Of a DNA stretch of 39,042 nt, positions 1-39,042 are shown piece by piece. The notes beneath the pieces are model-generated. The model was not told where the DNA came from. It searched no databases and was given only the letters and a program-made list of their open reading frames with translations. Within the stretch, counting starts at the first letter, position 1. The number at the start of each line of letters is the position of its first letter. Origin of the DNA: a virus; IMG/VR virus record IMGVR_UViG_3300031227_012963, positions 1-39,042 of that record; one strand, 5' to 3'. The position numbers and the translations under genes were made by a program.

Positions 1-571
1 CAATACCATCCGCGCATACCTCTACAATTGTATATGCGGCAGAAGGCTCATATGCTAATCCCTGCTTTATACGATCTATACTTTCGGATGTTATAGGTGT
101 ACCGTAGTACCCTAGCGACATAACCGCCTGTTGTTCTTCCTCCGTAGAATTTTCCAAATCAGTTTCAACAACGTAATCCCAGGTCAACATCCCGCTATAT
201 GAATCAAACCGATCCCATCCTTCAGAAGCATCAGCTTGTTTTTCCGTAACATCTTCTTCTTTTTTCTTTTTTGATTTCTGATACTTATCCTTATTTACGT
301 GTGTCCGTCCTTTGGTGTCTTTGACAAGATCATTGCTAGGGTTTTGCACCTGTCGCATAACGTCTTGCTTGTACTGATCACCAACAGCCGTTTGTATCAT
401 ACCCTTTTCAATTAAGTATGCGGACAAGTTTTCTAAATCAGTTGTACTCAAATTATACTTATTACTGCCAATAACTTTTAAATAATCCTTCTCACACAAC
501 TTTCCTGATGTAGAATACTTAACATCCAATACAGCCTTTACAAACCTGTATGTACTACTCTTTCTCTTCAT
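1..571 (-). CDS. Hypothetical protein, C-terminus beyond the left edge (partial)
   Basis: An open frame runs from an ATG at 571-569 to the left edge, giving 190 codons without a stop. The start lies inside the 3' end of the Glu-rich gene upstream (17-bp overlap), as in a translationally coupled operon. The protein begins MKRKSSTYRFVK. It has a Lys/Glu-rich stretch around residues 95-115 (KDKYQKSKKKKEEDV), followed by an acidic region with aromatic residues. I do not recognise a domain. It lies two genes downstream of the large terminase, where a portal or head gene would be common, but no portal motif is visible in this part, so that is only positional inference. Confidence 0.7.
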   Translation of the reverse strand, partial: MKRKSSTYRFVKAVLDVKYSTSGKLCEKDYLKVIGSNKYNLSTTDLENLSAYLIEKGMIQTAVGDQYKQDVMRQVQNPSNDLVKDTKGRTHVNKDKYQKSKKKKEEDVTEKQADASEGWDRFDSYSGMLTWDYVVETDLENSTEEEQQAVMSLGYYGTPITSESIDRIKQGLAYEPSAAYTIVEVCADGI

Positions 572-1142
572 CTGAGTCACCCTCTAGGGCTTCCTTCTTC
601 TTTGATTTATTACGTTTAGTATACTTTCTCTTTTTCCGTGTTTTACTTTCTTCTTCTACTTCTACTTTTTCTTCTTCTACTTCTACTTTTTCTTCTTCTA
701 CTTCTTCTACTTCTTCTTCTACTTCTTCTTCTACTTTTTCTTCTTCTTCTACTTTTTCTTCTACTTTTTCTTCTTCTTCTACTTTTTCTTCTTTTTCTTC
801 TTCTACTTCTGGTTCCTGTGCTACAGGTTCCTCAACCTCTTCCCACACTGGATCCGGCACATCAGATAAATCAACAGCAACTACAGGTACAAACTTCGGT
901 GCAGTTACTTTTTTTGTAGGAAACGGGGATTTAATAGCAGTTCTACCGACACCCTGCTCAGAATCATGAAGCAACACAAGTACTTTCTTACCTAAATATG
1001 TCACTAATTCACCACTATTCTTTATAAATTTTCGAGAACAATGGGGTTCTAAGTCAAAAGACTGTCCAGGTTGTAATACAATACTCCCAACCTCAAGAGT
1101 GACTGGAAGCATTTGATTTGTTGCGTTTCTTATCTTATACAT
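555..1142 (-). CDS. Small protein with Glu/Val/Lys-rich repeat tail
   Basis: This encodes 195 residues with three parts. Residues 1-90 look like a compact beta-rich domain (MYKIRNATNQMLPVTLEVGS, then LQPGQSFDLEP). Residues 100-165 are a low-complexity acidic tract built from VEEE, KVEEE and similar units. The end is a basic block (KTRKKRKYTKRNKSKKK) followed by a short acidic tip. The ATG is preceded by GGAG at a normal distance (about 1149-1152). It sits between the large terminase and the partial leftmost gene, so it is probably part of the head or packaging operon. The N-terminal part could be a minor virion protein, but I know of no family match. The opposite-strand Ser-rich and Leu-rich open frames here are shadows of the repeat. 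Confidence 0.75.
   Translation of the reverse strand: MYKIRNATNQMLPVTLEVGSIVLQPGQSFDLEPHCSRKFIKNSGELVTYLGKKVLVLLHDSEQGVGRTAIKSPFPTKKVTAPKFVPVVAVDLSDVPDPVWEEVEEPVAQEPEVEEEKEEKVEEEEKVEEKVEEEEKVEEEVEEEVEEVEEEKVEVEEEKVEVEEESKTRKKRKYTKRNKSKKKEALEGDSDEEKE
646..811 (-). repeat. Low-complexity GAA/GTA trinucleotide tract (Glu-rich coding)
   Basis: On the coding (minus) strand this is an imperfect repeat of GAAGAAGAAAAAGTA-type units encoding VEEEKVEEE. It lies inside the 555-1142 gene. The units vary by whole codons, which keeps the frame, as expected for slippage under selection for an open frame. Confidence 0.85.
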
Positions 1143-1206
1143 AATTGAAAGCTCCTTTTTTTACGTGGCATGCTTATACTACAAGAAAAGTGAATAGAAA
1201 GTTAAA

Positions 1207-3117
1207 CTACTGTAATCCAAATCCTTTAGGACGTAATGGCAAAAATCTTCCTACAGTACCCCGTTTTTTCATAGGTCTTCTACTTTTGTTCATTTCCCTG
1301 AGTTCATTCTGTGTGATAATGGTATCAGGACGCATCAATAAACGGTGAACACCGATATAGCACTGAATCATATCGTTGTGCCCACCAGGAGGGTGATCTA
1401 CCTTTACACCATCATCATTTAATTTTTTCAACTCTTTTAAAGCTTTCGAACAAGGCATATTTCTACGAATGAATGGATCCCCTACATCATCCTCCCGTGC
1501 AGGAAAACGTATTCTTCCCTCTATCATTGAATTTAAAAAGAAAACATGATCATCTCTTGAAAAGTTCTTTTGAAACGCTAAAATACCAGCAGTTCGTAAT
1601 CGCTGAATCTGATCCGTTGAATTCCACCTATCGTACGAAACATACTTAATTGTCAACTTCTTTGCTAATTCTAAGATAACTTCTACCATAGCTGGGAAAT
1701 ACACTTCACAAGGATCGAGTCCCTGTCTATTATTCTTCGGGATTGGGCGGCATTCAATAGACCCATCTACAATAACATCATCTTCCCCAAAATGTCCTAT
1801 AGCTAAACAAAAACTATCGTTCTTTTGCCCAGGATCACAGTGAATGACATACTCTGCCAAATTACTGTACTTAACATCTAATACTTTAGGTTTTACGTAA
1901 CTAAATTCATACTCTTCAAGTTGCTCTTTAAAAAATGTCTCAGACAATGTAAAAAGAGATTTACGTTCTTTATCTATAGATAAATCTATAATTGCAGGAT
2001 TCTTTACGAACGGATTTTCTGCGCCTGGGGGATTCGCCCCGTAATCACGCTCAGCGCCTAATTCGTCAGATGCGTACTCTTCTGCCAAATCTTCTTGAGT
2101 AATATCTGGATTAAATTCCCACGTCGCTTTATGGAATGCAAACATCTTATCATTTTTTTCAGCATCTTTTAACAACTGCATTGCTTTATCGTCATCAAAT
2201 AACGGACTACTAATACAAAACATCCGAGCATCTGGTACATCATAGATGCCACGTTTACGTAATCTCTCTACAGATGCACGGATAGTAACCAATGATCGCT
2301 TAAGAACACGATACACCTCAGTAGCTGACCGGCGAGATGCACCGCCGTCCATACGACTCAACTCGTCCATAACAGCGAATATTCGTGTTTTCCCAGCAAT
2401 TGTGCCAGAGTTAGACGTTAATGATTTCAAACGAATGTGCTTATCTTTAAAATGGATGCTGTTCGCGGTTTGCCAATATAAATCACCGCGCCGTAAATCT
2501 GGATCTAAAATTTCTAAATCCATAAGTTTATTTTTATATGCTTGAAACCACGGCGATGCATCGTAAAATCCTCTAAAGTTTCCGTAAATGGTTTCACTAG
2601 CCTGCTCCCCCGATGCTGCAACAAAAGCCCCATCAATTTCCTGACTTCTTACCAAGCCCAATCTTTCTTGTAGTTTATCCACGCACAGAAGCTCATGCAC
2701 GATTGCTGCAGACATGCACGAAGCAAGCACCGATTTACCCCCGCGCATCCCAACAACACCAATCATTTCATTATACGTCCGATACATGCCCGAATTTTTC
2801 CTACGATCATACCCACACACAGGACAAACGTTGAATTCTAAAAGTAACTGATCCTTCCTAGGAACATCATTAGTAGTCATTATGCGTTCAATGTCGTTGC
2901 ACATAGGGCATAAAAGCTCAAAGAAATCCCGCACAACACAAAATTGGGGTTCATGCAATTCAGGTCCATCTAAAAACTTGGGAGATTCAATAAAGACTAC
3001 TTGATTGGGTGCTTTGTCTAAGCTAACCCGCCCACGACTACGGGGGACTACCTTAAGCTGCCCATCTAACAATCCACTTATCCCGAAAAAAATATCATCT
3101 TTTTTTTCATTAGTCAT
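1207..3117 (-). CDS. terL: Terminase large subunit (DNA packaging ATPase/nuclease)
   Basis: This is the packaging motor that translocates DNA into the prohead and cuts the concatemer. It has 636 residues. A four-Cys zinc site is near the N-terminus (C70, C73, C98, C101). The ATPase follows, with Walker A GMRGGKS (123-129), Walker B IFAVMDE (246-252) and a CISSP coupling motif (301-305). The C-terminal RNase H-like nuclease shows three acidic positions: D428 in HCDPGQKND, D496 in SYDRWNS and D582 in GGHNDMIQC. The ATG at 3117 has AAGGG upstream and overlaps the WYL gene by 8 bp. The zinc site between the extreme N-terminus and the ATPase is an extra compared with minimal terminases. No small terminase gene is evident in the window. 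Confidence 0.93.
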   Translation of the reverse strand: MTNEKKDDIFFGISGLLDGQLKVVPRSRGRVSLDKAPNQVVFIESPKFLDGPELHEPQFCVVRDFFELLCPMCNDIERIMTTNDVPRKDQLLLEFNVCPVCGYDRRKNSGMYRTYNEMIGVVGMRGGKSVLASCMSAAIVHELLCVDKLQERLGLVRSQEIDGAFVAASGEQASETIYGNFRGFYDASPWFQAYKNKLMDLEILDPDLRRGDLYWQTANSIHFKDKHIRLKSLTSNSGTIAGKTRIFAVMDELSRMDGGASRRSATEVYRVLKRSLVTIRASVERLRKRGIYDVPDARMFCISSPLFDDDKAMQLLKDAEKNDKMFAFHKATWEFNPDITQEDLAEEYASDELGAERDYGANPPGAENPFVKNPAIIDLSIDKERKSLFTLSETFFKEQLEEYEFSYVKPKVLDVKYSNLAEYVIHCDPGQKNDSFCLAIGHFGEDDVIVDGSIECRPIPKNNRQGLDPCEVYFPAMVEVILELAKKLTIKYVSYDRWNSTDQIQRLRTAGILAFQKNFSRDDHVFFLNSMIEGRIRFPAREDDVGDPFIRRNMPCSKALKELKKLNDDGVKVDHPPGGHNDMIQCYIGVHRLLMRPDTIITQNELREMNKSRRPMKKRGTVGRFLPLRPKGFGLQ

Positions 3118-3694
3118 TTTTACCCTTTAATTTATCAACTATATCCCAGCGAGGAGTGAAGGTAAACACAGATTTTTCTATCCCACGCATCCTACCAATT
3201 TTAAAAATTCGTATACTACCAGCGTCAAGGTCATACCCATACAAGATAATTTCCCCAGCAGAATTCATAGTAAGCTTGTACGGCTCCACAGACCGGCTAG
3301 AAGGGTCCTTTGCCCCCTTCGAGTAGTAGGCGAAGTCTACAACAGACTTACTGCCCATAGCGGCGCGTATCGCCTCTACTGGCTTCCCTTGCGGCGGAGC
3401 ATCAGCGTGAACATCATCTACTACCGATTTTTCCTTAGAATGTTTCGCGGGTCTTTCACGTAACGTAATAAGATTCATCTTTTTACTTTTTTTATTTTTA
3501 GTAATCTGATCTACAGACTTACCAAACGAAACCGTAGAATCACACTTTTCACAAAAAAATGTATCGCGATTATTAGAGGTTTCCACGAAAGATAATGGCC
3601 CACCACATCCCGGACATTCCTTCATATTTACTTGTCGTATTTTGTTTTTAGCAAGTTGCTTCTTTAGCTCGGATTTTTTTCTGTACACGTACAT
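3110..3694 (-). CDS. Zinc-ribbon plus WYL-domain protein
   Basis: This encodes about 194 residues if ATG 3694 is used. TTG 3718 and ATG 3625 (MKECPGCGG) are alternatives, and none has a good ribosome site. The N-terminal zinc ribbon is CPGCGGPLS...FFCEKCDS (two CxxC pairs). A Lys-rich linker follows, then a C-terminal segment with WYL hallmarks: VVDFAYYSKG, RSVEPYKL, LYGYDLDAG, then RIFKIGRMRGIE. WYL domains are known as ligand- or nucleic-acid-sensing modules, usually joined to an HTH in transcription factors. Here the partner is a zinc ribbon, and the gene overlaps the terminase start. A role in regulating late genes or in packaging is inference from position only. Confidence 0.75.
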   Translation of the reverse strand: MYVYRKKSELKKQLAKNKIRQVNMKECPGCGGPLSFVETSNNRDTFFCEKCDSTVSFGKSVDQITKNKKSKKMNLITLRERPAKHSKEKSVVDDVHADAPPQGKPVEAIRAAMGSKSVVDFAYYSKGAKDPSSRSVEPYKLTMNSAGEIILYGYDLDAGSIRIFKIGRMRGIEKSVFTFTPRWDIVDKLKGKND

Positions 3695-3731
3695 AGGTAC
3701 ATAATACAATACATTCAAGATAAAAGATTAA

Positions 3732-4472
3732 CTAAGATTTTGTAAATTTTGCAAAAGAATTAGCTTTTTTATATGATGAAAAGGTACCAGCATCCGTCCA
3801 CCAACCATTAAGATTAATATAATCTAATTGTCCAAAATTTAAATATGCTTTATTTATATCTGTAATTTCGTATTCGCCTCGCCAAGATTTCTTAAGATTT
3901 TTTATAAAGGAAAATACAGATGTGTCATAAACATAAAGTCCTGTAATTATGTAACTATTACTCAAAGACTCATCATACTTTTTAAGGTGCTCTAATGGAG
4001 GCTTTTCAACAAGAATCAGTTCATCTTTACTCACAATTGTCGCAACACCAAAACGCGGTAAGTCTTCTGGAGCATCCGGTTTATACAACACGATCCTGGC
4101 TGGTTGCTGTGCGTCAACCAAAATAGGCCTCAAATCGCCAGAAAACATGTTATCGCCCAGAATTACACAAATCTTGGAACGCACAAACCCCTCTGCAAGA
4201 GACAGTGCACCAGCAATGCCATCTGCATCTTCTTGCACCCGGTAAGTTATATCGCACCCAAAATCAATTCCAGATCCAAAATAATTGATAATGCTCCCAG
4301 CATGATCACGCCCAGTAACAATCATAATATCAGTTATGCCAGCCTCCACCATTTTCTCAAGGGGATGCTGAAGCATTGGACGATTTCCGACAGGAAGAAG
4401 ATGTTTGTTTACAATCGACGTTAATGGAGCAAGTCGAGAACCTGTACCCCCCGCAAGTAATAACCCACGCAT
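3732..4472 (-). CDS. Sugar-1-phosphate nucleotidyltransferase (RmlA/RfbA-like)
   Basis: The family makes NDP-sugars from sugar-1-phosphate and NTP. The 246-residue protein starts MRGLLLAGGTGSRLAPLT, the nucleotide-binding signature, followed by NKHLLPVGNRPM with the conserved Lys. ILGDNMFSG (metal-binding Asp) and VEKP follow, and a C-terminal GWWTDAGTF matches the family's sugar-binding end. The start is ATG 4472, which shares its A with the previous gene's TAA stop (TAATG). An in-frame GTG-type extension to 4559 would lie within the upstream gene and is rejected. The protein is somewhat shorter than cellular RmlA (about 290 residues), lacking the C-terminal helices, as in short glucose-1-phosphate thymidylyltransferases. 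It may supply NDP-sugar to the glycosyltransferases on the other strand. The exact base and sugar are not readable from sequence. Confidence 0.88.
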   Translation of the reverse strand: MRGLLLAGGTGSRLAPLTSIVNKHLLPVGNRPMLQHPLEKMVEAGITDIMIVTGRDHAGSIINYFGSGIDFGCDITYRVQEDADGIAGALSLAEGFVRSKICVILGDNMFSGDLRPILVDAQQPARIVLYKPDAPEDLPRFGVATIVSKDELILVEKPPLEHLKKYDESLSNSYIITGLYVYDTSVFSFIKNLKKSWRGEYEITDINKAYLNFGQLDYINLNGWWTDAGTFSSYKKANSFAKFTKS

Positions 4473-4876
4473 TAAGACACCCCATAAACAACCAGGACTG
4501 TTGTACCAATCCCTAACACAACGCCCACAGAAAACCATAAATAAGGGCTTTTGTACCATGCAGTCTGCGTATCTAAAGCAGCAGTTAACCCATTGATTTC
4601 ATCTTGTAAATACACTTTTTGATCGTTCATATTGACTAAATTTTTCTCTAATAAAGAAATTCTAACACCCCGTAATTTAATTAACTGATCTTGATTTTTC
4701 AACTGTAATTCAAGTTTTGGATATTTAACTCTAAGACCTAATAAAAACAACGCAGATTCTCGATCAAATGCTACAAAATCCACACCATCAATACTCATCG
4801 ATCTAATATCTTCACCTGCATTTGTGTTGACAACACAACAACAAAGTAAAGTAAATACAATAACTAAGAAGCGCAT
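4472..4876 (-). CDS. Exported coiled-coil protein with C-terminal membrane segment
   Basis: This encodes 134 residues. The N-terminus (MRFLVIVFTLLCCCVV) looks like a signal peptide with a plausible cleavage after NTNA. No good lipobox is present, because the cysteines are preceded by LL. The middle is heptad-like (KLELQLKNQDQLIKLRG, LEKNLVNMNDQKVYLQ). The C-terminus is a single hydrophobic span (SVGVVLGIGTTVLVVYGV). It shares its start region with the 3' end of the preceding membrane-protein gene. A signal, coiled coil and C-terminal anchor resemble a unimolecular-spanin layout, but a structural or superinfection-exclusion protein is equally possible. Confidence 0.7.
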   Translation of the reverse strand: MRFLVIVFTLLCCCVVNTNAGEDIRSMSIDGVDFVAFDRESALFLLGLRVKYPKLELQLKNQDQLIKLRGVRISLLEKNLVNMNDQKVYLQDEINGLTAALDTQTAWYKSPYLWFSVGVVLGIGTTVLVVYGVS

Positions 4877-5229
4877 CAGAACTTTACCCCTATTTTTTTA
4901 AACGCGTCTGTAATTTCATCTGCAGACATACTACCATCTAATTGAATCTCAAGTTCTCTTTTTATCTTATTGATTTCTAATTCTACTAATTTTTCATCAT
5001 CTTTAATTTTTACAATCTCAGATAAATTTATATTGTATTTCATTGATAATTTTTCTAATTTTAACTTGGACTCAAGAATCAAGATTTTATTACGCAATTC
5101 TACTATTTTTTTATTACGGTGGCCCCACCATAAGATAAGAATAACAAACAGGAGTACACCAATAAAGAATAAAACTACTTTTGTATGGTGTTTAATCCAT
5201 ACCCAAATTTTTCCTAATATTTTTTCCAT
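4876..5229 (-). CDS. Membrane-anchored coiled-coil protein (spanin-like candidate)
   Basis: This encodes 117 residues. A short basic N-terminus (KIWVWIKHHTK) precedes one membrane span at about residues 18-36 (VVLFFIGVLLFVILILWW). The rest is charged and heptad-rich (LRNKILILESKLKLEKL, LVELEINKIKRELEIQL). The layout matches inner-membrane spanins of the Rz type (N-in, periplasmic coiled coil), and the next gene is a second membrane protein, which supports a two-gene unit. No lysin or holin is recognisable nearby, so a lysis role is tentative. The ATG lies 2 nt after the metallopeptidase stop. Confidence 0.68.
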   Translation of the reverse strand: MEKILGKIWVWIKHHTKVVLFFIGVLLFVILILWWGHRNKKIVELRNKILILESKLKLEKLSMKYNINLSEIVKIKDDEKLVELEINKIKRELEIQLDGSMSADEITDAFKKIGVKF

Positions 5230-5231
5230 GG

Positions 5232-5852
5232 TTAGTCGTCTTCAAATAAATCTTCATCATCCTCATCTTCATTGTTCACTTTCTCTTCTTCATCTTCCTC
5301 AATCTCTTCCTCAATCTCTTCCTCATCTTCCTCAATTTTTTCAGCATCTTCAGCATCTTCATCCAGGTCAGAATCAGGATCTCCCAATTTGATATTCTTG
5401 ATTTTATCAGATACTAAATTACCAAGTTTGACAAGATTTACAGTATAAAGTCCATGTCGTTTTATAATTTCACCAAATTCTTCAACATCATGTGGTAAAA
5501 TTTTTATTTTGGTATCTCCAGTTTTTTCATCCTCTTCAACCCAGCAATGGGAAAGTTCATGATCAATCACAGCAATTCTAATAGACTCATCTAAATTTTT
5601 CCATTTTGGATATGCTACAGTAATAATAAAATCATATCCAGATAATACTTTATTTTTTGTAGAAATCTTTTCAGCAGTTGCAACTACTTCACGTCCTTTC
5701 ATTTTTATATCTTTATTTTTAAAAAGGTATGCAATTTTACAACTTACAAGATGTTTATGATATTGTCCAATTAATGGTTTTGCATACTTTTCTACTTCTG
5801 GTGCAGGATCATAACTAATTGGTATCCTCTTTACTTGCGTTCCTTTTGCCAT
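5232..5852 (-). CDS. Putative phage metallopeptidase with acidic tail
   Basis: This encodes 206 residues from ATG 5852, with GAAAGGA upstream. A TTG one codon earlier is possible but less likely. The zinc-protease signature HELSH occurs at about residues 98-102, preceded by the hydrophobic IRIAVID, and an Asp/Glu-rich segment follows (LPHDVEEFGEII) that could supply the third ligand. The size and pattern fit the family annotated as putative phage metallopeptidase. The last 45 residues are a Glu/Asp run that is probably disordered. It is the first gene of the leftward operon, next to the divergent control region. The substrate is unknown. Confidence 0.8.
   Translation of the reverse strand: MAKGTQVKRIPISYDPAPEVEKYAKPLIGQYHKHLVSCKIAYLFKNKDIKMKGREVVATAEKISTKNKVLSGYDFIITVAYPKWKNLDESIRIAVIDHELSHCWVEEDEKTGDTKIKILPHDVEEFGEIIKRHGLYTVNLVKLGNLVSDKIKNIKLGDPDSDLDEDAEDAEKIEEDEEEIEEEIEEDEEEKVNNEDEDDEDLFEDD
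5236..5370 (-). repeat. Low-complexity GAA/GAT tract (acidic tail of metallopeptidase)
   Basis: The coding strand is an imperfect GAA/GAG/GAT repeat encoding EEIEEEIEEDEEE-type sequence at the C-terminus of the metallopeptidase. It is a third-strand purine-rich tract like the other acidic tails in the window. Confidence 0.8.
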
Positions 5853-6008
5853 CAATTAAATCCTTTCAATGAAGTTTTGATGCTCACCAGATAATACTCC
5901 AAGTGTTTATAAAAAGTTTATTAATAATTTAGAAGGTGGTGGGGATTAGGACACCCGCTACCACCTGCGTTAGCAGGTAACTGTATTTAATATATCATTG
6001 TTAAGATC

Positions 6009-6099
6009 CTTATATAAATCTCTTGTACAAATGCCTTATTAAAGATCCTTGTATAAGTCACTTGTATAAGGCCCTTGTATGTGTCCCTTGTACAAGACC
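6009..6099. repeat. Seven tandem 13-bp iteron-like repeats
   Basis: Units start at 6009, 6022, 6035, 6048, 6061, 6074 and 6087, each exactly 13 bp. The core is CTTGTAYAAG, which is itself palindromic, followed by a 3-bp spacer. The last four units are the cleanest (CTTGTATAAGTCA, CTTGTATAAGGCC, CTTGTATGTGTCC, CTTGTACAAGACC), and the first three are more degenerate. A weaker eighth unit may lie at 5996-6008. The 13-bp period is a little over one helical turn, so bound dimers would spiral gradually around the DNA. Iterated palindromic sites at a divergent gap suggest a replication origin or a cooperative operator. Confidence 0.85.
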
Positions 6100-6111
6100 C
6101 TGGCCCCAGGG
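6098..6111. repeat. Perfect inverted repeat, 6-bp arms
   Basis: CCCTGG and CCAGGG flank a 2-bp centre, directly after the last 13-bp repeat. It is GC-rich in an AT-rich setting and is likely a protein site or a short hairpin. Confidence 0.7.
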
Positions 6112-6122
6112 GTAAACATAGT

Positions 6123-6144
6123 CCCTTACCCTTAAGGGTAAGGG
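6123..6144. repeat. Perfect 22-bp palindrome
   Basis: The two arms CCCTTACCCTT and AAGGGTAAGGG abut with no spacer. It lies 54 bp upstream of the TATAAT hexamer and 99 bp upstream of the first rightward gene. A dimeric repressor or activator site is the simplest reading. A T-run follows at about 6150-6156, but no rightward gene lies upstream for it to terminate. Confidence 0.85.
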
Positions 6145-6197
6145 TTAACTTTTTTTCACCAAAAACCTGCACGAAAAAACCCGATATTGCAGTTGAG

Positions 6198-6203
6198 TAT
6201 AAT
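6198..6203 (+). promoter_or_regulatory. Candidate -10 element for the rightward operon
   Basis: A perfect TATAAT hexamer lies 40 bp upstream of the first rightward ATG. No convincing TTGACA-like -35 element is found 16-18 bp upstream, so the promoter would depend on an activator, or the match may be chance in AT-rich DNA. Confidence 0.35.
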
Positions 6204-6243
6204 ATCATGGACGAAACGAAATCTTAACCTTTGAGAGGGTGCA

Positions 6244-7290
6244 ATGGCGAAAAAGAATTCAATAGCGAAAAAAAAGAATGAAGAAATTGTAGTAAAGTTA
6301 AATGCAAAAAAAAATTTAGTATTATTTATACAAGGGGGTGCAGGAGACATCCTTGCACAAACTCCTATGATTAGAAGTTTCCGAAATAAATACCCTGATG
6401 ACAATTTAATTGTATTGTCTACGTATTCACAACTTCTAGAAGGAAATACACATATCGATAAAGTGTATCCTTTGGCTGACCCAGAAGATTTTTTTTCAAA
6501 GTACTTATTTGAAAAACCTGTAAGATTTTATAAAAAACATTTTATATATGATCACCTACTCGACGAGTGTGCTGAGGGTGTAACATCCTTACCCGAGTTT
6601 GCATGTGCTGCGTATGGGATAGATTACGACGGCGGTCCTCCCGACTACACCGTTTCTGATGAAGAGCATGCCATTGTAAAAACCTTCCTTGGACAGTATG
6701 GCCCAGAAAATAACCGCGTGCCCATTGTTTTGCTCCACTGCACAGGGTCGATTCCATCCGATGGACAAATGAATAAAGTGCACACATCAAAGGATTTAAA
6801 CATAGAAACTGCCGCCGAGGTTGTTAAGCATTTTGAGGGTAAAATACGATTTATTCAAATAGGGCTTGAAGGTGAAGCGGTTGTTCCAGGCGCGATTGAT
6901 GCACTAGGTATGCCTATGCGTGAAGCTATCGCTATGATCCCTCATACAGATAGTTTCTTATTTATTGAGAGTATTTTTGCACATGCGGCAGCTGCATTCA
7001 GTGCTCCCGGAGTTATTCTCTACCAAAATACATCTCCAGACTTTTTCAAATATCCGGGGTATTCTGAAGCTATCAAGGTCTATGATAGCGGTAATTGCCC
7101 CCACTGGCCCTGTAACCGCCCGCTGGGTGCCTTGATGGACCTCATGCCTGGGTACCATAACCCCAAGACACGTGAACGTCTGCTATGGCGTTGTGATACG
7201 AATCTGTGCCGGAATATCAAATCGTCTGAACTTATCAAAGCACTGGAAGCTACTTTAGCTCCCAAATCTGAGAAAAAAGATGACAAGTAA
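6244..7290 (+). CDS. Glycosyltransferase, GT9/heptosyltransferase-like
   Basis: This encodes 348 residues. A Lys-rich N-terminus precedes FIQGGAGDILAQTPMIR, the G-x-G-D-x-L-x-x-T-P signature of the GT9 (ADP-heptose:LPS heptosyltransferase) fold. A second Rossmann-like half contains IRFIQIGLEGE and SFLFIESIFAHAAAAF, matching the family segment in which an E-S/G-x-x-x-H pattern contacts the nucleotide sugar. Cysteines cluster near the end (NCPHWPCNRP, WRCDTNLCRN), a common finish in GT9-like phage proteins. It is the first gene of the rightward operon, with GAGAGG just before the ATG. The donor and acceptor are unknown. Confidence 0.82.
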   Translation: MAKKNSIAKKKNEEIVVKLNAKKNLVLFIQGGAGDILAQTPMIRSFRNKYPDDNLIVLSTYSQLLEGNTHIDKVYPLADPEDFFSKYLFEKPVRFYKKHFIYDHLLDECAEGVTSLPEFACAAYGIDYDGGPPDYTVSDEEHAIVKTFLGQYGPENNRVPIVLLHCTGSIPSDGQMNKVHTSKDLNIETAAEVVKHFEGKIRFIQIGLEGEAVVPGAIDALGMPMREAIAMIPHTDSFLFIESIFAHAAAAFSAPGVILYQNTSPDFFKYPGYSEAIKVYDSGNCPHWPCNRPLGALMDLMPGYHNPKTRERLLWRCDTNLCRNIKSSELIKALEATLAPKSEKKDDK

Positions 7291-8308
7291 AAAGATTATC
7301 GCATTTCGTGGTGACCGTGCTGCTTGTTGGTTTTACCGGCTACATTCACCCCTGACTTATTTGGCGAAGAATAACCAAGATGCGTATGAGATTACCGTAT
7401 CGGGGGTTCTCAATAAGGCGCATTACGAGGGTTTTGACCTGGCGATCCTTCAACGCCAGTATGCGAAAGATGTATACGATGGTGTTCTGAATCTAAAAAA
7501 GAGTGGAACAAAATTAGTTTATGAGATTGATGATGATTTATTTAATATACCTAAATGGAATCCTGCGTACGAAACATTAGGAAAAGCTAATGTACAACTT
7601 GGTATTCGTGAATTTTTAAAAATAGTTGATGCCATTTTTGTAACTACAGAAAGTTTAAAAAAGATTTATGAACCCTTCTGTGATAATATATATGTTCTTC
7701 CCAATTCTATAAACTATGATGTGATCTATCCTAACGCAAAAAAGAATCAAAAGAAAGATGTAGTGTGCTGGCAAGGATCACTCACTCACGAAAAAGATGT
7801 TAAGATAATTGAGAAAAGCTTGCATAAGCTGGCGCAGTCAGATGAAGCAGTTTTAAAAATGTGGTGCGGGTTTAAGCAAAGAAAAACACTCAAAGAAGAC
7901 CGCACCCCTGTGTTTGATATCCCTGGAGCAGATGTTCTGCAGCTTGTTCAATTTGAATCCTTTTTTCAGATGTTCTCGCAAGTTGGGACGTCCATCGGAC
8001 TTGCCCCCCTTGCTGCAAACACATTCAATAAAAGCAAGTCTAATCTTAAGTTCTTAGAGTACACCGCGTTGGATGCCGTGACCGTTGCATCGTCTGTAGG
8101 CCCGTATAAGGATACTATTGAAGACGGGGTTACCGGGATACTTGTAGAGGACAATTCTACTTGGTACGATGTAATTATTGACCTCATTCGCGATAAGGAA
8201 TTGTATAACAAACTACTTACCAACGCGAAAGAAGTTGTACACACGGAGTATAATGTTGAAAGAAATTACAAAATGTGGCAAGATGCCATTGAACAAATCT
8301 TAGGATAG
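7280..8308 (+). CDS. Glycosyltransferase, GT4-like (GT-B fold)
   Basis: This encodes 342 residues. The N-terminal half carries DRAACWFYRLHSPLTYL and KLVYEIDDDLFN, typical of phage and bacterial GT4-like proteins that lack a long N-terminal Rossmann glycine loop. VLPNSINYDVIYP follows. The C-terminal half has LKFLEYTALDAVTVASSVGP and IEDGVTGILVED, the donor-binding E-x(7)-E-like region of GT-B enzymes. The ATG overlaps the previous gene by 11 bp, so the two are probably co-translated. The acceptor is not known. Confidence 0.83.
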   Translation: MTSKKIIAFRGDRAACWFYRLHSPLTYLAKNNQDAYEITVSGVLNKAHYEGFDLAILQRQYAKDVYDGVLNLKKSGTKLVYEIDDDLFNIPKWNPAYETLGKANVQLGIREFLKIVDAIFVTTESLKKIYEPFCDNIYVLPNSINYDVIYPNAKKNQKKDVVCWQGSLTHEKDVKIIEKSLHKLAQSDEAVLKMWCGFKQRKTLKEDRTPVFDIPGADVLQLVQFESFFQMFSQVGTSIGLAPLAANTFNKSKSNLKFLEYTALDAVTVASSVGPYKDTIEDGVTGILVEDNSTWYDVIIDLIRDKELYNKLLTNAKEVVHTEYNVERNYKMWQDAIEQILG

Positions 8309-8316
8309 GAGATACA

Positions 8317-8742
8317 ATGCATGATACTGAATATTTTGTATTAGTAGTTATGACCGGCATGCCCCCATGGGTATGTGTACTGTCCGCTAGTGATTTGGAT
8401 GATTGGAAAGCGGGAGAATCGCGTACGGTGCTTGCTATAAGTCCTCGGTCATTTCAAATGCAGCAGGGCGCTAACCGCACAGTAGAAATGGTGATTGGTC
8501 CAGTGTATCCGATGCTGACAAAGCAGGCGGAGTTATGGTGCACGCCAACCTCTATTGAAGTAATTGGCGAGGTAATTGGCGAAGTGCTTGGTGATAACGA
8601 TTCTAGAAGTTGTGCGGAAGACCCACAATTGTTTAAGAGCTACATGTCAGCAGTGTCTACGTGGTTCAAAGAAGCCAGTGCTGCGCGTGCAGGGATCACG
8701 TTAGCAAAACCTGGGGACATGCCTAACGTACTTGAGCGGTAA
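8317..8742 (+). CDS. Hypothetical protein
   Basis: This encodes 141 residues starting MHDTEYFVLVVMTGMPPWV, with a good AGGAG site 8 bp upstream. It has a beta-rich first half and a helical second half, with a small internal repeat EVIGEVIGEVLGD at about residues 87-99. I do not recognise the family. It lies between glycosyltransferases and a group of unknown genes in the same operon. Confidence 0.65.
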   Translation: MHDTEYFVLVVMTGMPPWVCVLSASDLDDWKAGESRTVLAISPRSFQMQQGANRTVEMVIGPVYPMLTKQAELWCTPTSIEVIGEVIGEVLGDNDSRSCAEDPQLFKSYMSAVSTWFKEASAARAGITLAKPGDMPNVLER

Positions 8743-8745
8743 ATC

Positions 8746-9120
8746 ATGGCTAAAACTCCAAAAAAAAATAAATCGTATCTTCTCTGTGTGCTAGATAAAA
8801 AATATCATTTGTATGTGTCTAGTAATGCATTTGTTATCAAAGAACGCATGATTAAAAAGAATGAAGAAACTTGGGTAGGAAAATTCTTTTACGCAAGTTT
8901 AGCAGACTCCCTTCGTGGATATGTTCGTCACAAGATGCGGACAAAGGCAACAGCAAAACAAGTGAACGGAGATGTTAAAGAACTTATTAAGCTCGTGGAT
9001 AATCTTCATAAATATCTGCAGAAATTTGGTAGTGAATTTGAACATGATTTGATGGAACGTTTGAAGGATCCTGTAGAAATGCATTTGCTTAATAATACTC
9101 TGGAGACTACCGATGCGTAG
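8746..9120 (+). CDS. Hypothetical phage protein with helical C-terminus
   Basis: This encodes 124 residues. The N-terminus is Lys-rich (MAKTPKKNKSY), then a beta-like section with WVGKFFYASLADSLRGYVRH, and a helical tail (VKELIKLVDNLHKYLQKFG). The W...FYxSLxxSLR pattern followed by a long helix is a layout I associate with small phage proteins of unknown function that lie near replication genes. No catalytic motif is visible. It overlaps the next gene by 8 bp. Confidence 0.65.
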   Translation: MAKTPKKNKSYLLCVLDKKYHLYVSSNAFVIKERMIKKNEETWVGKFFYASLADSLRGYVRHKMRTKATAKQVNGDVKELIKLVDNLHKYLQKFGSEFEHDLMERLKDPVEMHLLNNTLETTDA

Positions 9121-9742
9121 TACGACGCGTATGGACTACACACTCCGAATAAGTAAGGAGTACGTTGTTGGATTGGTGAATTCGTTATTGTTTTCAAATA
9201 CTATCTTATGGGATGGAACAAACCAATTTAATGAACTTCCAATTTTTAGTAGCGACATTACTGAAGATGATAGACGAGAACAACGTGGTGCATTTTTTGT
9301 AGACAATCATTATGGTCGTGTACTTCGATTATTGGCTACCTTAGAAGAAGAAAACCTTCGAGGGAATAGTACATGTCGTGTGTGCTATAGATTGTCTAGC
9401 ATCCAAGAAAAAATGCGTATTGGATCTGCAAACCGTATATACTATCCTTTTACAATTCCTCTTGATTTTTCTGTATCAGATTTACGGTTAGGTGTGCGCA
9501 CTCCCTTTTTATCTTTTTCAGATAATACAGAGAAGGATAATGAAGTCAACTTATCTAAATTAATGGCGCTTATTGGGCATCTCGTTGCTAGTAAATTTAT
9601 TGTTGTAGACGATGAAAATCTCTTTTCTGATCTTCTTACAAGTCAACTGAGTACGCCTCCTATGGCTTCTGATCCACATTTCAACTTAATTTATGGGGTT
9701 GCACCCCCTGGTGATCAGGAGTGTTTAAGCGATGACTATTAA
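9113..9742 (+). CDS. Hypothetical protein
   Basis: This encodes 209 residues from ATG 9113, supported by GGAG about 8 bp upstream. ATG 9131 is an alternative. The protein is mixed alpha/beta with no signal peptide or membrane span. It includes DITEDDRREQRGAFFVDN and CRVCYRLSS, where the single CxxC is too little to call a zinc site. It is not recognised. It overlaps the RuvC-like gene by 11 bp, so it is probably co-expressed with it. Confidence 0.65.
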   Translation: MRSTTRMDYTLRISKEYVVGLVNSLLFSNTILWDGTNQFNELPIFSSDITEDDRREQRGAFFVDNHYGRVLRLLATLEEENLRGNSTCRVCYRLSSIQEKMRIGSANRIYYPFTIPLDFSVSDLRLGVRTPFLSFSDNTEKDNEVNLSKLMALIGHLVASKFIVVDDENLFSDLLTSQLSTPPMASDPHFNLIYGVAPPGDQECLSDDY

Positions 9743-10301
9743 GGGTATGACATACGTAGGCATAGACCCGAGTTTAACAGGCACAGGGATTTGTGTATTT
9801 AATAGCGGTAGCGGTAACGATGATGAAATGCCTGTGTGTACAATTAAAACAGAAAAGAAAAACTTTGAGAATTCATTACAACGTTATTTATACATTGTAA
9901 ACACTGCGATTGCGTTTATTAAATCTGCTGCTATTTTTCCTCCCACTATTTTTATCGAGGGCTATTCATTTGGTTCTCGCGGTGCTGCAGTTTTTTCTTT
10001 AGCTGAATTTGGTGGACTTCTACGTTATAAAATTGCAAAAAGATTTAATGAGTACTATGAGATTCCACCTACAGTTCTTAAAAAATTTATTACAGGGAAA
10101 GGTAACTCCAATAAGAATGTTATGCTTGAGCAGACGTTTAGAAAATATGGAATAGGATCAGAAATACTTACGGATGATAATCAGGTTGATGCATTCAGCA
10201 TAGCACAGTTTGCTAAAACGATGCGTGAGGGGGCATTACCAAAAATTTTTATTGGTAAATATTCAAAAACAATTTGGAATGATGCGTCGTGCATGGAGTA
10301 G
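9732..10301 (+). CDS. RuvC-like Holliday junction resolvase
   Basis: The likely role is cutting branched DNA made during recombination-dependent replication, before packaging. The 189 residues have an RNase H-like fold pattern: YVGIDPSLTGTG with the first catalytic Asp, TIFIEGYSFGSRGAA with the catalytic Glu, and DDNQVDAFSIAQF with the final Asp pair. The spacing and the SFGSR...LAEFGG motif fit phage RuvC-type crossover-junction endonucleases. It is somewhat longer than cellular RuvC (about 173). It lies between unknown genes and the glycan block, away from the main replication set, and its 3' end overlaps the next gene. Confidence 0.85.
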   Translation: MTIKGMTYVGIDPSLTGTGICVFNSGSGNDDEMPVCTIKTEKKNFENSLQRYLYIVNTAIAFIKSAAIFPPTIFIEGYSFGSRGAAVFSLAEFGGLLRYKIAKRFNEYYEIPPTVLKKFITGKGNSNKNVMLEQTFRKYGIGSEILTDDNQVDAFSIAQFAKTMREGALPKIFIGKYSKTIWNDASCME

Positions 10302-10915
10302 TAGACATAATTGTTATTGGTTTTGGTTTAGATAAGATAGAGATAGATTGTCTTAAATCAATTATAAAAAATACAGCACATCCTTATGTTCTTACGTACT
10401 ACGACAATAAAAAAAATAAATACACACTTACAGAACTTTGGAATATGTTTATCGCAAAAAGTTCTTGTGAGTATATTTGTTTATTAAATAATGATACAGA
10501 AGTATCCCCCTATTGGCTAACTAAGTTAATCGAAACATTCTCAATACGTGAACATTGTGGGTTTGTTGGACCATCTACAGATAATTGCCACAGCCCACAA
10601 TCTACTGTGCAAACCTTCGAAGAAGCTGAAAAACATAAGAATGTTGTACGTGTATTAGAGGATCCGATTAGTGGTTTTTGTGTTGCATTTAAAAGGGAAT
10701 TATTTGAAAAGCTTGGTGGATTTGACTGCAGGTATAAACACTACGGACAAGAATCTGATTTAATAAATAGGGGGCAAAGACAAGGGTATGAGGCTTGTTG
10801 GCGGGTAGACGCATTCGTACACCACATTGGTGAGGCAAGTGTTGGACCCGCGAAGATAGACGTAGAAGCAGCACGGAAAGAAGCACGAGCTATTTATTGG
10901 TCATCAAGGAAGTGA
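10289..10915 (+). CDS. Glycosyltransferase family 2
   Basis: This encodes 208 residues from GTG 10289 (no ATG fits), overlapping ruvC by 13 bp. It has the GT2 core: a YICLLNNDTEVS motif with the DxD-like metal site, FVGPSTDN, then GFCVAFKRELFEKLGGFDC and YGQESDLINRGQRQGY, where the E-D pair includes the catalytic base region. It lacks a membrane span, so it is a soluble transferase using a nucleotide-sugar donor. It opens the main glycan block. Confidence 0.85.
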   Translation: MHGVVDIIVIGFGLDKIEIDCLKSIIKNTAHPYVLTYYDNKKNKYTLTELWNMFIAKSSCEYICLLNNDTEVSPYWLTKLIETFSIREHCGFVGPSTDNCHSPQSTVQTFEEAEKHKNVVRVLEDPISGFCVAFKRELFEKLGGFDCRYKHYGQESDLINRGQRQGYEACWRVDAFVHHIGEASVGPAKIDVEAARKEARAIYWSSRK

Positions 10916-10919
10916 CATC

Positions 10920-11900
10920 ATGCGTGTTCTATTCTTTTGTCCGCATACGCGGATTTCAGGCGGTGTAAAAGTAACATTCACAGTTGCAAACCATTTGGCT
11001 AAATGTGGTGTAGATGTTAATTTAGCTAGCTTAAAGAATTTTGAAAGACCTAATGACTGGTTTATTGATAAAATCCATTTTAATATAATTGATGGTAAGA
11101 GAATACCTTTAGGTGCGCTAAGTACTTATGATGCCTGCGTTACCTTTTGTGACGGTCCCAGTTTATCTGGGGCATCGTGTAAAAAAATATTATATCTGCA
11201 GGGGTTTGCTGGAACTAAAGTAGAAAAACAACGTATTTCTGAAAAATATGATCTTGTTGTAGCTACATCTAAATGGTTGGTAAAACTGGCTAAACAACAT
11301 AATGAAAATGTTATACTTATACCTCCCGGTATTGATAGCATTTTTGCTAGAAAAGAAGCGCCACTGTGCTCCAGATACCAAGCGATAGGGACGATACACC
11401 ACGCATCAAAAGATAAATGTTTTGATAATTTTACAGACATTATTACGCGATATTTTGTAAAGCGTAGAAAACCAGTGCACTGTGTTATTGTAACCGCACA
11501 ACCTTTAGCTAGTGTCCCAGCATTAGATAAGTACATGATTCCGTACTCTATTTACTATAAACCACCTCAAAGGTTATTACCATATATTTATTCCATGTGC
11601 AACGTGTGGGTATCTACGTCAATCAATGAGGGATTTGGACTGCCTCCGCTAGAGGCTATGGCATGTGGTTGTCCTGTAGTTATGTGTAAAAATCGTGGAT
11701 TAGATAAGATTGTACAGCATAAAGCAAATGCATTAGTATACACGGGAAATACCGATGCTGCTGAATATATTAATACATTACTTTATTTCAAACAATGTGT
11801 AAAGAAGTTAAGAAAAGTTGGGTATAATACAGCTAGTAAATTTTTATGGAAAGATTCATTAGACGCATTTTTTTATAATTTACACAAGGTGTGTACATGA
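10920..11900 (+). CDS. Glycosyltransferase, GT4 family
   Basis: This encodes 326 residues. The N-terminus MRVLFFCPHTRISGGVK is the glycine-rich acceptor-domain start of GT4 enzymes. LILIPPGIDS-like sequence follows (VILIPPGIDSIF). The donor domain has STSINEGFGLPPLEAMACG, including the E-x(7)-E motif that binds the nucleotide sugar. AGGAAG precedes the ATG. It ends in an ATGA overlap with the next GT4 gene, so the two are a translationally coupled pair. Confidence 0.88.
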   Translation: MRVLFFCPHTRISGGVKVTFTVANHLAKCGVDVNLASLKNFERPNDWFIDKIHFNIIDGKRIPLGALSTYDACVTFCDGPSLSGASCKKILYLQGFAGTKVEKQRISEKYDLVVATSKWLVKLAKQHNENVILIPPGIDSIFARKEAPLCSRYQAIGTIHHASKDKCFDNFTDIITRYFVKRRKPVHCVIVTAQPLASVPALDKYMIPYSIYYKPPQRLLPYIYSMCNVWVSTSINEGFGLPPLEAMACGCPVVMCKNRGLDKIVQHKANALVYTGNTDAAEYINTLLYFKQCVKKLRKVGYNTASKFLWKDSLDAFFYNLHKVCT

Positions 11901-12835
11901 CATATCTTTTTATCGAGCCTGGGTTACACATCTGTGGAGGCATACGGCGTATCGTAGAAATTGCCACAAGACTGCGTAATTTAGGGCATATCGTGTATGT
12001 AGCGTCCCCTAAAGGACGTGCGTGTACATGGTTAGACTCTAACTTCATCCCTATAAAATTAGCTAATATAAAAGAATTCAGTAAAAAACATAAAATAGAT
12101 ATCTGTATATTTAATTTAGCAGATCAATATACTGAAGCAAAAGCTGTTACTGCGGCAATTAAGATCTTTTGGGTACTCGCTCCTGAAGCGATGTATAAGA
12201 ACCCGGAAATACCTATTAAAGCATTAAATTGTGGCTTTAATCTATTATCCAATTCTTCATTTACAGTATCCTATATTAAAAAATATGCAAGAAATTATAA
12301 AGATAATATTACTATTATTCCAGGTGGCATAAATAAAACACATTTTAAATATGATTCTATTATTCCAAAAATTTATCATGTAATGTATTATGGATCTTCA
12401 CGCCCATGGAAAGGTGCACAAATTATTGAACGCGCACTAACTCCTTTACAATTGAGGCTCCATAAAATGAACACAGGAAATATGCTACAAACGCAGATGT
12501 ATAAATTGTACGCGTCAGCCACGTGCTATGTATCTGCGGGCCAGATTGAAGGATTTAATTTCCCAATACTTGAAGCTATGGCGTGTGGTTGCCCTGTTGT
12601 TTGTACGTCAGACGGTGGGAGTGCGGATTTTGTGAAAGATGGAATAAATGCAATTGTTGTAAATCGTACTGTGGAAGGGATTTCTAAGGGTGTTCGGAGA
12701 ATACTTGGTGATAAAGATTTGCGTAGAAAACTAAAACAAGGTGGATTAGAAACTGCATCAGCTAAGAAGTATAATTGGGATGTAGTAACTAAGCAATTCA
12801 GCGATTATGCAGAGAACCTTTTATATAGAGAATAA
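11897..12835 (+). CDS. Glycosyltransferase, GT4 family (second of pair)
   Basis: This encodes 312 residues from ATG 11897, within an ATGA overlap. A GTG two codons earlier is less likely. Hallmarks are GLHICGGIRRIVEIA at the N-terminus, IIPGGINKTHF in the linker, and the donor site AGQIEGFNFPILEAMACG. It is clearly similar to its upstream neighbour, most obviously in the LEAMACGCPVV segment, so the pair may have arisen by duplication. A 38-bp A/T-rich gap follows before the next gene. Confidence 0.87.
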   Translation: MTYLFIEPGLHICGGIRRIVEIATRLRNLGHIVYVASPKGRACTWLDSNFIPIKLANIKEFSKKHKIDICIFNLADQYTEAKAVTAAIKIFWVLAPEAMYKNPEIPIKALNCGFNLLSNSSFTVSYIKKYARNYKDNITIIPGGINKTHFKYDSIIPKIYHVMYYGSSRPWKGAQIIERALTPLQLRLHKMNTGNMLQTQMYKLYASATCYVSAGQIEGFNFPILEAMACGCPVVCTSDGGSADFVKDGINAIVVNRTVEGISKGVRRILGDKDLRRKLKQGGLETASAKKYNWDVVTKQFSDYAENLLYRE

Positions 12836-12873
12836 AAAAAAAATACACTTAACTTTTTTTAGAGGTATACACA

Positions 12874-13617
12874 TTGTTAGATCTAACTGTTATAATAGCT
12901 TGTAAAAATAGGAAAGAAAATCTCGATTATTGCTTGAGGTCTATCTCTGGTGGATCTATACTTCCAAAGGTGTACATTGTGGATTTTGGAAATAAAACAC
13001 CAATAAAGACACCGTATAAGTGGGTAAAGGTTATCAGAGTTACCAATAACACTGAGAAGTTTCATAAGGCGCGGGCTGTAAATATTGGTTTAAAACAGGT
13101 GAAAACGAAATATGCATGTGTTACAGACGCAGATCAAATTTTTAGCAAAAACTTTTTTAGTACAGTAGTGAGGGCACTGGAGGAAAACTCTAAAAGGTTT
13201 ATAATGTGCAAAACATATGCTTTGCAAGGTATCCCTAAGACAGTACAACCAGAAAGTGTTTTTGAAAAATACGGGGTACTTTTAAAGTTGGCAAAGAAAA
13301 CTAGGGATGCCTATGGTGACGGGTGCTGCCATGCAACGCTAGCGTCTTGGTTTAGGAGGACGGGTGGGTATGAAGAATCTTTTTTGGGGTGGGGGTATGA
13401 AGATAGTGATATGGCTTGGAGAGCGCGAAAGCTTGGTTTGACTTTATATAGTATAAACAGACATGTCTCTATGATTCATTTGCCACATCCGATAGAAACA
13501 CAAGTCGGGGGATATAGGCACAAGCATGTTGAGAGGACTAATAAGGTACGCTATGCAAAGAGAAGACAAAGGGGCATTTTAGTTGGAAATGTGGGTAGAA
13601 AGTGGGGGATACTTTGA
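12874..13617 (+). CDS. Glycosyltransferase family 2, galactosyltransferase-like end
   Basis: This encodes 247 residues from a TTG start with AGAGGT 8 nt upstream. The N-terminus LTVIIACKNRKENLDYCLRS is the GT2 nucleotide-binding strand. DADQIF serves as the DxD site. The C-terminal GWGYEDSDMAWRARKLGL is the acceptor/catalytic motif seen in galactosyltransferase and polypeptide-GalNAc-transferase-like enzymes (GWGxEDxD). From here to about 18.46 kb, Arg is often AGG, unlike flanking genes. A shortened paralogue lies at 18465. Confidence 0.87.
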   Translation: MLDLTVIIACKNRKENLDYCLRSISGGSILPKVYIVDFGNKTPIKTPYKWVKVIRVTNNTEKFHKARAVNIGLKQVKTKYACVTDADQIFSKNFFSTVVRALEENSKRFIMCKTYALQGIPKTVQPESVFEKYGVLLKLAKKTRDAYGDGCCHATLASWFRRTGGYEESFLGWGYEDSDMAWRARKLGLTLYSINRHVSMIHLPHPIETQVGGYRHKHVERTNKVRYAKRRQRGILVGNVGRKWGIL

Positions 13618-13913
13618 AAATATTTGTTGATATAGATGGAACTATTTGTCGTACAAAGGATGCAAATTATTCGGAAGCGGTACCCATCCATGCAAGTATA
13701 CAAAAGATAAATAAGCTTTATGACTTAGGGCACGAAATTATTTTTTGGACTGCTCGTGGGTCTGCAAACAAAGAAGAGTCTACTGAAATCCTAAATATAA
13801 CTAACAAGCAGCTACAGGAGTGGGGTTGCAGGTATACACAATTATCAGTGGGTGAAAAGCCCGTGTATGACCTACTGATATGTGATAAATCTGTCAGGAT
13901 CGATGAGTTATGA
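13614..13913 (+). CDS. HAD-superfamily phosphatase, small
   Basis: This encodes 99 residues from TTG 13614, which overlaps the previous TGA (TTGA) and has GGGGGA upstream. GTG 13602 is an alternative. The catalytic motif I is FVDIDGTIC (DxDGT). Motif II is FWTARGS. A Lys lies in VGEKPVYDLLICDKS, and the Asp of ICDKS fits motif IV. The cap domain is absent (C0 type). Lying directly before the DUF115-like, NeuA and NeuB genes, it could be the phosphatase for a nonulosonate-9-phosphate, but other sugar phosphates are possible. Confidence 0.8.
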   Translation: MKIFVDIDGTICRTKDANYSEAVPIHASIQKINKLYDLGHEIIFWTARGSANKEESTEILNITNKQLQEWGCRYTQLSVGEKPVYDLLICDKSVRIDEL

Positions 13914-14566
13914 AATCTGTAGCTAAATTGGCTGGTAGGCATAAGAATAAGGACATCTACGTTATAGGTGCGGGACCTTCTTGTAATTTTCTTAGTAGAT
14001 CTTTTTTCAATGGCAAAATAGTAGTTGGTGTTAATCAGACATATAAGAAGTTTCCATGTAACTATGTAGTTCGCAAAGAGCATAGCGATGTGGTGAAAAC
14101 TCTAAAGATGGCTCCAAAGTCTTTTGTTATTGTTTCAAAACTGAATTATGGATCTGCGAAGTCTAAGATAGCTGGTATAACCCATAATAATTTGCATATT
14201 TTTAATCATCTACTAAATAAGGGAGCTATAAATACAGCTTCATTTGGAAAGCCTGGGTTTTTAGTAGTGAGTAACTCTACCATTACATCAGCTATCCATT
14301 TTGCATACGTCTTAGGAGCAGCTAACATTATTTTAGTTGGTGCCGACCACGGGACACTAGATGACAAATTTGTGTATGATGGCTATTATGAAGATATAAA
14401 GCAAACACCTTGGAAGAATTGGGAACAATATGTAGGATGGTTAAAAATTCTCAGTAAGGATACCGAGAGTATCAGCGCTAAAATACGTGAAAAGGGTGTT
14501 AATGTTGTTAGCTTAAACCCATTTATAAACTTTGGGTTAGAAGGGCACATATACAAGTATGGGTAA
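13910..14566 (+). CDS. DUF115/GT42-like putative glycan transferase
   Basis: This encodes 218 residues. The N-terminus has YVIGAGPSCNF, the G-x-GPS motif shared by DUF115 (MptE/Maf-like) and GT42 sialyltransferase-type folds. Later, NSTITSAIHFAYVLGAANII is followed by LVGADHGTLDD, matching the conserved helix-strand-Asp segment of these families. It has no signal or membrane span. Maf and GT42 proteins transfer nonulosonic acids from CMP donors, and the next two genes make such a donor, so a CMP-nonulosonate transferase is a reasoned but unproven assignment. A 6-hydroxymethylpterin-pyrophosphokinase-type role is less likely in this context. It is joined to its neighbours by ATGA and 8-bp overlaps. 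Confidence 0.65.
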   Translation: MKSVAKLAGRHKNKDIYVIGAGPSCNFLSRSFFNGKIVVGVNQTYKKFPCNYVVRKEHSDVVKTLKMAPKSFVIVSKLNYGSAKSKIAGITHNNLHIFNHLLNKGAINTASFGKPGFLVVSNSTITSAIHFAYVLGAANIILVGADHGTLDDKFVYDGYYEDIKQTPWKNWEQYVGWLKILSKDTESISAKIREKGVNVVSLNPFINFGLEGHIYKYG

Positions 14567-15194
14567 TTATACTATAGTCGTGCCAGCGCGTAGCGGTTCA
14601 AAGGGTGTACCCCATAAGAACAGGATGCTCATTCAGAGTACTCTTAACATAGTTTCGGAGTCTATGCGTACGCACACTATAATTACCACTGATGACGAGG
14701 TTATCATTGAAGCATATCAAGGTAATCATATAGTTCATAGGCGAAGCATTGCGACTAGTTCTGATACAGCCTCTATGAAGTCTGTGATGTTAGAGGTGGT
14801 TAACGCCGGACTTTTGGGAGCAGAAAATATTATCGTATTATATCCAACGTATCCTACAAGGACATGGGAAGATGTTTTGGATGCCATTAATTTTTTTGAA
14901 CGATCTGCTGCGAAATCATTACTATGTAGGATACCGTATATTGGTCAAAGCCCTTACCTTTTAATGCATCCTGTTGGAGAGTATTGTGGGAGACAGGTTA
15001 TAGATCACGACTTGTATAGAAGGCAGGATTATTTACCTGTGTTTGAGCTTTCTCATTGCGTTTGCATTTTTTCTGCGTCTATTCTTCATGAGTTAAATCA
15101 AAATTTGTACAACAGAGATACTGTGTTTATGGACATGTGCAAGAAAGTGGACGTAGACACAGAACAGGATATAAGCACATGGAAACAAAACTGA
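14559..15194 (+). CDS. neuA: CMP-nonulosonate cytidylyltransferase (NeuA-like)
   Basis: The family activates sialic-type acids with CTP to CMP-sugar. The 211-residue protein has the signature ARSGSKGVPHKN near the N-terminus, TTDDEVIIEA, then TSSDTASMKSVMLEVV (the Asp region of the substrate pocket), and ends with KKVDVDTEQDI, which matches the conserved DIDTxxD end of NeuA. It is slightly short for a bacterial NeuA (about 225-230 residues) and has no acetylesterase domain. The loop after the first motif lacks the usual GKPLI, reading LIQSTLNIV instead. It overlaps NeuB by 16 bp. Which nonulosonic acid is used cannot be told. Confidence 0.85.
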   Translation: MGNYTIVVPARSGSKGVPHKNRMLIQSTLNIVSESMRTHTIITTDDEVIIEAYQGNHIVHRRSIATSSDTASMKSVMLEVVNAGLLGAENIIVLYPTYPTRTWEDVLDAINFFERSAAKSLLCRIPYIGQSPYLLMHPVGEYCGRQVIDHDLYRRQDYLPVFELSHCVCIFSASILHELNQNLYNRDTVFMDMCKKVDVDTEQDISTWKQN

Positions 15195-16033
15195 TAGGTG
15201 AAATAGGTATAAACTATGCTTTTGGTGATGACAAGCAGAATTTTGTCGGTAATGCAAAAAAGTTAATTTTTATAGCGTCAATAGCTGGGTGGGGGTACGT
15301 GAAACTCCAAACGAGGACACCAGATGTTTGTGTACCAGAAAGTGAGAAAGGGTTGCCAAAGCAAGTACCCTGGTCTTCACAGCCAACAACTTATTTGGGG
15401 TATAAAAAAGATGTGGAATTTTCTAAGGATGCCTATGTAGAGCTTCGTGAATATGCTGCATCATTAGGTTTAACTCTTTTTTCATCTGTTTGGGATATTC
15501 AGGCAGTTGATTTTCTTCGTGATATTTCTGCTAATAAGATTTTGAAGATTCCTTCGGCTCTATTAACTAACACCTCTTTACTAAGGTATGCTAGGAAAAA
15601 CTGTGAGCTACTCATACTCTCTACTGGAATGAGTACGGAGGATGAGATTGAGATAGCTGTAAGGGAGGGGGAGCCCGATGTGTTGATGCACACAGTGTCT
15701 GCATACCCAGCTATCGTTGAAGACCTGAATTTGCAGTACATAACGTGGTTAAAACAGAAGTATGGACATAAATGTTGTATTGGGTATTCAGGGCACGAGT
15801 TTGGGCTAACTATGTCTATTGTCGCTGCGGTACTAGGCGCTGAATGGGTAGAGCGCCATATTACATTAGATAGAACCCTTTGGGGGTCAGACCAGTTAGC
15901 TAGTGTGGAACCGGTCGGTATGATAAAGCTAAAAAAGTCGTTGGATGATGTGCAAAAGGCTTTTGTTAATTTTCCCGGTCCACGGAAGGTACATCTTTCA
16001 GAAATGGAAAAAGTAAAATCTCTACGTGGGTAA
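15179..16033 (+). CDS. neuB: Nonulosonic acid synthase (NeuB-like), SAF-less
   Basis: The family condenses PEP with an amino- or keto-hexose to form a sialic-type acid. ATG 15179 gives 284 residues. An extension to 15137 would lie inside neuA and is rejected. TIM-barrel landmarks are GEIGINYAFGD, YVKLQTRTPDV, KIPSALLTNTSLL, LILSTGMSTEDEIE, LMHTVSAYPA, then IGYSGHEFGL and VERHITLDRTLWGSDQ ahead of ASVEP. Bacterial NeuB is about 340 residues with a C-terminal antifreeze-like SAF domain. Here the protein ends just after the SLRG segment, so that domain is missing. In dimeric NeuB the SAF domain covers the partner's active site, so activity may differ. Confidence 0.87.
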   Translation: METKLIGEIGINYAFGDDKQNFVGNAKKLIFIASIAGWGYVKLQTRTPDVCVPESEKGLPKQVPWSSQPTTYLGYKKDVEFSKDAYVELREYAASLGLTLFSSVWDIQAVDFLRDISANKILKIPSALLTNTSLLRYARKNCELLILSTGMSTEDEIEIAVREGEPDVLMHTVSAYPAIVEDLNLQYITWLKQKYGHKCCIGYSGHEFGLTMSIVAAVLGAEWVERHITLDRTLWGSDQLASVEPVGMIKLKKSLDDVQKAFVNFPGPRKVHLSEMEKVKSLRG

Positions 16034-16036
16034 CTA

Positions 16037-17101
16037 ATGAGAATACTGCACATATATGCAACTGTCAATAATTCTGGCGATCAGATGATCGGGTATGCAA
16101 CACGCCTCATGTTTGAGAGGTACGTTAAAGTAACGGGTTGGGTTAGTGAGAATATTAGAAAGGTTTTTAACTATGATGATGTAAAGAAAATTAATACGTT
16201 TGATGCCGTGGTAGTTGGCCCAGGAGGAATTTTTTTGTATGACGAGACAAATTCAAAGGCTGGCACAAGGGAGATATCTGGATACCAATGGTTGATTTCT
16301 GAGGCACTCCTTAGTAAGATAAAAGTTCCAGTACTGGTTGTAGCTGCTGGTTGGAACCAGTTTCGTGGTAGGGCTGCTTTGTACCCGACCACTCTGAAAG
16401 GGATATCTGACTTAATTTCTAAGTCTAGCTATTTTTCTGTTCGACATACCGGTGATGCCCATAGTTTAGAAAATTTTCTTCATTTGCATGAAGGTAGTGT
16501 TAAAGTATTTATGTGCCCAACCTTGTTGCTTGGCACGTCTCATAAGGCAGAAGTGCAAAGAAAGCGAATTTTAGCCATTCAGATTGCGGGGGATAGACCT
16601 AAACTTCGTTATACCGTTGGAATAAAAAGAACTTATGAAATTCTTTCAGAGTACATATCGGTAATGTCGAAGGACTTCCCGGAGATACATATAGTTGACC
16701 AGTGTTGTGATACAGGATTTTTTAAATTTATAAAGGAACGAAGAAAAGATGTGAAATTTGTTTCATTGGTAAACAAGTCACTAGACCAGCAGCTAACGTA
16801 TTATAAAGAAATAGGGGTGATGTTGGCCACTAGAGGGCATGCCCAAATGATCCCAATAGGATGCGCTACCCCAACTGTTTCTCTAATAACGCACAATAAA
16901 GTAGCGTATTTCTTGGATGACCTAAAAAGGCTAGCTCCTGCTTCACGAATTTCTGAGACGGGGGTAGATATTACGCGGGTAAGGTCAGGTGATCTGGTGC
17001 AGGCGACACGTATAGCACGTTCGCTGGACTACACTTTGGTGAACAGTGCTATAGAGAAATCTATTATAGCTTCTTTCCAAGAAATGTTGAGTATTTTATG
17101 A
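16037..17101 (+). CDS. Polysaccharide pyruvyl transferase-like protein
   Basis: This encodes 354 residues starting MRILHIYATVNNSGDQMIGYA, the N-x-GD motif of the CsaB/WcaK-type pyruvyl transferase family. AVVVGPGGIFLYDE follows, then VPVLVVAAGWNQF, SYFSVRHTGDAHSL and a C-terminal LATRGHAQMIPIGCATP, which corresponds to the family's R-x-H active-site segment. These enzymes add ketal-pyruvate from PEP to sugars of surface polysaccharides. It fits a glycan-decorating role and uses the same PEP pool as NeuB. Confidence is good for the family and lower for the precise reaction. Confidence 0.82.
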   Translation: MRILHIYATVNNSGDQMIGYATRLMFERYVKVTGWVSENIRKVFNYDDVKKINTFDAVVVGPGGIFLYDETNSKAGTREISGYQWLISEALLSKIKVPVLVVAAGWNQFRGRAALYPTTLKGISDLISKSSYFSVRHTGDAHSLENFLHLHEGSVKVFMCPTLLLGTSHKAEVQRKRILAIQIAGDRPKLRYTVGIKRTYEILSEYISVMSKDFPEIHIVDQCCDTGFFKFIKERRKDVKFVSLVNKSLDQQLTYYKEIGVMLATRGHAQMIPIGCATPTVSLITHNKVAYFLDDLKRLAPASRISETGVDITRVRSGDLVQATRIARSLDYTLVNSAIEKSIIASFQEMLSIL

Positions 17102-17736
17102 CTTGTCCTGTTTGTCAATCCCCAGATGTTATTCATAAGGTGGCTACTAGTTCCTTTTTTAATTTAGATATAGATCAGTGTAACTTCTGTGGTCTTAGTT
17201 GGGTTAACAGGGGCGATGATCAGGTTAGCGAGGTGGAAGAACAAAAAAAGTTTGACCACATTTTTGGTACAAACAGGAAAAGAAACGAGTATTATTTAGA
17301 GAAATTATGTGCTTTTTCTGACGTGAAAACTGTTTTGAAAGTTGGCTCACCAAAAGATTTTTCGTTTTTGCTAGAGATTGGGAGAAGGTATCCATTTATT
17401 CACCTTTTTTCTTATGATTTATTACATAAGGATACACCAAAAAATGTGGAACCAATCAGCGACATCACAGAGTACTACTCTATAATTTTTTGTATCCACA
17501 CGTTAGAGCATATTTTGCCTACTGATACCCAGGCTGTAGTAGCTAAAATGGTTAATCATTGTGATTATTTATTCTTGGAAGTACCTAACTGCCATTCAAT
17601 TGATCGTTTATGTGAGAGTAGCAAGCACCCGCACAACGTGTTCTTTACTAAGAAGTCGCTGACTAACTTATTAGGAACTGACTCTATTTGCAGAACTACA
17701 AATCATGTAATTCAGATTGAGAGAAAAAATGTATAA
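17098..17736 (+). CDS. Zinc-finger SAM methyltransferase-like protein
   Basis: This encodes 212 residues, linked by ATGA overlap to the previous gene. The N-terminal zinc site has C3, C6, C29 and C32 (TCPVCQS, then QCNFCGLSW), as in sugar methyltransferases with a zinc-binding head. The Rossmann part shows VLKVGSPKDFSFLLEIG in place of the usual glycine-rich motif I, so SAM binding looks weakened. IIFCIHTLEHILP matches the post-motif region, and FLEVPNCHS the later strand. It could methylate a sugar of the glycan, or be a degenerate relative. Confidence 0.72.
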   Translation: MTCPVCQSPDVIHKVATSSFFNLDIDQCNFCGLSWVNRGDDQVSEVEEQKKFDHIFGTNRKRNEYYLEKLCAFSDVKTVLKVGSPKDFSFLLEIGRRYPFIHLFSYDLLHKDTPKNVEPISDITEYYSIIFCIHTLEHILPTDTQAVVAKMVNHCDYLFLEVPNCHSIDRLCESSKHPHNVFFTKKSLTNLLGTDSICRTTNHVIQIERKNV

Positions 17737-18463
17737 CGTAGATGTAGTGATTATTAGCTGGGCAAAGACCAAAGAGCTATACGACATTACGTGGAATGGA
17801 CTTTCTTCTTTATTTGGATGTAAGCCAACCATGGCGTATCATGCTTATGTTGTTGAGTCAAACCCAGATGTTACGTATGACCAGTTTAATTCTGATGTGC
17901 ATACATGTACAACTATCCACCCCACTACAGAATTTGGGTATAACAAATATTTAAATATTGGTAGAAGGTTAGGAAAGTCAGAGTACGTGGTTCTTTGTAA
18001 TAATGACTTGACTTATGATTGCGGGTGGGCTGCTAATATTATAAGAGAGATGAACAAAGATGCAGACCTTTTATCTGCTTCTCCTTGGTGTCCTCAGATA
18101 CATAGAGACAGGCATAAGAAGGGAAATGTGGGGAATTGTGTTTATGGGTATAGTATAATTACTAAGGTTACTGGATGGTGCATTTTTCAGAAGAGGAAGA
18201 TATATGATTTACTTGGTGATTTAGATGAGCGTTTTGTATTTTGGTATAGTGACAATGATTATTGTATGACTATTCGAGAGAAGGGTATTAAACATGCTTT
18301 AGTTATTAACTCTTGGGTGGAACATCATGGAAAACGTGTTGGCAAAACTGCGGATAATGTATTATCAAAAGAAAAACTAAGAACATATACATCATTGCAA
18401 AAGAAAATATTTTTGAATAAATGGAAAAATATAAATAATATACTAGTAAGCCCTAAGGATTAA
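17729..18463 (+). CDS. Glycosyltransferase family 2
   Basis: This encodes 244 residues from ATG 17729, inside the end of the previous gene (8-bp overlap). A TTG at 17717 is less likely. GT2 features are VDVVIISWAKTKELYD at the N-terminus, YVVLCNNDLTYDCGW (the donor/metal site), VTGWCIFQKRKIYDLLGDLD, and FVFWYSDNDYCMTIREKGI with the catalytic acidic pair. The protein resembles the soluble GT2 enzymes at 10289 and 19809. The AGG-rich coding style fades out in its second half. Confidence 0.83.
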   Translation: MYNVDVVIISWAKTKELYDITWNGLSSLFGCKPTMAYHAYVVESNPDVTYDQFNSDVHTCTTIHPTTEFGYNKYLNIGRRLGKSEYVVLCNNDLTYDCGWAANIIREMNKDADLLSASPWCPQIHRDRHKKGNVGNCVYGYSIITKVTGWCIFQKRKIYDLLGDLDERFVFWYSDNDYCMTIREKGIKHALVINSWVEHHGKRVGKTADNVLSKEKLRTYTSLQKKIFLNKWKNINNILVSPKD

Positions 18464-18464
18464 C

Positions 18465-18998
18465 ATGAGTAAACTAACTGTAATATTAGCTCATAAAAAT
18501 AGACAACATAATTTAGAGTTTTGCTTAGAATCTATTAATTCATCAAATAAAATACCTCGTGTTATATTGGTTGATTTCGGAAGTACCATACAACCAAGAT
18601 ATACATATCCATGGTTACAAATTATTCATGTAACACATAATACCGATTTTTTTCAAAAAGCACGAGCTTTAAATATTGGAATTAGGCAGACAAAAACTGT
18701 TAATTTGTGTACTACTGATGTTGATCAGATATTCAATAAAAATTTTTTTAGTGTAGTTGATAATACACTTACTACGCGTAAAAGTGTGTATGTAATGTGT
18801 CGTACGTACGTATTGCGTGAATTGCCTTCAACTATTTCCCCCAAAAACATAATGATAAATTTTGATAAACTTTTAATAGAAGCAAAAAAAATAAGAAAAA
18901 TACCATTTGGTGATGGATGTTGTCATGGGATGCCTACATATGTTGCGCATGCATTAGGAGGGTATGATGAAAGTAGCAGATTATTCGCAAAAACATGA
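18465..18998 (+). CDS. Truncated glycosyltransferase family 2 (paralogue of 12874)
   Basis: This encodes 177 residues and aligns with the 247-residue gene at 12874 almost from end to end of its first 165 residues: LTVILAHKNRQHNLEFCLES, ARALNIGIRQTK, DVDQIFNKNFFSVV, then GDGCCHGMP and ALGGYDES. It then ends with RLFAKT, where the paralogue has the GWGYEDSD catalytic segment. No GWGxEDxD remnant is readable in the 119 bp after the stop. Thus the acceptor/catalytic C-terminal third is missing. It may be a decayed gene or a retained donor-binding fragment. Codon use (CGT/AGA for Arg) matches the rest of the phage, unlike its paralogue. Confidence 0.75.
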   Translation: MSKLTVILAHKNRQHNLEFCLESINSSNKIPRVILVDFGSTIQPRYTYPWLQIIHVTHNTDFFQKARALNIGIRQTKTVNLCTTDVDQIFNKNFFSVVDNTLTTRKSVYVMCRTYVLRELPSTISPKNIMINFDKLLIEAKKIRKIPFGDGCCHGMPTYVAHALGGYDESSRLFAKT

Positions 18999-19117
18999 CA
19001 AATGAGTTATACATTGTGACAATAATAAAAATTGCGCAACCAGAACAGGCGTAGTAAAAAAATTGATTAATATAAGTTATAAAATCAGGTTATTATGAAA
19101 TTTTTCTAGGAGACTAT
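18999..19117. other. Non-coding gap after truncated glycosyltransferase
   Basis: These 119 bp carry no open frame with a usable start. They are AT-rich apart from a short GC patch at about 19034-19051, and end in TAGGAGAC, the ribosome site for the next gene. No clear terminator hairpin is seen. The gap may be what is left of the missing end of the truncated gene. Confidence 0.5.
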
Positions 19118-19831
19118 GTGAATGATGTTATTTCAGTATTAGTTCTTACATATAATAGACGTAATATTGTCTCTATGTGTCTCCCATACATCGCAGAACA
19201 TTTAGAAAAATCAAATTCTGAGATATTAATCTGGGATAATGGATCAACTGATGGAACATTAGATTGGATTTTTCAGTTCGCACATTCAAATACAAAAAAT
19301 AAAATCAATGTATTTTTTTCTGAAAAAAATTATGGAGTTGAAGCTATTAATTTTTTAGTAGACAAAACTGTAGGAGAATATATCATAAAAGTGGACAGTG
19401 ATATAATTCCGCCCGTTCAGTATGATACGCGTATGTTAACCGCTTATATAGCATGTGCAAAGGAAAACATTGCTTACTTATCTTGGGATATTCCTTGGGG
19501 GCACACATCTTTTGCCAAACGTTCTGGTATGAAATTGTATAAAGGTGATCGAGGAACTATTGTGTCTGTTACCCCTAATACACGCGTACTCTGTAATTAT
19601 GCTCCAAGCAAATGGATGGTGAATGGTGCGTGCAGATTTTCAGAAAAAGATGTATTTACTAAACTGGGTAGTCATCCACAAGGTAAGCGGTATGGAGTAG
19701 ACACGTATGTGAGTGCTCAGGCCGAGAAAGCTGGTTATACATGTGGATTCATAGACACCCACGATAAGGCACAGCACATCACACAAATGGATATTATGGA
19801 GAAAATCTATGGCAAAACATCAACCACTTAG
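19118..19831 (+). CDS. Glycosyltransferase family 2
   Basis: This encodes 237 residues from GTG 19118, with AGGAG upstream. The N-terminus ISVLVLTYNRRNIVSMCL and ILIWDNGSTDGTLDWI are classical GT2 strand-loop motifs. EYIIKVDSDIIPP carries the DxD metal site. The middle contains WMVNGACRFSEKDVFTKLG, and the end GVDTYVSAQAEKAGY replaces the usual ED acceptor motif. It overlaps the following GT2 gene by 23 bp, so the two are probably translated together. Confidence 0.86.
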   Translation: MNDVISVLVLTYNRRNIVSMCLPYIAEHLEKSNSEILIWDNGSTDGTLDWIFQFAHSNTKNKINVFFSEKNYGVEAINFLVDKTVGEYIIKVDSDIIPPVQYDTRMLTAYIACAKENIAYLSWDIPWGHTSFAKRSGMKLYKGDRGTIVSVTPNTRVLCNYAPSKWMVNGACRFSEKDVFTKLGSHPQGKRYGVDTYVSAQAEKAGYTCGFIDTHDKAQHITQMDIMEKIYGKTSTT

Positions 19832-20615
19832 TATTATTATTCCTGTCGTTAATCAACCTGAAATGACTGTGCGGTGTTTTCAGTCAATACGTGCAAATAC
19901 AAAAATGCCGTATGAGATAATTTGGGTTGATAATAATTCAGATCCTGAAAGCTTTGGAATAATTAGAAGACAAGCTACGCGTCCTAGAGTTAATTGTAAA
20001 TTGATACGAAATGAATACAATGTTGGTTTTATCAAAGCAATAAACCAAGGTATTGCAGAAGCTAAAGGTGAATACATAATTTTGTTAAACAATGATACAG
20101 AGGTAACGTGGCGATGGGCTACAAAATTAATAAAACCACTTATTAATGATAAAAAGGTTGGAGCGGTAGGCCCCGTCACACAAAGTAAAATTGCCTGGCA
20201 AGAAGCAATGAGTCTTAATGCTCGTTGGGATTTAGGCCTACCCAAGTACACAAAAGCACAAAAAAATAGATATGGTAAAGTACTCGATGAACTATTCAAA
20301 GACAGATATATTGATGTAGAACGCCTACCTCTGTCTTTTTTCTGTGCTGCTTTTCGGAGAAGTACGTTCACAGAGCTTGGCGGTCTTTGTGAGGAGTTTT
20401 CTATCGGCTTAGGTGATGATGACGAGTATGGGATGCGTATGCGCGCAAATGGCTTTAAATCGCTTCTCAGCCTGGGTACCTTCGTGTATCACGCACATCG
20501 AACAACGTTCAATGCTCTGCAATTGGGTGTGGATTCTTTGCGGAGGTACAACATGAAAATTTTGCGAAGAAAAGAAAAAGAATTAAAGGCTGCTGAAAAA
20601 AAGAAGGCGATATAG
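19809..20615 (+). CDS. Glycosyltransferase family 2
   Basis: This encodes 268 residues with GGAG before the ATG. Motifs are LSIIIPVVNQPEMTVRCFQS, IIWVDNNSDPES, NVGFIKAINQGIAEAKGEY, ILLNNDTEVTWRWATKL (metal site), VGAVGPVTQ, FFCAAFRRSTFTELGGL and IGLGDDDEYGMRMRANGF (catalytic DDD region). This is the typical rhamnosyl/glycosyltransferase layout of large-phage and O-antigen GT2 enzymes. The C-terminus is Lys/Glu-rich and probably disordered. It closes the glycan block, and replication genes follow 12 bp later. Confidence 0.88.
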   Translation: MAKHQPLSIIIPVVNQPEMTVRCFQSIRANTKMPYEIIWVDNNSDPESFGIIRRQATRPRVNCKLIRNEYNVGFIKAINQGIAEAKGEYIILLNNDTEVTWRWATKLIKPLINDKKVGAVGPVTQSKIAWQEAMSLNARWDLGLPKYTKAQKNRYGKVLDELFKDRYIDVERLPLSFFCAAFRRSTFTELGGLCEEFSIGLGDDDEYGMRMRANGFKSLLSLGTFVYHAHRTTFNALQLGVDSLRRYNMKILRRKEKELKAAEKKKAI

Positions 20616-20627
20616 TATGATGGCTCT

Positions 20628-22097
20628 ATGAGCGTTCATATACGCGTAGGACCACTTCGTCTGCTCATTACACCTAAGCTGCATCCAAAGGACTTTGATT
20701 TTCTTAAAAAGAAACTCACGTTCACGATGCATAACTACCAGTTTACCACCCAGCACACGATGCATGGGTGGGATGGGCGCAAAACACTTTTGTATAAGAA
20801 TCAATCTGCTCCAGCAGGTTGTTTGTATCGGATCATGACCATTCTTAAGAATCAGCTGAAGTACGATGTAGACGTTGAATACGAGCATGATTACCCACCT
20901 ACAGGTGTTGCAGAAGTTATTCCATTTGATTTAATGGATTTTCAATTAAAAGCAGTGCAGCGTGCCATAAAGTACCGTCGTGGAATCATTCATGCTCCTG
21001 TGCGTGCGGGTAAGACTGCAATAATGTCAGCGTTAATTAACAAGATACAACATTTTCCAGTTTGGATAGTTACAAATGGTAAAGATCTTGTAAGACAAAC
21101 TATGAGTGATATTAATGAACATTTAAATATCCAACCTGGATATTTTTCTGAAGGTACGTTTATCCCCGGAGAAGTCGTAGTTACCAGTTATCAAGCACTT
21201 GGGCGTGCTGTATCCGACGCTAAGAAGTGGGAGAAAACTCAGATTCAATCTAATGCACTTGTCGAAAGAAATAAAGCAGTTCTAGCACATTTAAACCGTG
21301 CCCGCGTAGTCCTCTTTGACGAGTGTCATCATGCATTATCCCCGAAAAATCGAGCAATTGCAAACGAAGCGGTATCGTCAGGATACACCATAGGACTGTC
21401 AGGAACGCCTAAACCGGACCATGCGCATCGATTAGAAATGGAGGCTGCCATTGGTTCTGTGATTTTTAAGGTGAGTTATGCAACGTTAATTAAACATAAA
21501 CGCATAGCTAGGCCTAAGATAGTCATGTACGAATTACCGTACAAATGGTTCGCAACAGGTCTCCGTGAATACCCAGAAATTTACACTGCAAACATTGTTG
21601 CAAACGTTTATAGAAATGCATTTATTGCTGAAATAGCAAATAAATTAAAGAAAGCAGGAAAAACTGTATATGTTATGATTCGTCATTTAGACCATGGACC
21701 CGTACTTCGTGCGCTAATTCCTGGGAGTGTATTTGTTCATGGGAATATCTCTGGAGAGGATAGGGAAAACTTGTACAAAGGTATTCAGGATAGGCGCATC
21801 AAATGCATTGTCGCTACTGTTGGTAAAGAAGGATTAAATATTCCTAGTTTGGATGCCGTGATAAATGCGGAAGGGTATCAATCATCTATAGCGACCACTC
21901 AAAAAATGCGTTCAATTACAGCTAGTACTGGTAAAAAGTACGGAATAATTGTTGATTTTATTGATCGTGGAAAATATGTTGGAAAGCATAGCAAAGAAAG
22001 AAAACGAATTTATGAAAAAATAAAAGATGCAAAAATACTCTATCGCACGGTAAAAGCAAACCATTTTGACATGGAAGGTAGCCGATGGTCCCCATAG
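20628..22097 (+). CDS. SF2 DNA helicase, UvsW-like
   Basis: This encodes 489 residues. An N-terminal domain of about 90 residues (with HGWDGRKTLLYKN) resembles the UvsW DNA-binding head. MDFQLKAVQRAIKYRRGIIH is the Q-motif region. Motif I is APVRAGKTA, motif II is DECHH, motif III is GLSGTPK, and the C-terminal lobe has ATVGKEGLNIPSLD and QKMRSITASTGK (motifs V and VI). UvsW-type helicases unwind branched DNA and R-loops, switching phage replication from origin to recombination mode. It sits with the RecA, RuvC and SbcCD genes of the same strand, which fits that role. It overlaps the next gene by 13 bp. Confidence 0.88.
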   Translation: MSVHIRVGPLRLLITPKLHPKDFDFLKKKLTFTMHNYQFTTQHTMHGWDGRKTLLYKNQSAPAGCLYRIMTILKNQLKYDVDVEYEHDYPPTGVAEVIPFDLMDFQLKAVQRAIKYRRGIIHAPVRAGKTAIMSALINKIQHFPVWIVTNGKDLVRQTMSDINEHLNIQPGYFSEGTFIPGEVVVTSYQALGRAVSDAKKWEKTQIQSNALVERNKAVLAHLNRARVVLFDECHHALSPKNRAIANEAVSSGYTIGLSGTPKPDHAHRLEMEAAIGSVIFKVSYATLIKHKRIARPKIVMYELPYKWFATGLREYPEIYTANIVANVYRNAFIAEIANKLKKAGKTVYVMIRHLDHGPVLRALIPGSVFVHGNISGEDRENLYKGIQDRRIKCIVATVGKEGLNIPSLDAVINAEGYQSSIATTQKMRSITASTGKKYGIIVDFIDRGKYVGKHSKERKRIYEKIKDAKILYRTVKANHFDMEGSRWSP

Positions 22098-22615
22098 ACG
22101 TAGACGAAATATTGTTGAATGATGCGGTGTGGTCCCAGGATCCTGTTGAACGCCATCTTATGAAGAAGATTATTAACTTGACAAAACAGAATGCTCGGTT
22201 AAAAGAACACATAGAAAGTACGAGTACGTTGTCGAAGTCGCGTCCAATAGATACGTGGACGCCTTTTAACTTCTTTCATTATTTTTGTACGAAGTACCGG
22301 GAGCGTTACAACCGTGAATTCAAGAAAAATGGAAATGTTGCCAGGGTATATTTCAAAATTGATTCATTTAGAACCTCTAATAGTATATCAAAAGAAGATT
22401 ACAAAAAATTCATAGATTCTGCTTTTTTTGGCTATTTTAATAACGTAAATACGCCAACTGTTTCCCATATCTGTAGTGCCAAACTATATAATTATTTGAT
22501 GGCTCCAGACACGGACGTTACGTCCGCAGATGACTTGCGGGCACTTGATAAAGTACTTGCTACTGAAAACTCTGACTTTGAGCAGTACATGGACGAGATA
22601 CCCTATGATGGATGA
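22085..22615 (+). CDS. Hypothetical protein beside helicase loader
   Basis: This encodes 176 residues. A short acidic helix (IDVDEILLNDAVW) and a Lys-rich helix precede TWTPFNFFHYFCTKYRERYN, then a mixed region (VARVYFKIDSFRT) and an acidic end. No motif is recognised. It is encoded between a UvsW-like helicase and a DnaC-like ATPase and overlaps both, so a replication accessory role, such as a loader partner, is a positional inference. Confidence 0.65.
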   Translation: MVPIDVDEILLNDAVWSQDPVERHLMKKIINLTKQNARLKEHIESTSTLSKSRPIDTWTPFNFFHYFCTKYRERYNREFKKNGNVARVYFKIDSFRTSNSISKEDYKKFIDSAFFGYFNNVNTPTVSHICSAKLYNYLMAPDTDVTSADDLRALDKVLATENSDFEQYMDEIPYDG

Positions 22616-23354
22616 CCGAGACATCGCAGGACTTGAAGCAATAAAAAAGAATTGTGGAGTTTGTGGTGGTAAGGGGTACACAGTAACGGCTGATGGATCC
22701 TCTTATGAAATTCAGGATTGTATCTGTGTAAAAACAATAAGTGAGCATATTAAATACATTGCTGCAAATATACCAACAAAATACCGTTCATGGCATATTA
22801 ATGAATTGCGTAAAGACATTAAAGAGAACTCAAAAAATAAACGTTTCATAAAAGAAATTTTTGATTTTTTAGAACACATACCAGAAAACATAGATGACGG
22901 ATCAGGTTTATGGTTTTTTGCCCCGCCCGGTTTAGCAAAAAGTTCTATGATTACGTATATTTTAAAAGAGTCTATCCGACAAAACTATAAAGTATACTGG
23001 GGTAAGGCACACCAGTATGTGGATCTTAAGTTGAGTGCATCTCGGGGAGATCGTGATGCTGCAAAACTCTTACGACGTATTATCGAGTCTATGGATATTA
23101 TCGCAATTGAAGAGGTAGATAAAGTACATCTCTATAGCGATCAACGTACTGCGCCTGCTGCCCAAAATAGGTCAGGCTATTTTAGAGATCATATTTTCTT
23201 TGAATTTCTTTCCGATTTATACGATGCAAATATCTCTATTTTAATGAGTTCTAATATGCCTCGCAATAAAATAGAAGAGGCATATCCATCGCATGTACGT
23301 GATAGATTGCGTAAATTACATAACGTAGCACTCATTGGAAAGACGGGACGATAA
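22608..23354 (+). CDS. DnaC-like helicase loader ATPase
   Basis: From ATG 22608 (or 22605) it encodes 248 residues. Upstream in-frame codons lie within the previous gene and are rejected. The N-terminus has a DnaC-type zinc knuckle, CGVCGGKGY...DCIC, then IPTKYRSWHINELRKD. The AAA+ core shows GLWFFAPPGLAKSSM (Walker A), MDIIAIEEVDKV (Walker B) and ISILMSSNMPR (sensor 1). VRDRLRKL is a plausible arginine-finger region. Phage proteins of this type deliver the replicative helicase to DNA, and the helicase gene follows immediately, sharing the A of TAATG. Confidence 0.86.
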   Translation: MDDRDIAGLEAIKKNCGVCGGKGYTVTADGSSYEIQDCICVKTISEHIKYIAANIPTKYRSWHINELRKDIKENSKNKRFIKEIFDFLEHIPENIDDGSGLWFFAPPGLAKSSMITYILKESIRQNYKVYWGKAHQYVDLKLSASRGDRDAAKLLRRIIESMDIIAIEEVDKVHLYSDQRTAPAAQNRSGYFRDHIFFEFLSDLYDANISILMSSNMPRNKIEEAYPSHVRDRLRKLHNVALIGKTGR

Positions 23355-24739
23355 TGCCAGCACTTGCATCTGCTACCGTAGAGCGCAGGGCGCTATCTGC
23401 GCTACTGATTGAGCCACATCACCTTAAGTCGCTTAGTATTCATGCTGATACGTTTTTTTCATCAAAAAATAAAACAGCATTCAAATTAATAAAAAGTTAT
23501 GTAGATCGGTATAAAAAGTCACCGACGGTAAAAACACTTAAGATATTTATAGATAAAGAAAAAGATGCAGAAAAAATTGATGAATTATTAGATGGATTAG
23601 ATGTAATAAAAAAATTACCAACTGTTAAAGAAAAAGAAGTAGATTTCTATTTAGAAGAGGCAGATAATTTACGTATTGGTAGAGAAATCGCAAAAACAGC
23701 AGAATTGATCAAAGATAAATTTGAAGGCGGTGAAAAGGATTATATGAATGTTTTGCAAGATGTTATGAAAAAACTTTTAACAATTTCTACAGATAAAGAT
23801 GGGGGGGTTACTAGAGGAATGATCCATGAAAATGTTAAGGACCGCTACGATATATTCGCTAAAAAACTCGGTACAGACGACAAAGGAGAGGTCATTCCCT
23901 TTGGGATGTCTGCACTGGACTCCATTGTAGGCGGTATGCGCAAAACATTTGTTACGCTCCTATACTCTAAGACTGGTGGCGGTAAAACGCGTACAGCAAT
24001 CAATATGGCGTATAATGCTGCGATGGCTGGGTTCAGCGTGATCTATTTCTCCTTAGAGATGTCATTTAATCTCCTTTCCTCATGTTTTGATAGCCGCATG
24101 GCTATGGTGGACAGTCGTAACATTATTTTCAGTAAAATGTCTAAGAGTGAGATAAAAAAGTATAAACAAGCTTTACGTAAACAATACGAAGATAAATTAG
24201 ATGTGTATGTAGTAGATATTTCTATTGGGAATACATCATCAAAGATCATGGAAGAAATTGAGCTATATCAGATGACTCAAGGAAAAACTCCTGATCTTGC
24301 AATTATTGATTATGCCAATATTATGCGACCACAAGCGGTATATTCTGGTCGATCTGAACAATACGATAAATTATTTCAAGAGATTCATAATATTGCTAAA
24401 TTTTACAATGTGTCGATTCTTACCGCTACACAGGAAAGTAGAGAAGCATCGAAAGGAGATATTGAAGCTAAACAACATAAAATACAGATAGAACAAGGTG
24501 TTCATAATATTGGATTATCTAATTTTATGGCTCCACACTGTGAAACAGTTATTCGTTTAAAACAGGACTCAGCTGACCGCGCACAAAATAAATTATGGGC
24601 AATTATTGATAAAAGTCGTTATGGAAATATTGGAGAAGCAATTCCATTAACTGCATTGTGGGATATCACGTATGTGGGTGACCGGTCTAGTAACCTGCGT
24701 ATAAAAAAGAATCCGAAAAACGGTTTATACGATGGTTGA
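23354..24739 (+). CDS. Replicative DNA helicase, DnaB-like
   Basis: This encodes 461 residues. The N-terminal helical domain starts ASATVERRALSALLIEPHHL, as in DnaB. A charged linker (KFEGGEKDYMNVLQD) follows. The RecA-like motor has GMSALDSIVGGMRK, Walker A YSKTGGGKTRTA, YFSLEMSFNLLSS (motif 1a), DLAIIDYANIMRP (Walker B) and ILTATQESREAS (sensor). It unwinds the parental duplex at the fork. Its neighbours, a DnaC-like loader before and a primase zinc domain after (8-bp overlap), form a replication-initiation cassette. Confidence 0.92.
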   Translation: MPALASATVERRALSALLIEPHHLKSLSIHADTFFSSKNKTAFKLIKSYVDRYKKSPTVKTLKIFIDKEKDAEKIDELLDGLDVIKKLPTVKEKEVDFYLEEADNLRIGREIAKTAELIKDKFEGGEKDYMNVLQDVMKKLLTISTDKDGGVTRGMIHENVKDRYDIFAKKLGTDDKGEVIPFGMSALDSIVGGMRKTFVTLLYSKTGGGKTRTAINMAYNAAMAGFSVIYFSLEMSFNLLSSCFDSRMAMVDSRNIIFSKMSKSEIKKYKQALRKQYEDKLDVYVVDISIGNTSSKIMEEIELYQMTQGKTPDLAIIDYANIMRPQAVYSGRSEQYDKLFQEIHNIAKFYNVSILTATQESREASKGDIEAKQHKIQIEQGVHNIGLSNFMAPHCETVIRLKQDSADRAQNKLWAIIDKSRYGNIGEAIPLTALWDITYVGDRSSNLRIKKNPKNGLYDG

Positions 24740-25178
24740 CATTGTAGACATATATGCGCAAGCAGGTGTTCTCCTGGTTGTTATGGGCGACCGATGGCAT
24801 GCTCCATGCCCATTTCATGAGGAAACGAAGCCTTCATTTGTTGTTTACCCGGATGGTGGATACCACTGTTTTGGGTGTGGTGCGCACGGAACACTGCAGG
24901 ATATGGGAGAATATGCTGGTGTAGACTTTATTATTATTCCCGACTTAGCATACGAGCAAGATCATACAGAGGTCGAAATAAAAAAATACTTGAAAAAAGT
25001 TGAAAAAAGTTTATTATCAGTAGTACAAACATGGTCAAATACACAAAAGATAAAGATGTTCGATAAATTTGATGATATGTATGGTGATTGTGTAGCGAAT
25101 TCTAGAGATGTCGGTTCTTCTTTAGTATCGCTCATTTCATATATTCGTAAAGTTATGGGTAAAGAACTGTTCTCTTAA
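24732..25178 (+). CDS. Stand-alone CHC2 primase zinc-binding domain protein
   Basis: This encodes 148 residues. HAPCPFHEETKPSFVV and GGYHCFGCGAHG form the CHC2-type zinc site of DnaG-family primases (C, H, C, C). After that the protein has only a charged helical region (KKYLKKVEKSLLSVVQTW) and ends. There is no Toprim catalytic core, which in DnaG lies after this domain. It could be a DNA-recognition subunit partnering with a catalytic subunit encoded elsewhere. It overlaps the helicase gene by 8 bp. Confidence 0.85.
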   Translation: MVDIVDIYAQAGVLLVVMGDRWHAPCPFHEETKPSFVVYPDGGYHCFGCGAHGTLQDMGEYAGVDFIIIPDLAYEQDHTEVEIKKYLKKVEKSLLSVVQTWSNTQKIKMFDKFDDMYGDCVANSRDVGSSLVSLISYIRKVMGKELFS

Positions 25179-25192
25179 TCTTTGGAGATATT

Positions 25193-26668
25193 TTGCGAGC
25201 TAATAAATTACAGGAAATTGTGGATGATATTGCGCATAAAAAGAATGACGATGGTACATGGGATTTAAATCATGAACGTGCGGATGAATTTTATAAGACT
25301 GTTTATCCTTATGTAGCAAAATCTGCGAGAATATCAGATCCATTTGATCCTGAAGATGCCGTGGGGGACGTGTTAGAAGGGTTATGGAAGTCATTAATGC
25401 GTTATGGTCCACGATATCAAGGTAAGCCATTTGTTAATATGTTAAAAATGAAAACTAATAATGTACTTACAAATAGATTTAAAAAAAGAACTGCATTAAA
25501 ACATAAACTAAATTATACAAGTGAATCTTTTGATGGACTTAAGTATGAAGACAATGAAGGTATTTTACGTGGAGGAAGTAAAGAACCTTGTGGAGGATTT
25601 TTAGATATTTTATCTGTTGAACAAGTATTAACTAAACGACAAAAACGCGAGATACTTGAAATACAACAGGAATACAAGTGTTTGGAGGAAGAAAAAATGC
25701 CACATAAATTAGAAACGGATGAATTTTTACATTATTTTAGAAGATTGGGTCATGAAGAAAAATTAGTGGTATTTCAAAATATTTTTTGTCTTATGGCTGG
25801 GCTCAAACACCGACGTACCAAGGAGATTTTTAGTCTCTTTGTGGATGGTGACCAAAAAGGTGCACCTATACAAAAAGAAACGCCGCGCAAGATGCGCATA
25901 GACGTAGTTTCTGAGTATATTACCTTATTAGGGACAGTACCAGAAGGAGAGGATGACATGGATAAATATGTACAGATTGGATCAGGGGTTGTTGGTGAGC
26001 AGTTTTTAACTCCTATGTTGAAAAAAATTGAAGTTGTCAAAGTAAAAGGTGATTCTGTTAGAATTAAAATCATGCCTTATGATGATCAAATTGATGTTCC
26101 TGTAACTTATTTAGCTATTCCTATGAGTTATGCGGAAGATCATCCAGAAGACCTAGACCCAACGCAGGAAACACAGTCAAAGATTGCAGAAGAAACTGAA
26201 GAAGAAGAAACTGAAGAAGAAGAAACTGAAGAAGAAGAAACTGAAGAAGAAGAAACTGAAGAAGAAGAAGAAGAAGAAACTGAAGAAGAAACTGAAGAAG
26301 AAACTGAAGAAGAAACTGAAGAAGAAACTGAAGAAGAAACTGAAGAAGAAACTGAAGAAGAAACTGAAGAAGAAGAAGAAATTGAAGAAGAAGAAGAAGA
26401 AACTACCTCAAAAATGAAGAAAGGAAAAGGTAAAAAAATGACTAAAACTCGGGCCAATACTGCATTAGCGCATGTTATCAACCTTCTTAAAGGAGGCCCC
26501 CAAACAAGTAATGCTCTTGCACAATCTCTGCTTGATAATAAGTTAACCAAAAGCGATACACTAAAGAAAGCAAAGAATTTTGTTAGTGTTATGATTTATA
26601 ATATTAGAAAAAGTGGGGAACATACTCTTGTGGACGTAAAACGGGGAGAGTGGAAAATCGAAGATTAA
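25193..26668 (+). CDS. Sigma-region-2-like protein with Glu tract and C-terminal winged helix
   Basis: This encodes 491 residues from TTG 25193, with TTTGGAGA upstream. Residues 30-100 resemble sigma-70 region 2: an acidic DPFDPEDAVGDVLEGLWKSL helix, then YQGKPFVNMLKMKTNNVL and a basic end NRFKKR. Residues 140-330 are mixed with no clear family, though a HTH-like stretch (HRRTKEIFSLFV) occurs. About 332-405 is TEEE/TEEEE repeat. The C-terminus, HVINLLKGGPQTSNALAQSL to GEWKIED, has the shape of a winged helix similar to the HARE-HTH of RNA polymerase delta. A role in directing host RNA polymerase is inferred. An alternative is a DNA-binding structural or replication protein. Confidence 0.6.
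   Translation: MRANKLQEIVDDIAHKKNDDGTWDLNHERADEFYKTVYPYVAKSARISDPFDPEDAVGDVLEGLWKSLMRYGPRYQGKPFVNMLKMKTNNVLTNRFKKRTALKHKLNYTSESFDGLKYEDNEGILRGGSKEPCGGFLDILSVEQVLTKRQKREILEIQQEYKCLEEEKMPHKLETDEFLHYFRRLGHEEKLVVFQNIFCLMAGLKHRRTKEIFSLFVDGDQKGAPIQKETPRKMRIDVVSEYITLLGTVPEGEDDMDKYVQIGSGVVGEQFLTPMLKKIEVVKVKGDSVRIKIMPYDDQIDVPVTYLAIPMSYAEDHPEDLDPTQETQSKIAEETEEEETEEEETEEEETEEEETEEEEEEETEEETEEETEEETEEETEEETEEETEEETEEEEEIEEEEEETTSKMKKGKGKKMTKTRANTALAHVINLLKGGPQTSNALAQSLLDNKLTKSDTLKKAKNFVSVMIYNIRKSGEHTLVDVKRGEWKIED
26188..26402 (+). repeat. Tandem GAAGAAGAAACT-type repeat (Glu/Thr-rich coding)
   Basis: 15-bp units encoding TEEEE come first (four copies), then an expanded Glu run, then about eight 12-bp units encoding TEEE. 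Changes are whole codons, so the frame holds. Opposite-strand and shifted frames produce Ser-rich and Lys-rich shadow ORFs. Confidence 0.9.
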
Positions 26669-26710
26669 TCTCTTTTGCTTATCTAAAATAGTATTTGGAG
26701 ACATATATAA

Positions 26711-29248
26711 ATGAGTGATCCGCGCATTGCGTGCCAAGAGAAGTGCACCCGAAGAACACTTGATATTAATTCACCTAAGCTTTTAGGTCGGGGAAATCCT
26801 AATGCGGATATTATGTTTATTGGTGACGCACCTAAAACAGATGAAGATATGGAAGGTGAACCATTTGTTGATCTTGCTGGCAGTGCTTTGCGTGAATTAC
26901 TCTCGGAATATGTAAATATATCTGATGTATACATTACCCATGCAGTAAAATGTGCACACACAGATGATACTAAAAAACCCTCTAAAAAAGAAATTGGATG
27001 CTGTCGAGAGTATTTATTAGAAGAGATTAAATCTGTAAATCCTAATGTAATTTGTTGTTTAGGGGCTACTGCTTTAGAAGCCGTGCTCAAGCGCACTGGT
27101 ATTTCTAAAATTCATAATAATTTATTTTATAGTGATGAATTGAAAAAGAAAGTAATACCGATTTATCACCCAGCGTATATCTTACGTAATCCAGCACTTG
27201 AAGAAGATTTATTAAAAGGTATTGCTCTTGTAATAAAAGAGTCTGTTACACCTGATTACCATAAAGCAGCCGATATAAAAATACAACATATGGATGCGGA
27301 TACTCCTGAAAAAATTGAAAAAGTATTACGTAAATTAGAAAAAGTCAATAAGTTTGTGTTTGATTTAGAAACATCTTCTTTAGATCATAGAGATGCAAAA
27401 ATTTTATGTTTTTCATTTTCGTGGGGGGCGGGTATAGGAGTAACTATTCCGTACTCAATGGTTACTCCCAAAGTAAAGAAGAGATTGATACGGATTTTTA
27501 GAAGTAGAAAAAAGTTAAAAATAGCACATAATATAAAATTCGATTTAAAAATATTAAAAGCACACGGGTTTAGGCCTCGTGGTCCATATTATTGTACTCT
27601 GGCTGGTATTGCGCTTGTTGATGAAAACTTAAAGGAAAAAAGCTTAGATGCACTGACTCTCAGGCACACCAATATAGGTGAATACTGGGCTCCGCTGGAT
27701 AAATTCAAAAAAGAATATTGTAAGATTAATAAAATAAAAGTAGCAGAATTTAGTTATGCATATATTCCATACGATATATTAAAAAAGTATGCACAATATG
27801 ATGCTGATGTTACATACCGTATCTATGTAATTGTCGATAATGAACTTAATAGACAAGATTTGATTGAATTTTTTAATAATTATACTATGCCTATTTTGCG
27901 TGTATTACTTGAAACTGAATATATAGGTATTCGTGTCGATAGAAAAAAATTAAAAAAATTATTAAAAGTTTATGAAAAACGCATAGAAAAAGCTTTAGAA
28001 GTAATCATGCAGAACACCTATATAGGTCAATTAGAGGAAATCAGAAAAATAGAAAAAAGTGTAGAGTTAGCGGTGAAGTGGGAAAATGGTAAAACGTTAA
28101 AAACTACATATGAAACTCCAGAAGCTTACGCAGCTGTACGTATTAAGCCAAAAGATTATGAGTTTAACCCACGGTCAGTACAGCAACTTCGGCGTGTTTT
28201 ATTTGAAGTAATGGATATTACTCCGCGAAGTGACGAGCGTACACCTACAGGTGCGCCGTCTACTGACAGTTCTGTGCTCACACGTCTTGCTGAAGAGGAT
28301 AATGTTGAATTATGTAAAGAAATTATGGAGTATAGACAATTAGTTAAGTTTACGTCAACGTATATAACTAGTGCCATAGAAAAATCAGAATTAAATGGTA
28401 GAATACATCCTATGTATAAGCAGCATTATGCAGTTACTGGAAGACTAAGTAGTGCAAATCCTAATTTTCAAAATATCCCAAGAGATGCAAAAGATTATAA
28501 GAGTTGTTTATTAGCTGACCCTGGATACATCATTATTAAAGCTGACCTTGCACAAGCAGAATTCCGTTGTTGGGCGCATTACTCCAATGACACCGATATG
28601 ATCAGGGATATTGAAGCTGGACTAGACATCCATAGAAGAACCGCTGCTGAGATATTTAATAAAGCAGAAGAGGATGTTACCCCCGAAGAACGTACGTTTG
28701 CTAAGAATTGTGTGTTTGGGTACATGTACGGTCGTGGAGCTAAGGCTGTGGCTGCTCAGTACGGTATTTCTGTCGAGTACGCTCAAGAAGTCAAAAAGAA
28801 CTTTTTCGCACGCTATCCTCGTGCCGCTATGTGGCTAAAGAAACAGGTAGCGCATGCACGGGCACATGGGTATGTAACCACATGGATGGGACGTATTAGA
28901 CGGCTCCCAGAGATTCACAGCCAAGATAACATGGTAGTAGCTGAAGCGGAGCGTCAGGCAAAGAACTCCCCCATCCAGGGACTCGCATCTGACATGAATA
29001 ATCATTACGGTGTGACGAATATGCGGTTGGCTAAAAAACACGTGTTGGATGTAAAGCCAATGGCTACTGTTCATGATGCTAACTTTATTCAGGTCAAGGT
29101 GGCCCAATTGTCAGAGATGGTTAGTATAATGGACAGAGTGGTAAAGAAAGCGTTCCCAGACTTCCGATGTGAAATGAAGCTGGATGTTGAAGTTGGTTTT
29201 GACCTCGGAAACATGCAGGGCATTGATGAGTACATGGAGGCAGCATAA
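26711..29248 (+). CDS. DNA polymerase I-type polymerase with N-terminal uracil-DNA-glycosylase domain
   Basis: This is the replicative polymerase. Of 845 residues, 1-175 are a family-4 UDG-like domain: GDAPKTDED at 38-46, iron-sulfur-type cysteines C8, C12, C81 and C97/C98, and HPAYILRNP at 153-161. A 3'-5' exonuclease follows with DxE at D218/E220, D278 in HNIKFDLK, and Y360/D364, so proofreading looks intact. The polymerase part has motif A ADLAQAE (D612, E617), motif B with R661, K665, F669 and Y673 at the standard +4 spacing, and motif C VHDAN (D789), where the usual Glu after Asp is Ala. The UDG-polymerase order recalls phage SPO1. GGAG precedes the ATG. Confidence 0.93.
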
Positions 29249-30336
29249 TGGCGGGCAAAACACTTAAAGTAAGTAAGAAGACTACTCCTAAAAAAAATAA
29301 AAAAGATAAAAAAGAAAAAAGTGTTCATGTCGAGAAACAAGATACTCTTAGTGATGCTTTAGATACTTTTAAAACACGTTTTGGTGATGGTGTAATTTAT
29401 TCTTTTACTGGCGGTGCGATTGATAAAGATGTGGAAGTTGTATCTACTGGATCAATTTTGTTAGATGATGCGCTGGGTATTGGCGGACTTCCTTATGGGC
29501 GTGTTGTAGAAATATACGGCCCGGAAGGTGGGGGGAAAACGACTCTTGCACTCCATGTAATTTCTGCTGCACAGAAGGATGGTAAAACTGCTTTATTTGT
29601 TGACGCAGAACATGCATTAGACCCGAGTTTAGTTAAGTCTGTTCGTGCAGATTTAGACAAACTTTGTATTGCACAACCTGATAATGGTGAACAAGCTCTG
29701 GATATTGTTGAGCATGCCGTAGACGTAGGTCAATTTGGGGTTATTGTAATCGACTCCGTATCAGCACTTACGCCTCGTGCAGAAATTGCTGGAGAAATGG
29801 GCGACAGTCACATGGGTTTGCAGGCGCGTATGATGGGCCAGGGCTTGCGCAAGATTGTCGGTAAAGCAAAAAAATCAAATACACTAATCATATTTATTAA
29901 TCAACTTCGTATGAAAATCGGTGTAGTTTTTGGAAACCCGGAAGTTACCTCTGGTGGAAATGCACTAAAATTTTTTAGCAGCGTACGCTTAGATATCAGA
30001 AGGACTGGATCAATCAAAGGAAAAGGGGATAAAATTGTAGGAAACACTGTTAAAATTAAAGTAGTAAAAAATAAATTAGCTCCCCCGTATAAGGTAATTG
30101 AAACACGATTAATGTTTGGTAAGGGTCTCAATAAGTATGGGGAACTTATGGATATGGCTATTGAGAAGGATATCGTTGAATTAGCGGGCTCATGGATTAC
30201 TTATGCAGATATTCGTATTCAAGGAAAAGATAATTTCATACAATTACTTGAATCTGATGATAAATTATATAATAAACTTTTTACGGAAACAAGAAATACA
30301 GAATATCAAGAAGATGATGGAGATGCTGATGATTGA
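29248..30336 (+). CDS. recA: RecA-family recombinase
   Basis: Promotes homologous pairing and strand exchange. It has 362 residues, with a 30-residue Lys-rich N-terminal extension that bacterial RecA lacks. The core has GSILLDDALGIGGLP, Walker A GPEGGGKT (91-98), ALFVDAEHALDP, Walker B VIVIDSVSAL and INQLRMKIGVVFGNPEVT (loop L2 region). The C-terminus ends in an acidic tail (EDDGDADD), as in bacterial RecA. It is closer to bacterial RecA than to T4 UvsX, because the MAW and L2 signatures are preserved. It starts at TAATG directly after the polymerase. Confidence 0.93.
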   Translation: MAGKTLKVSKKTTPKKNKKDKKEKSVHVEKQDTLSDALDTFKTRFGDGVIYSFTGGAIDKDVEVVSTGSILLDDALGIGGLPYGRVVEIYGPEGGGKTTLALHVISAAQKDGKTALFVDAEHALDPSLVKSVRADLDKLCIAQPDNGEQALDIVEHAVDVGQFGVIVIDSVSALTPRAEIAGEMGDSHMGLQARMMGQGLRKIVGKAKKSNTLIIFINQLRMKIGVVFGNPEVTSGGNALKFFSSVRLDIRRTGSIKGKGDKIVGNTVKIKVVKNKLAPPYKVIETRLMFGKGLNKYGELMDMAIEKDIVELAGSWITYADIRIQGKDNFIQLLESDDKLYNKLFTETRNTEYQEDDGDADD

Positions 30337-30613
30337 AAAACGTTTTGATGTAACGTTTTCTCATAAAATGCCTACTGGAGATATTATAAGTGTGCGTTTT
30401 GGGACGACAGCATCGGTAGACGTTCCGCATTCAGAAGAGGCAGCTAAAAAATTATTTAACGATATCTATAAAGCAACAATGCAGGATATTAAGTTAAAAG
30501 TTAAACGAGATAAATTTATTAGAACAGCGTATAAAGGTTCTTTACGTGGGATTAAAAAATATGAAACAGAACAGGAAGCAATAAAACTTTTGGAGGATGG
30601 AGAAGATGAATGA
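30329..30613 (+). CDS. Hypothetical small protein
   Basis: This encodes 94 residues from ATG 30329, 8 nt after GGAG. Upstream in-frame codons lie within recA and are rejected, although ATG 30323 is also possible. The first half is beta-like (FDVTFSHKMPTGDIISVRFG), followed by a helix with many Lys (ATMQDIKLKVKRDKF). No known family is recognised. It overlaps recA by 8 bp and the next gene by 4 bp (ATGA). Confidence 0.65.
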   Translation: MIEKRFDVTFSHKMPTGDIISVRFGTTASVDVPHSEEAAKKLFNDIYKATMQDIKLKVKRDKFIRTAYKGSLRGIKKYETEQEAIKLLEDGEDE

Positions 30614-31179
30614 AAATAAAAGTACAAAAGGATACATCATTAATAAACACGGATATAGAAGCTATGTCTACTATTGATAAATTTTCATTCTTAAAAGGTG
30701 AGTATACTCTTGCATCTAAAAATTTACCTGATTACACTTTATTAAAATCTGAATTATCAGATTATATTGTAGCACCTCCAATGGATCCAGATTATGAGAA
30801 TTTATCTGAAATTAACAGACTATACGCTACGGCACAATCATTTGCATCCAGAGTAACAACGATAGAAATGATTTCAATAGATAATGAAAGTAGGTGGCAA
30901 CGTATTGTAAACGCTATGGATGAATATATAGAGGATAAAAAAAGTGCACTGCTTGTTTCTGAAGAACTCAGTGAACTTACTGTTGCAAAAGCAAATGCAC
31001 AAGTTCGAGTTAATCTCAAGAAGGATTATGGGCGTATGCAGAAGTTGAAAAAGATGTATTTGGAAGCTGCCAGTTTTACTAAGATGGTTACTTCCAGAAA
31101 AAAAGACCTAGCACAAACAATGATGACTTTAGGGCGACAGGTAAAAGCACTGTCTTTAGACCAACAACTTAATCGGTAA
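30610..31179 (+). CDS. Hypothetical helical protein
   Basis: This encodes 189 residues, mostly predicted helix with heptad-like stretches (SRWQRIVNAMDEYIEDK, MQKLKKMYLEAASFTKMV). It has no signal, membrane span or catalytic motif. It is placed between recA and the SSB-like gene, which suggests a recombination or replication accessory, but I do not recognise a family. Confidence 0.65.
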   Translation: MKIKVQKDTSLINTDIEAMSTIDKFSFLKGEYTLASKNLPDYTLLKSELSDYIVAPPMDPDYENLSEINRLYATAQSFASRVTTIEMISIDNESRWQRIVNAMDEYIEDKKSALLVSEELSELTVAKANAQVRVNLKKDYGRMQKLKKMYLEAASFTKMVTSRKKDLAQTMMTLGRQVKALSLDQQLNR

Positions 31180-31190
31180 TAGGAGAGCAC

Positions 31191-31859
31191 ATGGCATTAA
31201 AAGTAAAAAAGACTGCAGCAGTACACGTAGACGAAGGTGAATACGTTGCTATTATTTCTGACATCCAACAAAAAGAAGGGCATTTTGGTGATTACTACAT
31301 TTGGACTTTTATCATTAAGAATGCGATAACAGAAGGAGAACCTGTTTCTGGCACGTGCAAACTAACCGGGCTGACTTCTGATAAACTGTCCGCGAAGAGT
31401 AAGATGTATAAGTGGGCAAAAGCTGCAGGATTGGATGTAGAAGACCTCGATGAAATTGATTTAGAAGACGCGTTTAAAAAGAAGATTCGCGTATACATCG
31501 AAGATGATGAAGATGATGAAGGACGTACGTGGTCCAAGATTACTAAGGTGCGTGCTGTCCGGCGTAAGAAGACTGCCGAGAAGGAAGAAGAAGCTGAGGA
31601 AGAAGCCGAAGAAGAGGCCCCTAAGAAGAAGCAAGGAGCAAGTAAGCGAGCTTCGGTTAAAAAGGCTGCAAAGCCCGCTACTAAGAAAAAAGCAACAAAG
31701 CCCAAAGTAGAAGAGGAAGAAGACGTTTTCGCGGATGACGACGATGATGATGATGATGATGATGATGATGACACCGCGCCAGACGATGACGATGATGACG
31801 ACGATGATGGTTCAGATGATGGGCTTTTCGACGACGATGATGATGATGACGACGATTAG
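31191..31859 (+). CDS. ssDNA-binding-like protein with Asp-rich tail
   Basis: This encodes 222 residues. Residues 1-120 form a compact domain: VDEGEYVAIISDIQQKEGHF, DYYIWTFIIKN, GTCKLTGLTSDKLSAKSK and KWAKAAGLD. This pattern is seen in phage proteins of the DUF669/OB-fold type, thought to bind single-stranded DNA. A Lys/Ala/Glu-rich linker (residues 125-175) follows. The end is a poly-Asp tail with a GLF insert, resembling the acidic tips of SSBs that recruit partner proteins. It has a strong ribosome site (TAGGAGAGCAC) and is placed between recA-linked genes and sbcD. The SSB function is inference from tail, size and position. Confidence 0.65.
   Translation: MALKVKKTAAVHVDEGEYVAIISDIQQKEGHFGDYYIWTFIIKNAITEGEPVSGTCKLTGLTSDKLSAKSKMYKWAKAAGLDVEDLDEIDLEDAFKKKIRVYIEDDEDDEGRTWSKITKVRAVRRKKTAEKEEEAEEEAEEEAPKKKQGASKRASVKKAAKPATKKKATKPKVEEEEDVFADDDDDDDDDDDDDTAPDDDDDDDDDGSDDGLFDDDDDDDDD
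31724..31857 (+). repeat. GAT/GAC repeat (poly-Asp coding)
   Basis: Runs of GATGAC-type codons encode 13, 9 and 9 consecutive Asp, broken by TAP, GS and GLF. The opposite strand reads as Ser-rich or His-rich shadow frames. Confidence 0.88.
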
Positions 31860-32933
31860 ATGAAACCACTCCGGTTTATCCATACTGCGGATTGGCATTG
31901 GGGTGCGCATACTGCGCACCCCATTTACTCAAATAATGCCATAATTGACCTCGGAATGCTGAGTATGCGGGAACAGTGTAGCTTTGTTCTCGTAGCTGGG
32001 GATGTGTTTGACCGGCCTAATCCCCATCCAAAAATTAAGGATCATTTAGTAGAACAGCTTTTGCCATTTTCAGATTTCGTTCGTTTTATCTTCTTTGTCG
32101 GCAACCACGACTATACAACTAAAAGCAAAGATTATCACTCCATAAATTACCTAAAGTATTTTGAACAAGCTACGAAGGGTAAAGGAAATATATACATAGT
32201 AGAGCCGGGAGAAAGTATTTACATGGATGATCTTCCTGTTCCAGTTTCCATTTTTGGAATGGACGAGTTTGGAGATTTGTCTGGGTATAAAAAAAAGGAC
32301 GGGTACAATATTATTACCTGGCATGGCATTGTTCCGGGTATAGATTTTTCAAGCAAAGAAATTATGTCTTCTGCAGCACATAAAGCAGTCGCACAGGTGG
32401 TAAAGGATTCTCAAGCGGATTATTTGGCTATGGGGGATATTCACCAACGTACGGCATTTTCCACGAGATGCGCATACTCAGGGCCTCCTGTACAAAAGGG
32501 CTATGCAGATACCGGAACCGTGGATGTAGTGACCCTGACCCCCCAAAAAGCCTCAGCGGTGCCTGTTTCATTGAACTTGCCCAAAAAAGTCTTTGTTGCT
32601 GTGGCTACCACAAACACAGCTAAGATCATTGCACATGTGCGGAAAACAGTACGCCCAGGAAACATCGTTCGTTTGGCGTTTAGTTTGCCTTTAGAGTCGT
32701 GGGCAGCGTTGGATAAGGCCACTCTGCTTGATGCACTGCAAGAGACGTATTCCTGCACTATGTATAACCGCCCCACAACAATTGATGCACCTACAGCGTT
32801 GGCTAAGGAGCTAGGGCAATCACGCACTACTGAACAAGATTTAAAAATAATTATTAAGTCTATTTGTGATGAATCCTCAGCAAAAGATGTATATACATAT
32901 TGCACAGATCTTATAAAGGGTATTGATGCTTAG
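31860..32933 (+). CDS. sbcD: SbcD/Mre11-like nuclease subunit
   Basis: This encodes 357 residues. The metallophosphoesterase motifs are in order: HTADWHWGAHT (DxH), LVAGDVFDRPNPH (GDxxD), FFVGNHDYTT (GNHD), TWHGIVPG (H) and LAMGDIHQRTAF (GDxH). With SbcC it forms an ATP-controlled nuclease acting on DNA ends and hairpins (T4 gp47 is the phage parallel). It begins immediately after the poly-Asp gene's stop (TAG ATG), without a gap, and overlaps sbcC by 8 bp. Confidence 0.92.
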   Translation: MKPLRFIHTADWHWGAHTAHPIYSNNAIIDLGMLSMREQCSFVLVAGDVFDRPNPHPKIKDHLVEQLLPFSDFVRFIFFVGNHDYTTKSKDYHSINYLKYFEQATKGKGNIYIVEPGESIYMDDLPVPVSIFGMDEFGDLSGYKKKDGYNIITWHGIVPGIDFSSKEIMSSAAHKAVAQVVKDSQADYLAMGDIHQRTAFSTRCAYSGPPVQKGYADTGTVDVVTLTPQKASAVPVSLNLPKKVFVAVATTNTAKIIAHVRKTVRPGNIVRLAFSLPLESWAALDKATLLDALQETYSCTMYNRPTTIDAPTALAKELGQSRTTEQDLKIIIKSICDESSAKDVYTYCTDLIKGIDA

Positions 32934-34887
32934 GATAAAAAAAGTGTGGATGGATGGGTGGTTAAGTTATGATCACGCAGAGATACCCTTGGATATAGAG
33001 GGTATCACGCGCATCAGTGGTAAAATGGGATCCGGTAAGTCGGCTATTCTAGAAGCTATTACATATCTCATAACAGGGAAAACTATACGTCAAAAAGATA
33101 GTGTGAATGATTTATGCAATAAAATATTAGATAATGGGTACGATATTAAAGTAATGGTAGAGACAGATCGCGCTAATGAAGTTATTATCCAAGAGGTTCG
33201 TGGTAGAAAAAATAATGGACTGCACTTTATAATCGATGGTGTGGACAAACGGGGTAAAACAGACGTAGATACACGCAAACGTATTTTAAAATTTTTGGAA
33301 ATTACACCTACTGAATTTAAGGCAATCAGTGTTGTAGGGCAGAACCAAGCACATACACTTGTAAATGGGTCGGACGCTGAGCGTGCACAAATTATCGTGG
33401 ATGTATTCGGTTTGTCTGTCTATGACCAGTACATAGCGGAATGTAAATCTGAGATGAAACAATATTCTGTTGACAAGGATAACCTATTTGTAACCATGCA
33501 AGCAAAAAAAGAAGAATACGGTAATGTTAAACAGATGCTTGAAAACATCGAAATAAAGATTATTGAAGCTGATAGAGATCAATTAGATACTAAGATAAAA
33601 AAATATGAAGATAGACAAGAAGATATTAGAAACATAAAAGAAAATATACAATCGAAATTAAAAGATGTAGATGTAAAATTAGAGGAAAATATTAGATATG
33701 CTAACGCAGCATTGGACCTAAGCGATGCACAAAAAGAAATAGAACAGTTGATTGGTACAATTAAACTCGTCTCCAACGCAAAACTTGATAAACAACTTCC
33801 TAAATTGGCAAAGTTAGAAGGTACGACGTATAGTGCAGAACAGTCTATTAGAGTTTTAGAAAGGGAGATAGAGAGTACAATTGACTCTCCTAATCTATGC
33901 CCAATAACTAATACTGAATGTCCTGTAAATGTTCCTGGAGAAAACAAAGAAAATATATTAGCTAATATAGAGAATAAGATGAATAATGTAACTTTTTTAA
34001 TAACTAAAAATAAAAAAATAATAAATAAAGTTAAAAAATATAAAGCAATACTTACGCAAAATACGGTAACAAATACTCGGATAACGAAATTACAAAATTC
34101 GATAGACACCGCATTACGCATCTTACCAGCGGATTGGGAGCAACAAGACACAAGTGTATATGCAGAAAAACAGAAAAAATTTGAAAACAGAATAACAAAA
34201 CAAAATGATAAACTTCTTGTACTTTCTGAGCGCATTCGCACAATGCTCCGCACACGTGGCGAAATTGACGCGAATGAAGAGACATTAGATGTACTTGAGG
34301 GGCGTGAAACGTTATTATCTACCGTGCTTGAGGACCTTGCGGCGCAACATGATTTAACGGCGTATGCCTATGAAGTATGCGCAGAAGCTCTAGTAGTTTT
34401 TAAAAAATTGAAGTTATTTAAAGTGGATGCAGTAATAAAGGTACTTAATAAAGAGGTCTCCAACATACTTCAAAAAATATCTGATGATAAATATAATATT
34501 CAGATATCGTCACAAAAGATGTCGGCAGATAACAAGCGGGCGTTGGACAAGGTATCGTTAATTGTCTCCGATGGTTATAAAGAACTTCCAGCAAAAATGT
34601 GGTCAGGCGGACAAGTAACTGAGATATCCCTCGCAATAATTCTCGGTACCTGGAAAACTGCTACAAGACTTTCTGGGAAAACCACTACAGCGTTGTGGCT
34701 AGACGAGGTGTTTGGGCCTATTGACCAAAAAGCAATTAATAGGGTATTTGAATCGGTTGTTGATGTTTGTGCAGAAGAGCATGTATCATCTGTTTTTATC
34801 ATTTCACATCGAGATTTGGATAGTAGACTTTTTGATAATGAATTTCACGCCGAAATGTCTAACGGTATATCTACCATAACCTCATAA
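32926..34887 (+). CDS. sbcC: SbcC/Rad50-like ATPase subunit
   Basis: This encodes 653 residues from ATG 32926. The TTG one codon earlier is less likely. The head has ISGKMGSGKSAILEA (Walker A). A Q-loop is plausible at VVGQNQAH. Long coiled coils flank a Cys pair in LCPITNTECPV, where the hook should be, but the cysteines are six residues apart rather than two. The C-terminal head has KMWSGGQVTEISLA (ABC signature) and ALWLDEVFGPID (Walker B, D-loop), ending in VFIISHRD (switch His). The coiled coil is shorter than in bacterial SbcC (over 1000 residues), as in T4 gp46. It works with SbcD on DNA ends. Confidence 0.92.
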   Translation: MLRIKKVWMDGWLSYDHAEIPLDIEGITRISGKMGSGKSAILEAITYLITGKTIRQKDSVNDLCNKILDNGYDIKVMVETDRANEVIIQEVRGRKNNGLHFIIDGVDKRGKTDVDTRKRILKFLEITPTEFKAISVVGQNQAHTLVNGSDAERAQIIVDVFGLSVYDQYIAECKSEMKQYSVDKDNLFVTMQAKKEEYGNVKQMLENIEIKIIEADRDQLDTKIKKYEDRQEDIRNIKENIQSKLKDVDVKLEENIRYANAALDLSDAQKEIEQLIGTIKLVSNAKLDKQLPKLAKLEGTTYSAEQSIRVLEREIESTIDSPNLCPITNTECPVNVPGENKENILANIENKMNNVTFLITKNKKIINKVKKYKAILTQNTVTNTRITKLQNSIDTALRILPADWEQQDTSVYAEKQKKFENRITKQNDKLLVLSERIRTMLRTRGEIDANEETLDVLEGRETLLSTVLEDLAAQHDLTAYAYEVCAEALVVFKKLKLFKVDAVIKVLNKEVSNILQKISDDKYNIQISSQKMSADNKRALDKVSLIVSDGYKELPAKMWSGGQVTEISLAIILGTWKTATRLSGKTTTALWLDEVFGPIDQKAINRVFESVVDVCAEEHVSSVFIISHRDLDSRLFDNEFHAEMSNGISTITS

Positions 34888-34902
34888 CGTTGGAGTCTTT
34901 GT

Positions 34903-37284
34903 ATGCCCAATTTTAACACATTGGCACTGAAAATTTTATCTGATAAGTACTTCGCAGCGGGTGAGACAACGCCTGAACAATTATTTATGCGTGTGGCTAA
35001 ATCTGTAGCGTTCATTGACGCTCTATGGCGGTCTGTTGAACTTGGACAGTCTACTTACGTGACCCCACTATCTATCGAACTTTTGAGGTATACGTTATCT
35101 GAGCAATGTATACAAGTTAAAGATCAGAAAAAATTTCTGCAAAAGGTTGAAGAGCATAAGTTAACTAAGACATATGAAGCATTGGTTGATAAGGGCATGG
35201 ATATAAGTACTAATGAGCAAAGTATGAAAATATTTGATGAATTTTTTGATCGAAAAGTAGAAGAATATTATACGAGTATGATGGATATGGACTTTATGCC
35301 AGGAACACCGACACTTATTAATATTGGGCGACCAATTGGTATGCTATCTAGTTGTTTTTACTTAGAGATAGATGATTCAATGACTGATATTTTTGAAAAA
35401 GTAAAGGATGTGGCACTGATAAGTAAAGCGGGTGGGGGCGTTGGCTTGGGTATATCGAAGCTCAGACCAGAAGGAACACCTGTTGGCGATACCAACGGAA
35501 CAAGTTCAGGACCAATCAGTTTTCTGAAAGTATTTAATGAAACTGGGAATCAAGTGCAACAGGGGGGTATTCGTCGAGCAGCATTAATTGCGACTATGCG
35601 AGTAAGTCACCCAGACATTATGAAATTCATTACATGCAAAGCAGAAGAGGGTGTACTTCAAAATTTCAATTTATCTGTTATTGTAGATAATGAATTTATG
35701 GAAGCAGTAAGCAAAAATACAGAGTATAGGTTGTGGCACCCAGCATGCAAAGAAGATAAAATAATTGATGCACAAATCATATGGAATAAATTGATAGAAA
35801 TGGCGCATAAAAACGGGGAACCTGGAATTATTTTTCGAAATAGAACACAAAAAGATGATGTTTTTAATAATAAATTTGGGGACTTAGGCGTAAATCCGTG
35901 CGGCGAAATAAATTTGCTCCCGTATGAATCTTGCAACCTGGGTGCAATTAATTTAGGGAATATGATGGCAGAGATTCCCTCACCCACATATGATGGCCAG
36001 CTTAATGGTACTTTGGATGAACAAAAACTAAGAGAAGCTGTTCGTATGGGAATTACTTTCTTAGATAACGTTATTGAAATTAATAAATTTCCATTAGAAC
36101 AAATTCAAGAATGGACTGAAAAAACTCGACGATTAGGTTTAGGTGTTATGGGTTTACACGATCTTATGCTAAAACTTAAGATTAAATATGGTAGTGATGA
36201 ATCAATCTCCCTAATTTCACAAATTTATAGTATAATAAAAAGTGAAGCATCATATCAATCTACGCTTTTAGGAGAAACACGCGGAGTGCCCTATACAATA
36301 TCAGAGTATGCTGAACCATTACATAAATGTATGCGTAATGCTGGGCTTCTTGCTGCACAGCCGACAGGCACGGTTGCGATGATTTGTAATCAGGCATCAT
36401 CAGGAATTGAGCCTGTTTTTCAATTCGAATATGGTAGAAAAGATAGTTATGGTAAACACGAGATTCAACACTTTATCAAGCAACAGTATGGAGAAAACCT
36501 TCCACCGTACGCTGTAACCGCCCTAGATATTCCCGCACAAACACACGTAGAAGTACAAGCTGCTTTACAGAAATTTATTGACAATGCGATATCTAAAACA
36601 GTAAATTTACCTAATGACGCAACAATAGAAAATGTAGCAGCCACATATACTCTCGCATACGAAAGTAATTGTAAATCCATTACTGTTTATAGGAGCGGTA
36701 GCCGTAAAGAAGAAGTGCTAAGCACAATCGGTAAAAACCAACCTGTAGTACCTGTTGAAAAAATAGAGCAAATTAGTCAACGTATGGTGCGTGATCGCCC
36801 ACGTGTTTTATTCGGCGCAACTACAAGAATTAATACACCTGGCGGAAAAGCGTACATTACAGTAAATGAAGATGATGACGGTGTTCGTGAAGTGTTTGTA
36901 CACATAAGTAAGGCTGGGTCGGAAACAAACACCCATGTAGAAGCAGAAGGTCGTTTAATATCAAATTCATTAAAATATCGAGTTCCACCGAATGATATTA
37001 TCGGGCATCTTAAAGGACATAAATCTAATCCAATACTAGATTGCGGAAAATCAATAAAAAGTGTTCCAGATGCCGTTGCAATTGCTATGCAAGAGTATTT
37101 GGATAGCTATGAAGGATTTTCTACATACATCGAAGAGGAAGTCGCTAAAATCGCGCAAAACACACCAATAAATACAGACCTACATGAGATATCTGGAGAA
37201 CTTTGCCCAGAATGTGGAGAAGTACTGTATATGGCTGGTGGGTGCACTGAGTGCACGTCGTGCGGATTTAGTCGCTGTGGATAA
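34903..37284 (+). CDS. nrdJ: Ribonucleotide reductase, class II (B12-dependent)
   Basis: Makes deoxynucleotides from ribonucleotides with an adenosylcobalamin radical, so it needs no second subunit and no oxygen. It has 793 residues. The redox Cys C151 lies in MLSSCFYLE, the thiyl site in NPCGE (331-335), and the second redox Cys C344 in ESCNLGAIN. KAGGGVGLGISKLRPEG is the glycine-rich phosphate/specificity loop, and PTGTVAMICNQASSGIEP the later family signature. A TSCPD-type region (GKAYITVNEDDDG) and a zinc-ribbon end (CPECGE to CGFSRCG) complete the NrdJ layout. GGAG precedes the ATG. No class I beta subunit or thioredoxin gene is seen here. Confidence 0.92.
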   Translation: MPNFNTLALKILSDKYFAAGETTPEQLFMRVAKSVAFIDALWRSVELGQSTYVTPLSIELLRYTLSEQCIQVKDQKKFLQKVEEHKLTKTYEALVDKGMDISTNEQSMKIFDEFFDRKVEEYYTSMMDMDFMPGTPTLINIGRPIGMLSSCFYLEIDDSMTDIFEKVKDVALISKAGGGVGLGISKLRPEGTPVGDTNGTSSGPISFLKVFNETGNQVQQGGIRRAALIATMRVSHPDIMKFITCKAEEGVLQNFNLSVIVDNEFMEAVSKNTEYRLWHPACKEDKIIDAQIIWNKLIEMAHKNGEPGIIFRNRTQKDDVFNNKFGDLGVNPCGEINLLPYESCNLGAINLGNMMAEIPSPTYDGQLNGTLDEQKLREAVRMGITFLDNVIEINKFPLEQIQEWTEKTRRLGLGVMGLHDLMLKLKIKYGSDESISLISQIYSIIKSEASYQSTLLGETRGVPYTISEYAEPLHKCMRNAGLLAAQPTGTVAMICNQASSGIEPVFQFEYGRKDSYGKHEIQHFIKQQYGENLPPYAVTALDIPAQTHVEVQAALQKFIDNAISKTVNLPNDATIENVAATYTLAYESNCKSITVYRSGSRKEEVLSTIGKNQPVVPVEKIEQISQRMVRDRPRVLFGATTRINTPGGKAYITVNEDDDGVREVFVHISKAGSETNTHVEAEGRLISNSLKYRVPPNDIIGHLKGHKSNPILDCGKSIKSVPDAVAIAMQEYLDSYEGFSTYIEEEVAKIAQNTPINTDLHEISGELCPECGEVLYMAGGCTECTSCGFSRCG

Positions 37285-37568
37285 TGTGCTTTTTTAAAAA
37301 ATGCGTTCTTAGGCACGAACAGTTGCCAATATTGCCCTGCGATTGTACAGAGTGTGATTGGTATATCGATAGAGAGATATATAATAATTGTTTTTGGTTA
37401 TTAGCAGAAACTCTCAATTCCCACCAATACCTATCATATGCAGAAATAGCAGATATTATGGATGTACCTGCAGATGATGTTGAGGTTATATTTAATACCG
37501 CATTATCCAAAATACGCAATAAATTGTCGTATGTCTTAGGGAAAGAGACGTTAGACAACGAAAGTTAA
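37284..37568 (+). CDS. Sigma-region-4-like HTH protein with Cys motif
   Basis: This encodes 94 residues sharing TAATG with nrdJ. The N-terminus has CDCTECDW and NNCFWLL, perhaps a small metal site. The C-terminus reads LSYAEIADIMDVPADDVEVI then FNTALSKIRNKL, which matches the helix-turn-helix and following helix of sigma region 4 (EIA, then V, then A-x-x-K-x-R). It could recognise promoters, contact the -35 region, or be a stand-alone regulator. With the sigma-2-like protein at 25193 it may form a two-part sigma factor, which is inference. Confidence 0.7.
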   Translation: MCFFKKCVLRHEQLPILPCDCTECDWYIDREIYNNCFWLLAETLNSHQYLSYAEIADIMDVPADDVEVIFNTALSKIRNKLSYVLGKETLDNES

Positions 37569-37585
37569 ACAATTTGGAGAGAAGT

Positions 37586-38056
37586 GTGGTATACCCGAAT
37601 AAGGATATTGTGGAAAAGTATATGCACAAGAAGATTTGTGCACTACAATTTGAAAATGATCTTTTACAATCCTGGATAAAAGAAGGTAAGACAGATACTA
37701 AATGCGTTGTATGCGGTGCAGAAATAAAAAATCTTAGCATTCAACGTATGCTACGACCCTATCTGTGGTGTTGTAGAGAATGTTTCCAATACAAGCCTGG
37801 AAAAATAATTGATTTAGAAGTAGAGTACAATATGGGTATTGTGGATATTCTTAAAAAAACAACTAGTAGATATGGTAATATAAAGTCACAGTGTGATGCA
37901 TTAGGTATTTGTATTCCGTATTTTTATGATATAATTGCAAAATACTGCAAAGAATTTGGAAGTCATATTGAGTTTATGTCTGAGTATACCACAGGCAAAA
38001 GGAAAGAAACTTACAAGAAAAAGCTTATAAACAGTAAGAAACCAAGGAGTGGATAA
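37586..38056 (+). CDS. Zinc-finger protein with helical C-terminus
   Basis: From GTG 37586 it encodes 156 residues. An in-frame TTG at 37574 actually lies within the GGAGAG ribosome site, so it is rejected. CVVCGAE and CCREC form a plausible four-Cys zinc site at about residues 48-85, joined by a Leu/Arg-rich stretch. The C-terminal half (GIVDILKKTTSRYGNIKSQC, then GICIPYFYDIIAKYC) has a HTH-like spacing and could bind DNA. It ends in a Lys-rich tail. I do not recognise the family. It is followed by TAATG and the next gene. Confidence 0.65.
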   Translation: MVYPNKDIVEKYMHKKICALQFENDLLQSWIKEGKTDTKCVVCGAEIKNLSIQRMLRPYLWCCRECFQYKPGKIIDLEVEYNMGIVDILKKTTSRYGNIKSQCDALGICIPYFYDIIAKYCKEFGSHIEFMSEYTTGKRKETYKKKLINSKKPRSG

Positions 38057-38829
38057 TGAGTGATACCCTTAAACGCCTACAAACGATCAGCCATAGACTA
38101 CACAAGGATAAGTCAGAAGTAGCGACATCCTTTTTATCAACACTTAAAGAATCCCTTGCAAAGCGTGGGTATCGCGCTGATCTGGCATTGGGGACAGAGG
38201 CCCGCAGTACATCGGGAGCATTCTCTGCACACGTGTCTTTTGATTCTCGGCTTGGTATTCCTTCTGAAAAAGATTTAATTACGCTAGTAGCACAAGCTTA
38301 TCCTACACATGAAATTCAGTGGGAAATGGCCGAGGTAGACACTGAAAACGGTGTTGTGGCCATGCATTTAGAACCAGGAATTGAAGTGCTCCCCATCAGT
38401 AGCCTTACAGAAATCCCTCCTGAGTTCAAAGCAATGGGAACAGGCCTGTATAAGCGCGCTGTAGATCATACAGTCAATGAAATCTGGACGCTTAAAAAGG
38501 GTGATGATGGGTTAGCTTTATACCGCAATCATGATGATGTAGAAATCGTAGCGGAAGAAAACAGTCTACGAGCAGGTGATATTGCGAATACGCCTTATGG
38601 TCCAGCAAAGATTATTCGATTCGATGATCAAGGCAACGCGATTGTTTTGGTCGGTGAAAAGAAGCGTTTAATTGCTGCAAAAGACTTGGGTATGTATTCT
38701 ATTGAGAAAGAAAAAACTAAGTTAAAAGATTACTACTCAGAAGCGTATGGCGATGCTGAGTTCGCAAGCGGTCTAGTAGAGGATTATACTACCCGTAGCA
38801 AAAACACAAAAACAAAGAAAAAGAAATAA
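38056..38829 (+). CDS. Hypothetical protein with SH3-like segment
   Basis: This encodes 257 residues with GGAG before the ATG. Residues 60-115 are mixed. Residues 172-215 (RAGDIANTPYGPAKIIRFDD then AIVLVGEKKRLIAAKDLG) resemble a small beta-barrel of the KOW/SH3-like kind. The C-terminus is Lys-rich (KNTKTKKKK). No enzyme motif is seen. Its function is unknown, and it may be a structural or nucleic-acid-binding protein of the right-hand gene group. Confidence 0.65.
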   Translation: MSDTLKRLQTISHRLHKDKSEVATSFLSTLKESLAKRGYRADLALGTEARSTSGAFSAHVSFDSRLGIPSEKDLITLVAQAYPTHEIQWEMAEVDTENGVVAMHLEPGIEVLPISSLTEIPPEFKAMGTGLYKRAVDHTVNEIWTLKKGDDGLALYRNHDDVEIVAEENSLRAGDIANTPYGPAKIIRFDDQGNAIVLVGEKKRLIAAKDLGMYSIEKEKTKLKDYYSEAYGDAEFASGLVEDYTTRSKNTKTKKKK

Positions 38830-38842
38830 GGGGGCATTCCCT

Positions 38843-39042
38843 ATGCGTATTACAGCCAATTCGGTAATTCGAGAGGCTAAGCCCCGTAAAAAAGCAGGAA
38901 GTATACGTAAAAAAGCTTTATTTATGGATTTGCTTAGTTCTGATGCTATTAAATGGATTGCTACAACTGCACAAAATCGTGCGGGTACCGCATTATTGGC
39001 TGGAGGTCCTGCAACCCCAGAACAAGCAGACAAAGCTATAGA
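38843..39042 (+). CDS. Hypothetical protein, C-terminus beyond the right edge (partial)
   Basis: An open frame starts at ATG 38843, with AAGGGGG 8 nt upstream, and runs to the right edge (66 codons plus 2 nt). The N-terminus is basic (MRITANSVIREAKPRKKAGS), followed by SSDAIKWIATTAQNRAGTA. It is too short to assign. The shorter opposite-strand frame in this area is a shadow. Confidence 0.6.
   Translation, partial: MRITANSVIREAKPRKKAGSIRKKALFMDLLSSDAIKWIATTAQNRAGTALLAGGPATPEQADKAI

Follow-up and report, generated by a model that had tools for sequence, protein, structure and literature searches.

In a large tailed phage, the two divergent operons are parted by a single large intergenic gap (positions 5856-6243), which carries a tandem array of near-palindromic 13-bp units. 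We hold at about even confidence that this gap is the iteron-type, bidirectional theta-replication origin of the phage lineage. The window analyzed here covers all 39,042 bases of an IMG/VR virus record that is classed as linear. It is a fragment of a large tailed phage with no near relatives in the phage collection. Megablast of its first 25 kb (1-25000) against 50,697 phage records gave no match, a distant blastn search of the gap returned two weak matches only, both to Spiroplasma phage, and the terminase was at most about 31% identical to phage-collection proteins among the matches listed.

Open reading frames of the window and its relatives were called mechanically. The window encodes a large terminase, a phage metallopeptidase, many glycosyltransferases, a DnaB-like helicase, a DnaC-like loader, a CHC2 primase domain and a family A DNA polymerase; RecA, SbcCD-like proteins and ribonucleotide reductase were read by eye from the translations. 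The genes that bear on the gap are the following:

5232-5855, minus strand: phage metallopeptidase (Pfam PF18894), first gene of the left (terminase) operon
6244-7290, plus strand: glycosyltransferase, family 9-like, first gene of the right (replication) operon
22085-22615, plus strand: 176-residue all-helical protein, directly before the helicase loader
22530-23354, plus strand: DnaC-like helicase loader (PHROG 50)
23354-24739, plus strand: DnaB-like replicative helicase

Four further regions of the window were recorded. A zinc-ribbon and WYL domain protein (3110-3718) adjoins the terminase gene, as it does in most relatives; WYL domains often accompany regulators. A large block of glycosyltransferase and sugar-modification genes occupies 12874-20615 and is partly replaced in the relatives G003 and G005. 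The protein at 25193-26668 joins a sigma-factor-like N-terminus (PHROG 1740, 3e-4) to a long Glu-rich repeat region. The zinc-ribbon-like protein at 37574-38056 has an HTH-like C-terminal part (by eye), is 57-62% identical in the relatives and ranks with the best-conserved proteins of unknown function in the lineage.

The core array spans 6009-6096 and consists of seven head-to-tail units, each a 10-bp near-palindrome of the CTTGTAYAAG type followed by a 3-bp spacer. The units start at 6009, 6022, 6035, 6048, 6061, 6074 and 6087, and their sequences are, in order, CTTATATAAA, CTTGTACAAA, CTTATTAAAG, CTTGTATAAG, CTTGTATAAG, CTTGTATGTG and CTTGTACAAG. Tandem Repeats Finder (TRF) reported a period of 13, 7.2 copies and a score of 69/78, and the TRF score of the gap was reached by none of 500 dinucleotide shuffles of it. 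The self-pairing summed at phase 13 was 26/35, while the maximum in 2000 shuffles was 23 (0/2000 reached 26), and by phase-13 palindrome score the array was the top place of the whole 39 kb window. The preliminary description of seven exact 13-bp units was thus borne out. It had also given all units a shared CTTGTAYAAG core, each a palindrome. The core is exact in three units only (6048, 6061 and 6087), and the palindromes were stated too strongly: the units form 4, 4, 3, 4, 4, 2 and 5 of 5 self-pairs in order, so that one is perfect, four have 4/5 pairs and two are weaker.

At two or fewer mismatches, CTTGTAYAAG occurred 108 times in the whole window, array included, against 82 expected, with both strands of the near-palindrome counted; the matches outside the array are single and scattered. 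The single-strand fold of 5930-6150 was more stable than 200/200 shuffles (z -3.9), as expected from the repeated near-palindromes and three further hairpins. An Rfam search gave no match, the pattern CTTGTAYAAGNNNCTTGTAYAAG had no match in the viral contigs (viral_contigs), and our literature search on the motif and on 13-bp phage iterons found nothing pertinent. A CRISPR array, already set aside in the preliminary description, is excluded by the 13-bp period with 3-bp spacers, since CRISPR spacers are unique and 25-45 bp long. The longest of the small open reading frames across the array had no family match.

The other elements of the gap surround the array as follows:

5891-5896, minus strand: TATTAT, predicted -10 box of the metallopeptidase/structural operon
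5935-5962: hairpin with a 9-bp stem, between the array and the metallopeptidase gene
5963-5978: hairpin ACCTGC-GTTA-GCAGGT
5984-6043: AT-rich stretch that reaches into the weak end of the array; least stable 60 bp of the gap, ranking within the top 0.9% of the contig for instability
5996-6005: degenerate in-register unit CATTGTTAAG, 6/10 match
6098-6111: hairpin CCCTG-GCCC-CAGGG, overlapping the next in-register position, where a second degenerate unit, CTGGCCCCAG, starts at 6100
6123-6144, plus strand: perfect 22-bp palindrome, CCCTTACCCTTAAGGGTAAGGG, with a T-run after it, resembling a terminator on the plus strand
6198-6203, plus strand: TATAAT, predicted -10 box of the glycosyltransferase/replication operon

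Both gene blocks diverge from this gap, in agreement with the placement given earlier. The AT-rich flanks of that account hold on the left, where the least stable 60 bp begin at 5984 and make a candidate DNA-unwinding element; the right flank is instead a GC-richer run of hairpins (6098-6111 and 6123-6144). The promoters are predictions, with the -10 boxes picked by eye. TATAAT also stands upstream of the first gene of the glycosyltransferase/replication operon in L015, L016 and L018, with TATTAT there in G011. A box resembling the TATTAT at 5891-5896 is present in L015, L016, L018 and L026, and in most relatives the first genes are preceded, at a distance of about 30-45 bases, by -10-like boxes.

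Two other roles for the array were tried and rejected. A small RNA across the array, ending at the 6123-6144 hairpin, has a weak promoter-like site upstream, but on inspection the gaps of the relatives have no matching terminator. The array as a row of -10 boxes was suggested by the resemblance of TTGTATAA to the operon's TGTATAAT, and was dropped when the L015 units were found to lack such a sequence.

Since the array lies midway between the two predicted divergent -10 boxes, it could be a cooperative operator, in which a regulator dimer would bind each palindromic unit, spread along the array and switch both promoters. This is the main rival of the origin, and we regard it as possible but unlikely. 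Operators of tandem palindromes, such as MetJ-like and multi-site phage operators, are made of short near-palindromic sites suited to dimers, and the units here are of that kind. Regulator candidates are present in the phage, namely the zinc-ribbon/WYL protein beside TerL and the zinc-ribbon protein at 37574-38056, whose HTH was seen by eye only. However, the edges of the array are about 95-110 bp from each predicted -10 box, too far for direct occlusion, and no linked repressor gene was found, in both respects unlike those operators. The 13-bp spacing would also place adjacent dimers on different faces of the helix. CI-like HTH_3 proteins and integrase are absent from the window, G003 and G005, and hence there is no sign of a lysogeny switch.

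The relatives were found through the terminase, metallopeptidase, glycosyltransferase and replication proteins; all genomes compared are fragments, partial and up to 145 kb long. Terminase searches gave seven contigs at about 50-67% identity; L026 and L104-L106 came from searches with the metallopeptidase and with the 22085-22615 protein. G003 and G005 share nearly all window genes in mirror-image synteny, except for a variable block at about 13.6-17.7 kb, and the fragment L015 does so for the genes that it covers. Of the independent gaps, four have arrays, a further one is weak (G004), one is truncated (L026) and one has no array (G011). The glycosyltransferase-metallopeptidase gaps of L015, G003/L016 and G005/L018 hold clusters of tandem repeats or palindromes:

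L015, 2108-2197: CTTAACAAG / CTTGTAAGG, period 12-13
G003, about 54710-54930 (L016 4320-4540): TAGGCTA in 4.7 copies, CCTAATATTAGG and CCTTAAGG
G005, 56502-56614 (L018 4591-4703): CAGACACAGAAG and TCATTAAAAGGAG, period 12

G004 has a glycosyltransferase homolog (54% identity) with a repeat- and hairpin-rich region upstream and differently arranged arms, and in L026 the contig end cuts the gap inside a palindrome-rich stretch. CTTGTAYAAG was found in none of the relatives' gaps; its palindromic matches in the relatives are single, one at G005 57190, within the metallopeptidase gene, and one at G007 45384, close to the terminase. The repeat sequence differs from phage to phage, so CTTGTAYAAG itself is not conserved, while the position and the repeat or palindrome character of the site are.

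In the window, L015, G003, G005 and G004 (about 344 kb), all non-coding TRF arrays scoring at least 50 lie upstream of the glycosyltransferase operon, in gaps that make up about 1% of this DNA. In each of these gaps the real TRF score was reached by 0/500 shuffles. A repeat born of slippage, or a structural one, in a fast-evolving gap and without specific function would suit the lack of sequence conservation and the general enrichment of hairpins in the gap, as well as the strong structure of one further gap in G005. Yet such repeats occur independently again and again at a single position, and nowhere else in the non-coding DNA of the 344 kb, and we give this explanation the smallest share of all. 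Local fold energies are unusually low in the gaps upstream of the glycosyltransferase operon; since two control gaps, G003 4174-5747 and G005 118552-118866, have structure of their own, the hairpins are less position-specific than the tandem repeats. The gaps hold DNA within the least stable 0.9% (window), 0.1%, 0.2% and 0% of their contigs, a result to be read with the AT-richness of the promoters in the same gaps.

A DNA-packaging (pac) or partition, centromere-like site was weighed on the same comparison. Repeat arrays are known at some pac and parC sites, and the terminase gene is 2.9 kb from the gap. ParB was absent (0/6 records), which makes a ParABS system unlikely. The sequence is wholly different between phages whose terminases are 60-67% identical, and the gap is not beside TerL in every relative (about 4 kb away in L015 and 80 kb in G011). 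A packaging role is possible but unsupported, and we consider pac and partition together very improbable.

The cumulative GC-skew check proposed earlier was run, and a switch is present at the gap. G003 (91 kb) and G005 (121 kb) each have one major switch of strand and of GC skew, and it lies at the gap. The cumulative G-C minimum falls at 54819 in G003 and 56556 in G005, both inside the repeat clusters, and at 6182 in the window. The genes mostly run outwards from the gap, an orientation that would produce the same picture through coding-strand skew alone and that explains part of the switch. In the right arm of G005, however, the GC3 skew of antisense genes was -0.06 (n=7, a small sample) compared with +0.18 for sense genes (n=37; p 0.0004), and four of the seven antisense genes have family matches. 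This difference suggests that part of the G005 skew is bound to the arm and not to the coding strand.

G011 departs from this arrangement. Its arms are rearranged, the structural and replication blocks are co-directional without a skew switch of the G003/G005 kind, and its gap has hairpins, no tandem array, and an insertion with TnpB and EF-G. This state fits an origin that was moved or rearranged; equally, it shows that the array is not universal in the wider group. The insertion, at G011 32190-35692 (L121 12190-15692), lies beside the glycosyltransferase gene in DNA of higher GC, and a chimeric contig is possible. It holds a TnpB-like (IS200/IS605 OrfB) frame, seen by eye, and an elongation factor G homolog (Pfam GTP_EFTU 2e-63, PHROG 6880).

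Taken together, these comparisons favor an origin over an operator, the two readings offered at the outset. The position is conserved while the repeats are replaced between relatives, strand and skew switch there in G003 and G005, the DNA is locally unstable, no second array stands at other promoters or elsewhere in the contigs, and the -10 boxes are distant; some repeats of the relatives, such as TCATTAAAAGGAG of L018, are not palindromic, which speaks against an operator. An array far above chance and the confinement of all non-coding arrays of that score to one gap also count for the origin, and several tandem direct repeats of one unit adjoin an AT-rich, easily melted stretch, as in iteron origins. 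In such an origin, a putative phage-encoded initiator would bind cooperatively along the array, to the 13-bp units of 5996-6106, and the bent, wrapped DNA would open the AT-rich stretch at about 5984-6043. The DnaC-like loader of the phage could then place the DnaB-like helicase, and two forks would leave in opposite directions, each moving in the reading direction of the genes on its own arm.

The search for the initiator turned up no protein that binds the array specifically and gave one candidate, the 22085-22615 protein, chosen by gene order only. Its only match was a PHROG without known function. An AlphaFold model from the single sequence was poor (pLDDT 39); a model from six sequences reached pLDDT 73 and was all-helical, with no match to PDB or viral structures at E<=0.001. 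Rep_3 was negative in the window, G003 and G005, and RepA_N was not found among the subset of window proteins scanned with Pfam. An exact DnaA box (TTWTNCACA), expected of a DnaA-dependent origin, is absent from the gaps of the window, L015 and L016; the gaps of L018 and L026 have a single exact match each. Iterons of well-studied replicons are often 17-22 bp. The short 13-bp unit counts against the origin, as do the Rep_3 result, the lack of an informative fold match for the candidate, the absence of an exact DnaA box from the window gap, the confounding of skew with gene orientation, and the G011 gap.

In many iteron systems the initiator autoregulates. The site could likewise be an origin whose initiator also controls the divergent operons; both roles fit a site that lies at the skew switch with divergent promoters on either side. 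No initiator gene lies beside the array, and the putative replication cassette of small protein, loader and DnaB is 16 kb away; we think this dual role improbable.

Two known systems resemble the origin proposed here. At oriL/oriR of SPP1, gp38 binds direct repeats beside an AT-rich unwinding element, gp39 is the loader and gp40 the DnaB helicase, in the order gp38-gp39-gp40 (PMC6316719). The window likewise has direct repeats next to an AT-rich stretch, and the gene order small protein, helicase loader, DnaB helicase. However, oriL lies inside gene 38, whereas the array occupies a divergent gap at a distance of 16 kb from the cassette, and no relation between the small protein and any known initiator was detected. 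In PLE, the satellite of the Vibrio phage ICP1, the origin and its iterons lie in a non-coding region between divergent operons (PMC7145576). Its RepA_N replicon modules are exchanged, and the iteron and the initiator DNA-binding domain are replaced between relatives (PMC7145576, PMC8263062). The array shares with PLE the semi-palindromic direct repeats and the non-coding place between divergent operons, although PLE has three iterons of about 30 bp in a 2.7 kb region and the window seven units of 13 bp.

A more speculative extension, which we consider doubtful as a whole, is that the origin keeps its place between the arms while the iteron set and the DNA-binding part of an undescribed initiator are replaced wholesale from phage to phage. 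The sets exchanged would be the 13-bp CTTGTAYAAG, the 12-13-bp CTTAACAAG/CTTGTAAGG, the 7-bp TAGGCTA with CCTAATATTAGG, and the 12-bp TCATTAAAAGGAG; pressure from satellites or nucleases that target origins could, for instance, drive such replacement. The four differing clusters at one homologous position can be used to look for a co-varying protein. The gap gives a testable origin position for a group of large environmental phages that has no cultured member among those found in the phage collection. Should replication start there, the turnover of repeats at one constant site would be a natural experiment in the change of initiator specificity.

Several minor observations were made in the relatives. 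At L009 10792-13608, L093 16345-19644, G003 30395-34123 and G005 28262-31333, intein-like insertions were seen by eye in ribonucleotide reductase and a portal-like protein, and G003 and G005 each have their family A DNA polymerase match split within one open frame. L017 encodes a sigma-70 family protein with regions 2 and 4 (4868-5497). A stretch of about 22 bases, GCGAGCGYAGCGAGCCGCTTTT, is nearly identical in the gaps of L015 (about 2403-2424) and L026 (about 260-281), two phages whose proteins are only about half identical to those of the window.

Follow-up and report, generated by a model that had tools for sequence, protein, structure and literature searches.

The viral DNA analysed here, a stretch of 39,042 nt from IMG/VR record IMGVR_UViG_3300031227_012963 (the window), carries a gene module that fairly probably encodes a compact CMP-nonulosonate (CMP-NulO) pathway of the phosphorylated-substrate type, with transfer of the sugar in the cytoplasm and the enzymes in the roles proposed below. 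Sialic-acid-type sugars are surface sugars of animals and bacteria. The observations behind this reading are the gene content, the conserved catalytic residues of NeuB, the predicted folds, the recurrence of the module and its phylogeny. No earlier description of such a phage module was found in the open literature searched.

The module genes, at 12874-18463, lie on a single strand and overlap or abut one another. All of the genes named in a preliminary description of this DNA were found at the positions given there, as ORF calls and with Pfam matches for NeuB, CTP_transf_3 and PS_pyruv_trans. The module and the neighbouring glycosyltransferase genes are as follows:

10920..12835, + strand, two GT4-like glycosyltransferases, upstream in the same gene run (PHROG_2170, 4e-13 and 9.5e-19)
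12874..13617, + strand, GT2 family glycosyltransferase, TTG start (Pfam Glycos_transf_2 3.1e-14, Glyco_transf_7C 2.9e-9)
13602..13913, + strand, small HAD phosphatase, 103 aa, predicted NulO-9-phosphate phosphatase
13910..14566, + strand, DUF115/GT42-fold protein, predicted CMP-nonulosonate transferase
14559..15194, + strand, NeuA-type CMP-nonulosonate cytidylyltransferase, 211 aa
15179..16033, + strand, NeuB-type nonulosonate (9-phosphate) synthase, SAF-less, 284 aa (ORF open from GTG 15137)
16037..17101, + strand, polysaccharide pyruvyltransferase-like protein (PS_pyruv_trans)
17098..17736, + strand, SAM methyltransferase-like protein, weak (Methyltransf_23 2.9e-4, below cut-off)
17717..18463, + strand, glycosyltransferase of a phage family (PHROG_22332, 1e-20)
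19118..20615, + strand, two more glycosyltransferase genes, downstream: 19118-19831 (GT2 3.9e-14; GtrB-like PHROG_841 7e-8) and 19809-20615 (read as GT2 by eye only)

The pyruvyltransferase-like protein matched PS_pyruv_trans (PF04230) at 3.3e-14 (53.9 bits, cut-off 25.3); the methyltransferase-like protein reached 21 bits, below the Pfam cut-off of 27, and several GT4-type NCBIfam models matched 11891-12835, every one below its cut-off. The ATG at 15179 was preferred as the NeuB start because relatives align from METKLIGEIG. The window also holds TerL, DnaB, PolA, UvsX, SbcCD and RNR genes, and the contig is therefore viral. Consensus promoters showed no excess over shuffles.

The phage NeuB belongs to the NeuB superfamily (Pfam PF03102, 2.9e-56, 191 bits against a cut-off of 22). 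Its structural model (pLDDT 92) matched the NeuB structures 6ncs (Foldseek 6.7e-22; 9.5e-27 against PDB sequences) and 1xuu (9.8e-21). The catalytic residues are conserved at 12 positions (E8, K42, Q44, K123, S126, S148, Y176, S204, H206, E225, H227 and D238) and are invariant in 64/64 viral sequences, so that the loss of catalytic residues, which the preliminary description had named as grounds for giving up the reading, is not seen for NeuB; nor is a tree position outside the family, as the phylogeny joins the phage NeuB to NulO synthases. The neighbouring NeuA has the features of a CMP-nonulosonate cytidylyltransferase (NeuA/PseF), namely a CTP_transf_3 domain (2.9e-5, over the cut-off) and the retained motifs PARxGSKG..KN and DVDT, the latter of the DxD type. 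It matched the CMP-Neu5Ac synthetases 6ifd (2e-9) and 1eyr (5e-8) in the PDB; its best curated model was PseF (4.3e-8, 33 bits against an equivalog cut-off of 206), and there were weak KdsB matches too. A single-sequence scan with NeuA gave no matches in viral contigs.

The preliminary description was silent on one feature of NeuB: the protein ends at residue 284, before the C-terminal SAF (antifreeze-like) domain, which is likewise absent from 80/80 relatives fetched from viral contigs. It scored well under the thresholds of the canonical NeuB/NnaB model (TIGR03569, 157 bits of 400 needed) and of PseI (TIGR03586, 128 of 340), both of which also call for a SAF domain. In the tree, the window NeuB lies in a phage NeuB clade (support 98/98) and within a phage-dominated clade (100/99), apart from N. 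meningitidis NeuB, PseI and SpsE. A 100/98 branch places it on the side of the synthases encoded beside Kdn-9-phosphate phosphatases, as looked for in a Kdn-9-P/NANS-type synthase; these references were defined by neighbourhood (BT1713-adjacent), and BT1714 itself is not among them. The absence of the SAF domain was rejected as proof of Kdn, since the BT1713-adjacent (BT1714-like) NeuBs retain it and SAF loss therefore does not define Kdn synthases. Among the Bacteroidota relatives, a KdsC/Kdn-9-phosphatase-like HAD adjoins NeuB in 23/29 loci, and a second SAF-less NeuB group adjoins a NeuA-HAD fusion.

The small HAD protein is probably a NulO-9-phosphate phosphatase. It matched PHROG_1238 (5.6e-23), the capsule biosynthesis protein 9iqw in the PDB (1.5e-8) and, below the cut-off, the EcbF/BcbF model TIGR01689 (9.8e-8); it gave no match to the Kdn-9-phosphatase model NF058599 at 0.01. 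Residues D10, D12, T50, K86 and D95 are retained in 70-71 of 71 viral copies. As members of the family are present in 381 further phage records, for the most part T4-like and lacking this NeuB, the HAD may be a general sugar phosphatase. The protein at 13910-14566, judged by its predicted structure, is probably the nonulosonate transferase. Its model (pLDDT 89.4, pTM 0.90) has the CstII structures 1ro7/1ro8 (E 3e-4) and Maf 5mu5 as the top three Foldseek hits in the PDB (probability 1.0); the predicted fold is thus that of GT42 CstII and the Maf/DUF115 transferases, from which the phage protein differs in being only about 15% identical, with a modest TM of 0.45-0.49. It scored 27.1 bits against MptE-like/DUF115 (cut-off 34.6), and a profile matched a Pasteurella sialyltransferase at E 0.006, with no catalytic His mapped. 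Phmmer found nothing in the PDB; what was learned there came from the fold search alone.

The module recurs widely in uncultured phages and is not a one-off. An alignment scan with NeuB returned at least 535 viral matches and supplied most of the loci, from which 64 non-redundant viral loci were counted. The same HAD gene lies near NeuB in 53/64, NeuA in 47/64 and both in 38/64, and none of 2000 shuffles of the gene order brought the two as close to NeuB as they are. A single-sequence scan with the DUF115 protein found ten relatives in viral contigs and no match in annotated phages; of the 13 times that its gene occurs, it stands immediately upstream of NeuA in 10. Both this protein and the HAD are recurrent partners of the phage NeuB/NeuA, not bystanders. 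A sialyltransferase-like gene is present in 39/64 loci, a count that rests partly on genes (cluster 7) labelled GT42-like by eye, for which profile searches gave no GT42 support; one viral locus (L045) carries a genuine GT29 (1.5e-29).

From these observations we infer the substrate, the product, the roles of the HAD and of the transferase, and the acceptor. NeuB would join PEP to a 6-phosphorylated hexose of the host, most likely mannose-6-phosphate (or ManNAc-6-P), giving a 9-phosphorylated nonulosonate, most probably Kdn-9-P. The phosphate would be taken off by the small HAD, NeuA would activate the nonulosonate with CTP, and the DUF115/GT42-fold protein would transfer it from CMP-NulO to a glycan or protein, while the flanking glycosyltransferases, the pyruvyltransferase and the possible methyltransferase may build or modify the same glycan. 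The CMP-nonulosonate module of the preliminary description stays the best reading, given the NeuA/NeuB pair and the conserved NeuB residues; what needs revision is the enzyme type, as the phage NeuB, by its sequence features, is not of the classical ManNAc type. The NeuC-like and N-acyltransferase genes are indeed absent from the window, as had been noted, yet this is no gap: a 6-phosphorylated hexose is the likely precursor because NeuB is SAF-less and on the Kdn-9-phosphate-phosphatase-linked branch, and on such a route both genes would be expected to be missing. The tree, the lack of a SAF domain and the pairing with the HAD all count against a NeuB of the classical kind that uses ManNAc and whose NeuC is missing. 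The open literature searched held no enzyme of the exact phage NeuB clade with an assayed substrate.

The same pathway could instead give an N-acylated product, Neu5Ac-9-P from ManNAc-6-P or a Leg/Pse-like acid, which we consider unlikely. Animal NANS can use ManNAc-6-P as well as Man-6-P, PseF is the best curated model for NeuA, and a WecB-like UDP-GlcNAc 2-epimerase (Epimerase_2) lies near NeuB in 12/64 viral loci, so ManNAc is possible in some phages. This is opposed by the lack of NeuC and N-acyltransferase in the window, by the absent SAF domain, in which NmNeuB has the Arg314 that holds the N-acetyl group of ManNAc in position (PMC6795526), and by relatives that appear to serve as the sole or chief NeuB in Streptomyces, a Kdn maker. 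That NeuB is instead a KDO-8-P/DAHP-like synthase for a different keto-deoxy sugar (C7 or C8), paired with a KDO-type cytidylyltransferase, is improbable: the SAF-less TIM barrel resembles KDO8P synthase, NeuA has its KdsB matches and a KdsC-type HAD adjoins the bacterial relatives, but the Pfam match is to NeuB, Foldseek favours NeuB (E 7e-22) over KDO8PS (7e-10) and the tree groups the protein with NulO synthases. Cellular DNA can occur in IMG/VR and glycan genes are frequent in mobile regions; contamination with bacterial DNA, or a passenger recently acquired from the host and without phage function, is nevertheless very improbable in view of the TerL and replication genes flanking the module, the tail and baseplate genes flanking it in relatives, the phage-dominated NeuB clade and the DUF115-NeuA synteny in 10 loci.

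For the phosphorylated-substrate pathway that we prefer, the destination of the sugar is a separate question. Proteins with at least 6 hydrophobic segments number 0 within 8 kb of NeuB in the 64 viral loci, as against 14 near NeuB in 31 bacterial loci. The module comes without a membrane protein of the flippase or polymerase kind, which makes the cytoplasm the most likely site of transfer; the acceptors would be phage proteins, giving virion decoration, or host precursors exported by the host. Cytoplasmic glycosylation is favoured, perhaps with virion proteins as the acceptor; it is in the cytoplasm that DUF115/Maf-type enzymes modify proteins. That the module instead alters the envelope of the infected host (its LPS or capsule), for instance as a bar to superinfection, concerns the target and not the pathway, and is a real though less favoured possibility. 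The window contains a GtrB-like glycosyltransferase and, being a fragment, may have export genes lying outside it; the membrane-protein result and the protein acceptors of DUF115/Maf-type enzymes speak against this target. Cyanophage glycan clusters are proposed to have that role in a jumbo-phage review, which does not mention NeuB, sialic acid or sialyltransferase (PMC7824862); those LPS-modification clusters likewise combine phage sugar synthesis with many glycosyltransferases, and the present module differs in having a nonulosonate as the sugar. Only tentatively, and with some doubt, do we suggest a phage-adapted CMP-Kdn system of wide occurrence (SAF-less Kdn-9-P synthase, phage-specific HAD phosphatase, NeuA and GT29/GT42/DUF115 transferases) by which virion proteins are sialylated within the infected cell.

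If the synthesis and transfer module is complete and recurs in many uncultured phages, bacterial viruses would supply sialic-acid-type chemistry themselves, which would bear on adsorption and superinfection exclusion as well as on virion stability and recognition by lectins; if virions are sialylated, these viruses would make and carry their own sialic acid. The module is also a testable enzyme set, in which a SAF-less NeuB would work from a hexose 6-phosphate and inform on the purpose of the SAF domain.

A close biochemical parallel in gene content is the Kdn pathway of Bacteroides thetaiotaomicron and Prymnesium parvum, with Kdn-9-P synthase, Kdn-9-P phosphatase and CMP-Kdn synthetase (PMC6200933). 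It shares the NeuB-type synthase, HAD phosphatase and CMP-NulO synthetase, and differs in the SAF domain of the BT1713-adjacent NeuBs and in that the phage HAD is smaller and of another family. N. meningitidis NeuB and C. jejuni PseI have the same fold and catalytic residues, but they fall outside the phage clade, carry SAF, use non-phosphorylated N-acetylated substrates and have Phe112 where 64/64 viral NeuBs have Trp. Leptospira NeuB (6NCS), the closest PDB structure, also ends before the SAF domain; it groups on a long branch with SAF-bearing NeuBs, and its SAF loss therefore looks independent. Streptomyces walls contain Kdn teichulosonic acid (PMC11481543), and a SAF-less NeuB of the same clade, with 42-45% identity to the A1 query and an adjoining NeuA, seems to be the only NeuB, or the chief one, in 40/41 Streptomyces genomes, the SAF state being read from fetched Streptomyces loci. 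The Streptomyces locus differs in having no small HAD nearby and adjoins a gene that by eye alone resembles a polysialyltransferase. The phage module also points to the SAF-less NeuBs of Streptomyces, Chloroflexota and Bacteroidota as likely Kdn-type synthases.

The rightward unit of the window (39,042 bases, virus record), which lies opposite a leftward terminase unit, carries glycosyltransferases followed by DnaB, PolA, UvsX, SbcCD and RNR. The eight-gene nonulosonate (NulO) module proposed in the preliminary description was recovered in full on one strand of this unit, with neighbouring genes overlapping or abutting:

12874-13617 (+), GT2 glycosyltransferase
13602-13913 (+), HAD phosphatase
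13910-14566 (+), DUF115-like protein
14559-15194 (+), NeuA
15137-16033 (+), NeuB
16037-17101 (+), pyruvyltransferase
17098-17736 (+), methyltransferase-like protein
17717-18463 (+), glycosyltransferase

Family assignments were firm for NeuB, NeuA, the pyruvyltransferase and GT2; the matches of the DUF115, HAD and methyltransferase genes fell below threshold. NeuB most likely starts at ATG 15179, giving 284 aa.

The active-site positions of Neisseria meningitidis NeuB (NmNeuB), namely E25, K53, Q55, K129, S132, S154, Y186, S213, H215, E234, H236 and D247, were all retained in the window NeuB and in 64/64 non-redundant viral relatives, so that the catalytic residues expected of a NeuB are in place. 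Phe112 was replaced by Trp in the window NeuB and all 64 relatives, and Asn184 by Ser in 63 of the 64. The AlphaFold model (pLDDT 92) matched the Leptospira NeuB structure 6ncs and 1xuu (E ~1e-21). The protein ends where the C-terminal antifreeze-like (SAF) domain would start, and this domain was absent from every complete viral or bacterial relative fetched with the window NeuB as query; some genomes carrying SAF-less relatives also have SAF-bearing paralogues. In NmNeuB, the SAF domain supplies Arg314, a residue that holds the N-acetyl group of ManNAc in position (PMC6795526).

A maximum-likelihood tree of 52 sequences separated the phage NeuBs from NmNeuB, PseI, SpsE and Leptospira 6ncs by a branch with 100/98 support. 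The phage side also held SAF-less bacterial NeuBs and two phosphatase-associated groups: SAF-bearing NeuBs beside phosphatases exceeding the NCBIfam Kdn-9-phosphatase cut-off, and another SAF-less set beside NeuA-phosphatase fusions. A KdsC/Kdn-9-phosphatase-like HAD adjoined the SAF-less NeuB in 23/29 Bacteroidota loci. The three HAD arrangements on this branch (separate KdsC type, fused, and small phage HAD) fit what a 9-phosphate product would require. A Bacteroidota SAF-less NeuB beside a fused NeuA-Kdn-9-phosphatase protein (locus L258, 2052-4072) is a candidate clean Kdn operon.

We favour Kdn, a sialic-acid-type NulO, as the module product, since it requires only Man-6-P as precursor sugar (PMC6200933), no N-acyl machinery was found within the window, and Streptomyces, which apparently relies on the same NeuB type, has Kdn-bearing walls (PMC11481543); ManNAc-6-P is a possible alternative substrate. 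The SAF-less type was apparently the sole or main NeuB in 40/41 Streptomyces genomes, nearly always in single copy, and is a candidate teichulosonic-acid Kdn synthase there.

Only 2/50,697 annotated phage records held a NeuB relative; an alignment scan of viral contigs detected at least 535. Among the 64 non-redundant viral loci, 53 had a small HAD of the window type, 47 NeuA and 38 both, and tail and baseplate genes adjoined many. In none of 2000 shuffles of gene order did HAD and NeuA come as close to NeuB as observed; since related loci lack independence, we treat this as support and not as a probability. Genes resembling sialyltransferases, one or more per locus, were present in 39/64 loci and belonged to Pfam GT29, the window's DUF115 family or a third family that was named by eye, the GT29 label being Pfam-tested on one member (L045, 9445-10113, within a phage locus; 1.5e-29). 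Around the NeuB of huge phage LR756508 (L004, 11247-16068) lie four genes called GT29-like from clustering and motif. In phage locus L002 (10037-12860), an aldolase of the DHDPS/neuraminate-lyase family (PF00701, 5.5e-21) and a NeuA come after NeuB-HAD. Phage-type NeuB and HAD also occurred inside a Flavobacteriales MAG contig (L087/L196); this contig probably represents a viral fragment placed in the bacterial bin.

The DUF115 gene lay immediately 5' of NeuA in 10/13 occurrences, usually overlapping it. The top PDB matches of its model (pLDDT 89.4, pTM 0.90) were the GT42 sialyltransferase CstII, twice, and the DUF115-type transferase Maf (E 3e-4 to 5e-4, prob 1.0), a fold likeness of modest extent (TM 0.45-0.49). 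Fold and synteny together suggest a predicted CMP-nonulosonate transferase.

No module protein had a convincing membrane span. By a crude hydropathy count, proteins with at least six hydrophobic segments within 8 kb of NeuB numbered 0 in 64 viral loci, whereas the bacterial comparison gave 14 in 31 loci. This contrast argues against phage-encoded export or polymerisation and for transfer that would be cytoplasmic. Virion decoration is our first choice of target; its main rival is host-envelope modification, a role proposed for cyanophage clusters (PMC7824862). Phage-encoded glycan clusters are already known; in the open-access papers searched, neither a nonulosonate pathway nor a GT29 was described from a phage.

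A perfect 22-nt palindrome, CCCTTACCCTTAAGGGTAAGGG (6123-6144), lies in the intergenic region from which the TerL and glycosyltransferase/replication units diverge, and may be an operator or bidirectional terminator. Next to this region is a protein with a match to PHROG 'transposase' (5232-5855 (-), 2.3e-16). A second GT2 (18465-18998; 46% identity to 12874-13617) stops after about residue 177 and is followed by a stop-rich stretch, and looks like a truncated duplicate.
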